Shown here: piece after piece, positions 1 through 64,000 of the stretch
Layout: the number at the start of each line of letters is the position of its first letter
Position numbering within the stretch: the first letter of the stretch is position 1
NCBI RefSeq assembly: GCF_030063355.1
Contig: NZ_JASISZ010000049.1
Span: forward strand, 1 to 64,000
Length of the DNA stretch: 64,000 bases
Direction of reading: 5' to 3'
DNA from: Streptomyces sp. PH10-H1
Lineage (GTDB): Bacteria > Actinomycetota > Actinomycetes > Streptomycetales > Streptomycetaceae
The notes under the pieces: generated by a model
Seen by the model: the letters and a program-made list of their open reading frames with translations, nothing else
What the model was told of the DNA's origin: nothing
The model's database searches: none
Position numbers and translations under genes: made by a program

Positions 1-1
1 C

Positions 2-115
2 CTCATCAAGCTCGAAGCCCGCAACGCCTTCGGCTTCCGCAACCGAGAGAACCAACGCCTCCGCTCACGCTGCGCAACCACTCGACGCAGCCGACGACAG
101 GCGTTGCCCGGATAA
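2..115 (+). pseudogene. ISL3-type transposase C-terminal fragment
   Basis: The frame is open from the window edge and stops with TAA at 113-115. It encodes about 37 residues around the segment RNAFGFRNRENQRLRSRC. An Arg-rich tail following a G-(F/Y)-R-N motif is typical of the extreme C-terminus of ISL3-family (IS204/IS1001/IS1165) DDE transposases. No catalytic residue is inside the window, so I cannot tell whether the transposase to the left is intact. The neighbouring DUF4268-like gene has lost its start next to this tail, which fits insertion damage. Confidence 0.5.
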
Positions 116-116
116 A

Positions 117-819
117 TTCGAAGACCCGGTATGGCTTCGGCCGGTCGAAGACCTGCGTTCGTTCTTCCCGCATGAGGCATCCAACCTCACTCCATGGATC
201 GCCAAGCGGCTCCAAATCATCAGGCGTGCGGCATGGTTTGAAAATCCGCTTACCCTTGTCGGCACTGAGCAGAAGATCGCTGGGTACCGAATCGATATTC
301 TCGCCAAGACTTTGGTGGGCGACCGTGAGCGATTCGTCGTGATTGAGAATCAAATGGAACGGACCGACGCGGATCATCTCGGTCGACTCATCACCTGCGC
401 TGCCACGGTGGAAGCAAGTCACGCTGTATGGATCACCACGGAGTTCAGGGATGACCATCTGAAGGTGATGGAAGCCCTCCAGCGCAACCACAGGGACTGC
501 TCGTTCATCCCACTGGTGATTGACGGCGCGTTCCTGGACGCTGAGGGGAGCGCCAGCTTCAAAATTGGTGATCCCGCCAACCTACTCAAGCCCGGACGAT
601 CACCTTCGAGAGAAGCTGCATGAGGCACTGAGGCAGGCACAAGAGGTCAACTACACGCTGGATCGCCTCGCCGGGCTGGTGGCCAAGCACCCTGACGTGG
701 ACTTCTCGAGATACCGCGACACCATCGAAGAATCCGGATGGTGGAGCAATCGTGCGGATCGCAGGGTCGATAAACTTCTGGAAGCGATTCCGGTGGAGCG
801 GCGGAAGCGAAGGCTGTAG
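117..819 (+). pseudogene. DUF4268-like PD-(D/E)XK protein, frameshifted and lacking a start
   Basis: The first frame (to a stop at 623) holds FFPHEASNLTPWIAKRL, then GYRIDILAK and VVIENQMERTDADHLGRL. This is the D...ExQ core of a PD-(D/E)XK nuclease fold as found in DUF4268-type proteins, often linked to defence or restriction. No ATG, GTG or TTG lies in frame upstream within the window. Near position 590 the coding sense moves to another frame, which gives a helical tail (DDHLREKLHEALRQAQEV onwards) ending at 819. I read this as one gene broken by a lost start and a frameshift. Two overlapping short genes are the less likely alternative. Confidence 0.5.
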
Positions 820-860
820 GAGGCTACCGTCGAGGAGACGATGGGTCCGCCGGGAGGGTC

Positions 861-1358
861 CTAGCGGAAGGGGTTTTCGTTGCCCACATCGTGTTCGGTT
901 GCGGCGTCGAGGAGTTCGAGCAGGTCGGAGCCCTCCGTGTCCCGTTGGTCGAGCCACCATCCGGCCCGGGTGATCGCGCGAGCCTTCTCCTCTAGTTCCG
1001 CCCAGTCCGCCTCGTCCCAGGTGCCCTCGACGACCAGGGCGGTGTGCGCGGCTGTCATCAATTGATGACGGGATCGTTCGCCCCAGTCGAGGGCCCGCTC
1101 CGGGCCCTCCAGCGGCGGCATATCGAATCGCTTCGCCCACTCGACAGCGGCCTGCTGTTCCTCAGCGCGCTTGCCAGCCAGCCACTCTTCTCTGGATTCC
1201 GTGTTGGAGTCGCGGGCTGCCTTCCAGCAGTTGGTGCAGTCCCGACCCGCGAGCCAGCGAGCGAATCCGGATCTTTTGTCTGCGGCCCTACCGGACAGGT
1301 CGTGGGTGATCGAGTGGCCACAGGGATGCTCGATGATGAACTGCGTGCGGACAGCCAT
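861..1358 (-). CDS. Conserved hypothetical protein with Cys/His pairs
   Basis: A 165-residue protein. The ATG at 1358 is chosen because an AGGAG ribosome site stands just upstream; an earlier in-frame ATG would add 14 unlikely residues. The N-terminal third has HPCGH and later DCTNCW, which could bind a metal; the rest is helical and charged, rich in Trp, Glu and Ala. No catalytic family is recognised. It is the last gene of a leftward run and its start overlaps the tail of the MFS gene upstream by about 70 bases. Confidence 0.6.
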   Translation of the reverse strand: MAVRTQFIIEHPCGHSITHDLSGRAADKRSGFARWLAGRDCTNCWKAARDSNTESREEWLAGKRAEEQQAAVEWAKRFDMPPLEGPERALDWGERSRHQLMTAAHTALVVEGTWDEADWAELEEKARAITRAGWWLDQRDTEGSDLLELLDAATEHDVGNENPFR

Positions 1359-2646
1359 ATGTGGATCTCCTAAAGGAATGACGGACGGGGGTTGAGGCAC
1401 GATTCCAGGCGGGTGCGCGACGGTGCCGTCGAGAGAGGGCAGGTGCTGGCCAGGGCGGGCGAGAAAGGAGAGCGGTGAGGGCAGCAGCGGCGCCGGCGGC
1501 GGGGAGGGCAGCGCTGGCGAGGGGGTGCTCGGCGAGGTACCCGGCGAGTGCGGTGCCGGCGGACTGTCCGACGCCGATCGACAGGATCAGCCACGCGTAC
1601 GCCTCACTGGTACGGCCTGCCGGAGCGAGGACGTCCGCGGTCACGAAGGCGCAGGCGACCACGACGGTGAGGAACGCGCCGGGCACGACGACCGCGGCGG
1701 TGGCCGCGTACGGACCCAGGAGGGCAAGGAGCGGCAACCACCCGACCAGGAACCCGGCTGTGGCAGCGATCAGTCGCCCGGTGGTGGTGCCCGACCAGGT
1801 GCGGCGTCCGTAAAGGAGGCCGCCGACGAAACTGCCCATCGAGAACGCGGCGGGGATGACCCCGGAGAGCAGGTCCTGGCCGTGCTGCTCAGCCATGGCG
1901 ATCGACCACACGTTCATGGCCCCGATCGCGAACCCCACCCCGGTGAGGGAGACGAACAGCAGCACCAGGCCCTGACAGAGCAAGCGGCGCCCTCGCTTGG
2001 TGTCCGAGTCCGCAGACTGTGGAGGACGCCAGCTCCGAGAGGGCGGTGCGCAGGCGACGGTGACGGTGCCCGCGAGACCGAGAGCGGCGGTGACGGCGAG
2101 CGCCAGGGACGGGTTGCATGAGAAGGCGAGCGCGGCGACGAGCAGCGGGCCGAGGACGTACAGCAGGCCCTGCATGCCGGTGTCGAGGGCGAGCGCGGCG
2201 TGCCGCAGCCGGGGGCTGGGCAGCACGGTGGGCCACAGAGCCCGCAGCCCGACCTCCAGGGCCGGCGTCGTCAGGCCCGCGGCGAGCACGATCACCGTGG
2301 CCGTGGTCGGCCCACCGTAGGGTCCGGCCACTGGCAGGACGGCCACCAGTACGGAGTTCAGCACAGCGGCCGGCAGGTGCACGCTGGTCTGCCCGTAGCG
2401 GTCCATCAGACGCCCCATGACCGGCTGGGCCAGCGACGACGCCAAGCCGTACAGGGCGCTGAGCAGCCCGCCGAAAGCGATACTGCCGCCGGTAGCGGTG
2501 GCCCACAGCACGATGGCGACGGGCGCCATAGCGTTGGGCAGGCGGCCGGCGAGCGTGCCGCCGAGCAGTCGGGCGACGTACGGGGTGCCCAGCACCGCGC
2601 CGTAGCTGATGCGCGGTGCCGGGGCCGGGGGAGCGGTCAGGGACAA
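1288..2646 (-). CDS. MFS transporter
   Basis: A 452-residue membrane protein with about 12 hydrophobic segments. It carries an MFS loop 2-3 motif of the GRLMDRYG type near residue 100 and a second related half starting near residue 235. The substrate cannot be read from the sequence. It is closely related in layout to drug-type exporters. The last 50 residues are Arg/His-rich, not membrane-like, and overlap the next gene. The start at 2646 is a TTG without a strong ribosome site and may be a few codons off. Confidence 0.8.
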   Translation of the reverse strand: MSLTAPPAPAPRISYGAVLGTPYVARLLGGTLAGRLPNAMAPVAIVLWATATGGSIAFGGLLSALYGLASSLAQPVMGRLMDRYGQTSVHLPAAVLNSVLVAVLPVAGPYGGPTTATVIVLAAGLTTPALEVGLRALWPTVLPSPRLRHAALALDTGMQGLLYVLGPLLVAALAFSCNPSLALAVTAALGLAGTVTVACAPPSRSWRPPQSADSDTKRGRRLLCQGLVLLFVSLTGVGFAIGAMNVWSIAMAEQHGQDLLSGVIPAAFSMGSFVGGLLYGRRTWSGTTTGRLIAATAGFLVGWLPLLALLGPYAATAAVVVPGAFLTVVVACAFVTADVLAPAGRTSEAYAWLILSIGVGQSAGTALAGYLAEHPLASAALPAAGAAAALTALLSRPPWPAPALSRRHRRAPAWNRASTPVRHSFRRSTYGCPHAVHHRASLWPLDHPRPVR

Positions 2647-2673
2647 CGGGTGCTTTCTCGTCGGGAGCGGCGC

Positions 2674-3867
2674 CTACCGGTGGCGGGTGGTGGTGGTGGT
2701 GGTGCGAGGCGCCGCCGCCGGTGGTGTGGTGTCCACGGCGGGGCGCGGACGGGCTCGCAGCACGGGGGTGCGGTGCGGCGGCAGGACGGAGACGGTCGCG
2801 CCGAGGTCCTCGGCCGCCTCGTGTACTTCGCGGGTGAGGAAGTTGATCTGCCGGCCCAGTGCTGACAGGCGGGCAGCGATCTGTCGGCCCTGCGCGGTCT
2901 CCAGCGCGCTGGCGAACTGGCCGGCGGTCTCCACGAGCTCCTGGAGCTGGACCATCGGGCCCGCGCCGTGCCCGCGCTGGGTCGCGGTGAGCAGGGCGTT
3001 GGATGCGTCACCGGCGTGCTGGGCTTCGACGACATCCCGGATGAGTTCATGCAGCGGCACCTCGGGGTCAGGTGCGGGTCGGTTGAACCGGGAGGCGTCC
3101 GCCCGCAGCACGCCGGGCGGGACCGCGGCGGGCAGTGCCTGCCCGGCCTCGTATTCGTGGGCGTAGTGCCCGATCACCTGCCAGCCCGGTGCGTCCGGGT
3201 CTCCTCGCAGCGCGATCACGGTCGAGTCGTCGCCCTCGATCAGATGGGCGAGGGTGATCGGCTGGCCGTCAGCGGCGTACCACGACTCGGTGAGCTCCAG
3301 CTCACCTCGCCTTTGTGCGGCCTGGGCCCGCTCGGTCCACACCTGCTGCTCTTCGTCGGTCAGCGGCGCCTGGTGGTGCTGGCGGTGTTCCTGGTCGGCG
3401 AGGTCGCTGGCGATGAAGCCGTATTCCGCCCAGGCGGCGAGGTGAGGCCACAGGGCCGCATGCTGCGCGCGTTCGGCTGCCGAGCCGGCAACAGCGGGCC
3501 GGTCGAGCGCCCGACGGACCTCACGGGCGGAGGCGGCGAGGTCATCCAGCACGGTCCGCCACCCACTGAGGTGCCGGGCGGGCGGCAGCGCGTCGAGCGA
3601 CAGGCGGGCGGCGTCGAGCAAGGGATCCGTGTGCGGGGCGAGGTGCGTGACGTACGCCTCGACGGCTGCCCGGTCGCGACGGGTCCAGGCAGCCGCCGCG
3701 GCTTCGGGGTGAACGGTGTGCCCGTAGCGGTCGCGTGTCAGGTCGAGCGCGGTATCGGCCTCGGCGTTGATGACCGACATCCGTAGCCGGAAGTCACGTG
3801 CCTGGTGCGCCAGTTCGGGCACCAGCGGCCGGGGGCTTTCGGGGGTCGGGTTGCTGGGACTCGTCAT
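2674..3867 (-). CDS. Hypothetical protein of a mobile-region gene set
   Basis: A 397-residue soluble protein, rich in Ala, Arg, Asp and His, with no signal peptide or membrane segment. Residues 1-200 are mostly amphipathic helices. The middle (LIEGDDSTVIALRGD, WQVIGHYAHEYEAG) looks like a small beta domain that might bind a ligand. The C-terminus is low-complexity, with a run of Thr. The ATG at 3867 overlaps the stop of the gene upstream (ATGA), so the two are translated as a pair. I do not recognise the family. Confidence 0.65.
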   Translation of the reverse strand: MTSPSNPTPESPRPLVPELAHQARDFRLRMSVINAEADTALDLTRDRYGHTVHPEAAAAAWTRRDRAAVEAYVTHLAPHTDPLLDAARLSLDALPPARHLSGWRTVLDDLAASAREVRRALDRPAVAGSAAERAQHAALWPHLAAWAEYGFIASDLADQEHRQHHQAPLTDEEQQVWTERAQAAQRRGELELTESWYAADGQPITLAHLIEGDDSTVIALRGDPDAPGWQVIGHYAHEYEAGQALPAAVPPGVLRADASRFNRPAPDPEVPLHELIRDVVEAQHAGDASNALLTATQRGHGAGPMVQLQELVETAGQFASALETAQGRQIAARLSALGRQINFLTREVHEAAEDLGATVSVLPPHRTPVLRARPRPAVDTTPPAAAPRTTTTTTRHR

Positions 3868-4316
3868 CGGGATCGCGCACCGCCCGAAGACGTCAGGTGG
3901 ACGGTCGGCGCGTAGGAGGGCTTGGGTGGGATAGGCCGGGTCGAAGGCGACGATGCGGTCGGCGGCTTTGCGCGTTGTGTCGTTCGGCCGGCAGCAGCTT
4001 GGGCGAGGCGGCTGCGGCGCTCCAGTAGCCCGTGCGGCAGCACCGGATCAGCTAGGCCAGGGGAGAGCGCGGGGTCGAGGACGATGTCGGCGTGCACGGC
4101 ATATCCGTGACGGCGCAGGTCGGTTACCGCCTGGCGTGTACGGCGGTGGCCGTCACGCTCGGGTTCGCTGAGTCGATACAGCCCGGGACGGGCGGGTACG
4201 GGTTCGAACTGCTCGCGGGTCAGAAACCACTCGGCCAGATGCGGGGATATCTGCGGCGTCGCGGCGGCGACGAAGCCCAGGTCGGGGTGTGTGCCGAAAC
4301 GGAAATGGTCAGGCAG
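3864..4316 (-). CDS. Hypothetical protein, possible CTG start
   Basis: The frame encodes about 150 residues. The N-terminal 90 read as a real domain (FRFGTHPDLGFVAA, HLAEWFLTREQFEPVP, RTRQAVTDLRRHGYAVHAD); the tail is Pro/Ser/Arg-rich. No ATG, GTG or TTG precedes this domain before the upstream stop. A CTG at 4316-4314 is preceded by AAGAGG at a suitable distance and is the best start. The first ATG, at 4097, would remove most of the conserved part. The stop overlaps the next gene by ATGA. Function is unknown; the neighbours on both sides are equally orphan. Confidence 0.5.
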   Translation of the reverse strand: MPDHFRFGTHPDLGFVAAATPQISPHLAEWFLTREQFEPVPARPGLYRLSEPERDGHRRTRQAVTDLRRHGYAVHADIVLDPALSPGLADPVLPHGLLERRSRLAQAAAGRTTQRAKPPTASSPSTRPIPPKPSYAPTVHLTSSGGARSR

Positions 4317-4340
4317 GGGGAAACCTCTTCTTTGGGGGTG

Positions 4341-5528
4341 TCAGCGGTGCGCGTTCGCCGGCCGGGGAGTGGCGGGCTGGGGCGGGCGGGTGGTGAGCAG
4401 ACGCGGGGTGGGCGCGGACAGCGCCACCTGTCCACCGGGGACAGCGGCGCGGGCCTGGCGCTCGAACGCTTCGCCGTCGGCGAGCCAGGTCGCGATCTGC
4501 GGCAGGACGGTGGCCCCGAGCTGGCTGCGTACCTGGCTCCACTCCGGGGCCGACAACGTCGCGGGAATGGAGTACAACTCCGCGCGCAGGTCCTGGAATT
4601 CGGCCCAGGCATCCTGGCTGCTGGCGAGCGCGTCGCGCAGCCGGGCCAGCGCGGCAGCGTCCTGCGGCCAGGCACTCGCGGAGGGCCGGCAGCGGCTGAG
4701 CAGGAGAGGCGCGTGCTGCAGGACATCTTGGAAAGAGCGCCAGCCGCGGTCGGCGTACGATCGCTCCATCTCTTTCAGCAACCGCGGGTTGTCGAACGGC
4801 ATGCCGTCGCTGTACCGGCCGGACTCTGCAATCGCCTGCAGGGTCTCGTGGTCCGGGCGGATCCGGTTCAGCGCGGCCATGACGGTGTCGAGCCGCCGGT
4901 GGTGCAGGGCGCTGCGGTAATCGGGCAGGAAGGTGTGGGCGACGGCCTGCGCGGCGAGCTCCGCCTCGGCGGGCAGCACGATGCTGCGGGGCGCGTGCGG
5001 GTCATCCAAGTTGTCGTCGTACTCCTCGGCGGCGAAGGCGCCCAGGAGATAGCCGCTGGCGTGCCCGGGACGCTCGATCAGGAGCAACGCGGTGCCGGCT
5101 GGGTTCTCCAGCACGATTGCGCACCGAACGTGGTCGTGGACCATGGCCTGGAAGAGGTCGCCGCTGTCCCACAGCGAGCCGACGATGTCCTCCTGCCAGT
5201 GTCGGCGGGGGTAGGTCTCCACCGTAGCGGTCCAGGCGCCGGGCAGCCGTGCGGCGATGTCCTGGCCGGTGTCGCCGAGGTAGGGGCGGCTGCTGGTGGT
5301 GATGCTCACGCCGTGGTCGTGGGCCCGGTGCACCAAGGCGCTGGCTGTGTCGCGGGCTGCCTGCGCCCCACGCAGTGGGGCGGCGAAGGCTCCACCGGGT
5401 AGGTCGCTGAACCCGGCTTCGTGCAAGGCGGCGCGGGCGTCGAGGAACCTCTCGCCGGAGGTGATGGCGACGAGGCCGTGGGTGTGGCTGGTCGAGAGAA
5501 TGATTTCCGCGTCGGGCGGGGTGCTCAT
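4341..5528 (-). CDS. Hypothetical protein
   Basis: A 395-residue soluble protein starting with ATG at 5528. It opens with a beta-rich segment (EIILSTSHTHGLVAITSG, then FLDARAALHEAGF) and continues with a long region containing HWQEDIVGSLWDSGDL and LENPAGTALLLIERPGH. The C-terminal third is helical and ends in a Pro/Ala/Arg tail. It stands between the glycosyltransferase tail (stop at 5546) and the CTG-start gene, all leftward, so a single operon is likely. No family is recognised. Confidence 0.6.
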   Translation of the reverse strand: MSTPPDAEIILSTSHTHGLVAITSGERFLDARAALHEAGFSDLPGGAFAAPLRGAQAARDTASALVHRAHDHGVSITTSSRPYLGDTGQDIAARLPGAWTATVETYPRRHWQEDIVGSLWDSGDLFQAMVHDHVRCAIVLENPAGTALLLIERPGHASGYLLGAFAAEEYDDNLDDPHAPRSIVLPAEAELAAQAVAHTFLPDYRSALHHRRLDTVMAALNRIRPDHETLQAIAESGRYSDGMPFDNPRLLKEMERSYADRGWRSFQDVLQHAPLLLSRCRPSASAWPQDAAALARLRDALASSQDAWAEFQDLRAELYSIPATLSAPEWSQVRSQLGATVLPQIATWLADGEAFERQARAAVPGGQVALSAPTPRLLTTRPPQPATPRPANAHR

Positions 5529-5545
5529 GTCGGTGATCCTGAGTG

Positions 5546-6077
5546 TCAGCGGTGCGCGCGAGCCGGCAGCCCTGCAGCAAGCGCCGGCGGGCGGGTGCGG
5601 GCAGCGGGCTTGGGCTGCTGGTTGCGGAGGGCGGAGCGCAGGCTGCGGCCGTACTGCCAGGCATGCTCGCGAGCTGCCGCCTCCAACTCGTCATATCCGG
5701 GCTGGGCTGTGAGCTGGCCGGCGTGCTTGCGGTACCTGTAGACCGGGACGGGCAGCAGGATTCCGGGGGCAAGATTTGATATGCCGACGGCCGTGCAGTA
5801 ATCCTCCCCCTGGACGAGGCCGCCCATCGGTGCGGCGCGTACGAGGTCGGTACGGGCCAGGATCGTGGTCGGCCCGATCGGGATGGTGTCCGCCGGGGAC
5901 TTCCAGTACGTCCACACGTCGCCGGCCTCGTGCCGACCCGGTGGGGTGGGGCAGCGCCACAGGCTGGTCGAACCGTCCGTTTTCCGGCTGGGGTGAGGGT
6001 TGTTCGGGATGTTCGCCGAGCCAGTGACCGCGTACGTCACGTGCTCGTTTGCCGACCGGTGCCGTGATGTTCGCCAT
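5546..6077 (-). pseudogene. Glycosyltransferase family 2, C-terminal remnant
   Basis: The last 150 residues in this frame look like the end of a GT2 glycosyltransferase: DVWTYWKSPADTIPIGPTTI, then MGGLVQGEDYCTAVGI (the acidic ED site) and LLPVPVYRYRKHAGQLTAQ. Upstream, near 6040, the coding sense breaks up: an ATG at 6077 begins a different frame, and the rest of the catalytic domain is missing where the recombinase gene at 6107 begins, running the other way. The gene has therefore lost its N-terminal half, probably when the recombinase trio arrived. Confidence 0.6.
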
Positions 6078-6106
6078 GTCGGTGGACGGGTCGGCTCGGA
6101 GGAACT

Positions 6107-7285
6107 GTGGTGCGGACGCTGTCGGTTGGACAGCTCAGGGTTCAGTCGGTGCGGTACGGCGATGGCCGTGAGGCGTACACCATCTTCGACTCGGTGCGAG
6201 GAGTGCACGGCGGGGCGGCCCGGTATCTGGCCGACTATGCCTGCACGGGGTCGGATCGGACGTACGCCTACCTTCTCGTCGATCACCTTCGGTGGCTGGA
6301 GCACGAAGGACTGACGTCGGAGGACGTCGGGTTCGGTGACCTTGAGCGGTACATGGGCGCGATCGGAGCGAAGATCGCCGGGCCGTACGGTCGCCCGTGG
6401 CGGGTGGGGAAGCGGCCCTACGGCAATGACGCGCTGCGCGGCGCCGCGGCGTGCCTGAAGGGCTTCTATCTGAAGCAGGCCGAGGTGGGCATCAACACCG
6501 AGCTGGTGGGGGCGCTGAAGCTGCACCGGATGCCGACCCAACGGGATCGGGACCGGTCGCTGCTCGGTCATCTGCAGCGGAGCATGCAGGTGAATCCGCT
6601 GGCGCCGCAGTCGGTGCGGCGTCGGCACAAGAAGATGCTGCCGGACGGCGCGCGGGCGGTGTTGCTGGATGAGGTCAACTCCTTGCGGGATCGGCTGGTG
6701 GTGGAGTGGCTGAGCGATGGCGGGTTCCGTGCGGGGGAGATGTGCGGCCTGCATCTGTGTGACCTGCACCTGCGGGAGGAGGCCGCGTGCGGGGAGTGCC
6801 GTGGTCCGCACGCTCACGTCTGCCATCGGGACGGATTGGTCAACGGGGCCCGGGCGAAGACGAAGTGGGAGTGGGAGCTGCGTGACGGGGTGATCCACGG
6901 CGGGCTGATCAAGCGGGTCAGTCCGGCCATGGTCCATGCGTACTTCGACTACCTGACCTTGGAGTACCCGCGCGGTGCTGCCCACGGCATGCTGCTCGTT
7001 CAGCAGCACGGCCCCGGGCGAGGTCTGCCATGGGCACCCGAGGGGGCGCGCAAGATGCTCAAGAGGGCCGGCCGACGGGCGGGCCTGGGGCTCATCAAGC
7101 CGCACATGTTCCGGCACACCTGGGCCAGCGCGGTCCTGGAGGCCGCCGACGGGAATCTGGCCATCGTGCGTGATGCGGGCGGATGGGCCTCGACCGAGGT
7201 CGTCGATGAGATCTACGCGCACGTCGACGTGAATGACCCGGTGTTTCACGACGCCCTCCTGACGACGTGGGGTGAGCTGCGGTGA
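6107..7285 (+). CDS. Tyrosine recombinase, TnpA-like
   Basis: A 392-residue phage-integrase-fold recombinase that would cut and rejoin DNA through a Tyr-DNA bond. The first 170 residues form a SAM-like core-binding region. The catalytic half shows the first Arg in GGFRAGEMCGL (near residue 205), the H-x-x-R box in HMFRHTWAS, and the nucleophile Tyr in VDEIYAHVDV near the end. A Cys/His-rich insert (ACGECRGPHAHVCH) follows the first Arg. The GTG at 6107 has GGAGGA just upstream. The stop overlaps the next start by four bases (GTGA), so the two recombinases are translationally coupled. Confidence 0.88.
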   Translation: MVRTLSVGQLRVQSVRYGDGREAYTIFDSVRGVHGGAARYLADYACTGSDRTYAYLLVDHLRWLEHEGLTSEDVGFGDLERYMGAIGAKIAGPYGRPWRVGKRPYGNDALRGAAACLKGFYLKQAEVGINTELVGALKLHRMPTQRDRDRSLLGHLQRSMQVNPLAPQSVRRRHKKMLPDGARAVLLDEVNSLRDRLVVEWLSDGGFRAGEMCGLHLCDLHLREEAACGECRGPHAHVCHRDGLVNGARAKTKWEWELRDGVIHGGLIKRVSPAMVHAYFDYLTLEYPRGAAHGMLLVQQHGPGRGLPWAPEGARKMLKRAGRRAGLGLIKPHMFRHTWASAVLEAADGNLAIVRDAGGWASTEVVDEIYAHVDVNDPVFHDALLTTWGELR

Positions 7286-9879
7286 GCGAAGCGCGGCGTG
7301 TCCCTTTGCAGTTGCTGGTCAGTACGTCGGCTCGTGCGCGACGTGATCGGCTGGAGATCCTCACCGCCCTTCTGGCGGCGCCGGGCGTCGAGCTGGTCTA
7401 TCGCGAGGCCGTATTGCGCTGGCCCGGTGACCACCCGGTCTACGGCTGGTTCTGTCGGGTCAACGGCTGCCGCAGTCCCCGCACCAACACCGTTGACCTG
7501 TGCCATCCGCACCGGGCGGAGTGGCGCAGTGCGAAGCAGGAACCGGGCGCCACGCGGCGGGAGTTCCTGCGTACAGCCCGGCCCAAGGTCCCCGACCTGC
7601 GACTCACGGAGCCACCGGACTGTCGGTTCTGCCCTGAGCGCCCGTCCCGCCATCTCGGCTTGCGACTCTGCTTGACCCACTTCAGCCGGTGGAACAAGGT
7701 CCTGTTCAGGAAGCGGAACCTCACCTACGACGAGTTCGTGGCGCTGCAGTCCGAGGCCCTGCCTGGCTACGGCGACTGCCTGGTTGCCGCGTGCGTCGGC
7801 AGAGCCGATAGCCCGCTGCGGCTGTGCTACGTCCACGACGAGCGCTACCGCAGTGACGGACGGCCCGGTGGAGCCCAGCGAGCGGCAGGGTGGGGCGGCG
7901 ACCGGGTCGTCGGACGCGATCCCGTCGAGATCAACTTCACCGATCCCGATGCCTTCCAGCACTGGTGCCGCACCGCCCGCCCCGCCTCGCGCGCCGGCAC
8001 CGTCGATCTCCTCGGCCTTGCGCCGCTGGTCCAGGCCGAGATCCGCTTCGGACTGCTGGCCCACGCCCAAAAGGCCCAGCGCACGGCCTGGCCGCTGTGG
8101 CACATCCAGGCCGTGGCGAACCTGGCCCGCCTGCGCGGCGTCAACTCCGTGCTCGACCTGCTGTCCGACCCGGCAGCGCTCGCCGAGCACGAGCGGCGGA
8201 TCCTGCGCGAGACCGCGGACGAGCTGCGGATCGTCTACGTCACGAAGCAGGAGGCCAAGGAGGCCGGCTTCGTGGAGACCGAGCACTACGGCATCCGCTA
8301 CAAACGCCGCTCCAGCCACTTCGACTTCACCGACGTACCGCAGCGGTGGCTGCGTGATCTGCTCTGGGACCGAGTGGACCGGCGCCTGCGTTCCCCGCAG
8401 GCACCGCGCAGTCCGCAGCACATCGAAGGCGGACGCAAGGCGTGCGTCGAGCTCGGAGTGTTCCTGACTGCTGTCGCGCCCGAGGGCGGCCACGATCCGG
8501 CGGTGCTCACTGCGGATCACATGCAACGCTTCGTCGCCGATCACAACAAGCGGGCGCGTGAGGGCCTGCCGTCGTTGGCGATCAGCCGTGACGGACGGCC
8601 GATGAAGGTCACCGGCTACACCCGCCGCCAGACCTTCAACGAGGCTCGGTCGATTCTGCGCGACGCGATGGAGACCGAGGAGGCTGAACGCATCGGCTTG
8701 CCGCGGGAGTTCATCATCGCCCTGCCGAAGGCTCAACGGGCCGACCGTACCCGCAACCCGTTCCCCGACCCGGTGGCCCGGGCCCTGGCCGACGAGGCGA
8801 ACCTGCAACTGCTCGATGACCGCTTCGACCCGAACGACATGGGCTATCGCGACATCTGGGAGGCCCTGGTGTTCACCGGCCGCCGGGCCTCGGAGATCAC
8901 CGAACTGCGGCTGGAATGCACGTCGATCCACCGCAAGGTTCCCTTCCTCTGGCACGACCAGACGAAGGTGGGCAACCTTGACGAGGCGATCCGCATCCCG
9001 CATCGCCTCTACGAGCGGCTTCAGCTGCGCAAACAGCGCACGGTCGAACGCTTCGAGGACCTCTACGGCCGCAGCCCCAGTGCGAAGGAGCGCAGGACGC
9101 TCGCCCTGTTCCCCTCGCCGCACAAGAACCCGGACGGCACGGTCGCGATCACGTACAGCATCTTCGGTGACGCCTTCCGCGACTGGCTGGAGGCGCTGGA
9201 CATCGGCGCCTGGGTGCCGCATCAGGCCCGCCACACGCTGGCCACGAACCTGCTGAAGAACGGCGCCGGCCTGCACCACATCAAGCAGTACCTCGGCCAG
9301 ATCTCCGTACGGATGGCCGAGCACTACGCGAAGGTCGCCTCCTCGGAGGTCGACGACGCCCTCGAGCGAGTCTGGGTCAGCGGCCCGGGATCGGCCGAGC
9401 CGGGCCTGCTGCTCGCCTCGCCGTCCGAGCACATGACGCGGGCCGAAGCCCAGGCCATGGCGATCGACCTCGCGCGCCGCAGCACCCCGGCCGAGGGCGG
9501 CTTCTGCACCTACCAGCCCGTGGTGCGAGGGGACGCGTGCCCGTGGGACCTGGACTGCCACAACTGCGACAAGTTCGTGATGTCCGGCGCCGACCTCTTG
9601 TACTGGCGCCGCAAGGCCGAGCAGTGGGCCTCGCTGGCCGAACGCGCCCCGGACGACCGCACCGCCGACTACCTCCACACCGTCTTCGAGCCTACCGCCC
9701 GCGCCATTGGCGGACTGGAGAAGGCGCTGGCCGGCCTCGGCATGCTGGAGGACGCCCTCGCCTTGGACTTGCGCCGGCCCCAGGACTACTTCGACCGCAT
9801 GTGGACGCTCGCCTTCAAGGCAAGCGACCTCGCCGCAATTGACCCCGACGACGCCGACTCGTACGAGGAACCCGCATGA
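7282..9879 (+). CDS. Large tyrosine recombinase, TnpB-like
   Basis: An 865-residue recombinase, larger than most integrases. Residues 1-220 hold two Cys/His clusters (FCRVNGCRS...LCHPH; CRFCPERP...CLTHF) that look like zinc-binding modules. The catalytic domain has FTGRRASEITEL (first Arg), HQARHTLATNL (H-x-x-R), YLGQISVRM and HYAKVAS (Tyr). A further Cys-rich segment (CPWDLDCHNCDKF) sits in the C-terminal tail, which is common in TnpB-type recombinases of three-gene modules. GTG start at 7282 inside the preceding stop; the stop overlaps the next ATG. Confidence 0.85.
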   Translation: MSEARRVPLQLLVSTSARARRDRLEILTALLAAPGVELVYREAVLRWPGDHPVYGWFCRVNGCRSPRTNTVDLCHPHRAEWRSAKQEPGATRREFLRTARPKVPDLRLTEPPDCRFCPERPSRHLGLRLCLTHFSRWNKVLFRKRNLTYDEFVALQSEALPGYGDCLVAACVGRADSPLRLCYVHDERYRSDGRPGGAQRAAGWGGDRVVGRDPVEINFTDPDAFQHWCRTARPASRAGTVDLLGLAPLVQAEIRFGLLAHAQKAQRTAWPLWHIQAVANLARLRGVNSVLDLLSDPAALAEHERRILRETADELRIVYVTKQEAKEAGFVETEHYGIRYKRRSSHFDFTDVPQRWLRDLLWDRVDRRLRSPQAPRSPQHIEGGRKACVELGVFLTAVAPEGGHDPAVLTADHMQRFVADHNKRAREGLPSLAISRDGRPMKVTGYTRRQTFNEARSILRDAMETEEAERIGLPREFIIALPKAQRADRTRNPFPDPVARALADEANLQLLDDRFDPNDMGYRDIWEALVFTGRRASEITELRLECTSIHRKVPFLWHDQTKVGNLDEAIRIPHRLYERLQLRKQRTVERFEDLYGRSPSAKERRTLALFPSPHKNPDGTVAITYSIFGDAFRDWLEALDIGAWVPHQARHTLATNLLKNGAGLHHIKQYLGQISVRMAEHYAKVASSEVDDALERVWVSGPGSAEPGLLLASPSEHMTRAEAQAMAIDLARRSTPAEGGFCTYQPVVRGDACPWDLDCHNCDKFVMSGADLLYWRRKAEQWASLAERAPDDRTADYLHTVFEPTARAIGGLEKALAGLGMLEDALALDLRRPQDYFDRMWTLAFKASDLAAIDPDDADSYEEPA

Positions 9880-10460
9880 CCGCCTCATCGCACCGCACCG
9901 CCCAGGCTCTGAGGGCGCGCAGCCAGAAGACCGAAGCCAGCCTCGTCCGCATCAAGAGCGTCGTCGACCAACTCGCCAAGAGCGGCAGTCCGATCACCGT
10001 GGCAGCGGTCGCCCGGCAAGCGGACGTCTCGCGCACCTTCCTCTACGAGCACACCGAGGCACGAACCCTCGTCACCCAGGCCGCCGCCCGGGCTCGCGGA
10101 CTGCGAACGCAGACCGACCAAGCCCAGCGTGACGCGGTGGAGGCGTCCTGGCGGGAACGCGCACTCAACACCGAGGAAGCCCTCAAGAACACCAACGCGG
10201 AGGTCGTCAACCAGCGAGAGCGCATCGCTGAACTCCTCGGCCAGATCGCCGCACTGCAGGGCGAGTGGACCGACGCGGACGTCGTGCGCATCACCACCGC
10301 GAACGTCGCCCTGCAACGGGAGGTCAGATCGCTGACGGCCGAGCGGGAGCGCCTCACCAAGCGTCTCGCCGCGGCCCGGGACAACGCGCGGTTCGCGGAC
10401 AAACGCATCGCCGCACTCGAAGCCCAGATTGCCGAGCAACTCACCGTCCCACCCACCTAG
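9876..10460 (+). CDS. TnpC-like DUF6262 family protein
   Basis: A 194-residue protein with an N-terminal helix-turn-helix (ITVAAVARQADVSRTFLYEH) that resembles the TetR-type DNA-binding helix pair, followed by a long coiled coil from about residue 80 to the end (heptads rich in Arg, Glu and Leu, no Pro or Gly). In Tn554-like modules the third small protein assists the two recombinases and sets orientation preference; that role is inferred from position. Start ATG at 9876 overlaps the upstream stop (ATGA). Confidence 0.75.
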   Translation: MTASSHRTAQALRARSQKTEASLVRIKSVVDQLAKSGSPITVAAVARQADVSRTFLYEHTEARTLVTQAAARARGLRTQTDQAQRDAVEASWRERALNTEEALKNTNAEVVNQRERIAELLGQIAALQGEWTDADVVRITTANVALQREVRSLTAERERLTKRLAAARDNARFADKRIAALEAQIAEQLTVPPT

Positions 10461-10485
10461 CGACGCTTCGCCTTCGTCGCCGGAC

Positions 10486-10517
10486 TTGCAACCGGTACCC
10501 AGGTACAGGTTTACCGT
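10486..10517 (+). promoter_or_regulatory. MerR-type promoter/operator
   Basis: TTGCAA at 10486-10491 can serve as a -35 box. A near-perfect dyad, AACCGGTACC at 10490-10499 and GGTACAGGTT at 10502-10511, fills the spacer. A -10-like TTACCG follows about 19 bases after the -35 box. An elongated spacer filled by a dyad is the hallmark of promoters activated by MerR-family metal sensors. It drives the 10563 gene and the MerR gene behind it, giving autoregulation. Confidence 0.7.
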
Positions 10518-10562
10518 CGAGGTGTCTCCACCACCGGGGACGTGACGACGGGAGCGAGTGCG

Positions 10563-10892
10563 ATGAGTGATCTTTCGTGGGTGCCGCAGTCCTGCACGCT
10601 GCCCACTGAGGAGCAGCCACTGCGGGTCGCCGAGTGGGATGCGCTGTTCGCCGAGCGCCTGCAGGCGCTGTCCCGGCCGCAGCCGCTCCACCTGCGCCTT
10701 GACCTGGCGGACGGGGACGGCGTCGAGGCCCAGATCCAGGACCTGGCGGAGCGTGAAAGCGGCTGCTCGTTTTTCACCTTCACCATCACCTCCCGCAAGG
10801 ACCTGATCCATCTGGACATCTCGGTGGGTCAGGCGCACGAGGCAGTCCTGGACGCTCTGGCCGCGCGCACCGCCGGCGGGCAGCAGCGGTGA
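10563..10892 (+). CDS. Small protein of a MerR-regulated operon
   Basis: A 109-residue soluble protein with ATG at 10563. It contains QPLHLRLDLADGDGVEAQIQ and CSFFTFTITSRKDLIHLDI, an alternating beta-alpha pattern with a single Cys. The family is common beside MerR genes in streptomycetes but I know no reaction for it; the context suggests metal stress. The stop overlaps the GTG of the MerR gene (GTGA), and the dyad promoter lies 50 bases upstream, so it is the first gene of the operon. Confidence 0.7.
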   Translation: MSDLSWVPQSCTLPTEEQPLRVAEWDALFAERLQALSRPQPLHLRLDLADGDGVEAQIQDLAERESGCSFFTFTITSRKDLIHLDISVGQAHEAVLDALAARTAGGQQR

Positions 10893-11335
10893 GCGAGGGC
10901 CTGCGCAGCGGCCAGGTCGCCGAGGCGGCCGGGGTGAACGTCCAGACGCTGCGCTACTACGAGCGGCGCGGCCTGCTGGCTGAGCCGGACCGCAGCAGCG
11001 GCGGCCACCGCCTGTACGGCGAGGACGCGGTAACCGCGCTGCGGGTGATCAAGGCCGCCCAGCGGCTCGGATTCACGCTGGACGAGGTCGCCGAGCTCCT
11101 CGAGGCAGGCCGCCACCGGCACGGCCGCCCCGTGGCCGGGCTGCAGGACCGCGCCGCGGCCAAGCTCGCCGAGGTCGATGCGAAGATCGCCGACCTCACC
11201 ACGATCCGCACCGCCCTGGTCGCCGCCGTCGATGCGGGCTGCGACGACCTGACCGCGTGTGCATCGATGGCCTGCTGCCCCATTCCCTTCACCGACCTCG
11301 CCGAGGAGAACCGTCATGCCGGGCCCTGCTGCTGA
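10889..11335 (+). CDS. MerR family heavy-metal regulator
   Basis: A 148-residue regulator. Residues 5-75 form the MerR winged helix (GQVAEAAGVNVQTLRYYERR, then GHRLYGEDAV). A dimerisation helix follows (residues 80-120). The effector end is Cys-rich: CDDLTACASMACCPIPF and a terminal HAGPCC. Cys pairs here point to a soft metal such as Hg(II), Zn or Cu(I), but the classical MerR mercury triad cannot be assigned with certainty. It should bind the dyad at 10490-10511 and switch the promoter on when metal is present. Confidence 0.85.
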   Translation: MSEGLRSGQVAEAAGVNVQTLRYYERRGLLAEPDRSSGGHRLYGEDAVTALRVIKAAQRLGFTLDEVAELLEAGRHRHGRPVAGLQDRAAAKLAEVDAKIADLTTIRTALVAAVDAGCDDLTACASMACCPIPFTDLAEENRHAGPCC

Positions 11336-11401
11336 CCACCGACCCGGGCGCGCTCCGACGGCCTTGGGAGCTCTGGCCGCGCTCGCCTGCGTCGCGTGCT
11401 G
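11316..11401 (+). pseudogene. Truncated MerT-like small membrane protein
   Basis: An ATG at 11316, just inside the MerR gene, opens a frame encoding a charged N-terminus and then LGALAALACVACCA. A Cys-Cys pair in the first membrane helix is what small mercury importers (MerT-like) have. The next codons do not continue the helix; the sense is lost at about 11401 and the following DNA belongs to a gene running the other way. The metal operon has been cut off here, so the transporter and any reductase are missing. Confidence 0.5.
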
Positions 11402-11431
11402 CGCTTCAGCGAAGATCCGACTGGACCTCGG

Positions 11432-11725
11432 TCAGTCGATGCCTTCGATGATGCGGAAGTCGCGCTCGACGCCGTCGGAGAGGGCGACCAGCGCCTCCTG
11501 GTATGCCGCGCTCTCGCGTGCCGCGACCGCCTGCTCGAAGGTGTCGAACTCGATCAGGACGGTGCGCTCGGCGATTCCGGCGTCGTGGGCGACGACCCGA
11601 CCGCCGATGGCGAGCCTCCGCCCGCCCCCGGCCTGGACGGCCGGACCGGCCAGCTTGTTGTAAGCAGCCAGCTTCTCAGGGTCCGAAATGGTGCGGTAGG
11701 CGCTGACCCAGTAGCCCTTGGGCAT
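11432..11725 (-). CDS. DUF1330 family protein
   Basis: A 97-residue protein of usual length for DUF1330, a dimeric ferredoxin-like alpha-beta-barrel fold. Typical elements are the opening KGYWVSAYRTISDPEKLAAY, the central AIGGRVVAHDAG, and VLIEFDTFEQAVAARESAAY before the end. Its biochemical role is not established for most members. It lies downstream of the MFS and MarR genes on the same strand with 33 bases between, so it may be the last gene of their operon. Confidence 0.88.
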   Translation of the reverse strand: MPKGYWVSAYRTISDPEKLAAYNKLAGPAVQAGGGRRLAIGGRVVAHDAGIAERTVLIEFDTFEQAVAARESAAYQEALVALSDGVERDFRIIEGID

Positions 11726-11758
11726 GGAACCTCCAGTGTTGGGATGAGTGCATCTGAC

Positions 11759-13192
11759 TTACGGGTTGGTCTCGGACGAGCGTCGGCGGGCGAGAGCGAG
11801 GCTTGTCAGCGTCGTGATCGCCATCGCGCCGATGCCGACCAGCGCCGCGGTGGTGTAGGCGCTGTCGTCGGGGAAGAGGTGGCCGGGGCCGGTGCCCGCG
11901 GCGAGGATCAGGCCGCCGATGGCGCTGCCCAGGGAGTACCCGACGCTGCGGACAACGTAGTTGAAGCTCATGGCGCTCGACGTCTCGCTCTTGGGGGTGA
12001 CGGCCAGGATGACGCCGGGCATCGCGGCCGAGAAGCCGCCGACGCCGAAGCCGAGCACGCCCATCGCCGCGAACAGTTCGGCCAGGTCCGACCGGGCCGC
12101 CGCGAACAGGGCGAACCCGCCGCCGACCACGACGGCGCTGCCGGCCAGGAGCAGGGGGTCGGCGATCCGCGTCCGGACCCGCGGCGTGAGCTTGCCGGCG
12201 ACGAACCCCAGCACCGAGAACGGGATGAGGACCAGCCCGGCGACGAAGGTCGTCAGCCCGAAGCCGTAGCCGGCGCCGTGCGGCGTCTGCGCGTACCGGG
12301 TGATGAGCGTGAGCAGGAGGTACATGCCGATCCCGCCGACGAACATGGCGAGGTTCGCCCCGGCGACCGCCGGGTGCCGCACCGCCCGCACATCGACCAG
12401 GGGCGTCGTGCTGCGCAGCTCGATGACGGCCCAGACGCAGAGCAGCACCACCGCGACGACGGCGAGGCCCGCCGCCACGGCGAGGTGCCGGCTCCACAGA
12501 TTCCGTTCGCCGGCGAGGAACAGCACCAGGAGCAGCGCAGCGGCCAGGACGACCGCGCCTGCCACGTCCACGTGGGCGGAGCGGCCTTCGGGGGCTTCGG
12601 GCATGGAGCGCCACGCGGTCAGGAGGGCGGCGGCGGTGACGACCAGGCCGAGGCCGTAGGCGGCCCGTACCCCGCCGAGCTCGGCGAGCAGTGCGGCCAG
12701 CGGGTAGCCGACGCCGGCCCCGATGATCGAGACCACCGAGATCAGGGCGATCACGGCCGCGCTGCGCTCCTCGGGGAGGTGGTCCCGGGCCACGCCCATC
12801 ATCAGCGCCGTCAGCCCGAGCCCGACGCCCTGGGCCGCCCTGCCGGCCAGCAGCCACGCGAACGGCAGCGGCAGCACGGTGAGCGCGCTGCCGGCGACGA
12901 CGACCGCCAGCGTGGCGAGGATCGTGGCCCGCCGGTGCGGGCCGGCTCCGAGCCGGCCCAGGACCGGCGTGGCGACGGCGCCGCTGAGCAGCGCGACGGT
13001 CAGCGTCCACTGCGCGCTGCCGAGCGAGACGTGGAACGAGGTCGCCACGCTGGTGATGAGCGGCGTCCCGAGGCTGGCGACCGCCGCCACGACCAGAGCG
13101 ATGAACATCAGGGCGGGGACCAGCAGCCGCGCCTCGGAACGCGCCACCGGGAACGCCTTCACCGCGACCCCGCCGACCGGCTGCCCGGTCAC
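11759..13192 (-). CDS. MFS drug-type exporter
   Basis: A protein of about 477 residues with 12-14 membrane segments, starting at the GTG at 13192 that overlaps the MarR stop (GTGA); a start at 13162 is also possible. It has a proton-linked antiporter layout (VLGRLGAGPHRRATILA loop near residue 70; GRAAQGVGLGLTALMMG in helix 4; GAGVGYPLAALLAELGG in helix 5, an antiporter motif C). That pattern suggests efflux of a small toxic compound. Pairing with MarR supports inducible export. Confidence 0.85.
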   Translation of the reverse strand: MTGQPVGGVAVKAFPVARSEARLLVPALMFIALVVAAVASLGTPLITSVATSFHVSLGSAQWTLTVALLSGAVATPVLGRLGAGPHRRATILATLAVVVAGSALTVLPLPFAWLLAGRAAQGVGLGLTALMMGVARDHLPEERSAAVIALISVVSIIGAGVGYPLAALLAELGGVRAAYGLGLVVTAAALLTAWRSMPEAPEGRSAHVDVAGAVVLAAALLLVLFLAGERNLWSRHLAVAAGLAVVAVVLLCVWAVIELRSTTPLVDVRAVRHPAVAGANLAMFVGGIGMYLLLTLITRYAQTPHGAGYGFGLTTFVAGLVLIPFSVLGFVAGKLTPRVRTRIADPLLLAGSAVVVGGGFALFAAARSDLAELFAAMGVLGFGVGGFSAAMPGVILAVTPKSETSSAMSFNYVVRSVGYSLGSAIGGLILAAGTGPGHLFPDDSAYTTAALVGIGAMAITTLTSLALARRRSSETNP

Positions 13193-13647
13193 TGCTTCGG
13201 CCCTTCGCGGTCCTGGCTTTCGAGCTCTGCCAGATGCTTCAGCGCCGGAAGGGCCGCCACCAGCGCCTCGACCTCGTCGCCGGTGAGCTCGCCGATCAAC
13301 CGCTCGAACGCGTGGACGCCCGCCTGGCGCCGCGTCCGGACATGGGAGGCGCCGGCCTCGGTCAGGCACACCAGCGTGACCCGCTTGTCGGACGCGTCGC
13401 CCCGCCGCTCGACCAGGCCGGACTCCTCCATCACCCGGACCAGGGCGGTAATCGCGGGCTGGGTGACGCCCTCGACCGCGGCCAGATCGGTGATGCGCCG
13501 CGGGCCGGTCCGGTCCAGGGTGGCCAGGGTGGCGGCGGACGTCAGGCTCATGTCCCGGGGCAGGCGTCTCGCGGCCCTGGTGGCCAGGCCGTAGAGGGCT
13601 GCCCCGATGGCGGCGGACGCGCCAGGAGCGGTGTTTTGACGACTCAT
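13189..13647 (-). CDS. MarR family regulator
   Basis: A 152-residue regulator. The winged helix spans about residues 40-110: AATLATLDRTGPRRITDLAA, the recognition helix GVTQPAITALVRVMEESGLV, and the wing RRGDASDKRVTLVCLTE. N- and C-terminal helices form the dimer. It is the first gene of the operon with the MFS exporter and would repress it until a ligand binds. An inverted repeat ATGCT-CGA-AGCAT at 13646-13658 overlaps its start codon and an AT-rich promoter stretch lies just upstream; both are good operator candidates. Confidence 0.88.
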   Translation of the reverse strand: MSRQNTAPGASAAIGAALYGLATRAARRLPRDMSLTSAATLATLDRTGPRRITDLAAVEGVTQPAITALVRVMEESGLVERRGDASDKRVTLVCLTEAGASHVRTRRQAGVHAFERLIGELTGDEVEALVAALPALKHLAELESQDREGPKQ

Positions 13648-13680
13648 GCTCGAAGCATAGCATTTTTATATTCATAGTTT

Positions 13681-13961
13681 ATGGAAATGGTCGACTGGCG
13701 CCGGCTCTACGGGCTGCGCTCGGGGGCCGAGGGCAGCATCGAGGAGTTCGTGGACGGCCACCGCGGACGCCGGTGCCGCTACCGCGGCCTCGCGAAGACG
13801 CACGTCAGCACGTCCTGACCGCACTCGCGATCAACGTCGAGCGGCTGAGCCTTCAAGAACCCGCCGACGGCCCCTACCGGCCGCGCCCGCCCACGGCGTT
13901 CCAGCAGTACCTCTACAAACGAGGACTGCCCCGGCCCCTGTGGTGGAGGCAGGGTAAATGA
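13681..13961 (+). pseudogene. IS1182-type transposase C-terminal remnant
   Basis: The segment encodes YGLRSGAEGSIEEFVDGHRG and CRYRGLAKTHV in one frame, then HVLTALAINVERLS and PRPPTAFQQYL in the next. Together these are the end of an IS1182-family transposase. A missing C near 13800 (CACGTCAGCACG where CACGTCCAGCACG would keep the frame) explains the shift. The N-terminal part with the catalytic residues is absent. The fragment lies just outside the leftmost Tn7-like end at 14026. Confidence 0.75.
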
Positions 13962-14025
13962 CCCCGAACCTCAAGATTCCCGACAGAGTCGCTTCTTCGC
14001 TCACGAGGCTGACGCGCATGTGCAC

Positions 14026-14117
14026 TGTAGGGTCCGCGATTGAGCGAGCACTGCCTCCTGCAGGAACGCCCGAATCCGGACTCGATAAGCACAGGCGGTT
14101 TCGGTCGATCATGAGCA
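14026..14117 (+). repeat. Left end of mini-element Y
   Basis: Starts TGTAGGGTCCGCGATT, then GAGCACTGCCTCCTGC and, at its inner side, GATCATGAGCA, the reverse complement of the TGCTCATGATC repeat in the right ends. Same length and spacing as the other two left ends. Confidence 0.8.
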
Positions 14118-14215
14118 ATCGGGGCCACTCAGTCGTTGGCCACCCTCACGGACAGCAACGGCGCGTCAGACCTGTCTGCGGCTGTGTTAGTGGCTTTGCC
14201 CGGATCAACGCCCCG

Positions 14216-14806
14216 TTAGCTGGGCACCGATGGCGCGACCTCGGAAGGCGTCATGACGTAGCGGTACCAGGTCGCCCCGGGCGCTGCGACAGGCTGCCAG
14301 CGGTCAGCAAGGAGCGCGGTGACCTCGCCCGCGTTGATACCGCGGGGCCCGATGCTGCGGCGTTGGCGCGGCGCGGCGCGTACAAGGAGGATGGCTCCTG
14401 GCGCGGCAAGGGTGTTGACGGTGGCGGCCCAGCCCGGCCGGCGCCGCGCCGGGATCCCGTGCAGGCAGCCGTTGTCGAGCAGGAGCGAGGTGGCGCCGGC
14501 AAGCCGGCCGTCGGGGTCGACCGCGTGCGGTTCGGTCACGTCGGCGACACGCCAGACGACTCGACCCCGCGGATCCCCGTGCCGGGCGGCGGCGATGGCT
14601 TCGGGTGTGTAGTCGACGGCCGTGACCGACCAGCCCTGCCCGGCGAGGTAGCGTGCCTGACAGCCCGTGCCGCACCCGAGGTCGACGGCCTGCGCGGGCG
14701 CCAGCGGCGGAGAGCCCTCGACGATGTCGACCAGCGGGGCCGGTATCCCGGTCCCGTCCCAGGGAACGATGCCGAGACGGTAGAGCGCGCGGTAGGTGCG
14801 GCGCAT
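14216..14806 (-). CDS. Class I SAM-dependent methyltransferase
   Basis: A 196-residue methyltransferase. Motif I is AVDLGCGTGCQARYLAG (about residue 40), followed by the acidic end of strand 2 in VTAVDYTPEAI. Substrate-side motifs are LLLDNGCLHGIP and AAPGAILLVRA. The start ATG at 14806 has GGAG eight bases upstream; 22 more residues in frame upstream lack coding character. It is translated in the same direction as the membrane protein behind it, within mini-element Y. The substrate is unknown. Confidence 0.82.
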   Translation of the reverse strand: MRRTYRALYRLGIVPWDGTGIPAPLVDIVEGSPPLAPAQAVDLGCGTGCQARYLAGQGWSVTAVDYTPEAIAAARHGDPRGRVVWRVADVTEPHAVDPDGRLAGATSLLLDNGCLHGIPARRRPGWAATVNTLAAPGAILLVRAAPRQRRSIGPRGINAGEVTALLADRWQPVAAPGATWYRYVMTPSEVAPSVPS

Positions 14807-14835
14807 GTGGACTCCATCTGTGGGCGGTCGGCTGT

Positions 14836-15225
14836 TCAGGGCTGGACCGGCAGCCGGCGCGGATGGAACCACAGGAGCGCGCCGATGAAGAGCACCGGAG
14901 CGAATGCGGCAGTACTCACCTGGCGTAGAGTCAGCTCACTGGCGGCCAGGTAGGCAAGGGTGGCCGTCCAGTCGATGGCTTGGACCACGATCATCGTGTC
15001 GATCCATCCCACCCGTTCGCGTGGTGCCCGCGCTGCCGCGAACATGCCGTAGGCGTAGCCGAGGAATCGGGCGGCCATCATCGCGAACAACCAGTTCGCC
15101 CACGCCGGCGCCGCCGGGCGCAGACCCAGCACCTCGGCGCTCGCGCCTGGCGCCACCAGGAACAGCGCCCCGAGGGCCAGTTGGAAGACTCCGACGGTGA
15201 CAAGGGTGACGCGTAGTGCTCGCAC
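14836..15225 (-). CDS. Four-helix membrane protein (DUF4345-like)
   Basis: A 129-residue integral membrane protein with four hydrophobic helices: residues 5-27, 45-65 (WLFAMMAARFLGYAYGMF), 75-95 and 103-122. Small four-helix proteins of this kind occur in DUF4345 and similar families without known reactions. It is divergent from the HxlR gene at 15346 with about 120 bases between, so HxlR probably controls it and the methyltransferase behind it. Confidence 0.7.
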   Translation of the reverse strand: MRALRVTLVTVGVFQLALGALFLVAPGASAEVLGLRPAAPAWANWLFAMMAARFLGYAYGMFAAARAPRERVGWIDTMIVVQAIDWTATLAYLAASELTLRQVSTAAFAPVLFIGALLWFHPRRLPVQP

Positions 15226-15345
15226 GGGTGGTGCTCCGTTCAGCCGGTCGACGATGCCGTGACAGTAGGTGAGCGCCGAGGCTGGTTGTCAAAGAGTGAA
15301 CTAGTATCCCTTCTTGAACCATTGGCTCTGACCAGCGGAGACGTC
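15226..15345. promoter_or_regulatory. Divergent promoter region for HxlR and the membrane protein
   Basis: The 120 bases between two divergent genes include GTCAAAGAGTGAACTAGTAT around 15288-15307, an AT-richer stretch than its surroundings. HxlR proteins usually bind such intergenic sites. No clean dyad or -10/-35 pair can be fixed by eye. Confidence 0.4.
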
Positions 15346-15696
15346 ATGAACAGGGAATGTGCCGACGAGACCTGCCCGGTGGCCCTGGCAGTGAAGATCC
15401 TCGACGGCAAGTGGACGATGCTCGTGATCCGTGACCTGCTCGGCGGCACGAAGCGCTTCTCCGAGCTGCGTACCTCGCTCGCCGGCATCAGCCCGAAGAC
15501 CCTCACCGACCGGCTGCGCTCCCTGGAGGAGCACGGGCTCGTGCAGCGTGTCGTCCACGCTGAGATCCCCCCGCGAGTGGAGTACACGCTGACCGACACG
15601 GGCCTCGGCCTTGAGCCCGCTATTCGCGCGCTGGGCGCCTGGGGTACCACGATGGCCACGACACCGGCAGGTACCTCGGCCGGGGGCGCCAGCTAG
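15346..15696 (+). CDS. HxlR family transcriptional regulator
   Basis: A 116-residue winged-helix regulator starting at ATG 15346 behind GCGGAG. The family hallmarks are CPVALAVKILDGKWTMLVIR, the GGTKRFSELRTSLAGISPKT segment, and LRSLEEHGLVQRVVHAEIPP ahead of the wing RVEYTLTDTG. HxlR proteins sense electrophiles or disulfide stress through a conserved N-terminal Cys; here Cys residues are at positions 4 and 9. It is the last gene before the right end of mini-element Y. Confidence 0.9.
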   Translation: MNRECADETCPVALAVKILDGKWTMLVIRDLLGGTKRFSELRTSLAGISPKTLTDRLRSLEEHGLVQRVVHAEIPPRVEYTLTDTGLGLEPAIRALGAWGTTMATTPAGTSAGGAS

Positions 15697-15800
15697 CGGC
15701 TCGGCTCGGACCGTTGCCACCGGACATCAGCCGTATGGACCACTGGGGATTGAATCGCCTGGAAGGTTCACACGAGGCCGTCAGCTGCCCGCTACTCAGC

Positions 15801-15884
15801 GTGTCCAGTGCTCATGATCCCCCGGATTTGCCCGGGCAGTGCTCATGATCGGCCAGCGCTGCTCACGAAATGGCGGATCCTATA
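15801..15884 (+). repeat. Right end of mini-element Y
   Basis: Two CATGATC boxes at 15813 and 15844, 31 bases apart, then GCTCACGAAATGGCGGATCC and the terminal CCTATA. The layout equals that of the ends finishing at 41783 and 43697, base for base in length. Confidence 0.8.
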
Positions 15885-15889
15885 CCGGC
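15885..15889. other. 5-bp target duplication CCGGC, left copy
   Basis: CCGGC separates the right end of mini-element Y from the left end of the 25.9-kb element. The same five bases follow that element at 41784-41788. A 5-bp duplication is the Tn7-family signature. Confidence 0.75.
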
Positions 15890-15981
15890 TGTAGGAAGCG
15901 CGATTTCATGAGCACTGGCTCCTGCGGAAACACCAGATTCCGCGCCTGATGAGCAGTGCGCGTAGCCGGTGATCATGAGCA
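15890..15981 (+). repeat. Left end of element X
   Basis: TGTAGGAAGCGCGATT, then GAGCACTGGCTCCTGCGG and GATCATGAGCA at 15971-15981. By hand count 67 of 92 positions match the left end at 41789. Inverted CATGAG boxes face those of the right end, as expected for TnsB-binding sites at opposite ends. Confidence 0.8.
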
Positions 15982-16179
15982 GAATCGCTCATCAGGCTCT
16001 GAGCGGTGGTCACCGCGGGTAGCGGGCCCTTGGCCCTGGTTGTCTCATGATGAGCCAGTTGACGTGCTTCTGGGGGCAGCAGGGCTGGATGAATTCGCGA
16101 TGCCGTGATGGGCGGGGTGAAGTGGGGAACGCGTGCTGTGTAGGGCTCATGTCTTGTGAGTCGGCGGAGAGGACGGACG

Positions 16180-16743
16180 GTGGCCATCAGCGCAGGTGAG
16201 ACCCGCACGGGGGTCGGGCCCAGGAGTATTCAGCTGCCGGGGATCGTGCTGGGGGTGGGGCTGGGCGGGTTCGTCGACGGGATCCTGCTGCACCAGCTTC
16301 TTCAGTGGCATCACATGTTGACGAGCACGAACGATGACCGGATCGGGGTGAAGTACTACTCGCCGAACACGGTCTCCGGCCTGGAGATGAACACTGTGTG
16401 GGACGGCATCTTCCACGCGATCTGCTGGGTGGCGGTGCTGCTGGGGCTGGGCATCCTGTATTCGCGCGTGACGCACAACCGGCGGCGTGTGTGGACCTCC
16501 CGCGTGCTGTGGGGCTGGATCCTGGCGGGCTGGGGTCTGTTCAATATCGTCGAGGGCCTTTTGGACCATCAGGTCCTCGGCATCCACCACGTTCACGGCG
16601 GCCCGTACCAGATCTGGTGGGACATGGGCTTCCTGCTCCTGGGCCTCATCCTCCTGATCGGCGGCTACCTGCTGCAGCGCAGCGGGCGGCCCTTCGACCC
16701 TGAGGCCCCTGACGTCGCCGAGCGGGGCGGGCGGCAGGTCTGA
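16180..16743 (+). CDS. DUF2243 membrane protein
   Basis: A 187-residue membrane protein. After the start come IVLGVGLGGFVDGILLHQLL and LQWHHMLTS, the characteristic opening of DUF2243 with membrane-embedded His residues. Two further helices carry HAICWVAVLLGLGILYSR and the loop LDHQVLGIHHVHG, another His cluster. Such proteins often precede CtaG-type oxidase assembly proteins, as here. The GTG at 16180 has GGAGAGGA upstream; an earlier GTG at 16156 is possible. The stop overlaps the next start by one base. Confidence 0.85.
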   Translation: MAISAGETRTGVGPRSIQLPGIVLGVGLGGFVDGILLHQLLQWHHMLTSTNDDRIGVKYYSPNTVSGLEMNTVWDGIFHAICWVAVLLGLGILYSRVTHNRRRVWTSRVLWGWILAGWGLFNIVEGLLDHQVLGIHHVHGGPYQIWWDMGFLLLGLILLIGGYLLQRSGRPFDPEAPDVAERGGRQV

Positions 16744-17588
16744 TGGGCGGCGACACGCACCACATGCACGGCGAAGGTGCGGGGGGCGGCGTGTGGGAGG
16801 TGCTGCTGCCCGCTGTGGCGGTCGCGCTGCTCGCGGGCATCTACCTTCTGCTCGCCCGCAGGGCCGGTGCGCGTAATCCCGCGCTGGGGTGGGGGCGCTG
16901 GCGGACGGTGAGTTTCCTGAGCGGATCCGCGGTCCTGGCGGGGGCGCTGCTGCCGCCCGTGGCTCCGTTCGCACACGCGGACTTCCGCGGTCACATGCTC
17001 CAGCACATGCTCATCGGCATGTACGCCCCCCTTGCCCTGGTGCTGGGCGCCCCGATCACGCTGCTGCTGCGGACACTGCCCGCCGCACGAGCCCGCCGTC
17101 TGGCCGGCCTGCTGCACAGCCGGCCATTGCGCGTCGTCGCCCATCCGGTCATGGCCCTGATGCTGAGCACCGGCACGCTGGCGGTGCTATACTACACGCC
17201 GCTGTTCAACGCGACCATGGACCGACCGGTCCTGCATTGGCTCATGCACGCTCATTTCCTGCTGTCGGGGTGCTTGTTCGTCTGGGTGATCGCCGGTCCC
17301 GACCCCGCGCCTGCCCGGCCCGGGGTGCCGGCTCGCCTGGTGGTCCTGGGTGTGGCGGTGGCCGCGCACGCCACGATCTCCCAGTTGATGTACGGCGGAT
17401 TCCTCATCGACGTGCACGCTCCGATTCCCCAGCTGCGGGGCGGGGCGGAGATCATGTACTACGGCGGGGACATCGCCGAGCTCCTGCTGGCCGCGGCCCT
17501 CGTGGCGACCTGGCGGCCGGCCCGCCACCGGCAGCGTCCCGCCGTGCGCCCCGCTGCGGCATCCGTGGCGAATCCGGTCACTGGTTGA
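16743..17588 (+). CDS. CtaG-like cytochrome c oxidase assembly protein
   Basis: A 281-residue protein with seven predicted membrane helices. His-rich stretches in or next to helices (HMLQHMLIGMYAPLAL, LHWLMHAHFLLSG, AAHATISQLMYGGF) match the caa3-type CtaG family, thought to help insert copper into cytochrome oxidase. The first residues (THHMHGEG) are also metal-ligand-rich. It is co-translated with the DUF2243 gene. Carriage on a transposon along with metal genes suggests that the pair protects or repairs oxidase under copper or sulfide stress; that is inference. Confidence 0.85.
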   Translation: MGGDTHHMHGEGAGGGVWEVLLPAVAVALLAGIYLLLARRAGARNPALGWGRWRTVSFLSGSAVLAGALLPPVAPFAHADFRGHMLQHMLIGMYAPLALVLGAPITLLLRTLPAARARRLAGLLHSRPLRVVAHPVMALMLSTGTLAVLYYTPLFNATMDRPVLHWLMHAHFLLSGCLFVWVIAGPDPAPARPGVPARLVVLGVAVAAHATISQLMYGGFLIDVHAPIPQLRGGAEIMYYGGDIAELLLAAALVATWRPARHRQRPAVRPAAASVANPVTG

Positions 17589-17598
17589 TCCCACCGCT

Positions 17599-17643
17599 CG
17601 CGAAGCGTCCGGCCCCGGCTCACTCTGCGCCGGACGCTTCGCG
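17599..17643. terminator. Bidirectional stem-loop terminator
   Basis: A perfect 15-bp stem, CGCGAAGCGTCCGGC at 17599-17613 paired with its complement at 17629-17643, loops over 15 bases. It sits between the convergent CtaG-like and DUF302 genes and can end both transcripts. Confidence 0.8.
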
Positions 17644-17652
17644 GGTCGTCTT

Positions 17653-18042
17653 TCAGTGGGTGAGGGCGTGGAGGGCGGCGTCCAGGCGCTGGGCGGCTTC
17701 GGTTGCGATGGGCTCCAGGGCGGGCAGGCCGGTGAGGGTGACCATGGTGGCGGGGTCGAGAGCCTGGACGAGCGTGCTGTCGCCGTCGCGGCGCACGACG
17801 ACGTTGCACGGCAGGAGCAGTCCGATACTGCGGTCCGCCTCCAGTGCCTGGTGGGCCAGGGGCGGGTTGCATGCGCCCAGGATCAGGTAGTCCTCCATCT
17901 CGTGGCCCAGCTTGGCCTTGAGAGTGGCGGTGACGTCGATCTCGGTGAGGATCCCGAAGCCCTGCTCGGCGAGAGCGGCGCGTACGGCGGTGACGGTGTC
18001 GTCGAAGCCGGTGGTCAGGCGGACGGTGCGGTCGTAAGACAC
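17653..18042 (-). CDS. DUF302 family protein
   Basis: A 129-residue cytosolic protein of the usual DUF302 length. Typical segments are the opening YDRTVRLTTGFDDTVTAVRA, GFGILTEIDVTATLKAKLG, YLILGACNPPLAHQALEAD and the IGLLLPCNVVVRR strand with its conserved Cys. DUF302 proteins often accompany sulfur-oxidation and persulfide genes, and this one is divergent from a persulfide dioxygenase gene with CstR-type operator sites between them. A co-regulated role in sulfur handling is therefore likely. Confidence 0.85.
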   Translation of the reverse strand: MSYDRTVRLTTGFDDTVTAVRAALAEQGFGILTEIDVTATLKAKLGHEMEDYLILGACNPPLAHQALEADRSIGLLLPCNVVVRRDGDSTLVQALDPATMVTLTGLPALEPIATEAAQRLDAALHALTH

Positions 18043-18150
18043 GGCGTGAGTTCCTTCTTCCCAATGTGGACGGGGACGGTTCCTTGATACCCCGGCGGGG
18101 CGCAGGCGTTGCCGCTGTGTGGATCCCCAGGCGTCCCTGCACCCGGAAAA

Positions 18151-18166
18151 ATACCCCGGGGGGTAT
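18151..18166. promoter_or_regulatory. CsoR/CstR-type operator 1
   Basis: ATACCCCGGGGGGTAT: the half sites ATACCC and GGGTAT are perfect, with four bases between. This is the consensus recognised by CsoR-family repressors. It lies 60 bases before the persulfide dioxygenase start. A weaker version, ATACCCCGGCGGGGCG, is at 18087-18102, close to the DUF302 start. Confidence 0.75.
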
Positions 18167-18187
18167 GACTGTTACAGTGGAATCAAG

Positions 18188-18203
18188 ATACCCCCCGGGG
18201 TAA
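18188..18203. promoter_or_regulatory. CsoR/CstR-type operator 2
   Basis: ATACCCCCCGGGGTAA repeats the pattern of the site at 18151 with one mismatch at its end. Two sites 37 bases apart in front of one gene suggest tight control by the repressor encoded at 20733-21011. Confidence 0.7.
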
Positions 18204-18226
18204 AGCGTTTGGGGAAGGAGCCGTCC

Positions 18227-19588
18227 GTGTTCTTCGTGGACATCCTGGAGACCGAGGGTTTGGGCAACCGCAGCTACCTGGCCGGCGGCCGGGAGGCGGC
18301 GGTGGTGATCGATCCGCCGCGAGATGTGGAGCGCGTGCTGGCGGCAGCCGCCGGGCGCGGTGTGCGGATCGTGTACGTGGCCGAGACGCATGTGCACAAC
18401 GACTACGTCAGCGGCGGCCTGGAGCTGGCCCGGCTGACCGGCGCGCAGTACCTGGTGCCGGCCGCGGCCCGGGTCTCCTTCGACCGCGCCCCGGTCGCCG
18501 ACGGTGACAGCGTCACCGTGGAGGCGGGCCTGACGGTGCGGGCGCTGGCCACCCCCGGCCACACCCCACACCACACCTCCTACGTCCTGGCCGAGGACGG
18601 GGCGGAGGTCGCCGCCTTCACCGGCGGGTCGCTGCTGATCGGCAGCGTGGGCCGCCCGGACCTGGTCGAGCCCCGGCTGACCGAGGAACTGGCCCGTGCC
18701 CAGTACGCCTCCGCCCACCGCCTGGCCTGCGAGCTGGACGACGCGGTGCAGGTGCTGCCCACCCACGGCTTCGGGAGCTTCTGCTCCTCCTCGCAGGCCC
18801 AGGGCGATGCCAGCACCATCGGCCAGGAACGCACCACCAACGACGCGTTGACGAAGCACGTGGACACGTTCATCGCCGACATGCTCGCCGGGCTGGAAGA
18901 CGTGCCCGCCTACTACGCCCATATGGGCCCCTTGAACGCCGGCGGCCCCGCGCCTGTGGACCTCACCGCGCCCAGGACGGCTGACGCCGCCGAGATCGCC
19001 GAGCGTCTGGCCGCGGGGGAGTGGGTGGTCGACCTGCGCAGCCGCACCGCGTTCTCGACCGGGCATGTGGCGGGCACCTTCAACTTCGAGGCCGAGGGCC
19101 AGCTCGCCACCTACCTGGCCTGGCTGATCCCCTGGGGCAAGCCCGTCACCCTGCTCGCCGACAGCCCGGCCCAGCTCGCACACGCGCAGCGGGAGCTGGT
19201 GCGGGTCGGTATCGACCGGCCCACGGCCGCAGCCACCGGCGACCCCACCGACTGGCTGCGCAAGGGCGAGAGATTGCGCTCCTTCCCCCGCGCGGACTTC
19301 GCCGCCCTGAAGAAGGCCCAGGAAGCCGGCGAGACGGTGGTGGTACTGGACGTACGCCGCGACTCCGAGCGCATGAAGGGTTACGTGCAGGGCTCGGTGC
19401 ACATCCCCGTGCACGAGGTGCACGACCGGGCCGGTGAGATTCCGGCGGGGACGGTGTGGGTGCACTGCGCCGGCGGAATGCGCGCGGCGATCGCCGCCTC
19501 GCTGCTGGACGCGGCCGGCCGGGACGTGGTCGCCGTCGACGACGGCTTCGACGCCGCAAAGAGCGCCGGACTCACCCTCACCCGCTGA
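18227..19588 (+). CDS. Persulfide dioxygenase-rhodanese fusion (CstB-like)
   Basis: A 453-residue, three-domain cytosolic enzyme. Residues 1-235 are a metallo-beta-lactamase fold with the iron site ETHVHNDYVSGG (His55, His57, Asp59) and PGHTPHHTSY. Residues 255-345 are a rhodanese-like domain without the active Cys. Residues 355-450 are a rhodanese with VHCAGGMRAA. This build matches persulfide dioxygenase-sulfurtransferase fusions such as CstB, which turn low-molecular-weight persulfides into thiosulfate or sulfite. GTG at 18227 has AAGGAG upstream. Two CsoR/CstR sites precede it. Confidence 0.85.
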   Translation: MFFVDILETEGLGNRSYLAGGREAAVVIDPPRDVERVLAAAAGRGVRIVYVAETHVHNDYVSGGLELARLTGAQYLVPAAARVSFDRAPVADGDSVTVEAGLTVRALATPGHTPHHTSYVLAEDGAEVAAFTGGSLLIGSVGRPDLVEPRLTEELARAQYASAHRLACELDDAVQVLPTHGFGSFCSSSQAQGDASTIGQERTTNDALTKHVDTFIADMLAGLEDVPAYYAHMGPLNAGGPAPVDLTAPRTADAAEIAERLAAGEWVVDLRSRTAFSTGHVAGTFNFEAEGQLATYLAWLIPWGKPVTLLADSPAQLAHAQRELVRVGIDRPTAAATGDPTDWLRKGERLRSFPRADFAALKKAQEAGETVVVLDVRRDSERMKGYVQGSVHIPVHEVHDRAGEIPAGTVWVHCAGGMRAAIAASLLDAAGRDVVAVDDGFDAAKSAGLTLTR

Positions 19589-19617
19589 CTTCGCACCGAG
19601 CACACAAGGAGACGGCG

Positions 19618-19977
19618 ATGTTCCTCTTCCGACGCAGCCAGGCCCGCCTGAGCCCAGGCCAGGCCCATGAGCGCACCAGCGGCGGGCAGGCTGTGCTGCT
19701 GGATGTACGCGAAGGCCCCGAGTGGAGGGCCGGGCACGCACCCACCGCACACCACTTGCCCCTGTCGCGCATGCTTGCGGGCGCCGCCCTGCCGCCCGAA
19801 GCGGCCGGGAAACCGGTGGTCGCGATCTGCCGCTCCGGGCACCGCTCCCAGCAGGCCGCCAAACTCCTCGCCGAACGCGGCATCGACGCGCAAGACGTCA
19901 AGGGAGGCATGACCGCCTGGGCGCACGAGGGCCTGCCCGTCATCGACGAGCGCGGCAAGGGCGGCTCGATAGCGTGA
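19618..19977 (+). CDS. Single-domain rhodanese
   Basis: A 119-residue sulfurtransferase. The catalytic loop is AICRSGHRSQQAA, with Cys near residue 70. AVLLDVREGPEWRAGHAPTA is the usual N-terminal motif and VKGGMTAWAHEGLPV the typical end. It can pass sulfane sulfur between persulfides and acceptors. It begins 29 bases after the dioxygenase, behind AAGGAGA, and its end overlaps the TauE start (GTGA). Confidence 0.9.
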   Translation: MFLFRRSQARLSPGQAHERTSGGQAVLLDVREGPEWRAGHAPTAHHLPLSRMLAGAALPPEAAGKPVVAICRSGHRSQQAAKLLAERGIDAQDVKGGMTAWAHEGLPVIDERGKGGSIA

Positions 19978-20723
19978 GTGCCCTGATCCTGGCCCTGATA
20001 GCCGGGGCCGTGGTCGGTCTCGCCCTCGGCGCCCTCGGCGGAGGCGGCAGCGTCCTGGCCGTCCCCGCCCTGATCTACCTGCTCGGCTTCACCCCGGCAG
20101 CGGCCACCACCGCGTCCCTGATCATCGTCACCGCCACCTCCGCCACCGCCCTGTACGCCCACGCCCGCGCCGGCCACGTCCGCTGGAAGATTGGTGCCGC
20201 GTTCGCCGCCGCCGGAATCATCCCCGCAGCCCTGGCCGGAGCCGCCGCCACCCGGCTGCCGCAGCCGGTCCTGACCGCCGCGTTCGCCGCAATAGCCGCC
20301 CTGGCCGCACTGAAAATGCTCCGTCCCGCCCCACCGTCACATCCCGCCGGACAACGCGTGCGGCCGGCCAAGGCCGCCGCTACCGGCGCGGGACTGGGGG
20401 CCCTGACCGGGCTGCTGGGCGTCGGTGGGGGATTCCTCGCCGTTCCCGCCCTGGTCACAGTCCTGGCCTTCGAGATGCAGGCAGCCGTCGGGACCAGTCT
20501 GCTGGTCATCACCACCAACTCGCTGGCGTCGCTGATGACGCGCGTCGGTGGTGCGAACGCCCTGGACTGGGCCGTGATCGCTCCCTTCGCCGGGGCGGCG
20601 ATCCTCGGCGCCTGGGACGGCAAACGCCTGGCCATGAAGGTCTCCGGGCCTCTACTGCAGCGGCTGTTCGCCGGAGTGCTGCTGGCCGTGGCCGCGCTCA
20701 TGCTCATTGACGTCTTCGTATGA
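19974..20723 (+). CDS. TauE/SafE sulfite/organosulfur exporter
   Basis: A 249-residue inner-membrane protein with eight hydrophobic helices in two related halves. The repeated glycine motifs are LALGALGGGGSVLAVPALIY near the start and LGVGGGFLAVPALV past the middle. TauE proteins export sulfite or related anions; in staphylococcal cst operons a TauE gene accompanies the persulfide dioxygenase. It is the last gene of the operon running from 18227; the repressor gene faces it from 20733. Confidence 0.88.
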   Translation: MSALILALIAGAVVGLALGALGGGGSVLAVPALIYLLGFTPAAATTASLIIVTATSATALYAHARAGHVRWKIGAAFAAAGIIPAALAGAAATRLPQPVLTAAFAAIAALAALKMLRPAPPSHPAGQRVRPAKAAATGAGLGALTGLLGVGGGFLAVPALVTVLAFEMQAAVGTSLLVITTNSLASLMTRVGGANALDWAVIAPFAGAAILGAWDGKRLAMKVSGPLLQRLFAGVLLAVAALMLIDVFV

Positions 20724-20732
20724 ACGACCCCG

Positions 20733-22128
<1,396 letters not shown>

Positions 22129-22285
22129 ACCAGGAAACTCAGAACAGTGCGAGGGGCCAGTAATGCGGCAGGCAGCCTTCGCGAGCTGGCACCGCCATGG
22201 GCCCTGCCCAGCCCCGGCCCACCGTGCTCCTGAAGGCGAGAAGAGGTCGGTGTCGCCAGGTGAAATCCGAAGTCGCTTGCGCAGT

Positions 22286-22408
22286 CAGACCGGATTCTGC
22301 CGCACCCATCACCGACATTGCGCGTCGGCTCGCGGATCCTGGAATTGTGGGGAGTGCGGCTGCACGAGCACTGATTCCTGCGGAATCACCAGAATCCGCG
22401 TCCCAAGA
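22286..22408 (+). repeat. Decayed Tn7-like end-to-end junction
   Basis: From 22346 the sequence TGTGGGGAGTGCGGC, GAGCACTGATTCCTGCGG and CACCAGAATCCGCG aligns without gaps with the left end at 15890 over about 54 bases. Immediately before it are GCGGATCCT and, further up, ACCGGATTCTGCC, resembling the right end at 15813-15884. The five bases between are GGAAT. The terminal ATA/ACA is missing, so this junction is probably inactive. No gene is seen between 22129 and 22477. Confidence 0.55.
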
Positions 22409-22477
22409 GAGGGCAGCAGCCTGGCGACGGCGCGCTGAGCGGTTCCCCAGCAGCGCTGGGCTGTGGGTTGAACGTGA

Positions 22478-23118
22478 TCAGTGGGCCCCTCGCATGCAGG
22501 CCCAGATTCCCCAGCCGGCTTCTGCTTCTGTTGCCGGCCATCGTCCGGGCAGGGCTGCGGCGACGTCTTCGGGTGGCAAGTACAGCGGCCCGTCCTGTCC
22601 GAGCTGGTTGATCCACAGCAGGACGCCGTCCGCGGCCAGTACGCGGGCAGTCTCGGTAGGGAAGAGCAGCATGTCGATGGCGGCGACGGCAGCGATGGAG
22701 GCGTCGGCGACGGGCAGGGCGCTGGCGTCGGCGCGTACGCGGGACGGGGAGCGGCCGGCGGCCTGGCGGAGCATTTGTTCGGAGAGGTCGAGGCTGATGA
22801 CAGTCGGGAATGCGGATGTGAGGCGGCGGGTGAACTGGCCCGTGCCGGAGCCCACCTCCAGACAGGGGCCGTAGGTGAGGGGTCGTGCGCGGGTGAGGGC
22901 GTCGCGCAGCGGGTCGGCGCGGCCGGTGGCCTGGGTGGTGTCCCATTCGGGGCGAGCCGGTCGAACAGCCCGGCGAGGAAGTCGGCTTCTGCGGCGCCCC
23001 AGGTCCGGCGGCCGGCGGCCAGGTCGCGGGCGAAGGCCCGGAAGGCATCTGCGGTGTATTTCGGCGGCAGCGGTTTGCCTTCCGGGCTGGACAAGACGCG
23101 CGGCAGCAGAGGACTCAT
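22478..23118 (-). pseudogene. Class I SAM methyltransferase, frameshifted
   Basis: The N-terminal frame from ATG 23118 reads PPKYTADAFRAFARDLAAGR and FLAGLFDRLAP, and then loses sense. From about 22955 another frame continues with EWDTTQATGRADPLRDALT, the motif CLEVGSGTGQFTRRL and VISLDLSEQMLRQA, to a stop at 22478. One missing C in a CCCC run (GCCCCGAATGG) accounts for it. Joined, the frames give a normal methyltransferase of about 213 residues. Either the gene is broken or the assembly has a one-base error. Confidence 0.7.
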
Positions 23119-23207
23119 GGGTCCAGTTGAGCATCTGCCGGGCAGCGTTGGAATCGGCTTGCGGGTGGAGAGGATGCCCTACCCCCGGGCGGACGCGTCG
23201 GCGGTGG

Positions 23208-24386
23208 TCAGTTGTGGCTGTGGTGCTCGCCGTGGGTGTGGTTCTGGTTGGTGTCGGGGGCGCCGCCCATCATGCGGAGCATGTCCCTTCCGCCGGTGCG
23301 CAGGAATCGGATGAGGAGGGCGGCGGCCAGGATGAGGAAGGCGATGTTGAGGAAGGTCGTGTAGTTCCAGGTGACGCCCTCCATGGGGAGCTTCGCGTCG
23401 GCCTGGTCGGGGATGAGGCCGAGGCCGCCGAAGGTGAACTCCACGATGTACCCGGCGATGACGGTGGCGAGGTAGAAGGTGCCGAGGAGGAAGAGGGCCA
23501 TCTTCGCGCCGTAGTACTTCCGGTAGATGTTGAGGATCGGCAGGATCAGCAGGTCGGCGAAGATGAACGCGACGACGCCGCCGAAGCTGATGCCGCCCTT
23601 CCACAGCACCACGGCCAGGGGCACGTTGCCGATGGAACAGACGAACGAGGCGATCGCGACGAGCGGGCCGATGATCGGCCCCCAGAGCTTGGATGCCAGC
23701 GGGTGGCCGTCGAAGAAGAAGGTGCGCCAGAAGGAGTCCGGTACCCAGGCGGCGATGGCGCCGGCGATGAGCAGGCCGATGACCAGGTCGCGCAGGATCG
23801 CAGCCCATTCCATGACGAACACGTGGCTCGTGGAGGTGAAGCCCTCACGGGACAGCAGCCGGCGGGCGAAGGAACCTTCGCGCTGTACGGACATGTCCAT
23901 CGCGGCGTGGCCCTCCATGGAGCCGGCCAGTCCGCGGTCGGCCTGCTCGCGGGCCTGGTGCAGGAGCTTGTCTCGCAGGAACAGGCGGAACAGCACCGCC
24001 AGGACGACGATCATGATGGGGCCGCCGACGAACTCCGCCGCGGTGAACTGCCAGCCCATCAGCAGAGCGAGGATGACACCGAGCTCGACGACGAGGTTGG
24101 TGGAGGCGATCTCGAAGGCCATCGCGGCGGTGAAGTTGGCGCCCTTGCGGAACAGCGAGCGGGCCAGCGCCACCGCGGCATACGAGCACGAGGACGAGGC
24201 GGCGCCGAGGCCGGCGGCGATGGCGAGCGTGCGAGGGCGGTGGTCGCCGAGGAGGGAGACGACGGTGGACTTGCGGACGACGGCCTGGACGACGGCGGAC
24301 AGGGCGAAGCCCAGGATCAGGGCCCAGGTGATCTCCCAGGCCATGGAACCAGCGATCGACAGTGCGTGCAGTACGGCGTGGATCAT
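23208..24386 (-). CDS. DUF318-type permease (SO_0444-like metal efflux)
   Basis: A 392-residue membrane protein with eight to ten helices, ATG at 24386. Signature stretches are GLGAASSSCSYAAVALARSL, with a Cys in a Ser/Ala loop, and CSIGNVPLAVVLWKGGISFG in the second half. This pair of small-residue motifs marks the DUF318 permeases, including SO_0444-type Cu/Zn exporters. The C-terminus is His-rich (HTHGEHHSH). It is read in the same direction as the lipoprotein gene upstream at 24508-25434. Confidence 0.8.
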   Translation of the reverse strand: MIHAVLHALSIAGSMAWEITWALILGFALSAVVQAVVRKSTVVSLLGDHRPRTLAIAAGLGAASSSCSYAAVALARSLFRKGANFTAAMAFEIASTNLVVELGVILALLMGWQFTAAEFVGGPIMIVVLAVLFRLFLRDKLLHQAREQADRGLAGSMEGHAAMDMSVQREGSFARRLLSREGFTSTSHVFVMEWAAILRDLVIGLLIAGAIAAWVPDSFWRTFFFDGHPLASKLWGPIIGPLVAIASFVCSIGNVPLAVVLWKGGISFGGVVAFIFADLLILPILNIYRKYYGAKMALFLLGTFYLATVIAGYIVEFTFGGLGLIPDQADAKLPMEGVTWNYTTFLNIAFLILAAALLIRFLRTGGRDMLRMMGGAPDTNQNHTHGEHHSHN

Positions 24387-24507
24387 CCCTGAAGCCTTCC
24401 GAGGCGAGCACGACATGGGGTCCACCGACACGTCACACCCGGCGCGTGCTGCGAGGCGGGGGCTGTGCATGGGGCGCCACCCGCGTGGAGGGGCGCCCCA
24501 CGCGGGG

Positions 24508-25434
24508 TCAGCCGACGTTCAAAGTCAGAGCCCCGGTGTGGAGCTTGCCGCCGGCCTGGAACTGCAGGAACAGCCGCCAGTTCCCGGAGGTGGGCAGTTC
24601 CGCGTTGAAGGACAGTTCCGGCCCGCCGTGGTCGCCGTTGACCTTGGTGGTCGGGTGGAGGTGAGCGAACGCGGAGTCGCCCTCGTGGAAGGCGGTCAGG
24701 TGGGCGTAGGTGTCGAGGTAGGGCTGGAGGTCGGTGACGGGCTTGCCGTCCTGGGTGACGGTCACCGCCAGCGGGTGCTCCATCCCGGCCATCGGATCGC
24801 CCTTGACGGTGACGGTGTACCCGTCGACGTCCGCGGTCTTGGCTGCGGCCGGCAGCGGCGTCTTCGTCGCGGTGCCCGGGACGGTGGTGGTGCGGGACAG
24901 GACGAGGGCGGTGCCCTTCCCGGCTCCGCTGTCGGGCGTGAAGGAGGTGAACATCCGCCAGGAGCCGGGTGCGAGCGTGTCCAGGTCGGCGGTCCAGGTG
25001 CCGTTGGCGGCCATGGTCGGGTGGATGTGCTGGAAGCCGGTCAGGTCGGAGCGGATGGCGTAGAAGTGCATCCGCTTGGTCTGGTCGAGCGCGAAGGCGG
25101 TGACGGGCTTGCCGTCCGGGCCGGCGACCGCGAACCGGTAGGCGGCCTGCTTGCCGGCCGGGAGGGTCGTGTCCTTGCTGGTGAGGCGGTAGCCGTCCTT
25201 GTTGTCCGCGAGGCCGTTTCCGGCGGCCATGTGATCCATGCCGGGCATGTCGCCCATCGAGGGCGAGGTGCTCGCTGAGGAGGACGCCGTCGGCTTGGCG
25301 CCGTGGTCCATGCCCGGCGTCGACGAGGAATCGCTGGAGGAGCCGCAGGCCGCCAGGGTCACCGCCAGGACAGCAGCGGTGCCGGCCGCCGCGAGGGCAC
25401 GACGGCGCACGGTGGGACGGGAAGAAGCGAACAT
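24508..25434 (-). CDS. Met/His-rich secreted lipoprotein
   Basis: A 308-residue exported protein. Signal peptide and lipobox are at residues 10-30 (AGTAAVLAVTLAACGSS). A Ser/Met/His-rich linker follows (TPGMDHG, GDMPGMDHMAAG). Two beta-sandwich repeats come next, each with F-x-H-x-H-P (GFQHIHPTM near residue 135; FAHLHPTT near 260). Met- and His-rich outer proteins of this kind usually bind copper. ATG at 25434 is chosen because the signal peptide starts there. It lies just upstream of the permease gene on the same strand. Confidence 0.8.
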   Translation of the reverse strand: MFASSRPTVRRRALAAAGTAAVLAVTLAACGSSSDSSSTPGMDHGAKPTASSSASTSPSMGDMPGMDHMAAGNGLADNKDGYRLTSKDTTLPAGKQAAYRFAVAGPDGKPVTAFALDQTKRMHFYAIRSDLTGFQHIHPTMAANGTWTADLDTLAPGSWRMFTSFTPDSGAGKGTALVLSRTTTVPGTATKTPLPAAAKTADVDGYTVTVKGDPMAGMEHPLAVTVTQDGKPVTDLQPYLDTYAHLTAFHEGDSAFAHLHPTTKVNGDHGGPELSFNAELPTSGNWRLFLQFQAGGKLHTGALTLNVG

Positions 25435-25542
25435 GTGAGTGGTCTTTCCGGGTGGGCGCACCACGCCGGGCGGGCGCGCGGAGATGAGCAGGACACGTCG
25501 CCGGTTCCGGGAGAACATCCGGGTTCCGGCGGGGCTGCCCTG

Positions 25543-25992
25543 TCAGGTCCGCGCGATGCACACCTGGAGCAGCAGACTTCGCCCGCCTGGGGGCGCTGGG
25601 CCGCGCCGCTCCGTCCGGTTCGGGGCCAGGTGGCTGCCGACCAGGAACAAGGACGCAAGGACCGCGACAACGGCCAGCAGGCCGGGTGTCGTCAGCGGGG
25701 TTGTGTCGCGTGCGGGCGTCGAGACACACGTCGTCCCGTCCATCGCTGCCGAGACTGACGCCTGCTGGAGGCCGGGATGCGTCATCACGGGCACCGTCGC
25801 GGACTGCATCGCGTGGGGGTTTTCGTGGATCCCGGCGTGCGCGGGCATCGCGCCGTGGCAGCCCTCGGCGGCGCTGGCTGGTGCGCCGTGCATGAGAAAC
25901 AGGCCGAACAGGACCGCACACAACGCCAGTAACCGGGCGATACCCCGCCTGCGTGCCGGTCCGCTGCCTGCCACCACTGCTTCCCTCCACAC
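25543..25992 (-). CDS. DUF6153-like small membrane protein
   Basis: A 149-residue protein with a signal-anchor helix (ARLLALCAVLFGLFLMHGA), a His/Met-rich extracytoplasmic middle (CHGAMPAHAGIHENPHAM) and a second helix near residue 110. The end is RSLLLQVCIART. This organisation fits DUF6153, found beside copper genes in streptomycetes. It precedes the lipoprotein and permease genes on the same strand and probably shares their regulation. Confidence 0.6.
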   Translation of the reverse strand: MWREAVVAGSGPARRRGIARLLALCAVLFGLFLMHGAPASAAEGCHGAMPAHAGIHENPHAMQSATVPVMTHPGLQQASVSAAMDGTTCVSTPARDTTPLTTPGLLAVVAVLASLFLVGSHLAPNRTERRGPAPPGGRSLLLQVCIART

Positions 25993-26102
25993 GCCACCGG
26001 ACGCGGCCGATGCGTCGTTCTGTCGCCTCGACCATACCCCGGCCCGGTACCGGGTGCCGGTGCATCAAGCCGCTGGGGCCACTGCCGTATTCCTTGCAGG
26101 CA

Positions 26103-27227
26103 TCATCCGGCGTGGTGGGCGAGGGCGGCATGCGGATCGCCGCCGCCGGTGGTGTGGTCGGTATGCACAGTGGCTGCGGTCAGCCGCGGGACGGCGTGGA
26201 TCAAGGTGTGCTCGGCTGCGACGGCCAGGGCGTGGGCCTGGACCACGGTGAGGTCGGGGTCGACGACGATGTCAGCTTCGGCGCGCAGGGCGTGGCCGAT
26301 CCACCGCATGCGGACCTGCCCGACGTCGCGGACGCCCTCCACCGCGCGCAGCGCGGTCTCGGCGGTGTCGACCAGGGCGGGATCCACGGAGTCCATCAGC
26401 CGGCGGTAGACCTCGCGGGCGGCATCGCGCAGCACCATGAGGATCGCCGCGGTGATGAACAGGCCGACGATCGGGTCTGCGGCCCGCCAGCCCAGTGCGG
26501 CGCCGCCCGCGCCGAGCAGGACGGCCAGAGAGGTGAAGCCGTCGGTGCGGGCGTGCAGGCCGTCGGCGACCAGGGCTGCGGAGCCGATCTTGCGGCCTGT
26601 GCGGATGCGGTAGCGGGCCACCCACTCGTTGCCGATGAACCCGGCCACCGCAGCCGCAGCGACGGCCCACAGGTGCGTGACGTCGCGAGGGTTGAGCAGC
26701 CGGTCGAGGGCCTCGTACGCGGCCAGGGCGGAAGAGGCGGCGATGGTGAGCACGATGGCGATGCCCGCCAGGTCCTCGGCGCGGCCGTAGCCGTAGGTGT
26801 AACGGCGGTTCGCCGCCCGCCGCCCCAGCACGAACGCGATGCCCAGCGGCACGGCGGTCAGGGCGTCTGCAGCGTTGTGGATGGTGTCACCCAGCAGCGC
26901 CACCGACCCCGACATGGCGACGACGACCGCCTGGATGATTGTGGTCAGCCCCAGGATGCCCAGCGACAGCCACAGCGTGCGCATCCCCTCCTTCGAGGTC
27001 TCCATCACCGAGTCGACCTTGTCCATCGCCTCATGGCTGTGCGGGGTGAGCAGGTGCGAGATCTGGTGCCGGATCCGCGACCACCGCGAAGCGCCGCCCC
27101 CGTGGTCGTGACCGTGGTCATGATCCTGCTCATGGCCGCGTCCGGCATCCGCTCCGTGGCCGTGCCCCGACCCGTGCTCGTGGCCGGTTCCCGGCTTGTC
27201 GTGACCGTGGTGGTACTGCTGGCTCAC
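26103..27227 (-). CDS. CDF-family cation efflux transporter
   Basis: A 374-residue cation diffusion facilitator. The N-terminus is a long His/Asp-rich stretch (residues 3-45) able to collect Zn or Co. Six membrane helices follow, with the metal-site motif GDTIHNAADALTA in helix 2 and DGLHARTDGFTSLA in helix 5 (the HxxxD partner). The C-terminal 90 residues form the cytosolic ferredoxin-like domain. GTG at 27227 avoids an unlikely extension. It is divergent from the ArsR gene at 27294. Confidence 0.9.
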   Translation of the reverse strand: MSQQYHHGHDKPGTGHEHGSGHGHGADAGRGHEQDHDHGHDHGGGASRWSRIRHQISHLLTPHSHEAMDKVDSVMETSKEGMRTLWLSLGILGLTTIIQAVVVAMSGSVALLGDTIHNAADALTAVPLGIAFVLGRRAANRRYTYGYGRAEDLAGIAIVLTIAASSALAAYEALDRLLNPRDVTHLWAVAAAAVAGFIGNEWVARYRIRTGRKIGSAALVADGLHARTDGFTSLAVLLGAGGAALGWRAADPIVGLFITAAILMVLRDAAREVYRRLMDSVDPALVDTAETALRAVEGVRDVGQVRMRWIGHALRAEADIVVDPDLTVVQAHALAVAAEHTLIHAVPRLTAATVHTDHTTGGGDPHAALAHHAG

Positions 27228-27281
27228 CGGGTGCTCGCTCTCAACAGAAGGCCAAGAAAATGGACGAGAGTCCCACCTGCC

Positions 27282-27303
27282 TATTATGTGCGTATGAACG
27301 CAC
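27282..27303 (+). promoter_or_regulatory. ArsR operator over a leaderless start
   Basis: TATTAT at 27282-27287 looks like a -10 box seven bases before the ATG at 27294, which suggests a leaderless message. A perfect dyad GTGCGT-ATGA-ACGCAC at 27288-27303 includes the start codon, so repressor binding would cover both. Confidence 0.65.
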
Positions 27304-27653
27304 GCATGCATCTATCACCTGCGCAGGGTTCGCACCCGCAAGAGCCGGGCGGTGAGCACTTCCGGGTTGCGGCCGAGATCCTGGGCCTTTTGGCCGACCG
27401 CACCCGGCTTGCGCTCCTGCACGCCCTAGCGGCAGAGGAGGCGGACGTCACATCGCTGTCGGAGGCGGTGGACGCGGCACGACCGGCGGTGAGCCAGCAT
27501 CTGGCCCGGCTCAGGATGTCGGGCCTGGTGGCCACCCGCAAAGAGGGCCGCCGGGTGATCTACGCGCTGGCCGACGGACACCTGCGGCGTCTCATCATGG
27601 AAGTGCTCGATGTGGCCGACCACCGGCTGACCGGGCGCGCACCCCATGCGTGA
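27294..27653 (+). CDS. ArsR/SmtB family metal-responsive regulator
   Basis: A 119-residue winged-helix repressor. LGLLADRTRLALLHALAAEE starts the DNA-binding domain, AARPAVSQHLARLRMSGLVA is the recognition region and EGRRVIYALADGHLRRL the wing. The C-terminal helix has ADGHLRR and VADHRLTGRAPH, with Asp and His placed for an alpha-5 metal site, but the full four-ligand pattern is not complete. It should repress itself and the CDF gene through the dyad at 27288. Confidence 0.88.
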   Translation: MNARMHLSPAQGSHPQEPGGEHFRVAAEILGLLADRTRLALLHALAAEEADVTSLSEAVDAARPAVSQHLARLRMSGLVATRKEGRRVIYALADGHLRRLIMEVLDVADHRLTGRAPHA

Positions 27654-27677
27654 CGTGCGCGCCTGGCGACGTGTTTC

Positions 27678-28955
27678 TCAGGCCGGGGCTGGTGCTGCGG
27701 CCGGAGCGGGGTGGAGGTGTCCGGCGCGGCGCAGGCCGGTCAGGGCGGTGGCGCAGCCGAGCCCGAGTGCGGTAAGTGCCGCCCACGGAAGCCACGGAAC
27801 GTGGGCGCGGGCGGCGAGGTCGAACAGAGCCCCCACCGCGAGATTCCCTGCGGCGACGGCGATACCGGCCACGGTGCTGTAGGCGCCGTAGTAGGTGGCC
27901 ACCAGACGCTCGCCCGACAGGCGGACCAGGGTGTCCATCTCGAACGGGTACAGCAGCGCGGAGCCGGCGGCCAGCAGTGCCGCGCAGGCCACCAGGCCGG
28001 CGAGGCCAAGGACCGCGCCCAGGCCGTGGGCGGCGTGGTGGGGGCCGGGCAGCATGGGCAGGAACGCCGCTCCCATCACTGCCAGGCCGATCGCGATGGC
28101 CTTCGGCGCATCCAGGCGTTTCCTGGCCCAGTCGGTGAGCCGGAGCTGTCCGGCGACGGCGACCAGGGCGGAGACGGAGAAGACGACGCCCATCGCGGTG
28201 CCGCTGGAATCACCCACCAGGACGCGTGCTTGCAGGGGCAGGGCGAGGTAGGTCTGGAAGGCCAACAGGTAGGAGCCGGCCATCGCGGCGGAGAACAGCA
28301 CGAAGGGCCGGTTGCGGACAATCGCCCGCCAGTCCGCGGCGATTCCCCGCCACCCGTTCGCGGCCTGCGGGTCCGGTGCCGGGCGCCGGGCGGGCAGGGC
28401 GCGGGCCTGGACGATGGCCAGCACCCCGAAGACGGCTGCCGAGACCGTGCAGACGAGGCGGAAGTCGAAGGTGAGCAGGGCGAGTCCGGCGAGGGGGCCG
28501 AGCAGGATGCCTGCCTGGTAGAAGACGTTGAAGCAGGAGAATGCCTCGACCCGGCGCTCGCCGGCGCCGTCGGCGATGTAGGCGCGGACCGCCGGGTTGA
28601 ACAGTGCGCCGGCGAACCCGGTGGCAGCCGAGGCGATGATGAGGGCGGGCAGCGTGTCGGCGACGGCCAGCAGTACGAACGCGGCCGTCCGCAGGCCGCA
28701 GCCGGCCAGGATCATCGGCTTGTAGCCGATCCGGTCGGCCAGGGTCCCGCCGAGCCAGAACATGCCCTGCTGGGACAGGTTGCGTACGCCCAGTACCAGG
28801 CCGACCGCCCAGACGGCGAGGCCGAGGCCGTGGGCGAGGTGGTCGGCGAGGTAGGGCATGAGCATGTAGAAGCCGAGGTTGATGCCGAACTGGTTGGCCA
28901 TCAGCAGTTGCAGGCTGGGGTCGAAGGAGCGCACTTGGGCGCGCAGGCGCCTCAC
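27678..28955 (-). CDS. MFS exporter paired with a cysteine-synthase-like enzyme
   Basis: A 425-residue, 12-helix MFS protein. The loop [19 protein letters not shown] is the classical GxxxDxxGRK-type motif between helices 2 and 3. [16 protein letters not shown] marks helix 11. The GTG at 28955 overlaps the stop of the PLP-enzyme gene (GTGA), so they are translated together. This pairing suggests export of the enzyme's product, or of a molecule made from it. Confidence 0.85.
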
Positions 28956-30061
28956 CGGGCACCGGCCAGCACGGTACGGACCGCGGCGGGAGCCGGGTCG
29001 GTGACCGAGGTGCAGCGCGTCCAGGACGTGACTGTCTGCTCGCACGGGTCGGTGATCTCGTCGGGCTCCTCGGGCAGCGGTACCGGGGTGTCGAGGAGGT
29101 GGTGACGGTGGCACCAGGCGTCGTTGTAGATCGTGTCGAGGTAGCGGTGGGGCCCGTCGGGGAAGATCGCGGCGATCCTCGTTCCGGCGGGGTAGGTGCG
29201 GGCGGCCCACCCGGCGACCCGCGCGACCGCGCCCACGCTCCAGCCGCCCGAGGCGTAGTGATGGCGCGCCAGTGCGCGGCAGGCCGACACGGCTTCGGCG
29301 GGGGCGATCCAATGGACCTCGGTGAACGCCTCGTAGGCGACGTTGCCGGGGTGGATGCTGGAGCCCAGGCCGCGCATCAGCCGCTGTCCGGCGGGCTGCC
29401 CGAAGATCGTCGATCCGGTTGCGTCCACGCCGATCAGCGTCAGGTCGGGGAATGTCCGGCGCAGTGCGGTGGAGATGCCCGCCGAGTGGCCGCCGGTGCC
29501 GACGGAGGCGACCAGGACGTTGATGCGGCCGAGTTGGGCGATGAGCTCGGCGGCCAGCGGTGCGTAGGCGGCGGCGTTGTCGGGGTTGTTGTACTGGTCG
29601 GGGCACCAGGCGCCCGGTTGTGCGGCCAGTAGCTCGGCCACCTTCTCCCGCCGTGCTTGCTGCCAGCCGCCGGTCGGGTGGGCGGCGGTGACGGTTTCGA
29701 TGCGGGCGCCATAGGCGGCCAGGGCCCGGCGGATCGCGGGCTCCAAACCTGGGTCGGTGACTACGGTCACCGGGTGTCCGAAGGTGATGCCGGCCAGGGC
29801 CAGGCCCAGCCCGAGGGTGCCGCTGGAGGATTCGATGATTGGCGCGCCGTCGGCCAGTTCGCCGCGGGTTCGGGCGCGGGCCACCATGTGCAGGCCGGGG
29901 CGGTCCTTGATGCCGCCCGGGTTGTGGCCTTCGAGCTTCGCCCAGAATCCGCGGCCGGCACTGGCGAGGGGTTCGCCGATCCACAGGACGGGGGTGTGGC
30001 CGACCAGATCGGAAGGCTGGCGGGCGCAGGCGGGGGCAGGGGCGTATGCGTGGGTGTCCAT
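28952..30061 (-). CDS. Cysteine-synthase-family PLP enzyme
   Basis: A 369-residue fold-type II PLP enzyme. [14 protein letters not shown] carries the Schiff-base Lys (near residue 49), [17 protein letters not shown] binds the substrate carboxylate and [10 protein letters not shown] holds the phosphate. The family includes CysK/CysM and SbnA-like synthases that make diaminopropionate-type products. ATG at 30061 gives a sensible N-terminus; 53 extra in-frame residues upstream are Pro/Arg-rich and non-coding. The C-terminal 60 residues ([15 protein letters not shown] onwards) exceed the plain CysK length. Confidence 0.82.
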
Positions 30062-30201
30062 CACGGTGTCACGACTCCTCGCCCCGGCCGGACATCGGCA
30101 GGCTCGGGGCATCGGCGGATCAGGGCGCGGACACACAGCCGCCCGGGCTCCGCCCGGCGGTGCCGGACAGGGTGGGGTGGAAGGCGGCTGTGCGGGACCG
30201 G

Positions 30202-30630
30202 TCAGGTCCGCGCCACACACAGGGCCGTGAGAGTGCAGCGTCCGCCGACGGCGCTGTGGTCGGGAGCCCTCGCGGTGCCGGCACCAGTCAGTGCGGCGGC
30301 GGGCGCATCAGGCCGGGTATCGGCCGGACGTGCGCCCCCGAGTGCCGGCGGGGCCGGGGCGTCGCTGCGGATCCGGTCCACCACGTGGTCGCCCGTCTCG
30401 GGGCAGCATGGTGCCCGCTGCGGAAGGGAGACCGTGACCTCGCCGCCGGATGCGGCGACGGGAGCGGCAGCTGCGGGAGGCGCGTTCAGCGGGTAGTGCT
30501 GGCCCTCGAATCCCGGGCCGTGGCTGTGCATGCAGCCAAGGAGGTGGAATGCCACCCAGATCAGGACGACGAGCACGCCGCTGTCCCGCGCGCGGCGATG
30601 CGCTGGGGAGAGCGACGCCGCACCGATCAT
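30202..30630 (-). CDS. DUF6153-like membrane-anchored protein
   Basis: A 142-residue protein. One N-terminal membrane helix ([20 protein letters not shown]) is followed by an extracytoplasmic region with Cys-Cys ([12 protein letters not shown]) and a low-complexity Ala/Pro linker, ending in LTALCVART. The end resembles that of the 25543-25992 protein, so both may be members of one family duplicated within this cargo. It stands before the PLP-enzyme gene on the same strand. Confidence 0.5.
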
Positions 30631-30877
30631 GCACCCAACGTATCTCGCTAACCACACAAAGTCACAATTGGTGGAGTTCGACCCGCCGAAGGGCTGGCCG
30701 GCGAACATTCACCTTCGTCGAGCCGAGTCCCGAGCCATCGCCGAGGTCACGTGCCTGTTCACCTCAGTGGCAGCCGCCGGTGACCGGTGTGAGCCGGCCG
30801 TCTTATCGCTGGTTTTCCGCGTCTAGGCTGGGCCGGTACCCGGCACAGCCGGGCGGGCAAGAGGAGCTGAGCGGGCG

Positions 30878-31543
30878 ATGACGGACGGCGACCAGGAGCT
30901 GGCGGACGAGCAGCGGGGGCACTGGCAGCACACCTACGCCGCTCATCCCGGCATGTATGGCGAGGAGCCTTCCAGCCCCGCGATCCATGCCGCCGCCGTG
31001 TTCCGTGCGGCCGGGGCGAGGGAAGTGCTGGAACTCGGGTCCGGGCACGGCCGTGATGCCCTGTTCTTCGCCCGGGAAGGTTTCACCGTGCAGGCGACCG
31101 ACTTCAGCCCGACCGGCCTGGAGCAGCTACGTGAGGCAGCCGGCGTGCAGGGCGTCGGCCAGCGGGTGACCACCGTCGTGCACGATGTGCGCGAGCCGCT
31201 GCCGCTGCGAGACGGCTCCGTGGACGCGGTGTTCGCGCACATGCTGCTGTGCATGGCCCTGTCGACCAAAGAGATCCACGCCCTGGTGGGCGAGGTCCGC
31301 CGCGTCCTGCGGCCAGGAGGCACCTTCGTCTACACCGTCCGGCACACCGCCGACGCCCACTTCGGCGCCGGCACCGCCCACAGCGACGACATCTATGAGC
31401 ACGGCGGCTTCGCCGTGCACTTCTTCGATCGCGCCCTGGTCGACGCACTCGCCGTCGGCTGGACACTGGAGCAGGTGCACGCCTTCGAGGAGGGAGACCT
31501 GCCGCGCCGCCTGTGGCGGATCACCCAGAGCCTGCCCCGATGA
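30878..31543 (+). CDS. Class I SAM methyltransferase (TehB/thiopurine-type)
   Basis: A 221-residue methyltransferase. Motif I is VLELGSGHGRDALFFA; the acidic position follows in VQATDFSPTGLEQL; VRRVLRPGGTFVYTV is the post-motif strand. GHGRDALFFAREGF is like small-molecule methyltransferases that act on tellurite, selenium or thiols. It faces the leftward operons on both sides and is alone in its direction here. A role in metalloid methylation would suit the surroundings but is inferred. Confidence 0.82.
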   Translation: MTDGDQELADEQRGHWQHTYAAHPGMYGEEPSSPAIHAAAVFRAAGAREVLELGSGHGRDALFFAREGFTVQATDFSPTGLEQLREAAGVQGVGQRVTTVVHDVREPLPLRDGSVDAVFAHMLLCMALSTKEIHALVGEVRRVLRPGGTFVYTVRHTADAHFGAGTAHSDDIYEHGGFAVHFFDRALVDALAVGWTLEQVHAFEEGDLPRRLWRITQSLPR

Positions 31544-31716
31544 CCGCAACCGCCCTGCTCCGGCCGTAATCGCGCCGCCGGCGCGTGAAGAGTCAGGCGC
31601 GGGCTGCGCCGCCAGCCACGGCGAGGCGCAACGGCCAAGATGACCATGTCCGTTCACGTACCGACTCTGCGCGTCCGTCGTGACTCGCGTTCAGCAAACG
31701 ACCGGGCGTCGGTTGA

Positions 31717-32124
31717 TCAGTCTTCGAGTTCGTGCCGTACGCGGCGCGACGGGTTGAAGGTGTAGAGGTCGAGGATGTCGGGCGCCTCCGCCAGTCCGGG
31801 GCCGCCGTTCTTGACCCAGGCGGCGATGTCGGCTGCGGCGCCGGGGTCGTTGACCTGGCCGAGCCAGACGGGCCGTCCGCCGGCCGCTCGGCCTTCGGTG
31901 GAGGGCTGGATGGCGATGACGTTGGCGCGCTCGCACGCGTCCAGGCAGTCGGTCCGGCGCACCATCGCCACCCCGGCCAGCATGGTGCGCAGATCGGCCA
32001 ACTGCGCCTCGTGGTCCAAGCGCGGGACCTTCACTGCGGTGCCGCAGCAGCAGCCACGGCAGACGGTGACCGTGGGCCGGGCCGCCCCCGCAGCGGGCTC
32101 TGCTTTCTTGGTGCGGCGGCTCAC
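31717..32124 (-). CDS. Thioredoxin-like [2Fe-2S] ferredoxin
   Basis: A 135-residue protein. Cys residues in VTVCRGCCCGT and DCLDACERANVIAIQPS form the arrangement seen in thioredoxin-fold (2Fe-2S) ferredoxins, where four Cys bind the cluster. Start GTG at 32124 overlaps the stop of the ATPase gene (GTGA), so the two proteins are made together. A redox or metal-delivery partner for the efflux ATPase is plausible. Confidence 0.75.
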   Translation of the reverse strand: MSRRTKKAEPAAGAARPTVTVCRGCCCGTAVKVPRLDHEAQLADLRTMLAGVAMVRRTDCLDACERANVIAIQPSTEGRAAGGRPVWLGQVNDPGAAADIAAWVKNGGPGLAEAPDILDLYTFNPSRRVRHELED

Positions 32125-34112
32125 TGCTGGCTCCGGGTGGGTGCGGCGGCCCGGTTCCAGGCGGCGTCCCGCAGCAGCCGCAGCCCGTTGAGGCCGACGA
32201 TCACGGTCGACCCCTCATGCCCCAGGACACCGAACGGGAGCGGCAGGTGCCCGGCGAGGTCCCAGATGACCAGGCCGGAGATGAACATCGCGGCAATCAC
32301 CAGGTTCTGCACCACCAGGCGCCGGGCGGCGCGGGACAGGCCCACAACGGTGGGAACGCTGGCGAGTTCGTCGCGGACGATGACCGCATCGGCCGTCTCC
32401 AGGGCGAGGTCGGACCCGGCCCGCCCCATGGCGATACCGGTATGGGCGGCGGCCAGCGCGGGCGCGTCGTTCACGCCGTCCCCGATGACCAGCACCTTGG
32501 CGCCGGCCTTCGCCTGCTCCTGGACGGCGGTGGCCTTGTCCTGGGGCAGCAGTCCGGCGCGGACGTCGCTGATGCCGACCTCTTCGGCCAGCAGAGCGGC
32601 GGCGCGCGGGTTGTCGCCGGTCAGCAGCATCGGCGCGCTGCCCGTCAGCGTGGCCAGGGCGGCGACGGTCGCGGCGGCGTCGGGCCGCAGCCGGTCGGCA
32701 ATGCCCAGGACCCCCACAGGTACGCCGTCACGCTGGACGAGGACGGCCGTGCGGCCCGTTTCCTCCAGGCTCTCGGCGGTCGTCGCGGCCTCGGTGAAAG
32801 TCTCGTCGGTGCTGCTGAGGAGTCGGGCGGGGGCGCCGACCGCGATGGTGTGGCCCTCGATCGTGGCGGTGACTCCAGTGCCGGGGGCGGAGGTGAAGTC
32901 CTTCACGTCCGGGATGGCCAGGTGGCGGGTGCGGGCGGCGTCGACGACGGCGCGGGCCAGCGGGTGCTCGCTGGGATGCTCCGCGCCGGCCGCGAGCACC
33001 AGGAGGGTGTCCTCATCCAGGCCGGAGCCGGTCAGCGGACGGACGTCGGTAATTCGGGGGGTGCCCTCGGTCAGGGTGCCGGTCTTGTCCAGGGCGACCG
33101 CGTCGACCTGCCCGAGGCGCTCCATGACGACGGCGGACTTGACGAGGACGCCGTGGCGTCCGGCGTTAGCGATCGCGGAAAGCAGCGGCGGCATGGTGGC
33201 CAGCACCACAGCGCACGGCGAAGCGACGATCATGAAGGTCATCGCCCGCAGCAGCGAGGCGGTGAGGTCGGCGCCGAAGCCCATCGGCACCAAGAAGACC
33301 GCCAACGTCGCGAAGACCATGCCGAGGCTGTAGCGCTGCTCGACCTTCTCGATGAACAGCTGGGTCGACGCCTTGGTCTCGGAGGCTTCCTCGACCATGG
33401 CGACGATGCGGGCGATCACGGAGTCGGAGGCGTCCCGCTCGACTTTCACCCGCAGGGCGCCGGTGCCGTTCAGGGTTCCGGCGAAGACTTCATCCCCGGT
33501 CCCCTTCGCCACTGGCAGCGGCTCACCGGTGATGGTGGCCTGGTCGACGTCGCTGGCCCCCTCCAGCACTCGGCCGTCGGCTCCGACCCGCTCGCCGGGG
33601 CGGATGAGAACGGTGTCGCCGACGGCGAGGTCTGCGGTGGCGACCGTCTCCTCGCTCCCGTCGTCAGCCAGCCGGGTGGCCGTGCTGGGGGCGAGGTCGA
33701 GCAGACCGCGGACCGCGTCCTGGGTGCGGGCGGTGGCCAGCGCCTCCAAGGCGCCGGAGGTCGCGAAGATGACGATCAGCAGCGCACCGTCCATCACCTG
33801 CCCCATCGACGCCGCACCGATCGCTGCCACGATCATCAGCAGGTCCACATCCAACGTCGCCTCGCGCAGGGCCTGGAGCCCTGCCCAGGCCGGCTCCCAG
33901 CCACCGGTGACATAGGCGAGCGCGTACAGCGGGCCCCACGCCCAGGCCGGGGCGCCCGTCAGCTGCAGCGGCAGCGCGACCAGGAACAGCACCAGCGCGG
34001 CCCCGGCCCAACGGGCCTCGGCCAGAGCGAACACCCGCGTACGACGGCGCGGCACCGCCGCCGGAGCAGCGGAAATCGCCCGTTCGGGACGCTGGAGGAG
34101 AGCGGAAGGCAT
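32121..34112 (-). CDS. P1B-4-type heavy-metal ATPase (Co/Ni/Fe efflux)
   Basis: A 663-residue P-type ATPase. TITGEP (near 195), the SPC metal site in helix 4 (298-300), phosphorylation motif DKTGTLT (342), SEHPLARA and GDGVNDAPAL are all present. The last helices carry LGHEGSTVIVGLNGLRLL. SPC plus HEGST without soluble metal-binding domains defines the P1B-4 group (CtpD/CtpJ/CoaT), which export Co, Ni, Fe or Zn. ATG at 34112 follows GGAGGAGAGCGGAAGG. It is divergent from an NmtR-like gene. Confidence 0.92.
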   Translation of the reverse strand: MPSALLQRPERAISAAPAAVPRRRTRVFALAEARWAGAALVLFLVALPLQLTGAPAWAWGPLYALAYVTGGWEPAWAGLQALREATLDVDLLMIVAAIGAASMGQVMDGALLIVIFATSGALEALATARTQDAVRGLLDLAPSTATRLADDGSEETVATADLAVGDTVLIRPGERVGADGRVLEGASDVDQATITGEPLPVAKGTGDEVFAGTLNGTGALRVKVERDASDSVIARIVAMVEEASETKASTQLFIEKVEQRYSLGMVFATLAVFLVPMGFGADLTASLLRAMTFMIVASPCAVVLATMPPLLSAIANAGRHGVLVKSAVVMERLGQVDAVALDKTGTLTEGTPRITDVRPLTGSGLDEDTLLVLAAGAEHPSEHPLARAVVDAARTRHLAIPDVKDFTSAPGTGVTATIEGHTIAVGAPARLLSSTDETFTEAATTAESLEETGRTAVLVQRDGVPVGVLGIADRLRPDAAATVAALATLTGSAPMLLTGDNPRAAALLAEEVGISDVRAGLLPQDKATAVQEQAKAGAKVLVIGDGVNDAPALAAAHTGIAMGRAGSDLALETADAVIVRDELASVPTVVGLSRAARRLVVQNLVIAAMFISGLVIWDLAGHLPLPFGVLGHEGSTVIVGLNGLRLLRDAAWNRAAAPTRSQQ

Positions 34113-34159
34113 GACAAAACAACCCTTCACGGTCAGAGGACGGCAACACATCCACCGTA

Positions 34160-34190
34160 CAGGAATATATGAACAGGTCTTCAGGTGTGC
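34160..34190. promoter_or_regulatory. Candidate NmtR operator
   Basis: The 95-bp divergent gap contains ATATATGAACAGGTC followed by TTCAGGTGTG, with an inner dyad TGAA-CAGGTC-TTCA at 34170-34183. Sites of the form ATATGA-N-TCATAT are used by NmtR/SmtB proteins; the right half is imperfect here. Confidence 0.5.
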
Positions 34191-34207
34191 CAGGTAGGAT
34201 GAGCGCT

Positions 34208-34594
34208 ATGGGTCACGGAATGGACGACAAGGGCACCGCCACCACCCGCGAGCGCCTCGACGCTGTGGGGACTACTGACGTCGCCGCGACCCTCCAGGCC
34301 CTGGCCACCCCGTCCCGGCTGCGGATTCTCGCCCGCCTCCAAGAAGGCCCCTGTGCGGTCGGTGACCTCGCCGAAGCCGTCGACATGGAAGCCTCCGCCT
34401 GCTCCCACCAGTTGCGCCTGCTGCGCAACCTCGGCCTGGTCACCGGCGAACGCCACGGCCGCTCGATCATCTACGCCCTCTACGACAACCACGTCGCCGA
34501 ACTCCTCGACCAGGCGCTGTACCACGTGGAGCACCTGCGGCTCGGAGTCCGCGACAGTCTGGCCGAGTTGCCCCAGGCCATCGTCGCCGAGTAG
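34208..34594 (+). CDS. nmtR: NmtR-like Ni/Co-sensing ArsR/SmtB repressor
   Basis: A 128-residue regulator that opens MGHGMDDKG, like mycobacterial NmtR, whose N-terminal His residues help bind nickel. LQALATPSRLRILARLQEGP and CSHQLRLLRNLGLVTG form the winged helix. The last helix has YDNHVAELLDQALYHVEHL, the alpha-5 pattern D-x-H-x10-H-x2-H of Ni/Co/Zn sensors. It faces the P1B-4 ATPase, the usual NmtR target. ATG at 34208 is preferred over one 39 bases upstream. Confidence 0.88.
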   Translation: MGHGMDDKGTATTRERLDAVGTTDVAATLQALATPSRLRILARLQEGPCAVGDLAEAVDMEASACSHQLRLLRNLGLVTGERHGRSIIYALYDNHVAELLDQALYHVEHLRLGVRDSLAELPQAIVAE

Positions 34595-34676
34595 GGCCCG
34601 CCCCGTAAGTCGGACTTTCCAGGCACAGCACGCGTCGCTTCCGAAGCGGGCCGCGCGAGTGCTTCGTTGACGGCGG

Positions 34677-34901
34677 CTACCGGTCCTTTACGTGGGGGTG
34701 TGCCGTGCCGAGCGCGGTCAGGGTTGCGAGCCCGGAGGCGAGTGCCAGCAGGCCGACGAAACGGGGGTAGCCGCCGAGGGGCGCGGCGAGGACATCGCCG
34801 GCGAACGAGGCGAGCGCGGATGCGGCGGTTGCCGGTGCGGCGAGGACTCCGGAAAGAATGGGCAAGGTGCACGACGACCGGCTGCTGCTCACGGTCGGCA
34901 T
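34677..34901 (-). CDS. Small membrane protein or gene fragment
   Basis: The frame encodes 74 residues with two hydrophobic stretches (APATAASALASFAGDVLAAP and FVGLLALASGLATLTAL) and CTLPILSGVLAAP near the start. That phrase recalls the first helix of CcdA-like or mercury transporters, so this could be a remnant, not a complete gene. It stands in the 400-bp gap between the NmtR gene and tniQ. Codon use is ordinary for the region. Confidence 0.35.
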   Translation of the reverse strand: MPTVSSSRSSCTLPILSGVLAAPATAASALASFAGDVLAAPLGGYPRFVGLLALASGLATLTALGTAHPHVKDR

Positions 34902-34989
34902 CGACGATGCGGTCCCGGCCGGTGCGCGAGACGCCGGTGAGGCCCGAGACGGACGCGGTCACCGAGGACTTGCGGACCGGCCAGCCGGG

Positions 34990-37554
34990 TCACCCCTCCT
35001 GGAATGGCTTGCGTGCCTCGTCCAGCAGGGCGATCAGGCGCTGTGCCTCCCTGATGAGGGGTTGGCCGCGTGGCGTCATCCTGACGGGACGCTTGCGGCG
35101 ATTGAACACGGCGAACCCTGCGGCGTCCTCCACCAGGCGAAGGTGCGCGTTGAACGTCGTTCTGGGGACGCTGAGGGTGAGAGCTGCCGAGCGGCGCGTT
35201 GGGTATCCCGGCACCAGCACCGCGCTTCGCAGGGCGGTCAGACTGTTCTGGCGGATGCTGATGCGGTGCATGGCCGCTGAGAGCGTCACCGGCAGGCCAG
35301 AGAAAGGATTGGGGTAGGTGCGCAGGGCGACGTGCCCTGGAGGGTGCCGAGGGATCCCCCACGCGTCGAGGAGGTCGGCGACGCTCTTGCCACCGGTGTT
35401 GAGCTCCCGTCCGATCTCCGCGGCCGTGCGTCCCTTGATGTGATATTCGGTCCTTAACCAGGTGCGGGAGACGAATCGTGCGAGCTCACCGGCAGCGCGG
35501 CGCGGCCGCAGCGGGACCCCGGCCTCTCTCAAGGAATAGCGGACGGTACCGGGGCTGCATCCGGCGAGCTCAGCAATGTCCTTCTGTTGCAGACCTTGGT
35601 CTTCGTAGAGGTGGCGCAGACGACTGGGTGCAAGGTCACCTTTCCGAGGGGCCGGGTGCCCCGGCCCCCGCGGGCGGGGCGGTTTGGGAGCGCCGACCCC
35701 ACGACTCTCCAGTAGCAGACGCAGTTGGTGCACAGTCAGGCCGAGTTCTGTGGCCACGTCCTTGGCGGCCGGTCCCGGCGCCAGGAGCGCGGCCAGCCGG
35801 TCCGTGGTGATGCCGTGCGGGGCGACGGGCAACACATTGCCGTCGAGCCAGTCGTCGGGCGGCTCCCAGGACACCGGTTCGGCGATGCCGTGTGCGGCGA
35901 GGACGGCACCGGCCTGATCGGTGAGGAAAGCACGGAGATCGGGATGCATCCGGTAGGCGAAGCGGTGAGCCCACGCGGGCGCGTGGTTCCCTTGGTAGGG
36001 CTCGGCCCCCAGAAGCAGGCGGCGCAGCTGCCAGCGGGCCCGCTCCTGATGCACCGGTGTGAATTGGCGGCTGCCGAAGCTGCGGCAGATCTCGCGGTGC
36101 CTGGTCTCGTCGAGGGCCAGCTCGGTCTCGTCGGCGAACAGAGTCCGTCGGCGGGCGTAGTCGATCGGAACGGTATGCGTGTCGACGACGCGTGCGAAGT
36201 GCGCCAGGGTGCCGGCGATGTGGTCGGCGTCCACGAAGGCGAGGAGCGCCTCTTGTTGGCTGCGGAAGTGGTTGTTGCCCATGAGGCGAGCGGCCTGCCG
36301 GTGGCCGATCGGGCCTCCAGGGATCAGCATCAGGTTCACGCACGCGCGACGGATGCCGCCGATCCGCGGCTGGTGGGGGGCCTTGGCCGGCAGTAGCCGC
36401 AGTGTCCACGACGGCCAGAGCATCCCGGGAAGTTTCGCTGCCCGCAGGCGTATCTCTTCTTCGCTGAGCGTGGGAGCCGCGGCATCGGAGGTCGCCGTTG
36501 CATAGCGCAGCCGGGCCTTGAGGGTGAGCTGTCCGTCTGAGGCTTTGAGGATCCGCGAGATCACCCGTGTTCCGGCCGGCTTCCAGTTCCACAGCTCCGA
36601 GGTGGGGTGGTCCCGGGGAACGTTGATAGGCCGCCCTGAGCCGCGCTGTAGCCAGGTGAACAGCTCGTCGCTGCTGGGATGTGGAAGGTCCGTGGCGATG
36701 ACGGCCAGAGCAGTGCCGACGGCAATGTTGTGCGCGTCGTGCACTTCCTGCTTGGCAGCGACCTGGGGCGCGGCACCACCGCATTCGTCGAGAACCTTGC
36801 GGACGACCGACGGCGCTGTCTCGAGTCGTGTGTGGATGCCGCGCAGGGCCCGGCGGCCGAGGAACGACAGTTCGCCGCCGCGCTGTCGTGCCGAGGAGCC
36901 GTGGTGGTCGGCGAGAACGGAGGCGTCGACCGCGTGCTGAGCCGTGAGGACCAGCCCGTTTTTGGGCAGCCGGACCGCCGGCGCCTGAGCGAGGGGAAAG
37001 TCGCAGCGGACGTGTGGTCCCCGTTGGATGATCCAGGACCGGCAGGTTTCTGGCCGGGGCACGATGCGGTGCCGCCCGAGGCTGGCCACGGGCGGGGTGT
37101 TCCCGCACTGGGGGCAGTGGTCGAGCAGCAGCAGTTCGTGCCGGGTGCAGGCGAAAGCCCAGCCGAGGCGCCACCGCACCTGCCACTGGGCCTGGTCCTC
37201 CTCCAAGCAGGCCGGGCAGTACCGGGACGTGTTGCCGTAGTGCCGCCAAGCGGGCGGACACCGCAGGCGCCGCGACGGGTCGATGCGCACGAGGGAGCCG
37301 TCGTACGGCTCCAGGGTCATAGCGGTCAGCTGCTCGGCCCCGATCCCGGTGCGGCGCTGGAGCACCTCGCGTTCTTCCTCGGTCAGGCGGCGGACCATCG
37401 TGCGCGCGGACGAGTGGGGCAGGCCGAGATAGTCGACGAAGTCCAAGGTGTTGATCTTGAGCCGGTAGGCGTACCGCTCCAGCCAGCTATCCAGAGCCTC
37501 CCCGGGGGCCGGCGCCACCGCGATGGGGATGCGCTCATCGGTCCAGCCCGTCAT
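34990..37554 (-). CDS. tniQ: TniQ/TnsD-type target-selection protein
   Basis: An 854-residue protein. Residues 10-45 are the TniQ opening (PGEALDSWLERYAYRLKI). The zinc finger follows: YCPACLEED (Cys113, Cys116), ACTRHELLLLDHCPQC (Cys136, His139, Cys147, Cys150). The C-terminal 300 residues contain several helix-turn-helix segments, for example KDIAELAGCSPGTVRYSLRE and RTAAEIGRELNTGGKSVADL. TnsD uses such a region to read a fixed chromosomal site, and this length exceeds that of minimal TniQ. ATG at 37554 overlaps the tnsC stop (ATGA). Confidence 0.9.
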   Translation of the reverse strand: MTGWTDERIPIAVAPAPGEALDSWLERYAYRLKINTLDFVDYLGLPHSSARTMVRRLTEEEREVLQRRTGIGAEQLTAMTLEPYDGSLVRIDPSRRLRCPPAWRHYGNTSRYCPACLEEDQAQWQVRWRLGWAFACTRHELLLLDHCPQCGNTPPVASLGRHRIVPRPETCRSWIIQRGPHVRCDFPLAQAPAVRLPKNGLVLTAQHAVDASVLADHHGSSARQRGGELSFLGRRALRGIHTRLETAPSVVRKVLDECGGAAPQVAAKQEVHDAHNIAVGTALAVIATDLPHPSSDELFTWLQRGSGRPINVPRDHPTSELWNWKPAGTRVISRILKASDGQLTLKARLRYATATSDAAAPTLSEEEIRLRAAKLPGMLWPSWTLRLLPAKAPHQPRIGGIRRACVNLMLIPGGPIGHRQAARLMGNNHFRSQQEALLAFVDADHIAGTLAHFARVVDTHTVPIDYARRRTLFADETELALDETRHREICRSFGSRQFTPVHQERARWQLRRLLLGAEPYQGNHAPAWAHRFAYRMHPDLRAFLTDQAGAVLAAHGIAEPVSWEPPDDWLDGNVLPVAPHGITTDRLAALLAPGPAAKDVATELGLTVHQLRLLLESRGVGAPKPPRPRGPGHPAPRKGDLAPSRLRHLYEDQGLQQKDIAELAGCSPGTVRYSLREAGVPLRPRRAAGELARFVSRTWLRTEYHIKGRTAAEIGRELNTGGKSVADLLDAWGIPRHPPGHVALRTYPNPFSGLPVTLSAAMHRISIRQNSLTALRSAVLVPGYPTRRSAALTLSVPRTTFNAHLRLVEDAAGFAVFNRRKRPVRMTPRGQPLIREAQRLIALLDEARKPFQEG

Positions 37555-38696
37555 GCCGAGTTCCTCTGCCGCCGTGGATCCAGCGCGGGCCGAGTGGTCA
37601 TGAGGCCGGCCTTGATACCGGCCTCCAGTTCCTTGCGGGCCGCCTCGGCCGCGGCGTCGTTCTTCACCTGGTTCATCAGCTCCTCGTCCAGACGCTCGTG
37701 GCCGTCGCGGATCGCGCGCAGGCAGCCACGGTTGATGAGCGACATCAGGGACGCGAAGTGCCCGGTGGAGCGGGCGAAGAGGTAATCCGAGAGGTCCTCG
37801 GCGAGCATGCCGGGGTACTTCTCGGCCAGGACGAGTTTCTGCTCGATCGTCTTGAGCAGCTGGTGCCACTGCACGCGGCCCTGGTCGTCATCAACCTGGA
37901 AAGGCGGCAGCGTCAGCGCCGTGGTGCGGCGCCCGAACTGGGCGAGCGGGCTCTCCCTCGGCGAGAAGCCCTCATGGAGGATCCCGCGCTCCTGGACGCC
38001 GACGCCCACGTAGATCAGGGTGACGGGGAAGACGTTGGAGAGGTACTTGAGCTGGTTGGCCATGCGGACCGAGTTCGACTTCGAGCCGGCCAGGAAGTGG
38101 ATGTCGTCGATGATCATGGCGACGGTCTTCATCGACAAGACCGCGTCCACGGCCCGCTCGGCCAGCGTGTCCGCGTCCCCCTTAACGGGCAGCCCGTAGA
38201 ACCGACAGATCGCCGCATTCAGGCCGCGGATCTGCGTGTTGCCGCTCAGCGCGATGTAGATGACCGGCACCCGGCGGGCACCGGCCGGGGTCGTGTCCCC
38301 ACGGAGGTTGACCTGCCGTTGGAACAGGTCGCAGCCGTACGCGCGCACCGCCGTGCTCTTGCCGAGCCCCGGGTGGGCGTCCACCAAGGCGGCCGGCTTC
38401 GTCTTGTTGCCGTCCTGCCGGTTCGACTCCACGATCTCGCGCAAGTCAGCGTGGAGCGCGAGCAGTTGCGGGGTGTCGATGGGACCGATGTTGGCGTGCC
38501 AGACCTCCCGGTTGTCGTTGTGCACCAAGAGCGCCCGCGGCGAAAGGTCGGCGAGCTGGGCCCGGCTCAGTTGCTCGGGCCGGATCCGGTCGGGTCCGTA
38601 GACCTCCTGCAACCAGCCAGGCAACCGGGTCGGACTGTACTGGCGGTCGTCGCCTTCGAACGGCTCGGCGTCCGCGGCACCGCCCGCCGTGCTCAA
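37551..38696 (-). CDS. tnsC: TnsC-type AAA+ transposition regulator
   Basis: A 381-residue AAA+ ATPase. Walker A is DAHPGLGKSTAV (about 106-117), Walker B is VAMIIDDIHFLAG (192-204), and YVGVGVQERGI lies at the sensor-1 strand. TnsC polymerises on DNA and connects the target-site protein with TnsAB. The start is a TTG within the tnsB stop (TTGA), and the stop overlaps tniQ, so all four proteins come from one message. Confidence 0.92.
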   Translation of the reverse strand: MSTAGGAADAEPFEGDDRQYSPTRLPGWLQEVYGPDRIRPEQLSRAQLADLSPRALLVHNDNREVWHANIGPIDTPQLLALHADLREIVESNRQDGNKTKPAALVDAHPGLGKSTAVRAYGCDLFQRQVNLRGDTTPAGARRVPVIYIALSGNTQIRGLNAAICRFYGLPVKGDADTLAERAVDAVLSMKTVAMIIDDIHFLAGSKSNSVRMANQLKYLSNVFPVTLIYVGVGVQERGILHEGFSPRESPLAQFGRRTTALTLPPFQVDDDQGRVQWHQLLKTIEQKLVLAEKYPGMLAEDLSDYLFARSTGHFASLMSLINRGCLRAIRDGHERLDEELMNQVKNDAAAEAARKELEAGIKAGLMTTRPALDPRRQRNSA

Positions 38697-40873
38697 CGGC
38701 TCTCCCAGACGTCGGCGTAGTAGTCGTCCCCTTCGATCGCGGCGCCGTTCGCCTCGCCCGGGAAGACGGCTTCCAGCTCATCGTCCTCGTCATCGTCCCC
38801 GCCCGGCACCTCGTCCACGCCATCGATGATCCGCAGGTCCGGGCCCTCCGAATCATTCTGATCGGCCCCGGGCCCGCCGGCGGCTGCCACCTTCCGCAGG
38901 GACGGGAGGGAGGCGACGAGGTCGGTGCCGGTGGGCGCCTCGTCGTCGCCGACCATGCGCAGTCGCTCCTGGGACAGCCGCACCGCCATGCGGCGCTCAG
39001 TGCGATCCCGCGTCAGCCCAGCACCCCAGCGCTCCAGCAGCTCGACCAGTGTGCGCTTAGTGTCAGGGAACCGGTCCTTCTGCCTGGCGAGCCGACGGGC
39101 ATACCCCAGCGCCTCACGGCTCACCGGCATACCCAGAGCAGCGGCATGCTCCCAGTTCAGGACGTGCCAGTCCCGCGTCTGCGGGTCCTGGAAGTACGCC
39201 TTGGTGATGTCGCCGGAGTCGATGGCGATCGGCCACTTCCCCGCGTCCACGCCCCGGTAGGGGCTGGGCTGGTTGCGGTGGCCGTCGAGCCCGTCCCCGT
39301 TGTAGCGCAGGCCGTCGATGTCCACGCCGTAGTGGTGGATCGGGACGCGGAACTCTTCGAGGAATTCGAGGGCGAGGTGCGGCCGGAGAGGAATCCGCAG
39401 CGGGCCGGCGCGTGTGACGCCGTGCTCGAACATCTCCAGCGGGCTGAGCTTCAGCCCCGGCACCTCTGGGATGCACAGCCCGCGGTGGCGGCGCCGGTGA
39501 TACACGTTGGTGATCCAATCCCGGATGACCGCTTCGAGCTCGTCGAGGAAGAAGAATGCATCGTCCTCGACCTTCTCGCCGCGGCTGTGCACGTCGGAGC
39601 CCTTGTAGCCGGGCAGCGCGGCCAACAGGCCCTGGTTCAGGGTCCGGAACCAGCGCTCGACTGGCTTGTCGGTCGGGGTCTTGGGACGGGCGGGCTGCAG
39701 GGAGATCCGCAGCTTCGCGCAGACGCTCTTGATGTGGTTCGACAGGTAGACCTTGCCGTGGTCGAAGATGATCGTTTCGGTGGCGACCGTCGGCAGCAGC
39801 GGCTGACCATCCCGGTCCACGAGCTTCTCCGCGTCGACCACCACGGTGGACGGCACCCCGGCATACGGCAGTGGCTCCCCGCTGCCGGTGCGGGCTTCGC
39901 GCGGACGGACCGTCTCGTACAGCACCCCGGCGACATCCACGGACTTCGTCGAAACCGGAGTCAGCCGCAGGCCCACGATGCACCTGCTGTAGAGGTCCAT
40001 GGCGACCGTGAGCTCGCACCGTACCCACCGGCAGGTCAGCGGCTCCATCGCGAAGACGTCCAGACTGTTGGTGTCCAGGACGACATACTCGCCGGGCCGG
40101 GTGGCGCGCAGGCGGCCGTACGTGCCCTGCGGGGCGTCCGCGATCGACCGTTTGCCCTTGGTGCTGCCCTCGAACGCGTTGGTCCCTTTGGCCAGTTGCC
40201 GCAGCAGTTCGTAGCCCATCGTGCTCGCCGGTAGCGGCACCGTGCCCTTCCCATGCTCCTTGACCAGCCGCTCCTCGATCTCGGTGAGGACCAGCCCGCG
40301 CACCGGACGGCTCGCCTTGACGTGCGCCTTCAAGACTTCCTCGGCCATCTCCACCCAGCGGGGGTCTGCCCGCTCCACCACGCTGCGTACGGGGCGGTCG
40401 ATCACAAGCCCGGCCGGGCCGGCCTTCTTGAACGCCGCGGTCCACCGGCGGATCGTGCTGACCCCAACGCCGAGCTCGGCGGCCTTGACGGCATAGCGGT
40501 GCAGCAGCGGCTTGCCCGGCGTGAAGTCCCCGCGCGGCTCTCCTTCCAGGGCCAACGAAGCGTCGCCGAGCCGGTATCCGGTCAGGATCTCTTGGAGGTG
40601 CTGGACCTTCAGGGTCAGCTCGGCGTCTTCCTCGTCGGCCAAGCCGCTCAGCAGGGCCGCCGATGCCGTCGCCTCTTCCGGGATCGGCTCCAGGATCTCG
40701 GTACTGGGATGGGCGAGCAGGACGGAGATGTCGACCTGCCGCAGCTTCGGCGGCCCGGCCACCGCGGACTGGCGCAGGAGAATGCGCCGTCCTTCGATCT
40801 CCGCGACGGTGAACTGCTCACCGTCGAAGGCGATCGGCAGCCCCGTCCGCAGCATCGTCGTCCACTGGCTCAT
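38693..40873 (-). CDS. tnsB: TnsB-type DDE transposase
   Basis: A 726-residue integrase-fold transposase. Residues 105-250 are the HTH and linker region (GVGVSTIRRWTAAFKKAG). The catalytic residues read as Asp267 in YVVLDTNSLD, Asp371 in IIFDHGKVYLSN and Glu406 in TDKPVERWFRTL, a DD(35)E pattern. A Mu-type beta-barrel follows at 490-560. The acidic C-terminal tail (DDDEDDELEAVFPGEANGA) probably contacts TnsC. TnsB binds the repeated end sites and joins 3' ends to the target. ATG at 40873 overlaps the tnsA stop. Confidence 0.94.
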   Translation of the reverse strand: MSQWTTMLRTGLPIAFDGEQFTVAEIEGRRILLRQSAVAGPPKLRQVDISVLLAHPSTEILEPIPEEATASAALLSGLADEEDAELTLKVQHLQEILTGYRLGDASLALEGEPRGDFTPGKPLLHRYAVKAAELGVGVSTIRRWTAAFKKAGPAGLVIDRPVRSVVERADPRWVEMAEEVLKAHVKASRPVRGLVLTEIEERLVKEHGKGTVPLPASTMGYELLRQLAKGTNAFEGSTKGKRSIADAPQGTYGRLRATRPGEYVVLDTNSLDVFAMEPLTCRWVRCELTVAMDLYSRCIVGLRLTPVSTKSVDVAGVLYETVRPREARTGSGEPLPYAGVPSTVVVDAEKLVDRDGQPLLPTVATETIIFDHGKVYLSNHIKSVCAKLRISLQPARPKTPTDKPVERWFRTLNQGLLAALPGYKGSDVHSRGEKVEDDAFFFLDELEAVIRDWITNVYHRRRHRGLCIPEVPGLKLSPLEMFEHGVTRAGPLRIPLRPHLALEFLEEFRVPIHHYGVDIDGLRYNGDGLDGHRNQPSPYRGVDAGKWPIAIDSGDITKAYFQDPQTRDWHVLNWEHAAALGMPVSREALGYARRLARQKDRFPDTKRTLVELLERWGAGLTRDRTERRMAVRLSQERLRMVGDDEAPTGTDLVASLPSLRKVAAAGGPGADQNDSEGPDLRIIDGVDEVPGGDDDEDDELEAVFPGEANGAAIEGDDYYADVWESR

Positions 40874-41625
40874 CCACGCCTCCGCAGAATGCATTCCCCT
40901 GACAGCGGTCGGGCCGCGAGATCCGTGGCCAGCCTCCCCGCCCACAACAGCGCCATCAGCGCCGGGCGGGCCTCTTCGGGCTCGCGGTCTCCGGCCAGCC
41001 GTCGCTCGGCGAGCCCCAACTCCTCACCGTCGACGACCTCCTGCCAGGCCCGTTCGACTTCGTCGACGGGCACGACACCGGGGTGGCGATAGGCGGCCAG
41101 GAACCGGACGTTCTCCAGCAGGGTGGGCTCGGCGCCCGACCAGATCTCGTACTCCCAGCCATGGCGCTCGATGAGATGCCTCGGCCAGGCCAGCGCCTGC
41201 GCGACCTTGGGGTCCTTGAGGCGCGAGGTTGGCTTGACGTTGACGACGCGCACCGTCCCCGAACTCATCAGCAGAAGGAAGTCCGGAACGTGGCTGCGGA
41301 CCTTGCCGTCGATCCGCGCCACCATGCGCAAGGGCTGTGCGTAGATGCCGCGCACCGACGGGTCGAAGTCGGCGAGCAGCAGGCGGGCCAACTCCAGTCG
41401 GCTCTCGTAGACGACCTGGCCGCCCGTCGTCGCCGAGGCGTAGTCGCCCGAGTAGTGCGCCATCCCGTGGACCGAACGAACCCGGCGCCACGGATCCGAC
41501 TCGTCGAGGTCCCTCAACCGCAGCAGGTTGAAGGGGACTTCGCGAGTCGACCCGTCGACGTACCGAATCGACGCCGTCGGGGCGGTGCGCTTACTCCGGC
41601 CCCTTCTTGGGCCCTGCGTGGCCAT
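40870..41625 (-). CDS. tnsA: TnsA-type endonuclease
   Basis: A 251-residue restriction-type nuclease. YESRLELARLLLADFD holds Glu (74 or 78), SHVPDFLLLM holds Asp115 and RVVNVKPTSRLK holds Lys131, in the same order and nearly the same positions as Glu63/Asp114/Lys132 of Tn7 TnsA. TnsA cuts the 5' strands, so the element should move by cut-and-paste. It is the first gene of the operon, starting about 160 bp from the right terminus. A truncated copy lies at 43189-43538. Confidence 0.88.
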   Translation of the reverse strand: MATQGPRRGRSKRTAPTASIRYVDGSTREVPFNLLRLRDLDESDPWRRVRSVHGMAHYSGDYASATTGGQVVYESRLELARLLLADFDPSVRGIYAQPLRMVARIDGKVRSHVPDFLLLMSSGTVRVVNVKPTSRLKDPKVAQALAWPRHLIERHGWEYEIWSGAEPTLLENVRFLAAYRHPGVVPVDEVERAWQEVVDGEELGLAERRLAGDREPEEARPALMALLWAGRLATDLAARPLSGECILRRRG

Positions 41626-41783
41626 ACTGGAAGGGTGCGAAGAAGGCGCACCATCCAAACCGAAAGATCGGTAAAGCCGACAATTGACAACTACTGGACG
41701 TCACCGCTGCCCATGATCACGCGGAAATGCTCGAATGGTGCTCATGATCACGCGGAAGTGCTCGCGAAACTGCGGAACCTACA
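41276..41783. repeat. 508-bp direct repeat, copy 1 (tnsA 5' part plus right end)
   Basis: This segment is repeated at 43189-43697 in the same orientation with few differences. It holds the first 117 codons of tnsA and the whole right end. Confidence 0.85.
41701..41783 (+). repeat. Right end of element X
   Basis: CATGATCACGCGGAA occurs at 41712 and again at 41743, 31 bases apart; GCTCGCGAAACTGCGG and the terminal CCTACA follow. Over the last 72 bases it differs from the end at 43697 at 10 positions by hand count. The repeats are the expected TnsB-binding sites. Confidence 0.85.
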
Positions 41784-41788
41784 CCGGC
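41784..41788. other. 5-bp target duplication CCGGC, right copy
   Basis: CCGGC follows the terminal ACA of element X and precedes TGTAGGG of mini-element Z. It is identical to the five bases at 15885-15889. Confidence 0.75.
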
Positions 41789-41880
41789 TGTAGGGACCGC
41801 ATCTTCGTGAGCGCTGGCTCCTGCGGCGATGGCGTTTTCCGCACGGGGTGAGCACTGCTCGTAGGGGCCGATCATGAGCA
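41789..41880 (+). repeat. Left end of mini-element Z
   Basis: TGTAGGGACCGCATC, GAGCGCTGGCTCCTGCGG and GATCATGAGCA at its inner edge. It aligns without gaps over 92 bases with the ends at 14026 and 15890. From 41881 to 42343 I see only untranslated leader sequence and no gene. Confidence 0.8.
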
Positions 41881-42343
41881 GAACGTCCCAGCGGGCTGCC
41901 TTCGGTGGTAGCCCTGCGTGACTCCTGCCGTCTTCGCCCTGCCTGGTGGGGCGCGGAAGCGGCATGGGTGGTGCGTTGTGGATGAGCTCTCCATTGGTGC
42001 CGTTTGGGACTGATGAGGATCTGTGATTTTCCCCAGGGGTGCTCTTCCCTCCGTTTTGTTGGATCTTGAAGGGTGTGGGGAGGGTGGGGAGCGAAGAGCG
42101 GGATCTGGTAGGTGCTCCAGAGGCTGTTAGTGGTGTCGCTTAGGATCGCTGGCGATCGGGGGCGGGCTTCGGTGGGTGGGGCGTTATGAGTTTTGCCTGC
42201 GTCGCTACTTCAAGCCATCGCCGAACTCACCAGCCTGCTCGCACCCGGCGACATACGCCGAGGCGGCGGCACGTGACCGAGCCGGCCGACCCGTCGATCC
42301 TGATCATCCCGACGACCCGAAACCAGCGAGCCCTGGAGCTGAC

Positions 42344-42898
42344 ATGGCTGACATGATCGTGCCCGACCCCGTGACCCGCGACATTCTCGCGATCTTCGAA
42401 CGCGCGCGATCCCGGCTGTTCGAGCGCCTGGAGGACCTGACCGACGCCGAGTACCACTGGGAGCCGGTCAGCGACTGCATCAGCATCCGCCCCGGCGACG
42501 ATGGCGTCTTCCGCGTCGCCACGCTATTTCCGGAATCGAGTCCGGAGGCGCCGGACCCCCTCACGACGATCGCCTGGCGCATCTGGCACATCGGCAGCCT
42601 CTGTCTGCGCGGCTATGTGATCCACTTCTTCGAGGACGTCCCCGAGTTCGGCGACCGCCACGAGTGGCCGGGCACCGCGAAAGAGGGCGTCCAGGCGCTC
42701 GCCGAGGACTGGGAGCACTTCATCTCCCGTATCGCAGCCCTCGGCGACAAGCGCCTGTTGGCGCCGATAGGCATGGGCCCCGGCGGTTGGGCCGATGAGA
42801 CCTATCTGAAGCTCGCGCTGCACGCTCTGGTCGAGGTCGCGCATCACGGCGGCGAGGTCGGCCTGCTGCGCGACCTGTACCTGCGCGAAGGCGTCTGA
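42344..42898 (+). CDS. DinB-like four-helix protein
   Basis: A 184-residue protein of the DinB/DUF664-type fold. IFERARSRLFERLEDLTDAE YHWEP opens the first helix, TIAWRIWHIGSLCLRGYV supplies a helix-2 His, and ALHALVEVAHHGGEVGLLRD ends the domain with the closely spaced His residues that bind the metal. Members include thiol-dependent transferases and many orphan proteins. ATG at 42344 has GGAG upstream; an in-frame extension to 42176 is less likely. It is the sole intact gene of mini-element Z. Confidence 0.8.
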   Translation: MADMIVPDPVTRDILAIFERARSRLFERLEDLTDAEYHWEPVSDCISIRPGDDGVFRVATLFPESSPEAPDPLTTIAWRIWHIGSLCLRGYVIHFFEDVPEFGDRHEWPGTAKEGVQALAEDWEHFISRIAALGDKRLLAPIGMGPGGWADETYLKLALHALVEVAHHGGEVGLLRDLYLREGV

Positions 42899-43188
42899 TT
42901 TCGGCGGTGGGCGACCTTGTCCGGCGGCCGTGTGCCGCCAGACAACGGCCGTGGTCGGCAGCTATCTCCTTCCTCCCGCTCTACTCATCGGCCGCGTCTG
43001 GGTCACGCAGTGGCCTCATGCCGCGTGAGCAATCAGGCCCCCGAACAGGCCGAACAGTGTGCACGCAGGCTCTCCCGGACAAGATCACGTCATCCCGACA
43101 CACCGAGCAAGATCACACGATGGTGGGGAGATCCACAGAGCAGGTTTGCCCCCACCCCCGAGTACCGGGTGGCCGCTTTCAGGGAGCG

Positions 43189-43538
43189 AGGAAGTCCGGA
43201 ACGTGGCTGCGGACCTTGCCGTCGATCCGCGCCACCATGCGCAAGGGCTGGGCGTAGATGCCGCACACCGGCGGGTCGAAGTCAGCGAGCAGCAGGCGGG
43301 CCAACTCAAGTCGGCTCTCGTAGACGACCTGGCCGCCCGTCGTCGCCGAGGCGTAGTCGCCCGAGTAGTGCGCCATGCCGTGTACCGAACGGACTCGGCG
43401 CCACGGGTCCGACTCGTCGAAGTCCCTCAAGCGCAGCAGGTTGAAGGGGACTTCGCGAGTCGACCCGTCGGTGTAACGAATCGACGCCGTAGGGGTGTTG
43501 TGCTTGCTCCGGCTCTTTCTCGGGCGCTGTTCGGCCAT
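43189..43538 (-). pseudogene. Truncated tnsA
   Basis: The first 113 or so codons match the complete tnsA at 41276-41625 almost throughout (YTDGSTREVPFNLLRLRDFD, GGQVVYESRLELARLLLADF). The match ends just after the catalytic Asp in RSHVPDF, and a stop follows at 43179 in unrelated sequence. The Lys of the active site is lost, so the product should be inactive. It lies where tnsA lies in a full element, about 160 bp from the right terminus. The stretch 42899-43188 before it has no recognisable gene. Confidence 0.85.
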
Positions 43539-43614
43539 ACTGGAACGGTGCGAAGTGGACGCACCGCCCAAACCGGAAGATCGTTAACAGTCGACAACTG
43601 ACAACTACTGAACG

Positions 43615-43697
43615 TTACCGCTGTCCATGATCACGCGGAAATGTCCAAACGGTGCCCATGATCACGCGGAAATGCTCACGGAATCGCGGAACCTACA
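43615..43697 (+). repeat. Right end of mini-element Z
   Basis: CATGATCACGCGGAA at 43626 and 43657, then GCTCACGGAATCGCGG and terminal CCTACA at 43697. The match with the end at 41783 stops within two bases of this point, which fixes the terminus. Confidence 0.82.
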
Positions 43698-44161
43698 CCT
43701 CGGCCGCCCCTGAACCAGACGCCGGCGAGGCAACCGCGCAGGCACGGAAAGCCGCACGGTCCCGGGCCTCGCCCACTCCGGCAGAAGGGACGCAAGGGGC
43801 AGCACGGGTGCTCGTGCAGCAGCATCCGGGGGCCGGCTAGGCGCCAGTGCGCCGGGCGAGCCCGACCCGCGGTTGCTCCAGGACCAGCCCCACCGCCGCT
43901 CCTCGCTTCGTCTCAGCCTGGCTGACGAGACCGACCACACCCTCAGCGCTGCCCGCTGACGCGAAACCGGATGGGCCTATCGAGCGCCTCAGCCGCCTCT
44001 GACCAGCCAGCCTTCTCGCGCCGCGCGCGGATCCCATCCGCGCACGGCGCGAGAGGGCTGCGCGGGAACGGTTACCTTGGAATCAGAGGTTTTTCCCCGC
44101 CGACAGGCGGCGCAAGGGGCTCCGGCCGTCGCCACTCCGCACGATGGGAGGAGGTGGTCTC
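43698..44161. other. Flank right of the array, no complete gene
   Basis: From 43698 a frame without a start runs to TAG at 43838-43840 and encodes an Ala-rich tail (PEPDAGEATAQARKAARSRA, then RVLVQQHPGAG). It may be the 3' end of a gene cut by the array. From 43841 to the gene at 44162 I see only short inverted motifs and the GGAGGAGG ribosome site of that gene. Confidence 0.4.
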
Positions 44162-45259
44162 ATGAGGCTGAGAGCTGAAACGAAGATCCTCAAGGCCAAG
44201 GCAGAATGCTCACTTCGGCGCGCAGTCACAGCCTTCAATACCTTGAGGGAAGACGACGGGCGAGCCACCGAGGTCCTGCTCACAACCCAGCATGCCTTCG
44301 AGATGCTCCTCAAAGCCGTGCTGACGCAGAAGGCGCTCCGGGTCAAATCAATCAACGTCTTCGACCCGAAGAGTCGGACGAGCATCGGATACGAGAAGTG
44401 CGTCAAGCTCGGCCGCGAGCACGTCCCTCTCAGCGAGGAAGACGCTGGCACGCTCCGAGCCATCGACGCCCTGCGCGACGTCGAGCAGCACTGGCACGGG
44501 ATCGTTTCTGAGGCCATCCTCTACAGCCACATGCGGGCAGCCGTCACGATCTTCGACGACATCCTGCAACGCTTCTTCGGGGAACAGCTGGCTGATCGTC
44601 TTCCTGCTCGGATCCTGCCGGTCTCCACTGAGCCGCCACGCGACATCCAACTGCTGATCGACGAAGAGTTCACACAAGTCCAGAGGCTCCTTGCGCCTCG
44701 CCGACGGGGGCGGGCCGAAGCGGGGGCGCGGATCAGGACACTTCTAGCGCTCGAAGCCCACACGACCGAGGAGACCGTGATCAGCGAACGCGACGTCGCT
44801 CAGGCTGCGCGTCAGATCAAGGCTGGTTCCCCGCGGTCCGCTGTCTTCCCGGCTCTGGCTCCCCTGGATACGAACGTCGATGGTGAGGGACTCTCTCTGA
44901 CACTTCACTTCTCGCGCACCGGCAAGGGCGCCCCTGTGCACTACGTGACGGAAGGGGTGGGTGCGTTCGGAATCCAGAAGGTCGATCTCTCGGCGAAATA
45001 TCACATGAGCCGAACTGACCTCGCTAAAAAACTGGGCTTGCGCCAGCAGTGGGAAAGGCTCAAGGCCCTTCGATGGCACTGCGACATTGATGATGAGGTC
45101 GACGACGACTATCACCATGCTTGGCGGCAACAATCGACCACCATCCACGGGTATTCCGACCGGGCATACCAGAAGATGAAGGACGCCCTGGAATCCCCGG
45201 GATTCAACCTGGCACAGGTCCTCCGCGACTACCGCCAGTCGGGCCGCACGCATGAGTGA
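44162..45259 (+). CDS. DUF3644 family protein
   Basis: A 365-residue cytosolic protein. RRAVTAFNTLREDDGRATEV and LLTTQHAFEMLLKAVLTQKA form the helical opening of DUF3644, with a HEPN-like look. IDALRDVEQHWHG carries the second conserved segment. The C-terminal 120 residues include AKYHMSRTDLAKKLGL, a short HTH-like stretch, and end with SDRAYQKMKDALE. HEPN-type proteins are often RNases in defence systems, but no activity is established for this family. ATG at 44162 has GGGAGGAGG upstream. Confidence 0.75.
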   Translation: MRLRAETKILKAKAECSLRRAVTAFNTLREDDGRATEVLLTTQHAFEMLLKAVLTQKALRVKSINVFDPKSRTSIGYEKCVKLGREHVPLSEEDAGTLRAIDALRDVEQHWHGIVSEAILYSHMRAAVTIFDDILQRFFGEQLADRLPARILPVSTEPPRDIQLLIDEEFTQVQRLLAPRRRGRAEAGARIRTLLALEAHTTEETVISERDVAQAARQIKAGSPRSAVFPALAPLDTNVDGEGLSLTLHFSRTGKGAPVHYVTEGVGAFGIQKVDLSAKYHMSRTDLAKKLGLRQQWERLKALRWHCDIDDEVDDDYHHAWRQQSTTIHGYSDRAYQKMKDALESPGFNLAQVLRDYRQSGRTHE

Positions 45260-45538
45260 TGGGCTGAGCCAGAAGCCATCCCTTTGATTCCCTCCGAGAG
45301 ATCCGACCGAGCGGCGCCACGGCATGGGTCCGTGATCCCCGGACTGCTGATCCGCTGTCGTGCACGGCCGGCCAGAACTCCGGCGCCAGCTGAGGCGACG
45401 GCCGGGCCCCGGAGACTCGCCGCCTCCCCGGTCAGGTGGTGAACGAAGGGTGGGCGCGCAGTGAGAACGAGGTCGGCGGCCCGCCGGCCCGCGGCGGCCT
45501 CTGGGGGCTCGGATTCCGCAGGGATCGACTCGTCGGAG
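45260..45538. other. Convergent intergenic region
   Basis: This gap between the DUF3644 gene and the end of the 772-residue fusion gene contains no credible frame. A stem with a T run was not found. Confidence 0.5.
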
Positions 45539-47857
45539 TCAGGTACGCCGTCCGCCCGCCGCGAGCAGGTCCTGCGTGCCGTCGGGAACGCGGCCCGGCC
45601 ACTGGAAGACGAGCCTCGCGAAGGGCTTATCGAGCACGTCACCGGGCGGCAGCTGCTCGTCAGGGGTTCCAGCCGGGTGGACCGTCATCGGCGGGTAGCC
45701 GCTCTCACGCACCTTCCGGTCCCAGGTACGCACGCAGTCGGCGAACCGCTCCGCCAGCTCTCCGGCGGCCGGCCCGTAGGCGTGAATGAAAAACTCGGTG
45801 AGGCGGTCGGCTGGATCCGGCGCGTCCTTGATCATGCGATAAGCCAGGTAGGCGAGGGAGCCGTCCGCCAGCATCGCGGCCGCGTCCTGCTGCGCTACGA
45901 GGGTAGATCCTTCCGGGGCGGTCAGACGGCAGAATCCGGGCAGGGTGGTCGCGGCGTAGACCTGCAAGGTCTCGAAGTTGAAGGTGCCTCGGACGACGAG
46001 GCCGGCGGTGAGCTCGTGCTGTGGCCCGCGCAATGCTTCCTCGAGACCGGTGGTGTCGCCGGGAACACCGTCTTCCCACCGCACGGTGACTTCGCCGTCG
46101 GCCAGTGCGACGGCGGGGGCGGTGCGGGCTGCTGCGCCGCGGTCCCGTACGAACCCGCAGTACGTCCAGTGTTCGGTGCGCAGTACGTCGCCGTCCCGGA
46201 CGAGGGTGAGGGAGCGGGTGTAACCGCCCATCTCTAGCGGCACGACCAGCCGCGCCCCTTCGGCGAGTTGCTCCCGCCAGGCTGGAGCAATGTCGAACGC
46301 GTTGTGCGTGATCATCACGCCGTCGAACCCCCCGGCCGGCACGTGGCCGGGCGCGCCGCGGCTGCCGTCGCCCAGGACAGCGGTCACCTGGCCGCTGCCT
46401 GCCTCTGCGCACAGTCGCTGGGTTCGGTGCACGACGTACGGATCGACGTCCACGGTCACCACGCGACCGCGCGGTCCGAGGACGTGGGCGAGGAGCTCGG
46501 CGTTGTAACCGCCCGACCCGACTTCGAGGACGTTCATTCCCGGCTGCAGCCGGAGTTGCTCGATCATGTCGGCCTGCAGCCAGGCCGCGGACACCGAACT
46601 GATCGCGGTTCCGGCCTCGTCGCGCCGGGTGATGACAGCCCGGTCGCCGCCGTCGTACGCGGTCGCGAGGTTAACCTCCGGGACGAACCGGTGGCGGGGC
46701 ACGGTCTGCAGCGCATTCCGGACCGGCTGGGATGGGGCCCAGCCGCCAGCGACGACCGTCTCCGTCATCTGCTGGCGATACCGGCCGGCTTCGGCCGGCT
46801 CACCGGGCACCGGCGGGACCACGGTGGCGCACAGGTAGGAGTGGATAGATGGCAGCCCCGGCAGCACCCCGGGCCACACCGCGGTGAGCGCCTGGGCGCT
46901 GGGCGCGAAGATCTTCCCGAGGGTGTCCAGGGCGTTCAGGTCGTGCCACTCCCAGCGCACGAAGCGGTGCGGTTCCGGCAGGCCAAGTTCGCCCTCCCAA
47001 CCGGTGATGCGGACCACCGCGGTGATGCGGCGCACATCCAGCCAGTCGTCGTGGAGCACTGTGACGACATGCGCGTCCTCCGTGCGCGCCGTCAGCCCGC
47101 TCTCTTCCGACAGCTCCCGCACGGCAGCGGTTTCGGCGGCTTCGCCTGCCTCGATCCGGCCGCCCGGCAGCTCCCACATTCCCCGAGTCGAGCGGCCCAG
47201 TAGGACCCGTCCGAACGGATCGGTGACGACCATTGCGGCGCCGAATACGGCCTGCGGATCGAGCCGTGACTTCTCCTCCGCGCTGAACGACCCGCCGCGG
47301 CCGCGCAGAACCAGGACCGCCAGGCCCTCCGCGTCAAAGCGCTCGGTCTCGTTGAACCCGTCGGTAAGCGCGGCGAGTTCATCCTCGTCGAGCGCGATGT
47401 GGCGCCTCTTCTCGGGAGTGTGTTCCGCGAGCGGCGTGATGACGATGAGTTTCCCGTGCTTGCCCAGCCGCGCCGCCAGGCGGCGCAGGATATAGGCGCG
47501 AGAGCGGAGGAAGGCGATGGACAGTCGGATGACGATCAGCGCGTAGCCGTCGTGGAGATCAGCAAGGTCGTCGTGCTCGATGTCCAGGCACAGCCAGCGC
47601 AGCCCCTCCACTCCGGGATGCTCGGCGCGGGCACGGTCGAGGGCGCCTTCGGCGAAGTCGGCAGCGTCGACCATGTACCCGAGCGAAGCGAGGTAGGCGG
47701 CCATCTCGCCGGTGCCGCAGCATGCATCGAGTGCGCGGCTGCCGCTCTCGGGCGCCGGTGCGTGTTCGAGGAGCAGGCCCTTCTCCTCGTCTCCCAGTTG
47801 CCAGAAGCCTCGCCCGTCGTTGTAGTGCTCGGTCCAGTCGGCCCGGGTGTATCCCAC
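45539..47857 (-). CDS. Methyltransferase-Nudix-FxLD-type methyltransferase fusion
   Basis: A 772-residue multidomain enzyme. Residues 35-190 are a class I methyltransferase (LDACCGTGEMAAYLASLG at 43). Residues 205-325 are a Nudix hydrolase with the full box GRIEAGEAAETAAVRELSEE (233-252). Residues 365-600 are a protein-isoaspartate-type methyltransferase (TVPRHRFVPEVNLATAYDGG; VLEVGSGGYNAELLAHVLG), close to the group linked with FxLD lanthipeptides; its C-terminal domain follows to the end. GTG at 47857 has GAGGAG upstream. Fusion of all three is unusual and points to tailoring and proofreading in one natural-product pathway. Confidence 0.82.
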   Translation of the reverse strand: MGYTRADWTEHYNDGRGFWQLGDEEKGLLLEHAPAPESGSRALDACCGTGEMAAYLASLGYMVDAADFAEGALDRARAEHPGVEGLRWLCLDIEHDDLADLHDGYALIVIRLSIAFLRSRAYILRRLAARLGKHGKLIVITPLAEHTPEKRRHIALDEDELAALTDGFNETERFDAEGLAVLVLRGRGGSFSAEEKSRLDPQAVFGAAMVVTDPFGRVLLGRSTRGMWELPGGRIEAGEAAETAAVRELSEESGLTARTEDAHVVTVLHDDWLDVRRITAVVRITGWEGELGLPEPHRFVRWEWHDLNALDTLGKIFAPSAQALTAVWPGVLPGLPSIHSYLCATVVPPVPGEPAEAGRYRQQMTETVVAGGWAPSQPVRNALQTVPRHRFVPEVNLATAYDGGDRAVITRRDEAGTAISSVSAAWLQADMIEQLRLQPGMNVLEVGSGGYNAELLAHVLGPRGRVVTVDVDPYVVHRTQRLCAEAGSGQVTAVLGDGSRGAPGHVPAGGFDGVMITHNAFDIAPAWREQLAEGARLVVPLEMGGYTRSLTLVRDGDVLRTEHWTYCGFVRDRGAAARTAPAVALADGEVTVRWEDGVPGDTTGLEEALRGPQHELTAGLVVRGTFNFETLQVYAATTLPGFCRLTAPEGSTLVAQQDAAAMLADGSLAYLAYRMIKDAPDPADRLTEFFIHAYGPAAGELAERFADCVRTWDRKVRESGYPPMTVHPAGTPDEQLPPGDVLDKPFARLVFQWPGRVPDGTQDLLAAGGRRT

Positions 47858-48017
47858 AGATTGCTCCTCGTTCGTGAAAGGCGGAATGATGGTGGGGCGT
47901 TACGGCAGTTCGAGGGGCCGCAGTGGGCGGTCGGCTCGCATTCCTGGAAGGGGATCGCGGCCACCCTCCGGTCGGATATCAACACGACGCTGCTGCTCAA
48001 CGGCGCCTGGGGCTGGG
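47858..48017. other. Gap with two competing short frames
   Basis: On the minus strand a GTG at 48021, overlapping the ABC stop (GTGA), opens a frame with Cys-rich AIPFQECEPTAHCGPSNC but no stop before the next gene. On the plus strand a frame without a clear start reads FEGPQWAVGSHSWKGIAATL and LLLNGAWGWVTVPAGE to a stop at 48040 and looks protein-like. It could be a remnant of another gene. Neither can be called confidently. Confidence 0.3.
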
Positions 48018-49997
48018 TCACGGTGCCTGCCGGGGAATGACGGCTTCGGTGTCGCTGGCTTCGCTTTGGTATTGGCGCGATTGCAGAAGGAACATGCGCC
48101 GGAAGATCCCCGGGCCGTCCGCGTTGTCGTCCATGAGCGTCGCGAAGGTTCCGGCCTCGGCGAGTCGTCCGTGGTGCAGGACATAGATGCGGTCGGCGGT
48201 AGTGACGGAGCTGAGCCGGTGGGTGATGAGGATGATCGTCTGGCCGTCGGCAGCGAGGTTGCGGATCTGCTCAAATGCGGCCACTTCAGCCGCCGGATCC
48301 AGGGCGCTGGTCGGCTCATCGCAGACCAACAGTTGTGCATCCCTGAAGTACGCGCGTGCAAGGGCAATGCGCTGCCACTGGCCACCGGAGACTTCCACGC
48401 CGCCGTGGTAGCCGCGCTCGATCAGGGTGTCCCAGCCGCGCGGCAGGTCATCGACGACGATGCCCAAGTCGGCGTAGTCGGCGGCGGCTGCGCGCCGGGC
48501 GGTGTCCTCCCGGGCGGCGGGGCGGCCGATGATGACATTGGCTGCCAGGGTGAACGGCCAGCGCATGAAGTTCTGCAGGACCAGTGCGCATCGGTCGAAG
48601 AGTTGGTCGCGGTCGAGGTCGCGGATGTCGATGCCGTCCCACAGGATGCGGCCGGCGGTTGGCTGGTAGAGACCGACGAGAGCTTTGGCCAGTGTGGTCT
48701 TGCCCGAGCCGTTTTCTCCCACGAGTGCGATGACCTGGCCCCGGCGGATGGTCAGGGAAATGTCGTCCAGGGCGGGGGTGTCGCGGCCGGGGTAGGTGAA
48801 GGAGACCTTCTCGAATTTGATGGTGGCTGGGCTGGCGGGCACGGGCAGGCCCCCGGTGGGGATGGCGCGCTGCTCGGCCTCATCGCGGGCGCGGATGAGG
48901 TCGTTGAAGAACAGACCTTGTTCGTAGAGATGGTGCACGTTGCCCACCAGGCCGCGCAGTCCAGTGGTGCCGGTACTGATGGCCAGGACGGCGGTGGCTG
49001 CCGCCGCGAGCGGCATGTGCCCGCTGGTCAGCAGCCACGCCAGGACCACATAGGTCGTGGCGGAGGTGACACCGGAGATCGCGGAAGTGGCCAGTTCGGT
49101 GCCGGCCTCTGCGCGGGCGAGCCGGGTCTGCTCGGCTTCGCCCTCCTTCGTCATCGTTTCGAACTGGTCGAGTAGAAACGGCCCGGCCGCGTGCACGCGC
49201 AGTTCCGGCGAGGCGGTCTGGGAGATCAACAAACGGCGCAGCGTTGATTGTTGGCGGATGTGCTCGATCCACAGCTGGAGCGAGGCGTAGGTGCGGCGGG
49301 CGGCGCGGATAGTGCCCCAGCCTTTGGGGACGACGACCGCCAGAAGCAAGGGCAGCAGGATCGGGTGCAAGATCAGCAGGACGCCCCCGGTCGCTACCAG
49401 CGCCATGACGCCTTCGATGATCCCCAGGGTGTGGAGGATGAGGTTGCGGGCAGCCATCGTGCCGTGCTGCCCGGAGTCGACGAGGGCATGGAACTCGGGG
49501 TCCTCGATGGTCTCCATCTCCACGCGGATGATCCGCGCGAGCATGCTCACCGCCGCCAGCCGCTCGACCTTAGGCCCCAGCCGCCCGCCCGCGGCCTGGG
49601 AGACCGCGCGCAGCACCGCGGCCAGCGCGCTGGCGGACGCCATCAAAGCCAGTGCCGGGACTGCGGCTTTGACCTTGTCGCCGGTCGGTCCGCCGGCGAA
49701 CAGGCCCAGCAGGACGCGGTTGGTGGCCAGCAGCCCGAACGCCATGGCGGCTCCCTGGCCGAGCTGGGCGACGACAACGGCGATCAGGGCGACGCGGTCC
49801 ACCGCCCAGCCCATGGCGGCGGTCTGGCCGATCATGCGGGGAAGCTGCCGCAGGACGGATAGGAACGTGAGGTTCAGGCGAGCGCCCTCGTGGGTGGTCC
49901 AGCCCCAGTCGCCCTTGAGCCTGCCGCCGAACAGCAGCTGCTCGGCCGCGGACAGCGGTACATCGCCCGGGGCACTATCCTGATTGCGGATCTTCAC
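48018..49997 (-). CDS. ABC transporter, fused permease and ATPase
   Basis: A 659-residue half-transporter. Six membrane helices occupy about residues 70-340. The ATPase domain has Walker A GENGSGKTTLAKAL, signature VSGGQWQRIALARAYFRD and Walker B LLVCDEPTSALDP, then THRLSSV. This is the exporter type seen with lantibiotic and natural-product clusters, but no peptidase domain is present. GTG at 49997 overlaps the Nudix stop (GTGA). It lies between that gene and the fusion methyltransferase, all leftward. Confidence 0.9.
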   Translation of the reverse strand: MKIRNQDSAPGDVPLSAAEQLLFGGRLKGDWGWTTHEGARLNLTFLSVLRQLPRMIGQTAAMGWAVDRVALIAVVVAQLGQGAAMAFGLLATNRVLLGLFAGGPTGDKVKAAVPALALMASASALAAVLRAVSQAAGGRLGPKVERLAAVSMLARIIRVEMETIEDPEFHALVDSGQHGTMAARNLILHTLGIIEGVMALVATGGVLLILHPILLPLLLAVVVPKGWGTIRAARRTYASLQLWIEHIRQQSTLRRLLISQTASPELRVHAAGPFLLDQFETMTKEGEAEQTRLARAEAGTELATSAISGVTSATTYVVLAWLLTSGHMPLAAAATAVLAISTGTTGLRGLVGNVHHLYEQGLFFNDLIRARDEAEQRAIPTGGLPVPASPATIKFEKVSFTYPGRDTPALDDISLTIRRGQVIALVGENGSGKTTLAKALVGLYQPTAGRILWDGIDIRDLDRDQLFDRCALVLQNFMRWPFTLAANVIIGRPAAREDTARRAAAADYADLGIVVDDLPRGWDTLIERGYHGGVEVSGGQWQRIALARAYFRDAQLLVCDEPTSALDPAAEVAAFEQIRNLAADGQTIILITHRLSSVTTADRIYVLHHGRLAEAGTFATLMDDNADGPGIFRRMFLLQSRQYQSEASDTEAVIPRQAP

Positions 49998-50476
49998 GGG
50001 CGCCCGCCGCTTGGTTTTGATGCCGTCAGGGTGGTGTCCCAGCCCATGGCGGTGAACGGCCGGCCGACGCGGATGGCGTCGAGCGCGGTGCGGGTGTAGC
50101 CGACCAGCGGCTCTGGCAGTGCGTGCAGCGAGTGCCACTCCCATCCCGCGCACCGGTCCGGTTCCTGGGTCGTGATCACCCCGCTGTGGGCCAGCACGCG
50201 GAAGAACAACTGGAGCCGATCGCGGCCGTCGTCCCCGTCGTGCTGATGGACGACGTGCACCAGCTCCAGGTCGAACTCGTCGTCAATGACCACCCCGAGT
50301 TCCTCGTATGCCTCGCGGGCCGCGCCGGCCGTCACCGGTTCGCCAGGCTCCAGGTGCCCTGCGGGAACGTGGTAGACGCCTTGCGCGTACGAGGTATTCA
50401 GGCGCTTCCCGAGCAGCACCTGGCCGTCATTTTCGAACAGCAAATGGACACCGACGATGTTCTGATGGGGATGCAC
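49994..50476 (-). CDS. Nudix hydrolase
   Basis: A 160-residue pyrophosphohydrolase. The Nudix box GHLEPGEPVTAGAAREAYEE is complete (residues 40-59, followed by LGV), so Mg-dependent cleavage of a nucleoside diphosphate compound is expected; the nucleotide is not predictable. VYHVPAG precedes the box. GTG at 50476. It is the first gene of a three-gene run with the ABC exporter and the fusion enzyme, which has a second Nudix domain. Confidence 0.92.
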   Translation of the reverse strand: MHPHQNIVGVHLLFENDGQVLLGKRLNTSYAQGVYHVPAGHLEPGEPVTAGAAREAYEELGVVIDDEFDLELVHVVHQHDGDDGRDRLQLFFRVLAHSGVITTQEPDRCAGWEWHSLHALPEPLVGYTRTALDAIRVGRPFTAMGWDTTLTASKPSGGRP

Positions 50477-50746
50477 GACGCCTCCTGAAGTTCGGACAGG
50501 TGCTCGGAAAACGAGCCTCTCGACGGCCCGTTACGCCCCCCAAAGGGTCATTTGCCGATCTGATGTTCGGGCAACGGCATGGATCCCAGACAGGGCGGGC
50601 GAGACCCGAGCGAGCGGTGTGCGATTTCACCCCAGCGGCGCCAACCACTCCCGAGAGAGGTTTCACCGCCCCGAAATTGGTACCGGCCACCCGGCCAGGG
50701 GTGTGTCCGAGAACGCCCCGACAGGTAGCAGCTCCGCACTCCGTCA
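50477..50746. other. Intergenic region upstream of the Nudix-ABC genes
   Basis: A 270-base gap between the stop of the APH-like gene and the Nudix start, both on the minus strand. It probably contains the Nudix operon promoter. No small precursor peptide or hairpin stands out. Confidence 0.4.
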
Positions 50747-51853
50747 TTACCGGGGGCCTGCTTTCGACTCGACGAGGAAGGCCAGCGCGTATTCCATGGC
50801 GTCGAGCCCTGCGAGTAGCCGGTTGACGGTGGCGTTCTTGTCGTTCCAGTACTCCAGCAGTCCGACGTGAACGTGTGCCGGCACGTCGAGGTCGTCGGTG
50901 ACGGCGCCGAAGGTGCTGAACAGGAAGTACAGCAGGGCGATCCGCGCCGTGGCGATCAGGTCGGCGCCCGGGATGTGGGGGTTCTCGTCCCGGTAGGCGC
51001 CGATCACGACCAGGGCGGTGTCTTGCCAGGTCGCGGAGTGGGCGACAGTCAGCGGGTCGAAGGCGATCCGGCCCAACTTCCAGGCGGCCGGTCCGGTCAG
51101 TGCCTGGAAGTCGATGACGGCCGTGACCTGATCGCCCGAGATGAGGACGTTGGGGCGGGTGAAGTCACCGTGCAGCGCCTGATCGGCCAGAACATTGGGC
51201 AGACCCTTTTGCAGCAGGCGGCTGTGTGTGATGAGGTCCCGGCGCCGCTGAGCCAGCTGGTCGTGTCGCAGGTCGCCCTGCGGGCCCGGTCGTCCTCGCA
51301 GGTATTCGAGGAGGCGTTCGCAATTATTCGCTACGGGTTCCGGGGCGTCGTGGCGCCACGGCGTGGAGCGGCGCCGCAGGGGGCCGTGGTAGTCGGCGGC
51401 GACGCGGTGCAGTCGTCCGAGGGTTGCGCCGATGCTTTCCGCGCGTGCCACGGTCAGGGGCGTGGCGCCGGGGTGCCCGGCAACCTCGTCCATGACGCAC
51501 CAGGCTGTCTCGGCGTGCCAGGTCACCGGCTCGCCATCGCGATCGCGCCAGATGCCCGGCGTCGGCACCGCTGCTTCCTGGCAGTACGCGGCGAGGGCCA
51601 GAGCAGACCGTACGGCGGTGGTATCGGTGCCGGCGGAGTAGCGTTTGACGAAGACTCGGGCGCCGCCGGCCAGCCGCACGCGGGCGTTACGGGTTTCCGT
51701 TCCCGCTGCCTCCGGTTCCACGGCCTCGGCGCGAACCCCATATCGGGCGGCCAGCATTTCCATCAACTGCTGCTGGTCGTCGACGTTGAAGGTCATGCGT
51801 GCCACCCGACCATGGGCATCGCGTCCAGGGGCGAGAATGTCAATGTGGCGCAC
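50747..51853 (-). CDS. Aminoglycoside phosphotransferase-like kinase
   Basis: A 368-residue protein of the APH/choline-kinase fold. RVFVKRYSAGTD carries the ATP Lys, ALHGDFTRPNVLISGDQVTA the Brenner motif with catalytic Asp and Asn, and VIDFQALTGPAAWKLGRIAF the metal-binding Asp (DFG equivalent). It could phosphorylate a sugar or peptide intermediate or confer self-resistance. GTG at 51853 is the longest start; ATG at 51796 (MTFNVDDQQ) is an equally fair choice because neither has a strong ribosome site. Confidence 0.8.
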   Translation of the reverse strand: MRHIDILAPGRDAHGRVARMTFNVDDQQQLMEMLAARYGVRAEAVEPEAAGTETRNARVRLAGGARVFVKRYSAGTDTTAVRSALALAAYCQEAAVPTPGIWRDRDGEPVTWHAETAWCVMDEVAGHPGATPLTVARAESIGATLGRLHRVAADYHGPLRRRSTPWRHDAPEPVANNCERLLEYLRGRPGPQGDLRHDQLAQRRRDLITHSRLLQKGLPNVLADQALHGDFTRPNVLISGDQVTAVIDFQALTGPAAWKLGRIAFDPLTVAHSATWQDTALVVIGAYRDENPHIPGADLIATARIALLYFLFSTFGAVTDDLDVPAHVHVGLLEYWNDKNATVNRLLAGLDAMEYALAFLVESKAGPR

Positions 51854-52003
51854 TGATGTTGCTCGGCATTGATCACCTCTCCTTCGACGCCGGACCGCAC
51901 CCGGCCGTCCTGGATCATCACCGGGTGGACGCCGGTCTTCGTGTGATGAACCATCGTTTCCCCGACTCCCTATGGTGTGTCGTTGCTGTCGTGCGCGGGC
52001 CGC

Positions 52004-52792
52004 TCAGGCCGGTCGGCGGCCGAGATGGATGACGAAGGTGTTGTCCTCGATGAAGGTGTCGTTGTCGCTGAAAGGGGCCAGGATCTGCTTCACCGCGGCC
52101 TCGAACCGGTCGCGCCGGTCACCGAACAAGTGCGGCGCGGCAAACGAGGTGGAGTACAGATAGCCCAGGACGCCGTCGGTGGACCAGGTGCGGCGCACCG
52201 GCACGTAGGTCTCGGTGACATTGCTGAACGCCGAGGATCGCAGCGTCTGCCCGAACGGCTCCGGGGAAGCGGGGAACGCGCCGCTGCCGGCGCGCCGTTG
52301 TGTGCCCAGGAAGTCCTGCACCACACTGCGGACTGCCTGTTGCCAGGGATTGGTGGCCGTCCACAGGCTGCGGTCGGCCAGCACGGCCACCGCCCCGTGC
52401 GGAGCCACATGCTGGTTGAGGCGGGCCAGGACGGCAGGCCGGTCGAGCCAGTGGAAGACCCGGCAGAGCGTCACCAGATCCGCCCGCCAGCCCGGCGGCG
52501 GCATGAACTCCTCGGCCGCACCGCGGCACAGCGACAGACGGGCGCCGTGCGGAAGGCGCCACCGCAGGTCCGTCTCGGCGATCGCCAGCATGTCAGCGTC
52601 GGTGTCGAGGGCAATGATGTCGTCGAACTGGTCGAGCAGTGCCTTCACCACCAGCCCTGTGCCGGTGCCGATGTCCAGGAGCCGTCGCGGGCGGGAGGCG
52701 GAGCCAGCGTCCGCCAGCAGGGCGATGACCTCTGGTGGCAGGCCCGGCCGGTAGCGGCCGTAGTACCCAGCGGTGCCCTCGAAGACATTCAC
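52004..52792 (-). CDS. Class I SAM methyltransferase
   Basis: A 262-residue methyltransferase. LLDIGTGTGLVVKALLDQFD is motif I; IIALDTDADMLAIAETDL follows with the acidic position; RVFHWLDRPAVLARLNQHVA and PHGAVAVLADRS are the later motifs. The C-terminal half has SDNDTFIEDNTFVIHLGRR. Similar enzymes methylate small metabolites such as SAM-dependent polyketide or sterol precursors. GTG at 52792 overlaps the stop of the upstream kinase gene (GTGA). Confidence 0.85.
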   Translation of the reverse strand: MNVFEGTAGYYGRYRPGLPPEVIALLADAGSASRPRRLLDIGTGTGLVVKALLDQFDDIIALDTDADMLAIAETDLRWRLPHGARLSLCRGAAEEFMPPPGWRADLVTLCRVFHWLDRPAVLARLNQHVAPHGAVAVLADRSLWTATNPWQQAVRSVVQDFLGTQRRAGSGAFPASPEPFGQTLRSSAFSNVTETYVPVRRTWSTDGVLGYLYSTSFAAPHLFGDRRDRFEAAVKQILAPFSDNDTFIEDNTFVIHLGRRPA

Positions 52793-53700
52793 GCGCCGCT
52801 CACCTCCCCCTCGCCGGCGCTGCCGCTGCCTGCGACGGTGGGTTCGGCGCGCAGGGCGTCGAGCATGGTTCGGGCCTGCTGGACTGCTTCATCATCGTGG
52901 TGTTCTTGTCCCCAGCGCAGGGCGCTCACGGCGTCCAGGGCGGCGTACGCGGAGCACGCCCGGCGCTCAGCGTCGGTCAGTGCCCGCCCGTAGCCCTGGT
53001 AGAACGCGAAACGCAGGTCCGGCCGTTGGGCGAAGAGCCGGTACTCCAGCCGCGACAGGTCCCGGCGGGCGGCGCACTCGATGCCGGTCCGCTCGAAGTC
53101 GATGATGTGCAGGCGCTCGGTGTGCGGGTCCCAGAGCCAGTTGCGGGGCATATAGTCCGCGTGTGCCACGACCTCGGACAGCGCCGGCGGTGGCTGCAGG
53201 GTGAGGGTGCGCAGCATGGCGACGTCGTGCGGGGGCAGGATCTGCGCCGCGTTGCGGAGCATCGTGGCCGTCTCCGCGTCCCAACCGGCCTCGGTTGCGC
53301 GGTCGCCCGGAGCGGGCAGGGCGATGTTGTGGAGCCGGGCGAGGAGTTCTCCGGCTTGCCGGTAGGCCACCCACTCACTGTCCAGTCCCAGCGGCTGGTC
53401 GTGGAGGCTGCGACCAGGGACGGAGGTGAGGACGATGGCCCGGGTAGCGGGGTCTGCGGCCAACTGGGTCGGGGCCCGGCTCTTGCCAAGGGCTGCCGTC
53501 CAGTACCGGTAGGCGAAGGTTTCCCGGCTGTAGCCCTTCGGGCTGGCATGGTGTTTCACGAACAGGCGGCGGCCGTCGATGGCTTCGACTTCCCACGCTG
53601 CTGGCCGACCCGGTCCGGCCCAGGAATGCACGGCAGTGATCGTGAACGGTCCGATGGCGGAGTCGACGAAGCGTCGCACCGGATCTGGCATGTCGGTCAC
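52789..53700 (-). CDS. Second APH-like phosphotransferase
   Basis: A 303-residue kinase-fold protein. DGRRLFVKHHASPKGYSRET contains the ATP Lys. VVAHADYMPRNWLWDPHTER is the Brenner motif (HxDxxxxN) and LHIIDFERTGIECA the metal Asp. It differs enough from the kinase at 50747 to be non-redundant. GTG at 53700. Co-translated with the methyltransferase behind it. The substrate might be a peptide or sugar of the same pathway. Confidence 0.82.
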   Translation of the reverse strand: MTDMPDPVRRFVDSAIGPFTITAVHSWAGPGRPAAWEVEAIDGRRLFVKHHASPKGYSRETFAYRYWTAALGKSRAPTQLAADPATRAIVLTSVPGRSLHDQPLGLDSEWVAYRQAGELLARLHNIALPAPGDRATEAGWDAETATMLRNAAQILPPHDVAMLRTLTLQPPPALSEVVAHADYMPRNWLWDPHTERLHIIDFERTGIECAARRDLSRLEYRLFAQRPDLRFAFYQGYGRALTDAERRACSAYAALDAVSALRWGQEHHDDEAVQQARTMLDALRAEPTVAGSGSAGEGEVSGA

Positions 53701-53742
53701 AAGGGTCCTTGGTCGATGAGAGGTGGAGGGCCCGGGTGGTGC

Positions 53743-53910
53743 TCACCGGGGTGGGCCGCCGTCCGGCGGGTGTGCCGGCTCGCCACCGGGGTCCTCGGCG
53801 GGCGGTGGGGGCGGGCCGGGGTCCTGGGCGAAGTAGTTGACGGTGGCGAACAGCGCGAGAGCGGCGAAGGCGGCGCTGGAAACCACCGCAGTGACCTCGG
53901 AAGTGCTCAC
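53743..53910 (-). CDS. Small membrane peptide with a Pro-rich tail
   Basis: A 55-residue frame from GTG at 53910 to TGA at 53743. AAGGGGG stands upstream. Residues 7-27 (TAVVSSAAFAALALFATVNY) form one membrane helix; the rest (AQDPGPPPPAEDPGGEPAHP) is Pro/Gly/Glu-rich. It lies between the kinase gene and the glutamine-synthetase-like gene on the same strand. It may be a small accessory or a substrate peptide. No family is recognised. Confidence 0.55.
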   Translation of the reverse strand: MSTSEVTAVVSSAAFAALALFATVNYFAQDPGPPPPPAEDPGGEPAHPPDGGPPR

Positions 53911-54023
53911 TCATCAACCCCCTTCGTGCGATGTGGTGCTCGGAGATTTAGGCATGGGGATCGGCTTCCTACGCTGCTCGTGGCAACGACGGTGGGCCGG
54001 TGGTGTCACTGCGGTGCGCCCGC

Positions 54024-55451
54024 TCAGGCGCGGGTGAACCAGCGGTGCTGGTCGGTGTCGGTGACGGCGAAGCGGTGGGTTTCGACTTCGATCTGCCCGA
54101 GGCGGGCATAGTGCGCGACCACCTCGGGGCCGAAAGCCTGCTGGGCGACCGGGCTGTGGCGAAAAGCGGTCACCGCGTGATCGAGGGTGGTGGGGACTGG
54201 TGGCGCATCGGTGGTGTCGTAGGCGTTGCCAGTGCATGGCGGCGGGGGCTTCAGCTCGTTGTCGAGCCCGTGGGTGATGCCGGCCAGGACGGCGGCGAGG
54301 GCGAGGTAGGGATTGGCGTCCGCGCCGGGCAGGCGGATCTCCAGGTGCAGGCCGTCGCCGTGGCCGACGACGCGCACAGCGCAGGTGCGGTTGTCGATGC
54401 CCCAGATGAAGTGGGTCGGGGCGAAGGAGTTGGGTGCGAACCTCTTGTAGGAGTTGGCGTTCGGTGCGTACAGCGGCGCGAGCGCGGGCAGCGCGTCGAG
54501 TAGCCCCGCGATGGCCTGCTGCGCCACCTGCGACAGGGTGCCATCGGGATCCACCAGGATCGGATGAGCGTCCCTCCACAAGGACACGTGCAGGTGCAGG
54601 CCGCTGCCGGTGCCGGTGGCGGGGGCGGCCATGAAGGTCGGTGCCATGCCGGCGCGCTGGCTCATCAGACGCACGGCGTGCTTGAACACCAGGTGCCCGT
54701 CGCACGCCGTCAGCGCGTCGCCGTAGGGGAAGGTGACCTCGACCTGCCCCAGAGCGCCCTCAGTCTTGATCGCCTCTACCGGCAGACCCGCACCGGACAG
54801 GGCCGCCTGGAGTCGTCGGAAGAACCGGTCGATGCCCGGGTCATGGTCCAGGGCGTAGTCCAGATTCTCCGGCGTGATCGGTTGGAGACCGTGGTGCCCG
54901 GACGCGGCTGCCTGGGCGTAGTTGCCCTGGTAGAGGACGAACTCGCTCTCCAGGCCGGTCTTGACGTGCAAGCCATGGTCGGCGAGCCGAGCCAGCTGGC
55001 GGCGCAGCATCCGGCGCGGGGACACCTCGACCAGATGCGCGTCGGGGTCGACGGCGTCGGCGAGGACCAGCGCGGTGCCCGGCATCCAGGGCAGGACCCG
55101 CACGGTGGACAGGTCGGGGATGACTCGCAGGTCCTGGTAGCCGGTCTGCCAGGAAGCCAGCTCGAACCCGTCGACCGGGGTCATGTTGATGTCGGTAGCC
55201 AGCACGTAGGCGCAGACCTCCGCACCGCCCTCGGCAACGCGGTCGACGAAGTGCCGAGCGTGGTATCGCTTGCCCTTCAGCCGTCCCTGCAGATCGGGCA
55301 GGGCGAGCAGTACGGTGTCGATCCGGCCGGAAGCCACGTGGTCGCGCAGTTGGGGCACGGTGAGCTGGCCGGTCGGGCGGCGCCCGCCCGCCACCTGGGG
55401 CAGAAGGTCCGGGCGGGAGGCGAGGCCGCTGCGCGCGGTCGTGCCGGCCAT
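54024..55451 (-). CDS. Glutamine-synthetase-like amide ligase
   Basis: A 475-residue GS-fold ligase. Strands carry LESEFVLYQ and IKTEGALGQVEVTFPYGDAL, with the Glu residues that hold metal. GTGSGLHLHVSLWRD (ATP side) and NSYKRFAPNSFAPTHFIWG (substrate loop) are typical, as is LEIRLPGADANPYLALAAVL. This subfamily gamma-glutamylates amines (PuuA-like) instead of making glutamine. The ATG at 55451 overlaps the permease stop by one base. With the permease it probably forms an amine or amino-acid use or detoxification unit. Confidence 0.85.
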   Translation of the reverse strand: MAGTTARSGLASRPDLLPQVAGGRRPTGQLTVPQLRDHVASGRIDTVLLALPDLQGRLKGKRYHARHFVDRVAEGGAEVCAYVLATDINMTPVDGFELASWQTGYQDLRVIPDLSTVRVLPWMPGTALVLADAVDPDAHLVEVSPRRMLRRQLARLADHGLHVKTGLESEFVLYQGNYAQAAASGHHGLQPITPENLDYALDHDPGIDRFFRRLQAALSGAGLPVEAIKTEGALGQVEVTFPYGDALTACDGHLVFKHAVRLMSQRAGMAPTFMAAPATGTGSGLHLHVSLWRDAHPILVDPDGTLSQVAQQAIAGLLDALPALAPLYAPNANSYKRFAPNSFAPTHFIWGIDNRTCAVRVVGHGDGLHLEIRLPGADANPYLALAAVLAGITHGLDNELKPPPPCTGNAYDTTDAPPVPTTLDHAVTAFRHSPVAQQAFGPEVVAHYARLGQIEVETHRFAVTDTDQHRWFTRA

Positions 55452-56977
55452 CAGACGATCTCCGCTTCCAGCTTCGCCATCTCCCGGTCCGCAGCCACGG
55501 TCGGAACCTCGTAGCCGCGCCCGGCAATGCGCCACCAGATCGCGGCCAGCGCCAGCACAACCACCAGCGCAATGGGCGCGTAGTTGAAGGAGACCACCGA
55601 GACCAGGCCGTGCTCCGGGCGGGTCTGCGGCAGGCAGAACAGCACCGTCACGAAGACCACCCAGGCCACGGCGACCCAGCCGACCAACACACCCCAGCGG
55701 CCCAGGTTCCACGGGCCGGGCGCGAAGCGGCGACCGGCGCGCAGCCGCAGGTAGATGGGGATGGCATAGGCGGGGGTGATCCCGATGACATTGATCGCCG
55801 TCACGGCCCCGTACGCGACCGTGCTGTACAGGGCCGGCAGCGCGAGCAGCGCAGCGACCGTCACCGACAGCAGCACCGCCCGGGTCGGGGTGCCGGTACG
55901 GGAGCTCACCCGCCGCCAGTGCCGGGAGCCGGGCAGGGCGCCGTCGCGGGAGAACGCAAAGACCATCCGGGAGCAGGCGGCGACCTCGGCGTTACCGCAG
56001 AACAGCTGGGCCACGATCACGATCAGCAGCAGGCCCTTGGCGCCGGAGGTGCCCAGGGCGTCGAGGAAGATCTGCGCGGGCGGCACCCCGGTCGCGGATG
56101 TCTGGGTGCCCGCATAGTCCTGGATGGCGAACGTCAGACCGGCCAGCAGCACGAACCCCGCCAGCCACGACCAGGCGATCGAGCGGACGATGCCACGCGG
56201 GGCGCTGGTCTGGGCATCGGTCGTCTCCTCCGACAGGTGCGCGGACGCGTCGTAGCCGCAGAACGTGTACTGCGCCAGCAGCAGCCCGATCATCACCACA
56301 TACAGGTTGGAGTGCCAGCCGGTGCCGTTGACGAACGTCGTGAACACGAAGTGTGCCGACTGGTGATGGGCGGGCACCAGCGTCAATGCGGTGACGATCG
56401 CCCCGACTCCGGCCAGGTGCCACCACACGCTGATGGAGTTCAGGACGCTGACCAGCCGGACGCCGAACAGGTTCAGCGTCGCGTGCAGGGCCAGGATCAC
56501 CAGGTAGATCACCATGATCGACTGCGGGGTGGGCTCGAATCCCCATTGCAGGTTCGCGAACGCCCCCGTGAACAATGCGCACCCGTAGTCGATGCCGGCG
56601 ATCGCCCCGAGCAGCCCGAGGAGATTGAGCCAGCCGGTGTACCAGCCCCAGCGGCGGCCGCCGAGCTGGTCCGCCATGTAGTACAGGGCGCCGGAGGTCG
56701 GGTAGGCGGAGGTGACCTCGGCCAGCGCGGCGCCGACGAACATCACCATCGCGCCGACCGCGATCCAGCCCCACAGCATCACCGCCGGGCCGCCCGCGCC
56801 CATCCCGAACCCGTACAGGGTCATGCACCCGGACAGCACCGATATGACGGAGAAGGAGATGGCGAAATTGCCGAACGCCCCCATCCGCCGGGTCAGGACC
56901 GGCTCGTAGCCGAGATCGCGCAACAGGGCATCATCATCCGACAACCGGGTAGGGCCGGATCGTGGCATGGGGGACAT
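55451..56977 (-). CDS. APC-family amino-acid/amine permease
   Basis: A 508-residue membrane protein with 12 helices. AFGNFAISFSVISVLSGCMT is helix 1, with the flexible break that shapes the substrate site; YPTSGALYYMADQLGG and GWLNLLGLLGAIAGIDYG follow. FCGYDASAHLSEETTDAQ is the central APC motif. Members of this subgroup move GABA, choline or polyamines. It begins the pair with the GS-like ligase, which suggests uptake and then gamma-glutamylation of an amine. Confidence 0.9.
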   Translation of the reverse strand: MSPMPRSGPTRLSDDDALLRDLGYEPVLTRRMGAFGNFAISFSVISVLSGCMTLYGFGMGAGGPAVMLWGWIAVGAMVMFVGAALAEVTSAYPTSGALYYMADQLGGRRWGWYTGWLNLLGLLGAIAGIDYGCALFTGAFANLQWGFEPTPQSIMVIYLVILALHATLNLFGVRLVSVLNSISVWWHLAGVGAIVTALTLVPAHHQSAHFVFTTFVNGTGWHSNLYVVMIGLLLAQYTFCGYDASAHLSEETTDAQTSAPRGIVRSIAWSWLAGFVLLAGLTFAIQDYAGTQTSATGVPPAQIFLDALGTSGAKGLLLIVIVAQLFCGNAEVAACSRMVFAFSRDGALPGSRHWRRVSSRTGTPTRAVLLSVTVAALLALPALYSTVAYGAVTAINVIGITPAYAIPIYLRLRAGRRFAPGPWNLGRWGVLVGWVAVAWVVFVTVLFCLPQTRPEHGLVSVVSFNYAPIALVVVLALAAIWWRIAGRGYEVPTVAADREMAKLEAEIV

Positions 56978-57076
56978 AGAAAGACCTCCGGAACAAGAGT
57001 GGAGAGGAGAAAAGGGATAGAAGAGGCGCTGAGCTGGGGCGGTCGGGTTGCGGTCGTGCCGACGGCGGGCGGCGGG

Positions 57077-58117
57077 TCAGCGGTGCGGACCGGCGCGGGC
57101 TGCGTCTTCGGTGGCGGCCAACGCCTGGCCGCGGGCTCGTACGAATTCCGCCTCTGCCAGATCAGGGCGGCCCGGGTCGTCGGTGACGTACGCCCACGGG
57201 AGCCGGGCGGCGTACGGTCCCAGCGCAGTGAACACCTCTGCGGCGTCGGTGAATTGGTGTGCCGCCCACAGGGCATGGGCGAGGTAGTTGAGATCCAGCA
57301 CCGACCGGGCAGCGGGTACCGGATGGTGGAACCAGCCCGTCAGGGCTCGCTGCACATCGAGGACGATGGGTTCCTGGGCCCACTGCCGGCGCATCAGCCG
57401 ATCCTCTGCACCACGAGCCCGCTGGCTGCGGTAGTTCTCGGCATAGGCATACAGCGGCAGAACCGACAGCGCTGTCCCCGCGGGCGCCCACGAACCCACC
57501 CAGCGTGCGAAATCCAGCGCCACCGCCTGCGAGCCAACTGCCTGCGCGTGCAGGAACTGCAGCACCCGGTGATATGCCTCCCGGCTGCACGGGTCACGGG
57601 CATTGACCTGATCGAGCAGCCGCCACGGCCCCAGCGGCAGCATGGGCTCCGTGGGCCGCACCCGGTGCTCCACCCGCCGCAGCCCCCGGTCCAGCTGCGC
57701 CAACGCCAGCAGGCACACCCACGGGACCGGATCAGCCCGCGCCAGGTCGGCTGCGATCAAGGACGCCTCCCGCGCCTCCCACGCCAGCGCCTCGGTACTG
57801 CCATGCCCGGCCCGGCCCGCGTGCAAGGCCCGCTCCACCGCGACCCGGGCCCGCATCACCTGCGCGTCCACACTCCCCGGCTCCTCGACCAGCCACGCCT
57901 GCACCACGCCCGACCGCGCCGCTGCCGCCGCCAGCACCTGGGAACGCGACGTCCGCAGCGGCCACTGGGTCCCGGTCCGCGCCAGCAGATCCCGCATCGC
58001 CATCCACCGGCCCGTCCCCACCTCCTCCAGCGCCACCCGCAGCTCGGCATCATGACCCGCGGGGTGATAGACGGGCCGGAACTCACCCCGGCCGGATGAC
58101 GCACCTCCGCCCCGCAT
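57077..58117 (-). CDS. Hypothetical helical-repeat protein
   Basis: A protein of about 346 residues; an in-frame GTG at 58255 would add 46 residues of weaker coding character. It is all-helical, with segments such as LRVALEEVGTGRWMAMRDLL, PVPWVCLLALAQLDRGLRRV and HALWAAHQFTDAAEVFTALG spaced like TPR units. No catalytic motif is visible. Such proteins are common in streptomycete secondary-metabolism neighbourhoods. It precedes the permease gene on the same strand with about 100 bases between. Confidence 0.6.
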   Translation of the reverse strand: MRGGGASSGRGEFRPVYHPAGHDAELRVALEEVGTGRWMAMRDLLARTGTQWPLRTSRSQVLAAAAARSGVVQAWLVEEPGSVDAQVMRARVAVERALHAGRAGHGSTEALAWEAREASLIAADLARADPVPWVCLLALAQLDRGLRRVEHRVRPTEPMLPLGPWRLLDQVNARDPCSREAYHRVLQFLHAQAVGSQAVALDFARWVGSWAPAGTALSVLPLYAYAENYRSQRARGAEDRLMRRQWAQEPIVLDVQRALTGWFHHPVPAARSVLDLNYLAHALWAAHQFTDAAEVFTALGPYAARLPWAYVTDDPGRPDLAEAEFVRARGQALAATEDAARAGPHR

Positions 58118-58342
58118 CAGCCCGCCCAGCCAGTCAGGACTCGCCGTAACGAGCGGGACGAGGAGCACGAGGTCCTGGGTGCTGTTCCCCGTCCGCGAGC
58201 GCCGTCCAGGAGGCAGGCCGCAGCTACGCCCGCCGCTGAGTTGCTGGTCTGGCACGCAGCCAGAAGCTGCGGAATCTGCATCATCAGGGGGTCCTCGGAT
58301 CGACGGTGTCGGGGAGAAAGGGGGCCGTCCCCGGGGGCGAAC

Positions 58343-58380
58343 GCTCAGCTACTGCCGTGGGGGTGCACCAGCAGCTGAGC
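58343..58380 (-). terminator. Stem-loop downstream of the small membrane-protein gene
   Basis: GCTCAGCT at 58343-58350 pairs with AGCTGAGC at 58373-58380; the inner TGC/GCA extends the stem with a bulge. It lies just past the stop at 58406 in the direction of that gene. Confidence 0.5.
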
Positions 58381-58405
58381 GCCCGGCCCACCGGGGGCGG
58401 CCGGT

Positions 58406-58600
58406 CTAGAAGTGCAGGCCGGCGATCACGCTGGCGAGGTTCGCGACGCCCTTCGTGATCGCCGGCGCAGCCCGGGAACTGGCCAATTCGAAGCCGAGCA
58501 GCGCACACACCACCGCGGGAACCGGCTTCACGGCCTTCTGACGGATCAGCAGGACGACAACGATCAGCAGCAGAATGACCAGCGAGACGGTCAGCGCCAC
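58406..58600 (-). CDS. Small one-helix membrane protein
   Basis: A 64-residue protein from GTG at 58600 behind AAGGAGG. Residues 3-20 (LTVSLVILLLIVVVLLIR) form a membrane helix, followed by a basic turn (QKAVKPV) and a second mildly hydrophobic stretch ending ASVIAGLHF. Proteins of this kind are frequent in actinomycete mobile regions; their role is unknown. Confidence 0.65.
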   Translation of the reverse strand: MALTVSLVILLLIVVVLLIRQKAVKPVPAVVCALLGFELASSRAAPAITKGVANLASVIAGLHF

Positions 58601-58914
58601 GAGAGCGCCTCCTTCCGGGTATGCGATCAGCGGACCCCAGGAGGAATCGTTCGGGAAGGCACTGTCTGGGGACTTGCCCTCGGCCACCGACAAGGGCCGT
58701 GGGTGGCCGCCCCACACTCGCGCGATCTTGGAGAGTGCGGGACGGCCGGAAGGACGCAGGCCCTGCAGGGGTGGGCGTCCTGATCGATGCCCAAGACCTA
58801 CGTCCCCCGCCTCGCTCGCTGGTGCGAGGAGGCGGTCGTTCCCTCACTGCTGGCCGTCGGGCGAGAGGAAATCGCCCGTGGAGCGTCCGCGGCAGGGAGG
58901 CTTTGCGCCCTGGA
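58601..58914. other. Gap with one marginal short frame
   Basis: A plus-strand ATG at 58787 opens 46 residues (YVPRLARWCEEAVVPSLLAV, ending at 58927) that overlap the end of the ATPase gene. Third positions are mixed and there is no clear ribosome site, so I do not call it. Nothing else is seen here. Confidence 0.35.
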
Positions 58915-59322
58915 CTACGGGCTGTGAAGTTCGAACCAGACGTACTTACCGCCCGTTGAAGGAAACGAACATCCCCAGGCCGATGCCAGCGCGTCGATCA
59001 AGGACAGACCGCGGCCACCACTACTCACCGTCGAGTCCGGTCTTGTCAGTGCAGGCAACGGTGTTGGGTCCGCATCATGGACCTCAATCCGCAGGATGGG
59101 GGACTCCCAGATGGCCACGACGCCCACGTCCACCACTCCCTCGGCATGGCAGATCGCATTGGTAACGGCCTCACTCACCAGCAACTGGGCGTACACGACG
59201 AGGTCGTCGGCATCCCACAAATGGAGATCGTCAGCCAGCTGTCGCCGTACCGAGGCCACAGATCGTGGTTCCGGCGACATCGACATCGACAGTCGCTGGG
59301 CCGACTGTCCGGTGGTGAGCAT
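58915..59322 (-). CDS. RsbW-like ATP-binding regulator
   Basis: A 135-residue GHKL-type kinase fold. The N box is LLVSEAVTNAICHAEG, the ATP lid segment is RIEVHDADPTP, and the G box is SSGGRGLSLIDALASAWGC. Such stand-alone HATPase proteins act as anti-sigma kinases or adaptors in Streptomyces. It is divergent from the XRE regulator at 59518, a frequent partnership. ATG at 59322. Confidence 0.88.
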   Translation of the reverse strand: MLTTGQSAQRLSMSMSPEPRSVASVRRQLADDLHLWDADDLVVYAQLLVSEAVTNAICHAEGVVDVGVVAIWESPILRIEVHDADPTPLPALTRPDSTVSSGGRGLSLIDALASAWGCSFPSTGGKYVWFELHSP

Positions 59323-59517
59323 CAGACCCCCTGAGGTCGATCGCGAGCCCCAGAGGTCGTGAGGTTGTCGGCTCACGGGCTGAGGCACTAGTGACGGCCC
59401 ATCAACCATGTGTGAAGATCGGGGTTTCTGCACATTCGCTGGGTGATATCGCGGGAGTGATATCCATTCGCTCAAGGCTGCACCGCTCATCCGCGTGTCC
59501 GCCGGCAGGAGGTTGGA

Positions 59518-60972
59518 ATGGCCCCCGAGGTCGGACGCCGGTGCGTGCAGTGTGACGGTCTGCTGAGCCGGTACAACGACGCCGACCGGTGTGCGGCCTG
59601 CGCCCGGCATGAGATGGCTGTCGTGCCGGAATTGCCGCGAGTCCCGTCCAGAGTCTGGCGCGATCCGGCAGTCCAGGGTGCCCTTGCAGACTGGGACTTC
59701 GGTCTGGCCAGCCGGTTGATTCGCCGGCGCGCCTCGCTCCGCCAGGAAGACATGGCCGCCCTCACCGGGCTGAGCCAGGCGTTCTTGTCCATGCTGGAGT
59801 CGGGCTCTCGGCGGCTGACCAACATCGACAAGATCATCGAATTCGTCGTCGGCCTCGGTGTCCCCGGAAACCTGGTCGCCATCCCCTCGGCAGGGCAGCC
59901 GGTGCGGTCGGAGCCCGACGCTGCATCGCGGCCCGCCGCGAAACCGGCCGTCGACTGGGAAGACCCGCTCGCCATCGCCCAGCGTGCGCGGATCATCGCG
60001 TCCGTGAACGTCGATGACGCAACCCTGGCCGCTCTGCGGGGCGGCATCGACGACATCGTCGAGCGGTACGAGATCGCCGGTCCCCAGACGCTCGCTCCCC
60101 GGGCGGTGGAGCTCCTCGGGCTCCTGCACCAGCTGCTGTCCGGCTCGCAGCATCCGCGGCAACGGCGCAAGCTCTACTCCCTGGCCGCCATGGCGTCAGG
60201 GCTTCTGGGATACATGGCTGTGAACGCCGGCCGTCTCCCGACGTCACGCAGCTACTCGGCGGAGGCGTTGCAACTGGCAGCGGAAGCGGAGGATCCGTCG
60301 CTCGTCGCCTGGATCCGCGGCACCCAGTCGTTGGAGGCGTATTACGACGGCAGATATACCGAAGCGCACGAACTGGCCATGGCCGGCATACGCAGCTCGA
60401 CGGACAGCCCACAGGCGATCCGGCTCCTGGCAAACGGCGCCGCGCGCGCCCTGGCCAAACAGGGGGACAGGACAGCGGCAGAGCGTGCGGCCGCACAGGC
60501 GTTGGAGCTGACCGAACGCTTCTCGCCCGCAGACGGTCTGACCCCGTGCATCGCCTTCGAGCCCTACGGCCGCGCCCGCACACTGGCCAACATAGCCACC
60601 GCGTACGTGTCCCTCGGCGATGTGGGCAAAGTCCTGGACTACGCCGAGCAGGTCGAATCCCATGTCCACAGCTCCGACTCGAACTGGAGCCGCGCCCTGG
60701 TGGCGCTGGACGTCGCCTCAGCTGTATTGCAGCAGCCGCGACCGGACGTGGAACACGCGATGGCCCTTGGCCGCTCCGCCTTGGTCACGAGCAGCAGCCA
60801 TCCGATTCGCTCCGTCGTGCAGCGGGCGCAGGAACTCCAGCAGCAGACCGACAGGTGGCGGCAACTGCCCGAGGTACGGGAGTATGCGGAGGCATTGCGT
60901 ACGTGGCGGGCCCGGCCGGCCTCGTACGTCATCTGCGACCCAGCCCTTCCCCCGTACACGGAACACTTCTGA
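59518..60972 (+). CDS. Zinc-ribbon XRE regulator with TPR-like C-terminus
   Basis: A 484-residue protein. Residues 8-30 hold two CxxC pairs (RRCVQCDGLL and RCAACARH). The HTH is LRQEDMAALTGLSQAFLSML with the recognition helix after the turn, near residues 74-95. From residue 180 on there are TPR-like helix pairs (YSAEALQLAAEAEDPSLVAW, RTLANIATAYVSLGDVGKVL). XRE-TPR proteins control development or secondary metabolism in streptomycetes, often with a peptide or protein ligand. ATG at 59518 follows GGAGG. Confidence 0.87.
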   Translation: MAPEVGRRCVQCDGLLSRYNDADRCAACARHEMAVVPELPRVPSRVWRDPAVQGALADWDFGLASRLIRRRASLRQEDMAALTGLSQAFLSMLESGSRRLTNIDKIIEFVVGLGVPGNLVAIPSAGQPVRSEPDAASRPAAKPAVDWEDPLAIAQRARIIASVNVDDATLAALRGGIDDIVERYEIAGPQTLAPRAVELLGLLHQLLSGSQHPRQRRKLYSLAAMASGLLGYMAVNAGRLPTSRSYSAEALQLAAEAEDPSLVAWIRGTQSLEAYYDGRYTEAHELAMAGIRSSTDSPQAIRLLANGAARALAKQGDRTAAERAAAQALELTERFSPADGLTPCIAFEPYGRARTLANIATAYVSLGDVGKVLDYAEQVESHVHSSDSNWSRALVALDVASAVLQQPRPDVEHAMALGRSALVTSSSHPIRSVVQRAQELQQQTDRWRQLPEVREYAEALRTWRARPASYVICDPALPPYTEHF

Positions 60973-60980
60973 GGAGTGCG

Positions 60981-61727
60981 GTGCACCCGGTTCAGCAGGC
61001 GGCCCGCTCTGCGGCCTTTCCCGTCGAGGCCCCTCCGTCACTGACCGATCCCCAGGTGATCGCAGAGCATGAATGGGCCGCCTTCGCCGCTCTGCCCGGC
61101 CTGGGCAATCACTGGCAGCGGCCCGGCTGGGGACCGGACACCCGTCGCTACTACTGGTTCCTCACCGTGGATCACGCACCGAAGATCGCGGAACTGGCCC
61201 GCCGCTGTCAGGAACCGCTGGAGGGCGACGGCTTCGACATCGTCCCGTCCGACGGCCTGCACGTCACCATCTGCCGCGTCGGTGACCCGCACGAGATCAC
61301 CGAGCGGACCTTGGACGATCTCGCCTCCGCCGCGCGGCTTCGGTGCGGCGCGCTCCCCGCCTTCGACCTTCAGGCCATCCCGGTCGCCGGATCCCGCGGA
61401 GCTGTACGCATGAGCCTCGCGCCGTGGGAGCCGCTGCTGGCGCTCCACCGGGCGGTGGGCACCGCGTGCCGGGAGGTGGGAATCGACAAGCCCCATCCGA
61501 CCCAGGACTTCCGCCCGCATCTAGGCGTCGCCTACTGCAACCAGGAGACGGACGCGGCAGGCATCCGCAAGACGATCGCGAAACTGCGCACGCTGCAGCC
61601 GCAGCAGTTCACCGTAAACGAAGTCCAGCTGGTCGAGCTGCGCCGCGAAAACCGGGTCTATCGCTGGGATGTGAAGCACACCGTCCCGCTCCATTCAGCG
61701 GCGCCCCGCACCAAGGCATCGACCTGA
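60981..61727 (+). CDS. 2'-5' RNA ligase-type 2H phosphoesterase
   Basis: A 248-residue protein starting at GTG 60981. The two 2H motifs are GLHVTICRVGD (near 100) and FRPHLGVAYCN (near 180), spaced as in LigT/2'-5' RNA ligase proteins; the second Thr/Ser is replaced by Gly. It may open cyclic phosphates or join RNA. It starts eight bases after the XRE gene and is co-directional with it, so the regulator and this enzyme may share an mRNA. Confidence 0.8.
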   Translation: MHPVQQAARSAAFPVEAPPSLTDPQVIAEHEWAAFAALPGLGNHWQRPGWGPDTRRYYWFLTVDHAPKIAELARRCQEPLEGDGFDIVPSDGLHVTICRVGDPHEITERTLDDLASAARLRCGALPAFDLQAIPVAGSRGAVRMSLAPWEPLLALHRAVGTACREVGIDKPHPTQDFRPHLGVAYCNQETDAAGIRKTIAKLRTLQPQQFTVNEVQLVELRRENRVYRWDVKHTVPLHSAAPRTKAST

Positions 61728-61816
61728 CGAGGTTCCTGTTCTCCTCATCCAAGCTGCGTACGCTCATGACGTGATCGAACGCGCTGCCACCGTCTCGCGG
61801 ACGGAGACCTGACACT

Positions 61817-62530
61817 GTGGCCAACCCGTCGCTGGTTCTGTGGGACATCGACCGAACCTTGCTCTATGTCGGAGACTTCGACCGCCAGGTCTACCGAGAG
61901 ACGTTCGCCGAGGTCGTCGGCCGCCCCGCCGAGAGGATGCCCGCACGGGGCACCGGCGTCACCATGCCCCTTGCCATCCGCGAGCTGCTACTGGCCAACG
62001 GCGTGCCTGCGGAATCGGTCCCCGACCTCCTCCCCGCCATGGTGGAACTACTGCCAAAGCACCTCTCGGCCTATGCAGCCGAGATGAAGCGGACAGGCAC
62101 GCTCATGCCAGGAGCGGAAGACGCTCTGCGGGCCGTCCAAACGACCCCTGGACTGATCCCCACGGTGGTCACCGGCAACCTCAAGCCGAACGCGATGATC
62201 AAGCTGCGCGCATTCGAGCTGGACGCCTACGTATACATGGACATCGGCGGCTTCGCCTCCGACGATCCCGACCGCCCCGCACTCGTCCGCATCGCCCAGA
62301 GCCGGGCCCAGACCGAGCACGGTGTGGAGTTCACCCGGGCAAATACCGTCATCATCGGTGACTCCCTCGAAGACGTACGAACTGGCCTGCTCGGCGGCGC
62401 ACCCGTCATCGGCGTGGCATCCGGCAAGACGACGAGCGAGGAGCTCTCGGCGGCCGGGGCAGACATCGTCCTTCCCGATCTACGCAACCTAGACGACTTG
62501 CTGGCAGCCATCGCCACGCTGACCGCGTGA
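61817..62530 (+). CDS. HAD-superfamily phosphatase
   Basis: A 237-residue phosphohydrolase. Motif I is LVLWDIDRTLLYVGD (nucleophile Asp10), motif II lies in TVVTGNLKP, the Lys is in the following helix, and motif IV is VIIGDSLEDVRTGLLGG. The cap inserted after motif I is helical. It is like phosphoglycolate-type phosphatases; the substrate is not predictable. GTG at 61817. It is the third gene of the rightward run from 59518. Confidence 0.88.
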   Translation: MANPSLVLWDIDRTLLYVGDFDRQVYRETFAEVVGRPAERMPARGTGVTMPLAIRELLLANGVPAESVPDLLPAMVELLPKHLSAYAAEMKRTGTLMPGAEDALRAVQTTPGLIPTVVTGNLKPNAMIKLRAFELDAYVYMDIGGFASDDPDRPALVRIAQSRAQTEHGVEFTRANTVIIGDSLEDVRTGLLGGAPVIGVASGKTTSEELSAAGADIVLPDLRNLDDLLAAIATLTA

Positions 62531-62666
62531 GGTGTCCAGAGTGGGCGGCACAGTTGCCCCGGAAGCCGGGTCCGCCACAACCATCGCGGTGCAACTCGCG
62601 GAACACCGCCTGCGGGTTCGTCGCCCACCAGTTCACGGCCCAGAACCGGTAGCCTGCCCGAGTGTC

Positions 62667-63710
62667 ATGCAGCCGGCTCGGCGGCGCGCGGCCCGGCCGG
62701 AAAGTGGTACAGCGGCGTTGAACGATAAGACAGTTGCGATCTTTTCGCTCGGTGGGACCATCGCCATGACCACCGACCCGCTCACGGGCGGCGTGGTTCC
62801 GGCCCTGTCAGCTCATGATCTGCTGGCAGCCGTGCCCGCGCTCACCCCGACCGGGATCGGCCTGCAGGTCCACGACTTCCGCCGCATGCCCGGAGCGTCT
62901 CTCACCTTCGAAGACCTGGCCGCGCTGTCGGCTGCGATCCGCGAAGCCCTGGACGACGGCTGCGACGGGGTGGTCGTCACCCAGGGCACCGACACGATCG
63001 AGGAGACCGCGTACCTCCTGGACCTTCTCCACGACCGGGACCAGCCCATCGCCGTGACCGGTGCCATGCGCAATCCCACCCTGCCGGGAGCCGACGGCCC
63101 CGCGAACCTGTACGCGGCCGTTGTCACCGCAGCCAGCCCGGAGCTGCGCGGTGCGGGGGTAGTGGTCGTCCTCGGCGACGAGATCCACGCCGCCCGCACC
63201 GTACGCAAGACGCACAGCACCAGTCCCGCCGCCTTCACTTCACCCAGCACCGGCCCGCTCGGCCACCTCTACGAGGGCCGAGCCCGGGTGCGCGGACCCC
63301 TGCCCTCCCGCACCACCGCACCCGGATCGCTCAACGGGGCATCCACTCGCGTCGGCCTGTACACCGTGACGTTCGGCGACGACGGAGAGCTTGTTGCGGG
63401 TATGGCGGAGCAGTGCGATGGGCTCGTCGTGGCCGCCTTCGGCGTCGGGCATGTCCCCCAGCGGTTCGTGGCCGTCCTGGAGAGTATCGCCGCAACGATG
63501 CCGGTGATCCTCACCACCCGCATCGGCAACGGTCCCGTGTTCCAGCAGACCTACAGCTTTCCCGGATCCGAGAGGGACCTGCTGTCCCGGGGGTTGATCA
63601 ACGGCGGGAGCCTGGACCCGTACAAGGCGCGACTCCTGCTGCATGTCCTGCTCGCCCAGGGACGTGGCAGCGACGAGATTGCTGCCGTTTTCCCTGTCGC
63701 CGGAGCTTGA
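62667..63710 (+). CDS. L-asparaginase family protein
   Basis: A 347-residue enzyme (331 if the TTG at 62718 is the start). FSLGGTIAMTT has the first catalytic Thr and VVVTQGTDTIEETAYLL the second, with Lys in VRKTHSTSPAAF. GAMRNPTLPGADGP and RIGNGPVFQQTYSFPGSE are typical of bacterial type I/II asparaginases. No signal peptide is seen, so it acts in the cytosol. The ATG at 62667 gives a short Arg-rich leader; the enzyme fold begins at NDKTVAIFS. Confidence 0.88.
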   Translation: MQPARRRAARPESGTAALNDKTVAIFSLGGTIAMTTDPLTGGVVPALSAHDLLAAVPALTPTGIGLQVHDFRRMPGASLTFEDLAALSAAIREALDDGCDGVVVTQGTDTIEETAYLLDLLHDRDQPIAVTGAMRNPTLPGADGPANLYAAVVTAASPELRGAGVVVVLGDEIHAARTVRKTHSTSPAAFTSPSTGPLGHLYEGRARVRGPLPSRTTAPGSLNGASTRVGLYTVTFGDDGELVAGMAEQCDGLVVAAFGVGHVPQRFVAVLESIAATMPVILTTRIGNGPVFQQTYSFPGSERDLLSRGLINGGSLDPYKARLLLHVLLAQGRGSDEIAAVFPVAGA

Positions 63711-63753
63711 TCCACCCCCGCACACCCACCCGCATCGCAGTAGGGACGAGCGC

Positions 63754-64000
63754 ATGCGCGCCAGCGAACTGACCCTTGGCCGGACCTTCGGTGTCACCTT
63801 CGAGCACGACGAGGACTTCTTCGAGACCCTGGCCTCGTTCTGCAAGGACAACGAGGTCAGCCAGGGCTACATCCCCATGTTCATCGGCGCGTTCTCCGAA
63901 GCCGAGATTGTCGGCACCTGCGACGGACTCACCCACCCCGAGCAGCCGCTGTGGGAACGCACCCGGATCGAATGCGTCGAAGCACTCGGCGGCGGCACCC
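63754..64000 (+). CDS. DUF296/PPC-domain protein (5' part)
   Basis: The gene begins at ATG 63754 and runs off the window. The 82 visible residues contain GRTFGVTFEHDEDFFETLAS, GYIPMFIGAFSEAEIVGTCD and RIECVEALGGG, the pattern of DUF296 (PPC) domains, which in bacteria are small trimeric proteins of unclear function. It follows the asparaginase by 43 bases on the same strand. Confidence 0.8.
   Translation, partial: MRASELTLGRTFGVTFEHDEDFFETLASFCKDNEVSQGYIPMFIGAFSEAEIVGTCDGLTHPEQPLWERTRIECVEALGGGT

Follow-up and report, generated by a model that had tools for sequence, protein, structure and literature searches.

A metal-resistance Tn7-type element between two smaller elements with similar ends in a Streptomyces genome, and apparent selector-gene exchange among its relatives

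The window (the whole stretch of 64,000 nucleotides from the soil actinomycete Streptomyces sp. PH10-H1 analysed here) contains a metal-resistance element of the Tn7 type that lies between two smaller elements with similar ends, the three forming a head-to-tail array, E1-CCGGC-E2-CCGGC-E3, with the full element, E2, in the middle. The tnsA-tnsB-tnsC-tniQ operon of E2 is best explained as the Tn7-like transposon machinery of an actinobacterial TnsB clade, and for this explanation as a whole, including the array and the exchange of selectors, we put the probability at about 0.8. Judging from sequence comparisons, relatives with nearly the same TnsA and TnsB insert into different genes owing to exchange of their selector genes. 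How Tn7-type selectors fix their targets is an active question that is useful for genome engineering.

The tns operon and its affiliation

An earlier note had described the operon as four genes joined by four-base overlaps and encoding an EDK endonuclease, a DD(35)E transposase, a TnsC-type AAA+ ATPase and an 854-residue TniQ, and this description holds at 34990–41658:

34990–37554, minus strand: tniQ, 854 aa with the ATG at 37554 (PF06527, 5.9e-26)
37551–38696, minus strand: tnsC, AAA+ ATPase (TniB and AAA_22 matches; Walker A and B motifs)
38693–40873, minus strand: tnsB, DDE transposase (D291/D395/E430)
40870–41658, minus strand: tnsA, endonuclease (PF08722; NF033179 TnsA_like_Actin, 4.9e-69; E89/D126/K142)

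The overlaps are ATGA, TTGA and ATGA, provided that tnsB begins at the internal ATG at 40873; its longest open reading frame starts at 40945, and the residue numbers of TnsB, in which D395 and E430 are 35 apart, refer to this 750-aa frame. E89, D126 and K142 of TnsA align to Tn7 TnsA, and the protein scores 232 bits (cut-off 110) against the NCBIfam family NF033179, whose name implies no mechanism. TnsC matches TnsC of Tn6677 (3.5e-8) and of Tn7 (0.0047). In TniQ, the family domain is N-terminal and has zinc-type CxxC motifs; matches to helix–turn–helix domains are weak, including a C-terminal LysR-like one, and the AlphaFold model is poor (mean pLDDT 46.9) and supports nothing. The window thus encodes the set by which Tn7-like elements are recognized: a TnsB-type DDE transposase with a TnsC-type AAA+ ATPase, a TnsA with the E/D/K residues and a selector of the TniQ/TnsD family.

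In the TnsB phylogeny that the earlier note had called for, the window protein belongs to an actinobacterial clade (support 100/99), outside which fall both Tn7, on a long branch that makes its exact place unsure, and a TniA from Raoultella. The latter is encoded beside mer genes and, from this layout, we take it to be Tn5053-like. The tree was built without a verified Tn6022 reference.

E2 shares with Tn7 of E. coli (glmS) the order tnsA-tnsB-tnsC-selector and the position of tnsA next to the right end; in one relative (L136), the right end likewise adjoins the target gene at its 3′ end. Tn7 generates a 5-bp duplication (PMC11406308). Unlike Tn7, E2 encodes a TnsB of the actinobacterial clade that is only distantly similar to that of Tn7 (E 2.9e-4), and, where its relatives target GT2 glycosyltransferase genes, the insertion lies within the 3′ coding end, not behind the gene. 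No match to TnsE was found among the ORFs scanned. The Tn5053/Tn402-type (TniA) elements have a related transposase, ATPase and TniQ, whereas E2 additionally has TnsA; there was no resolvase match among the E2 ORFs scanned. That scan, which left out some short or doubtful ORFs (including two at 19578–20788), revealed no cas genes, and there are no CRISPR-like repeats in E2.

In host group and gene set, E2 resembles the second, actinobacteria-dominated TnsB clade of Benler et al. (2021; PMC8649781), a likeness that is drawn from the host and our own tree and not from placement on theirs. That clade is described as having no experimentally characterized member, adjacent insertion is reported to result in multiple left and right ends, and the GT2 site is not named in the excerpts of that paper. 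Tn7706 of Rhodococcus erythropolis NI86/21, a 19,377-bp element with tnsA, tnsB, tniB and tniQ, has likewise been described as Tn7-like (PMC12915292); it is likened to E2 by description, not by sequence, and small-element arrays are not mentioned for it in the excerpts of that source.

Layout of the array and its junctions

The element had been proposed to be a mobile 25.9-kb unit with termini TGTAGG at 15890 and CCTACA at 41783, bounded by a CCGGC target duplication. Both termini are present, are recognized by position weight matrices (PWMs) made without the window sequence from other genomes (10 right ends and 8 left ends) and adjoin CCGGC. Outside each CCGGC, however, lies the end of another element and not target DNA.

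14026–15884, plus strand: E1, small element, 1859 bp (independent PWMs, end models, gene scan)
14026–14125: left end of E1
14216–14872, minus strand: methyltransferase-like gene of E1
14836–15225, minus strand: 129-aa gene of E1, without Pfam match
15259–15696, plus strand: HxlR regulator of E1
15793–15884: right end of E1, terminus TATAGG instead of TGTAGG
15885–15889, unstranded: CCGGC between the E1 right end and the E2 left end
15890–41783, plus strand: E2, full element of 25,894 bp, carrying the tns operon and metal cargo (termini, independent PWMs)
22346–22407, plus strand: truncated left-end remnant inside E2 (model match 35 bits, E 7e-10)
23208–34594, unstranded: cargo region of E2
23208–24470: ArsP-type permease (cargo)
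26103–27311: cation efflux protein (cargo)
32121–34151: heavy-metal P-type ATPase (cargo)
34169–34594: ArsR regulator (cargo)
41692–41783, minus strand: right end of E2, two copies of a repeat like TGCTCATGATCACGCGGAA, 31 bp apart
41784–41788, unstranded: CCGGC between the E2 right end and the E3 left end
41789–43697, plus strand: E3, small element, 1909 bp (independent PWMs, gene scan)
41789–41888: left end of E3
42176–42898, plus strand: DinB_2-domain gene of E3
43188–43571, minus strand: tnsA fragment of E3, first ∼128 codons, 88% identical
43606–43697: right end of E3

The independent PWMs place left ends at 14026, 15890 and 41789 (the three scores are 128.1, 125.2 and 68.3) and right ends at 15884, 41783 and 43697 (152.8, 138.2 and 64.2), against random maxima of −32.9 (left) and −50.1 (right) in 20 Markov sequences of the window's length. 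Among the remaining window scores, the best for a right end is −52.2, and the best three for a left end, −9.6 (the truncated end at 22346), −29.6 and −32.4, equal or slightly exceed the random maximum. Several TnsB-type repeats are present within the TGT...ACA ends, the exceptions to this terminal motif being TAT at the right terminus of E1 and TCT in some relatives.

The junctions at 15879–15895 (CCTATA-CCGGC-TGTAGG) and 41778–41794 (CCTACA-CCGGC-TGTAGG) both have the form right end-CCGGC-left end, so that CCGGC separates neighbouring elements, and the empty site proposed earlier, with the two flanks joined by one CCGGC, would join two other element ends. With up to 3 mismatches allowed, the junction pattern has three matches, two of them exact and the third being the 41778 junction read on the opposite strand; none of 100 shuffles reached three matches. 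By hand calculation (GC 0.694), the chance of one 5-mer occurring at both places is ∼0.002. A solitary 25.9-kb element flanked by a duplication of ordinary target DNA would have CCGGC on both sides and the correct termini, as E2 does, but is very unlikely given the ends of other elements that independent profiles detect outside each CCGGC and the outer ends that are in place at 14026 and 43697. In the array reading, successive insertions that each re-used one 5-bp sequence would leave CCGGC on both sides of E2. E2 may itself consist of two fused units, since it contains the truncated left end at 22346, before which a weak match may be the remnant of a right end.

Outside the array, the 5-mers at its left (TGCAC) and right (CCTCG) differ from each other and from CCGGC. 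A stretch that includes a transposase gene and has 98% identity with a copy on a Streptomyces plasmid stops ∼30 bp outside E1, which suggests other rearrangements. Arrival of the whole array as one composite, by way of the E1 left end and the E3 right end, would agree with the intact outer ends and with the position of the array in no recognizable target gene; the difference between the outer 5-mers and the signs of other rearrangements make it improbable.

Similar structures are found in other genomes. The right-end model detected five right ends in the source genome and any at all in 7 of 35 genus genomes, the source included (the left-end model was applied to the window only). A lone 16.3-kb element in G028 (L046) has CGAGG on both sides, a perfect 5-bp duplication. 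Streptomyces sp. H39-S7 (L052) carries an array of two elements, whose outer left 5-mer is one base off the other two, and in ISL-98 (G039; L069/L070) there are two left ends for three right ends, one of which is degraded, and a 6-bp spacer. The G471 array (L109) comprises three complete units plus a fourth represented by its right end, with junctions ACGCG, ACCGC and the 7-bp ACACGCG; G469 (L113) has another array.

Target sites and exchange of selectors

Relatives insert right end first next to conserved genes, and all seven GT2 genes measured are interrupted 37–38 nt after the same glycine codon. This fixed distance was measured at sites of the relatives. The window does contain a GT2 gene, which is continuous through the position (5613) at which H39-S7 carries its array (another uninterrupted GT2 gene is found in G040):

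5548–5980, minus strand: 3′ part of a GT2 glycosyltransferase gene without interruption, empty site at 5613

The five other sampled members of the window TniQ group (in five genomes; L027 lies within an array) are all in GT2 genes, which suggests that GT2 is also the target of the window's own copy. No GT2 gene was found beyond E3 when six GT2 proteins were searched past 43697, translations of 43698–44143 inspected by eye showed no known gene, and the original target gene of the array was not found in the window. An in-frame look-alike adjoining E3 was dropped because of its wrong spacing.

Of the 31 loci, 26 have a right-terminus candidate and 21 could be assigned a target (that of L027 comes from L070), leaving ten unlabelled; L110, one of eight further loci, was omitted as it is on the same contig as L026. 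The targets are GT2, ABC-transporter, PucR, GAPDH, DnaB, RsmB, methyltransferase or unnamed genes, with no glmS in the flanks read. A BTAD label for L025/L026 was without family support, and their target is counted as an unnamed gene.

TnsB and TniQ give conflicting relationships. The window and L023 are 92% identical in TnsB and 60% in TniQ, but the values are 66% and 80%, respectively, for the window and L109, its closest TniQ relative, which is inserted in a GT2 gene; L090 and L027 have 89% identical TniQ vs 61% identical TnsB. DNA identity shifts near 3.1 and 4.2 kb, at the tnsB/tnsC and tnsC/tniQ borders. By AU tests, the TniQ clade is incompatible with the TnsB data (p-AU 1.8e-36), and so are the TnsB groupings with the TniQ data (p-AU 4e-4 and 2.5e-44). 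Fast evolution of TniQ alone, without exchange, would fit the lower conservation of TniQ than of TnsB in most comparisons, but with the reverse order in the L090–L027 and window–L109 pairs, and with each gene rejecting the clades of the other, we regard it as scarcely credible.

The nearest neighbour has the same target in 16/16 cases for TnsC, 15/16 for TniQ (the exception being the ABC-gene inserter L094) and 12/16 for TnsB. This comparison covered 19 loci (23 same-target and 148 different-target pairs); it left out L093 (a duplicate of L092 whose ABC-gene label had no in-frame support) as well as L049 and L088 (no TniQ in the stretch), and kept L024 and L027, with TniQs joined from two frames, and the partial L030. 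By parsimony, the TniQ tree needs 5 target changes, hardly fewer than the 6 of the TnsB tree. The combined data indicate that tniQ, or tnsC-tniQ, has been exchanged between elements and that the target mostly follows the exchanged part.

For Tn7-like elements, TniQ/TnsD and its C-terminal region have been proposed to set the target, with selectors being modular (Faure et al., 2023; PMC10293859). The case described here differs in that closely related elements appear to have made the exchange, its break points are mapped and the natural targets have changed; the main text of that paper, by word count, contains neither 'actinobact' nor 'glycosyltransferase' (0 each). We found no published report of the GT2 site or of selector exchange in this transposon family, itself known from surveys, in the literature extracts covered. 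The relatives offer natural matched pairs, with near-same TnsA/TnsB and different targets or the same target and different TnsA/TnsB, with which swaps could test directly what TniQ and its partner TnsC do. In Streptomyces, a genus valued for antibiotic pathways, the 3′ end of GT2 is also a candidate for a docking site.

Possible movement of the array and the small elements

In the proposed mechanism, TnsA and TnsB would cut the element at its TGT...ACA ends, which bear several TnsB sites, and TnsC would link them to TniQ, a TnsD-like selector predicted to recognize a conserved gene. Insertion would proceed right end first, at a fixed distance and with a 5-bp duplication, and its repetition at one site would build a head-to-tail stack of elements separated by the duplicated 5 bp. 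Where the target-choosing part (tniQ, or tnsC with tniQ) is exchanged, the target would follow that part and not TnsA/TnsB. E2 is predicted to be active; E1 and E3, if still mobile, would have to be moved in trans, since tnsB, tnsC and tniQ are absent from both. Arrays of this kind bear on the evasion of target immunity and the gathering of cargo by such elements.

More tentatively, and at somewhat less than even odds, Streptomycetaceae Tn7-like elements may retarget through swaps of tnsC-tniQ cassettes between cores, while the GT2 site gathers stacked cargo shells that lack a transposase, have interchangeable middles and are mobilized in trans by a resident full element, in effect a gene-collecting island like an integron but without an integrase. 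E1 and E3 could instead be dead debris that arose from full elements by deletion and is immovable even in trans. This is a serious possibility, if not a probable one: E3 retains a cut tnsA fragment, the right terminus of E1 is TAT and not TGT, and the outer flanks are mismatched, but E1 and E3 each have two well-preserved ends and units without a match to tnsB, tnsC or tniQ recur in the arrays of H39-S7, ISL-98, G471 and G469. A small element of ISL-98, also at odds with debris, has the same shell as E3 (92% identity over 383 bp including the tnsA fragment and, at the left end, 84% over 220 bp) with a different middle.

Operon and array of ends in the window

The window covers almost the whole of contig C181 (65,063 bases) of the 8.54 Mb genome. 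The four-gene Tn7-like operon described at 34990–41783 stands: TnsA, TnsB, TnsC and TniQ were recognized by Pfam, NCBIfam or PDB sequences, the catalytic residues named in the earlier note are present, and neighbouring genes overlap by 4 bases (ATGA, TTGA and ATGA). TnsA had no noteworthy match among PDB sequences. The solved sequences closest to TnsB (E 4.7e-12) are CRISPR-associated, of the type-V subtype, followed by Tn6677 (5.8e-11) and Tn7 (2.9e-4). TniQ has zinc-type motifs at its N terminus and weak but recurring matches to LysR-type HTH domains at its C terminus.

The ends at 15890 and 41783 had been read as bounding one 25.9-kb element flanked by CCGGC. CCGGC is indeed found at both places, but the junctions (15879–15895 and 41778–41794) have the identical layout of right end, CCGGC and left end, and a scan with the repeat core indicated two more ends, near 14026 and near 43697. 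Profiles built from 10 right and 8 left ends, all from other genomes and none from the window, found three right and three left ends in the window, far above the best of 20 random sequences. A weaker left-end match at 22346 (score −9.6) still exceeded the random maximum of −32.9, and an additional one (−29.6) was borderline against it. Models that included the window ends agreed with the independent profiles and showed 22346 to be a truncated left end (35 bits). Profiles and models thus give three Tn7-like elements, E1 to E3, head to tail.

Layout of the array in the window (elements delimited by end profiles)
14026–15884: E1, small element
CCGGC between E1 and E2
15890–41783: E2, full element with the operon
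CCGGC between E2 and E3
41789–43697: E3, small element

The original observation is real but incomplete, and its interpretation is partly upheld; elements of this kind are already known. tnsB, tnsC and tniQ are missing from E1 and E3, which hold other genes; E3 retains the opening 128 codons of a tnsA. The outer 5-mers of the array, TGCAC and CCTCG, are unlike each other and unlike CCGGC. The cargo of E2 includes genes for metal and sulfur handling; none of the scanned E2 ORFs gave a Cas match, and a search for CRISPR-like repeats found none. Outside the array, positions 13400–13993 are 98% identical to a transposase-gene stretch on a plasmid of Streptomyces sp. NBC_00868, a match that stops about 30 bp short of the left end of E1.

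Relatives and the interrupted GT2 gene

Partly overlapping surveys recovered relatives at eight loci in one scan of named bacterial genomes, in 7 of 35 genomes of the genus (TnsA at E ≤ 1e-50) and 13 of 394 of the family (1e-60), both counts including the own genome, in 10 of 199 genomes of a second genus (1e-70), and at more loci on plasmids. The clean single-element case is a 16.3-kb element (genome G028) with CGAGG on either side; arrays also occur in Streptomyces sp. H39-S7, ISL-98 and genomes G471 and G469.

In the labelled relatives, the gene adjoining the right end is oriented towards that end. These target genes include those for a GT2 glycosyltransferase, an ABC-transporter ATPase, a PucR-type regulator, glyceraldehyde-3-phosphate dehydrogenase, DnaB, RsmB and a PCMT-like methyltransferase, whose domain is itself cut by the insertion. 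A Pfam check covered one example per target type. The L025 target had no match; among the GT2 targets, a Pfam family was matched by the fuller L023 protein only, and the kinship of the C-terminal pieces at L109 and L090, which had no match, rests on BLAST. Seven GT2 genes were measured (those of H39-S7, S. globisporus, ISL-98, G353, G471, G469 and own-genome contig C122), and in every one the right end starts 37 or 38 nt past the same glycine codon. The gene on C122 (L055:2280) is a second own-genome GT2 gene, interrupted by a right end of the same type; on reading roughly 300 bases past that end, no tnsA was apparent.

The window has an empty GT2 copy, of which 5613–5979 aligns with the GT2 side of the array in H39-S7 (93.7%) and 5548–5614 with its far side (89.6%). 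The window array sits outside this copy, whose 5' half is missing, the break falling at about 5980. Directly beside it, at 6107–10460, a tyrosine recombinase of 392 aa, another of 865 aa and a DUF6262 protein stand in a row, an arrangement resembling the Tn554 trio.

Discordance between TnsB and TniQ

Identities of TnsB and TniQ, the putative selector, are in conflict across pairs; together with the DNA profiles and trees, they point to exchange of the selector between elements. L090 (in GT2) and L094 (in an ABC gene) share 91% in TnsB and 45% in TniQ, whereas L090 and L027, both in GT2, share 61% and 89%; the window and L023 share 92% and 60%, and the window and L109 share 66% in TnsB, 93% in TnsC and 80% in TniQ. 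DNA identity profiles shift close to where tnsB meets tnsC, some 3.1 kb in from the right end, in the pairs window–L109, window–L090 and L090–L027, and close to where tnsC meets tniQ, at some 4.2 kb, in the pairs window–L023, window–L090, L090–L094 and L090–L109.

The TniQ tree unites the window, L109, L023, L024, L027 and L090 in a single clade (100/100). In the TnsB tree L090 and L109 fall among elements that insert in ABC genes, whereas L046, a PucR-gene inserter, is the neighbour of the window, L023, L024 and L027. AU tests rejected each grouping on the other gene, with p-values that are optimistic because the groups were chosen after the identities were known; the likelihood differences (428, 767 and 541 units) are nonetheless large. 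The nearest neighbour had the same target in 16 of 16 cases by TnsC, 15 by TniQ and 12 by TnsB. A label-permutation test on TniQ identity, conditioned on TnsB identity, yielded p 5e-5, again optimistic since the rows are related. The number of target changes, on the other hand, differed little between the trees (5 versus 6).

In the 39-row TnsB tree the family belongs to an actinobacterial clade (100/99) that leaves out Tn7, TniA and the other references; because the Tn7 branch is long, the tree shows separation only, not order. Benler et al. (PMC8649781) mention adjacent insertions and describe an Actinobacteria-dominated TnsB clade without a characterized member, Faure et al. (PMC10293859) describe selectors as modular, and PMC12231136 deals with type I-E CRISPR loci of Streptomycetaceae that have tnsB and tnsC genes next to them, a setting different from that of the window element; further related literature includes PMC12915292 and PMC6360697. 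Among the open-access matches listed, no title or abstract opening describes targeting of GT2 genes or exchange of selectors in this clade. Natural selector exchange, the array and the GT2 site deserve to be followed up.

Besides this element, the own genome has eight stop-free TnsB relatives at 28–52% identity, another interrupted by two stops and a further weak match (contigs C44, C160, C230, C63, C55, C200, C184 and C68; L010–L018), and is therefore rich in Tn7-like elements. The seven that were included in the tree belong to other actinobacterial sub-clades. At L011 (C160, 6296–8891), three distinct TniQ-like matches on both strands lie ahead of another tnsABC set.

Proposed mechanism and other genes of the window

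Standard Tn7 logic, as given in PMC11406308 and with the Tn7 layout seen at locus L136 as a guide, accounts for the data. TnsA and TnsB would excise the element, TnsC would act as a bridge and TniQ would select the target gene, the right end entering first. A fresh insertion at an occupied site would displace the older elements, with an identical 5-bp sequence left between neighbours. CCGGC at the two window junctions agrees with this, as does GGCGG at the junction of the H39-S7 array and on its right flank; junction spacers are less regular in G471, G469 and ISL-98. Divergent ends are one possible means of escape from target immunity. The small elements are probably moved in trans: E3 and the ISL-98 small element have the shell in common and differ in the middle.

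Elsewhere in the window, a 772-aa protein (45539–47857) joins methyltransferase, NUDIX and PCMT domains, with a 711-aa ABC transporter and a pair of APH-type kinases nearby; these genes may form a biosynthetic cluster. At 54024–56977, by longest-ORF calls, a glutamine-synthetase-like gene and an amino-acid permease gene overlap by about 260 bases, probably through one miscalled start.
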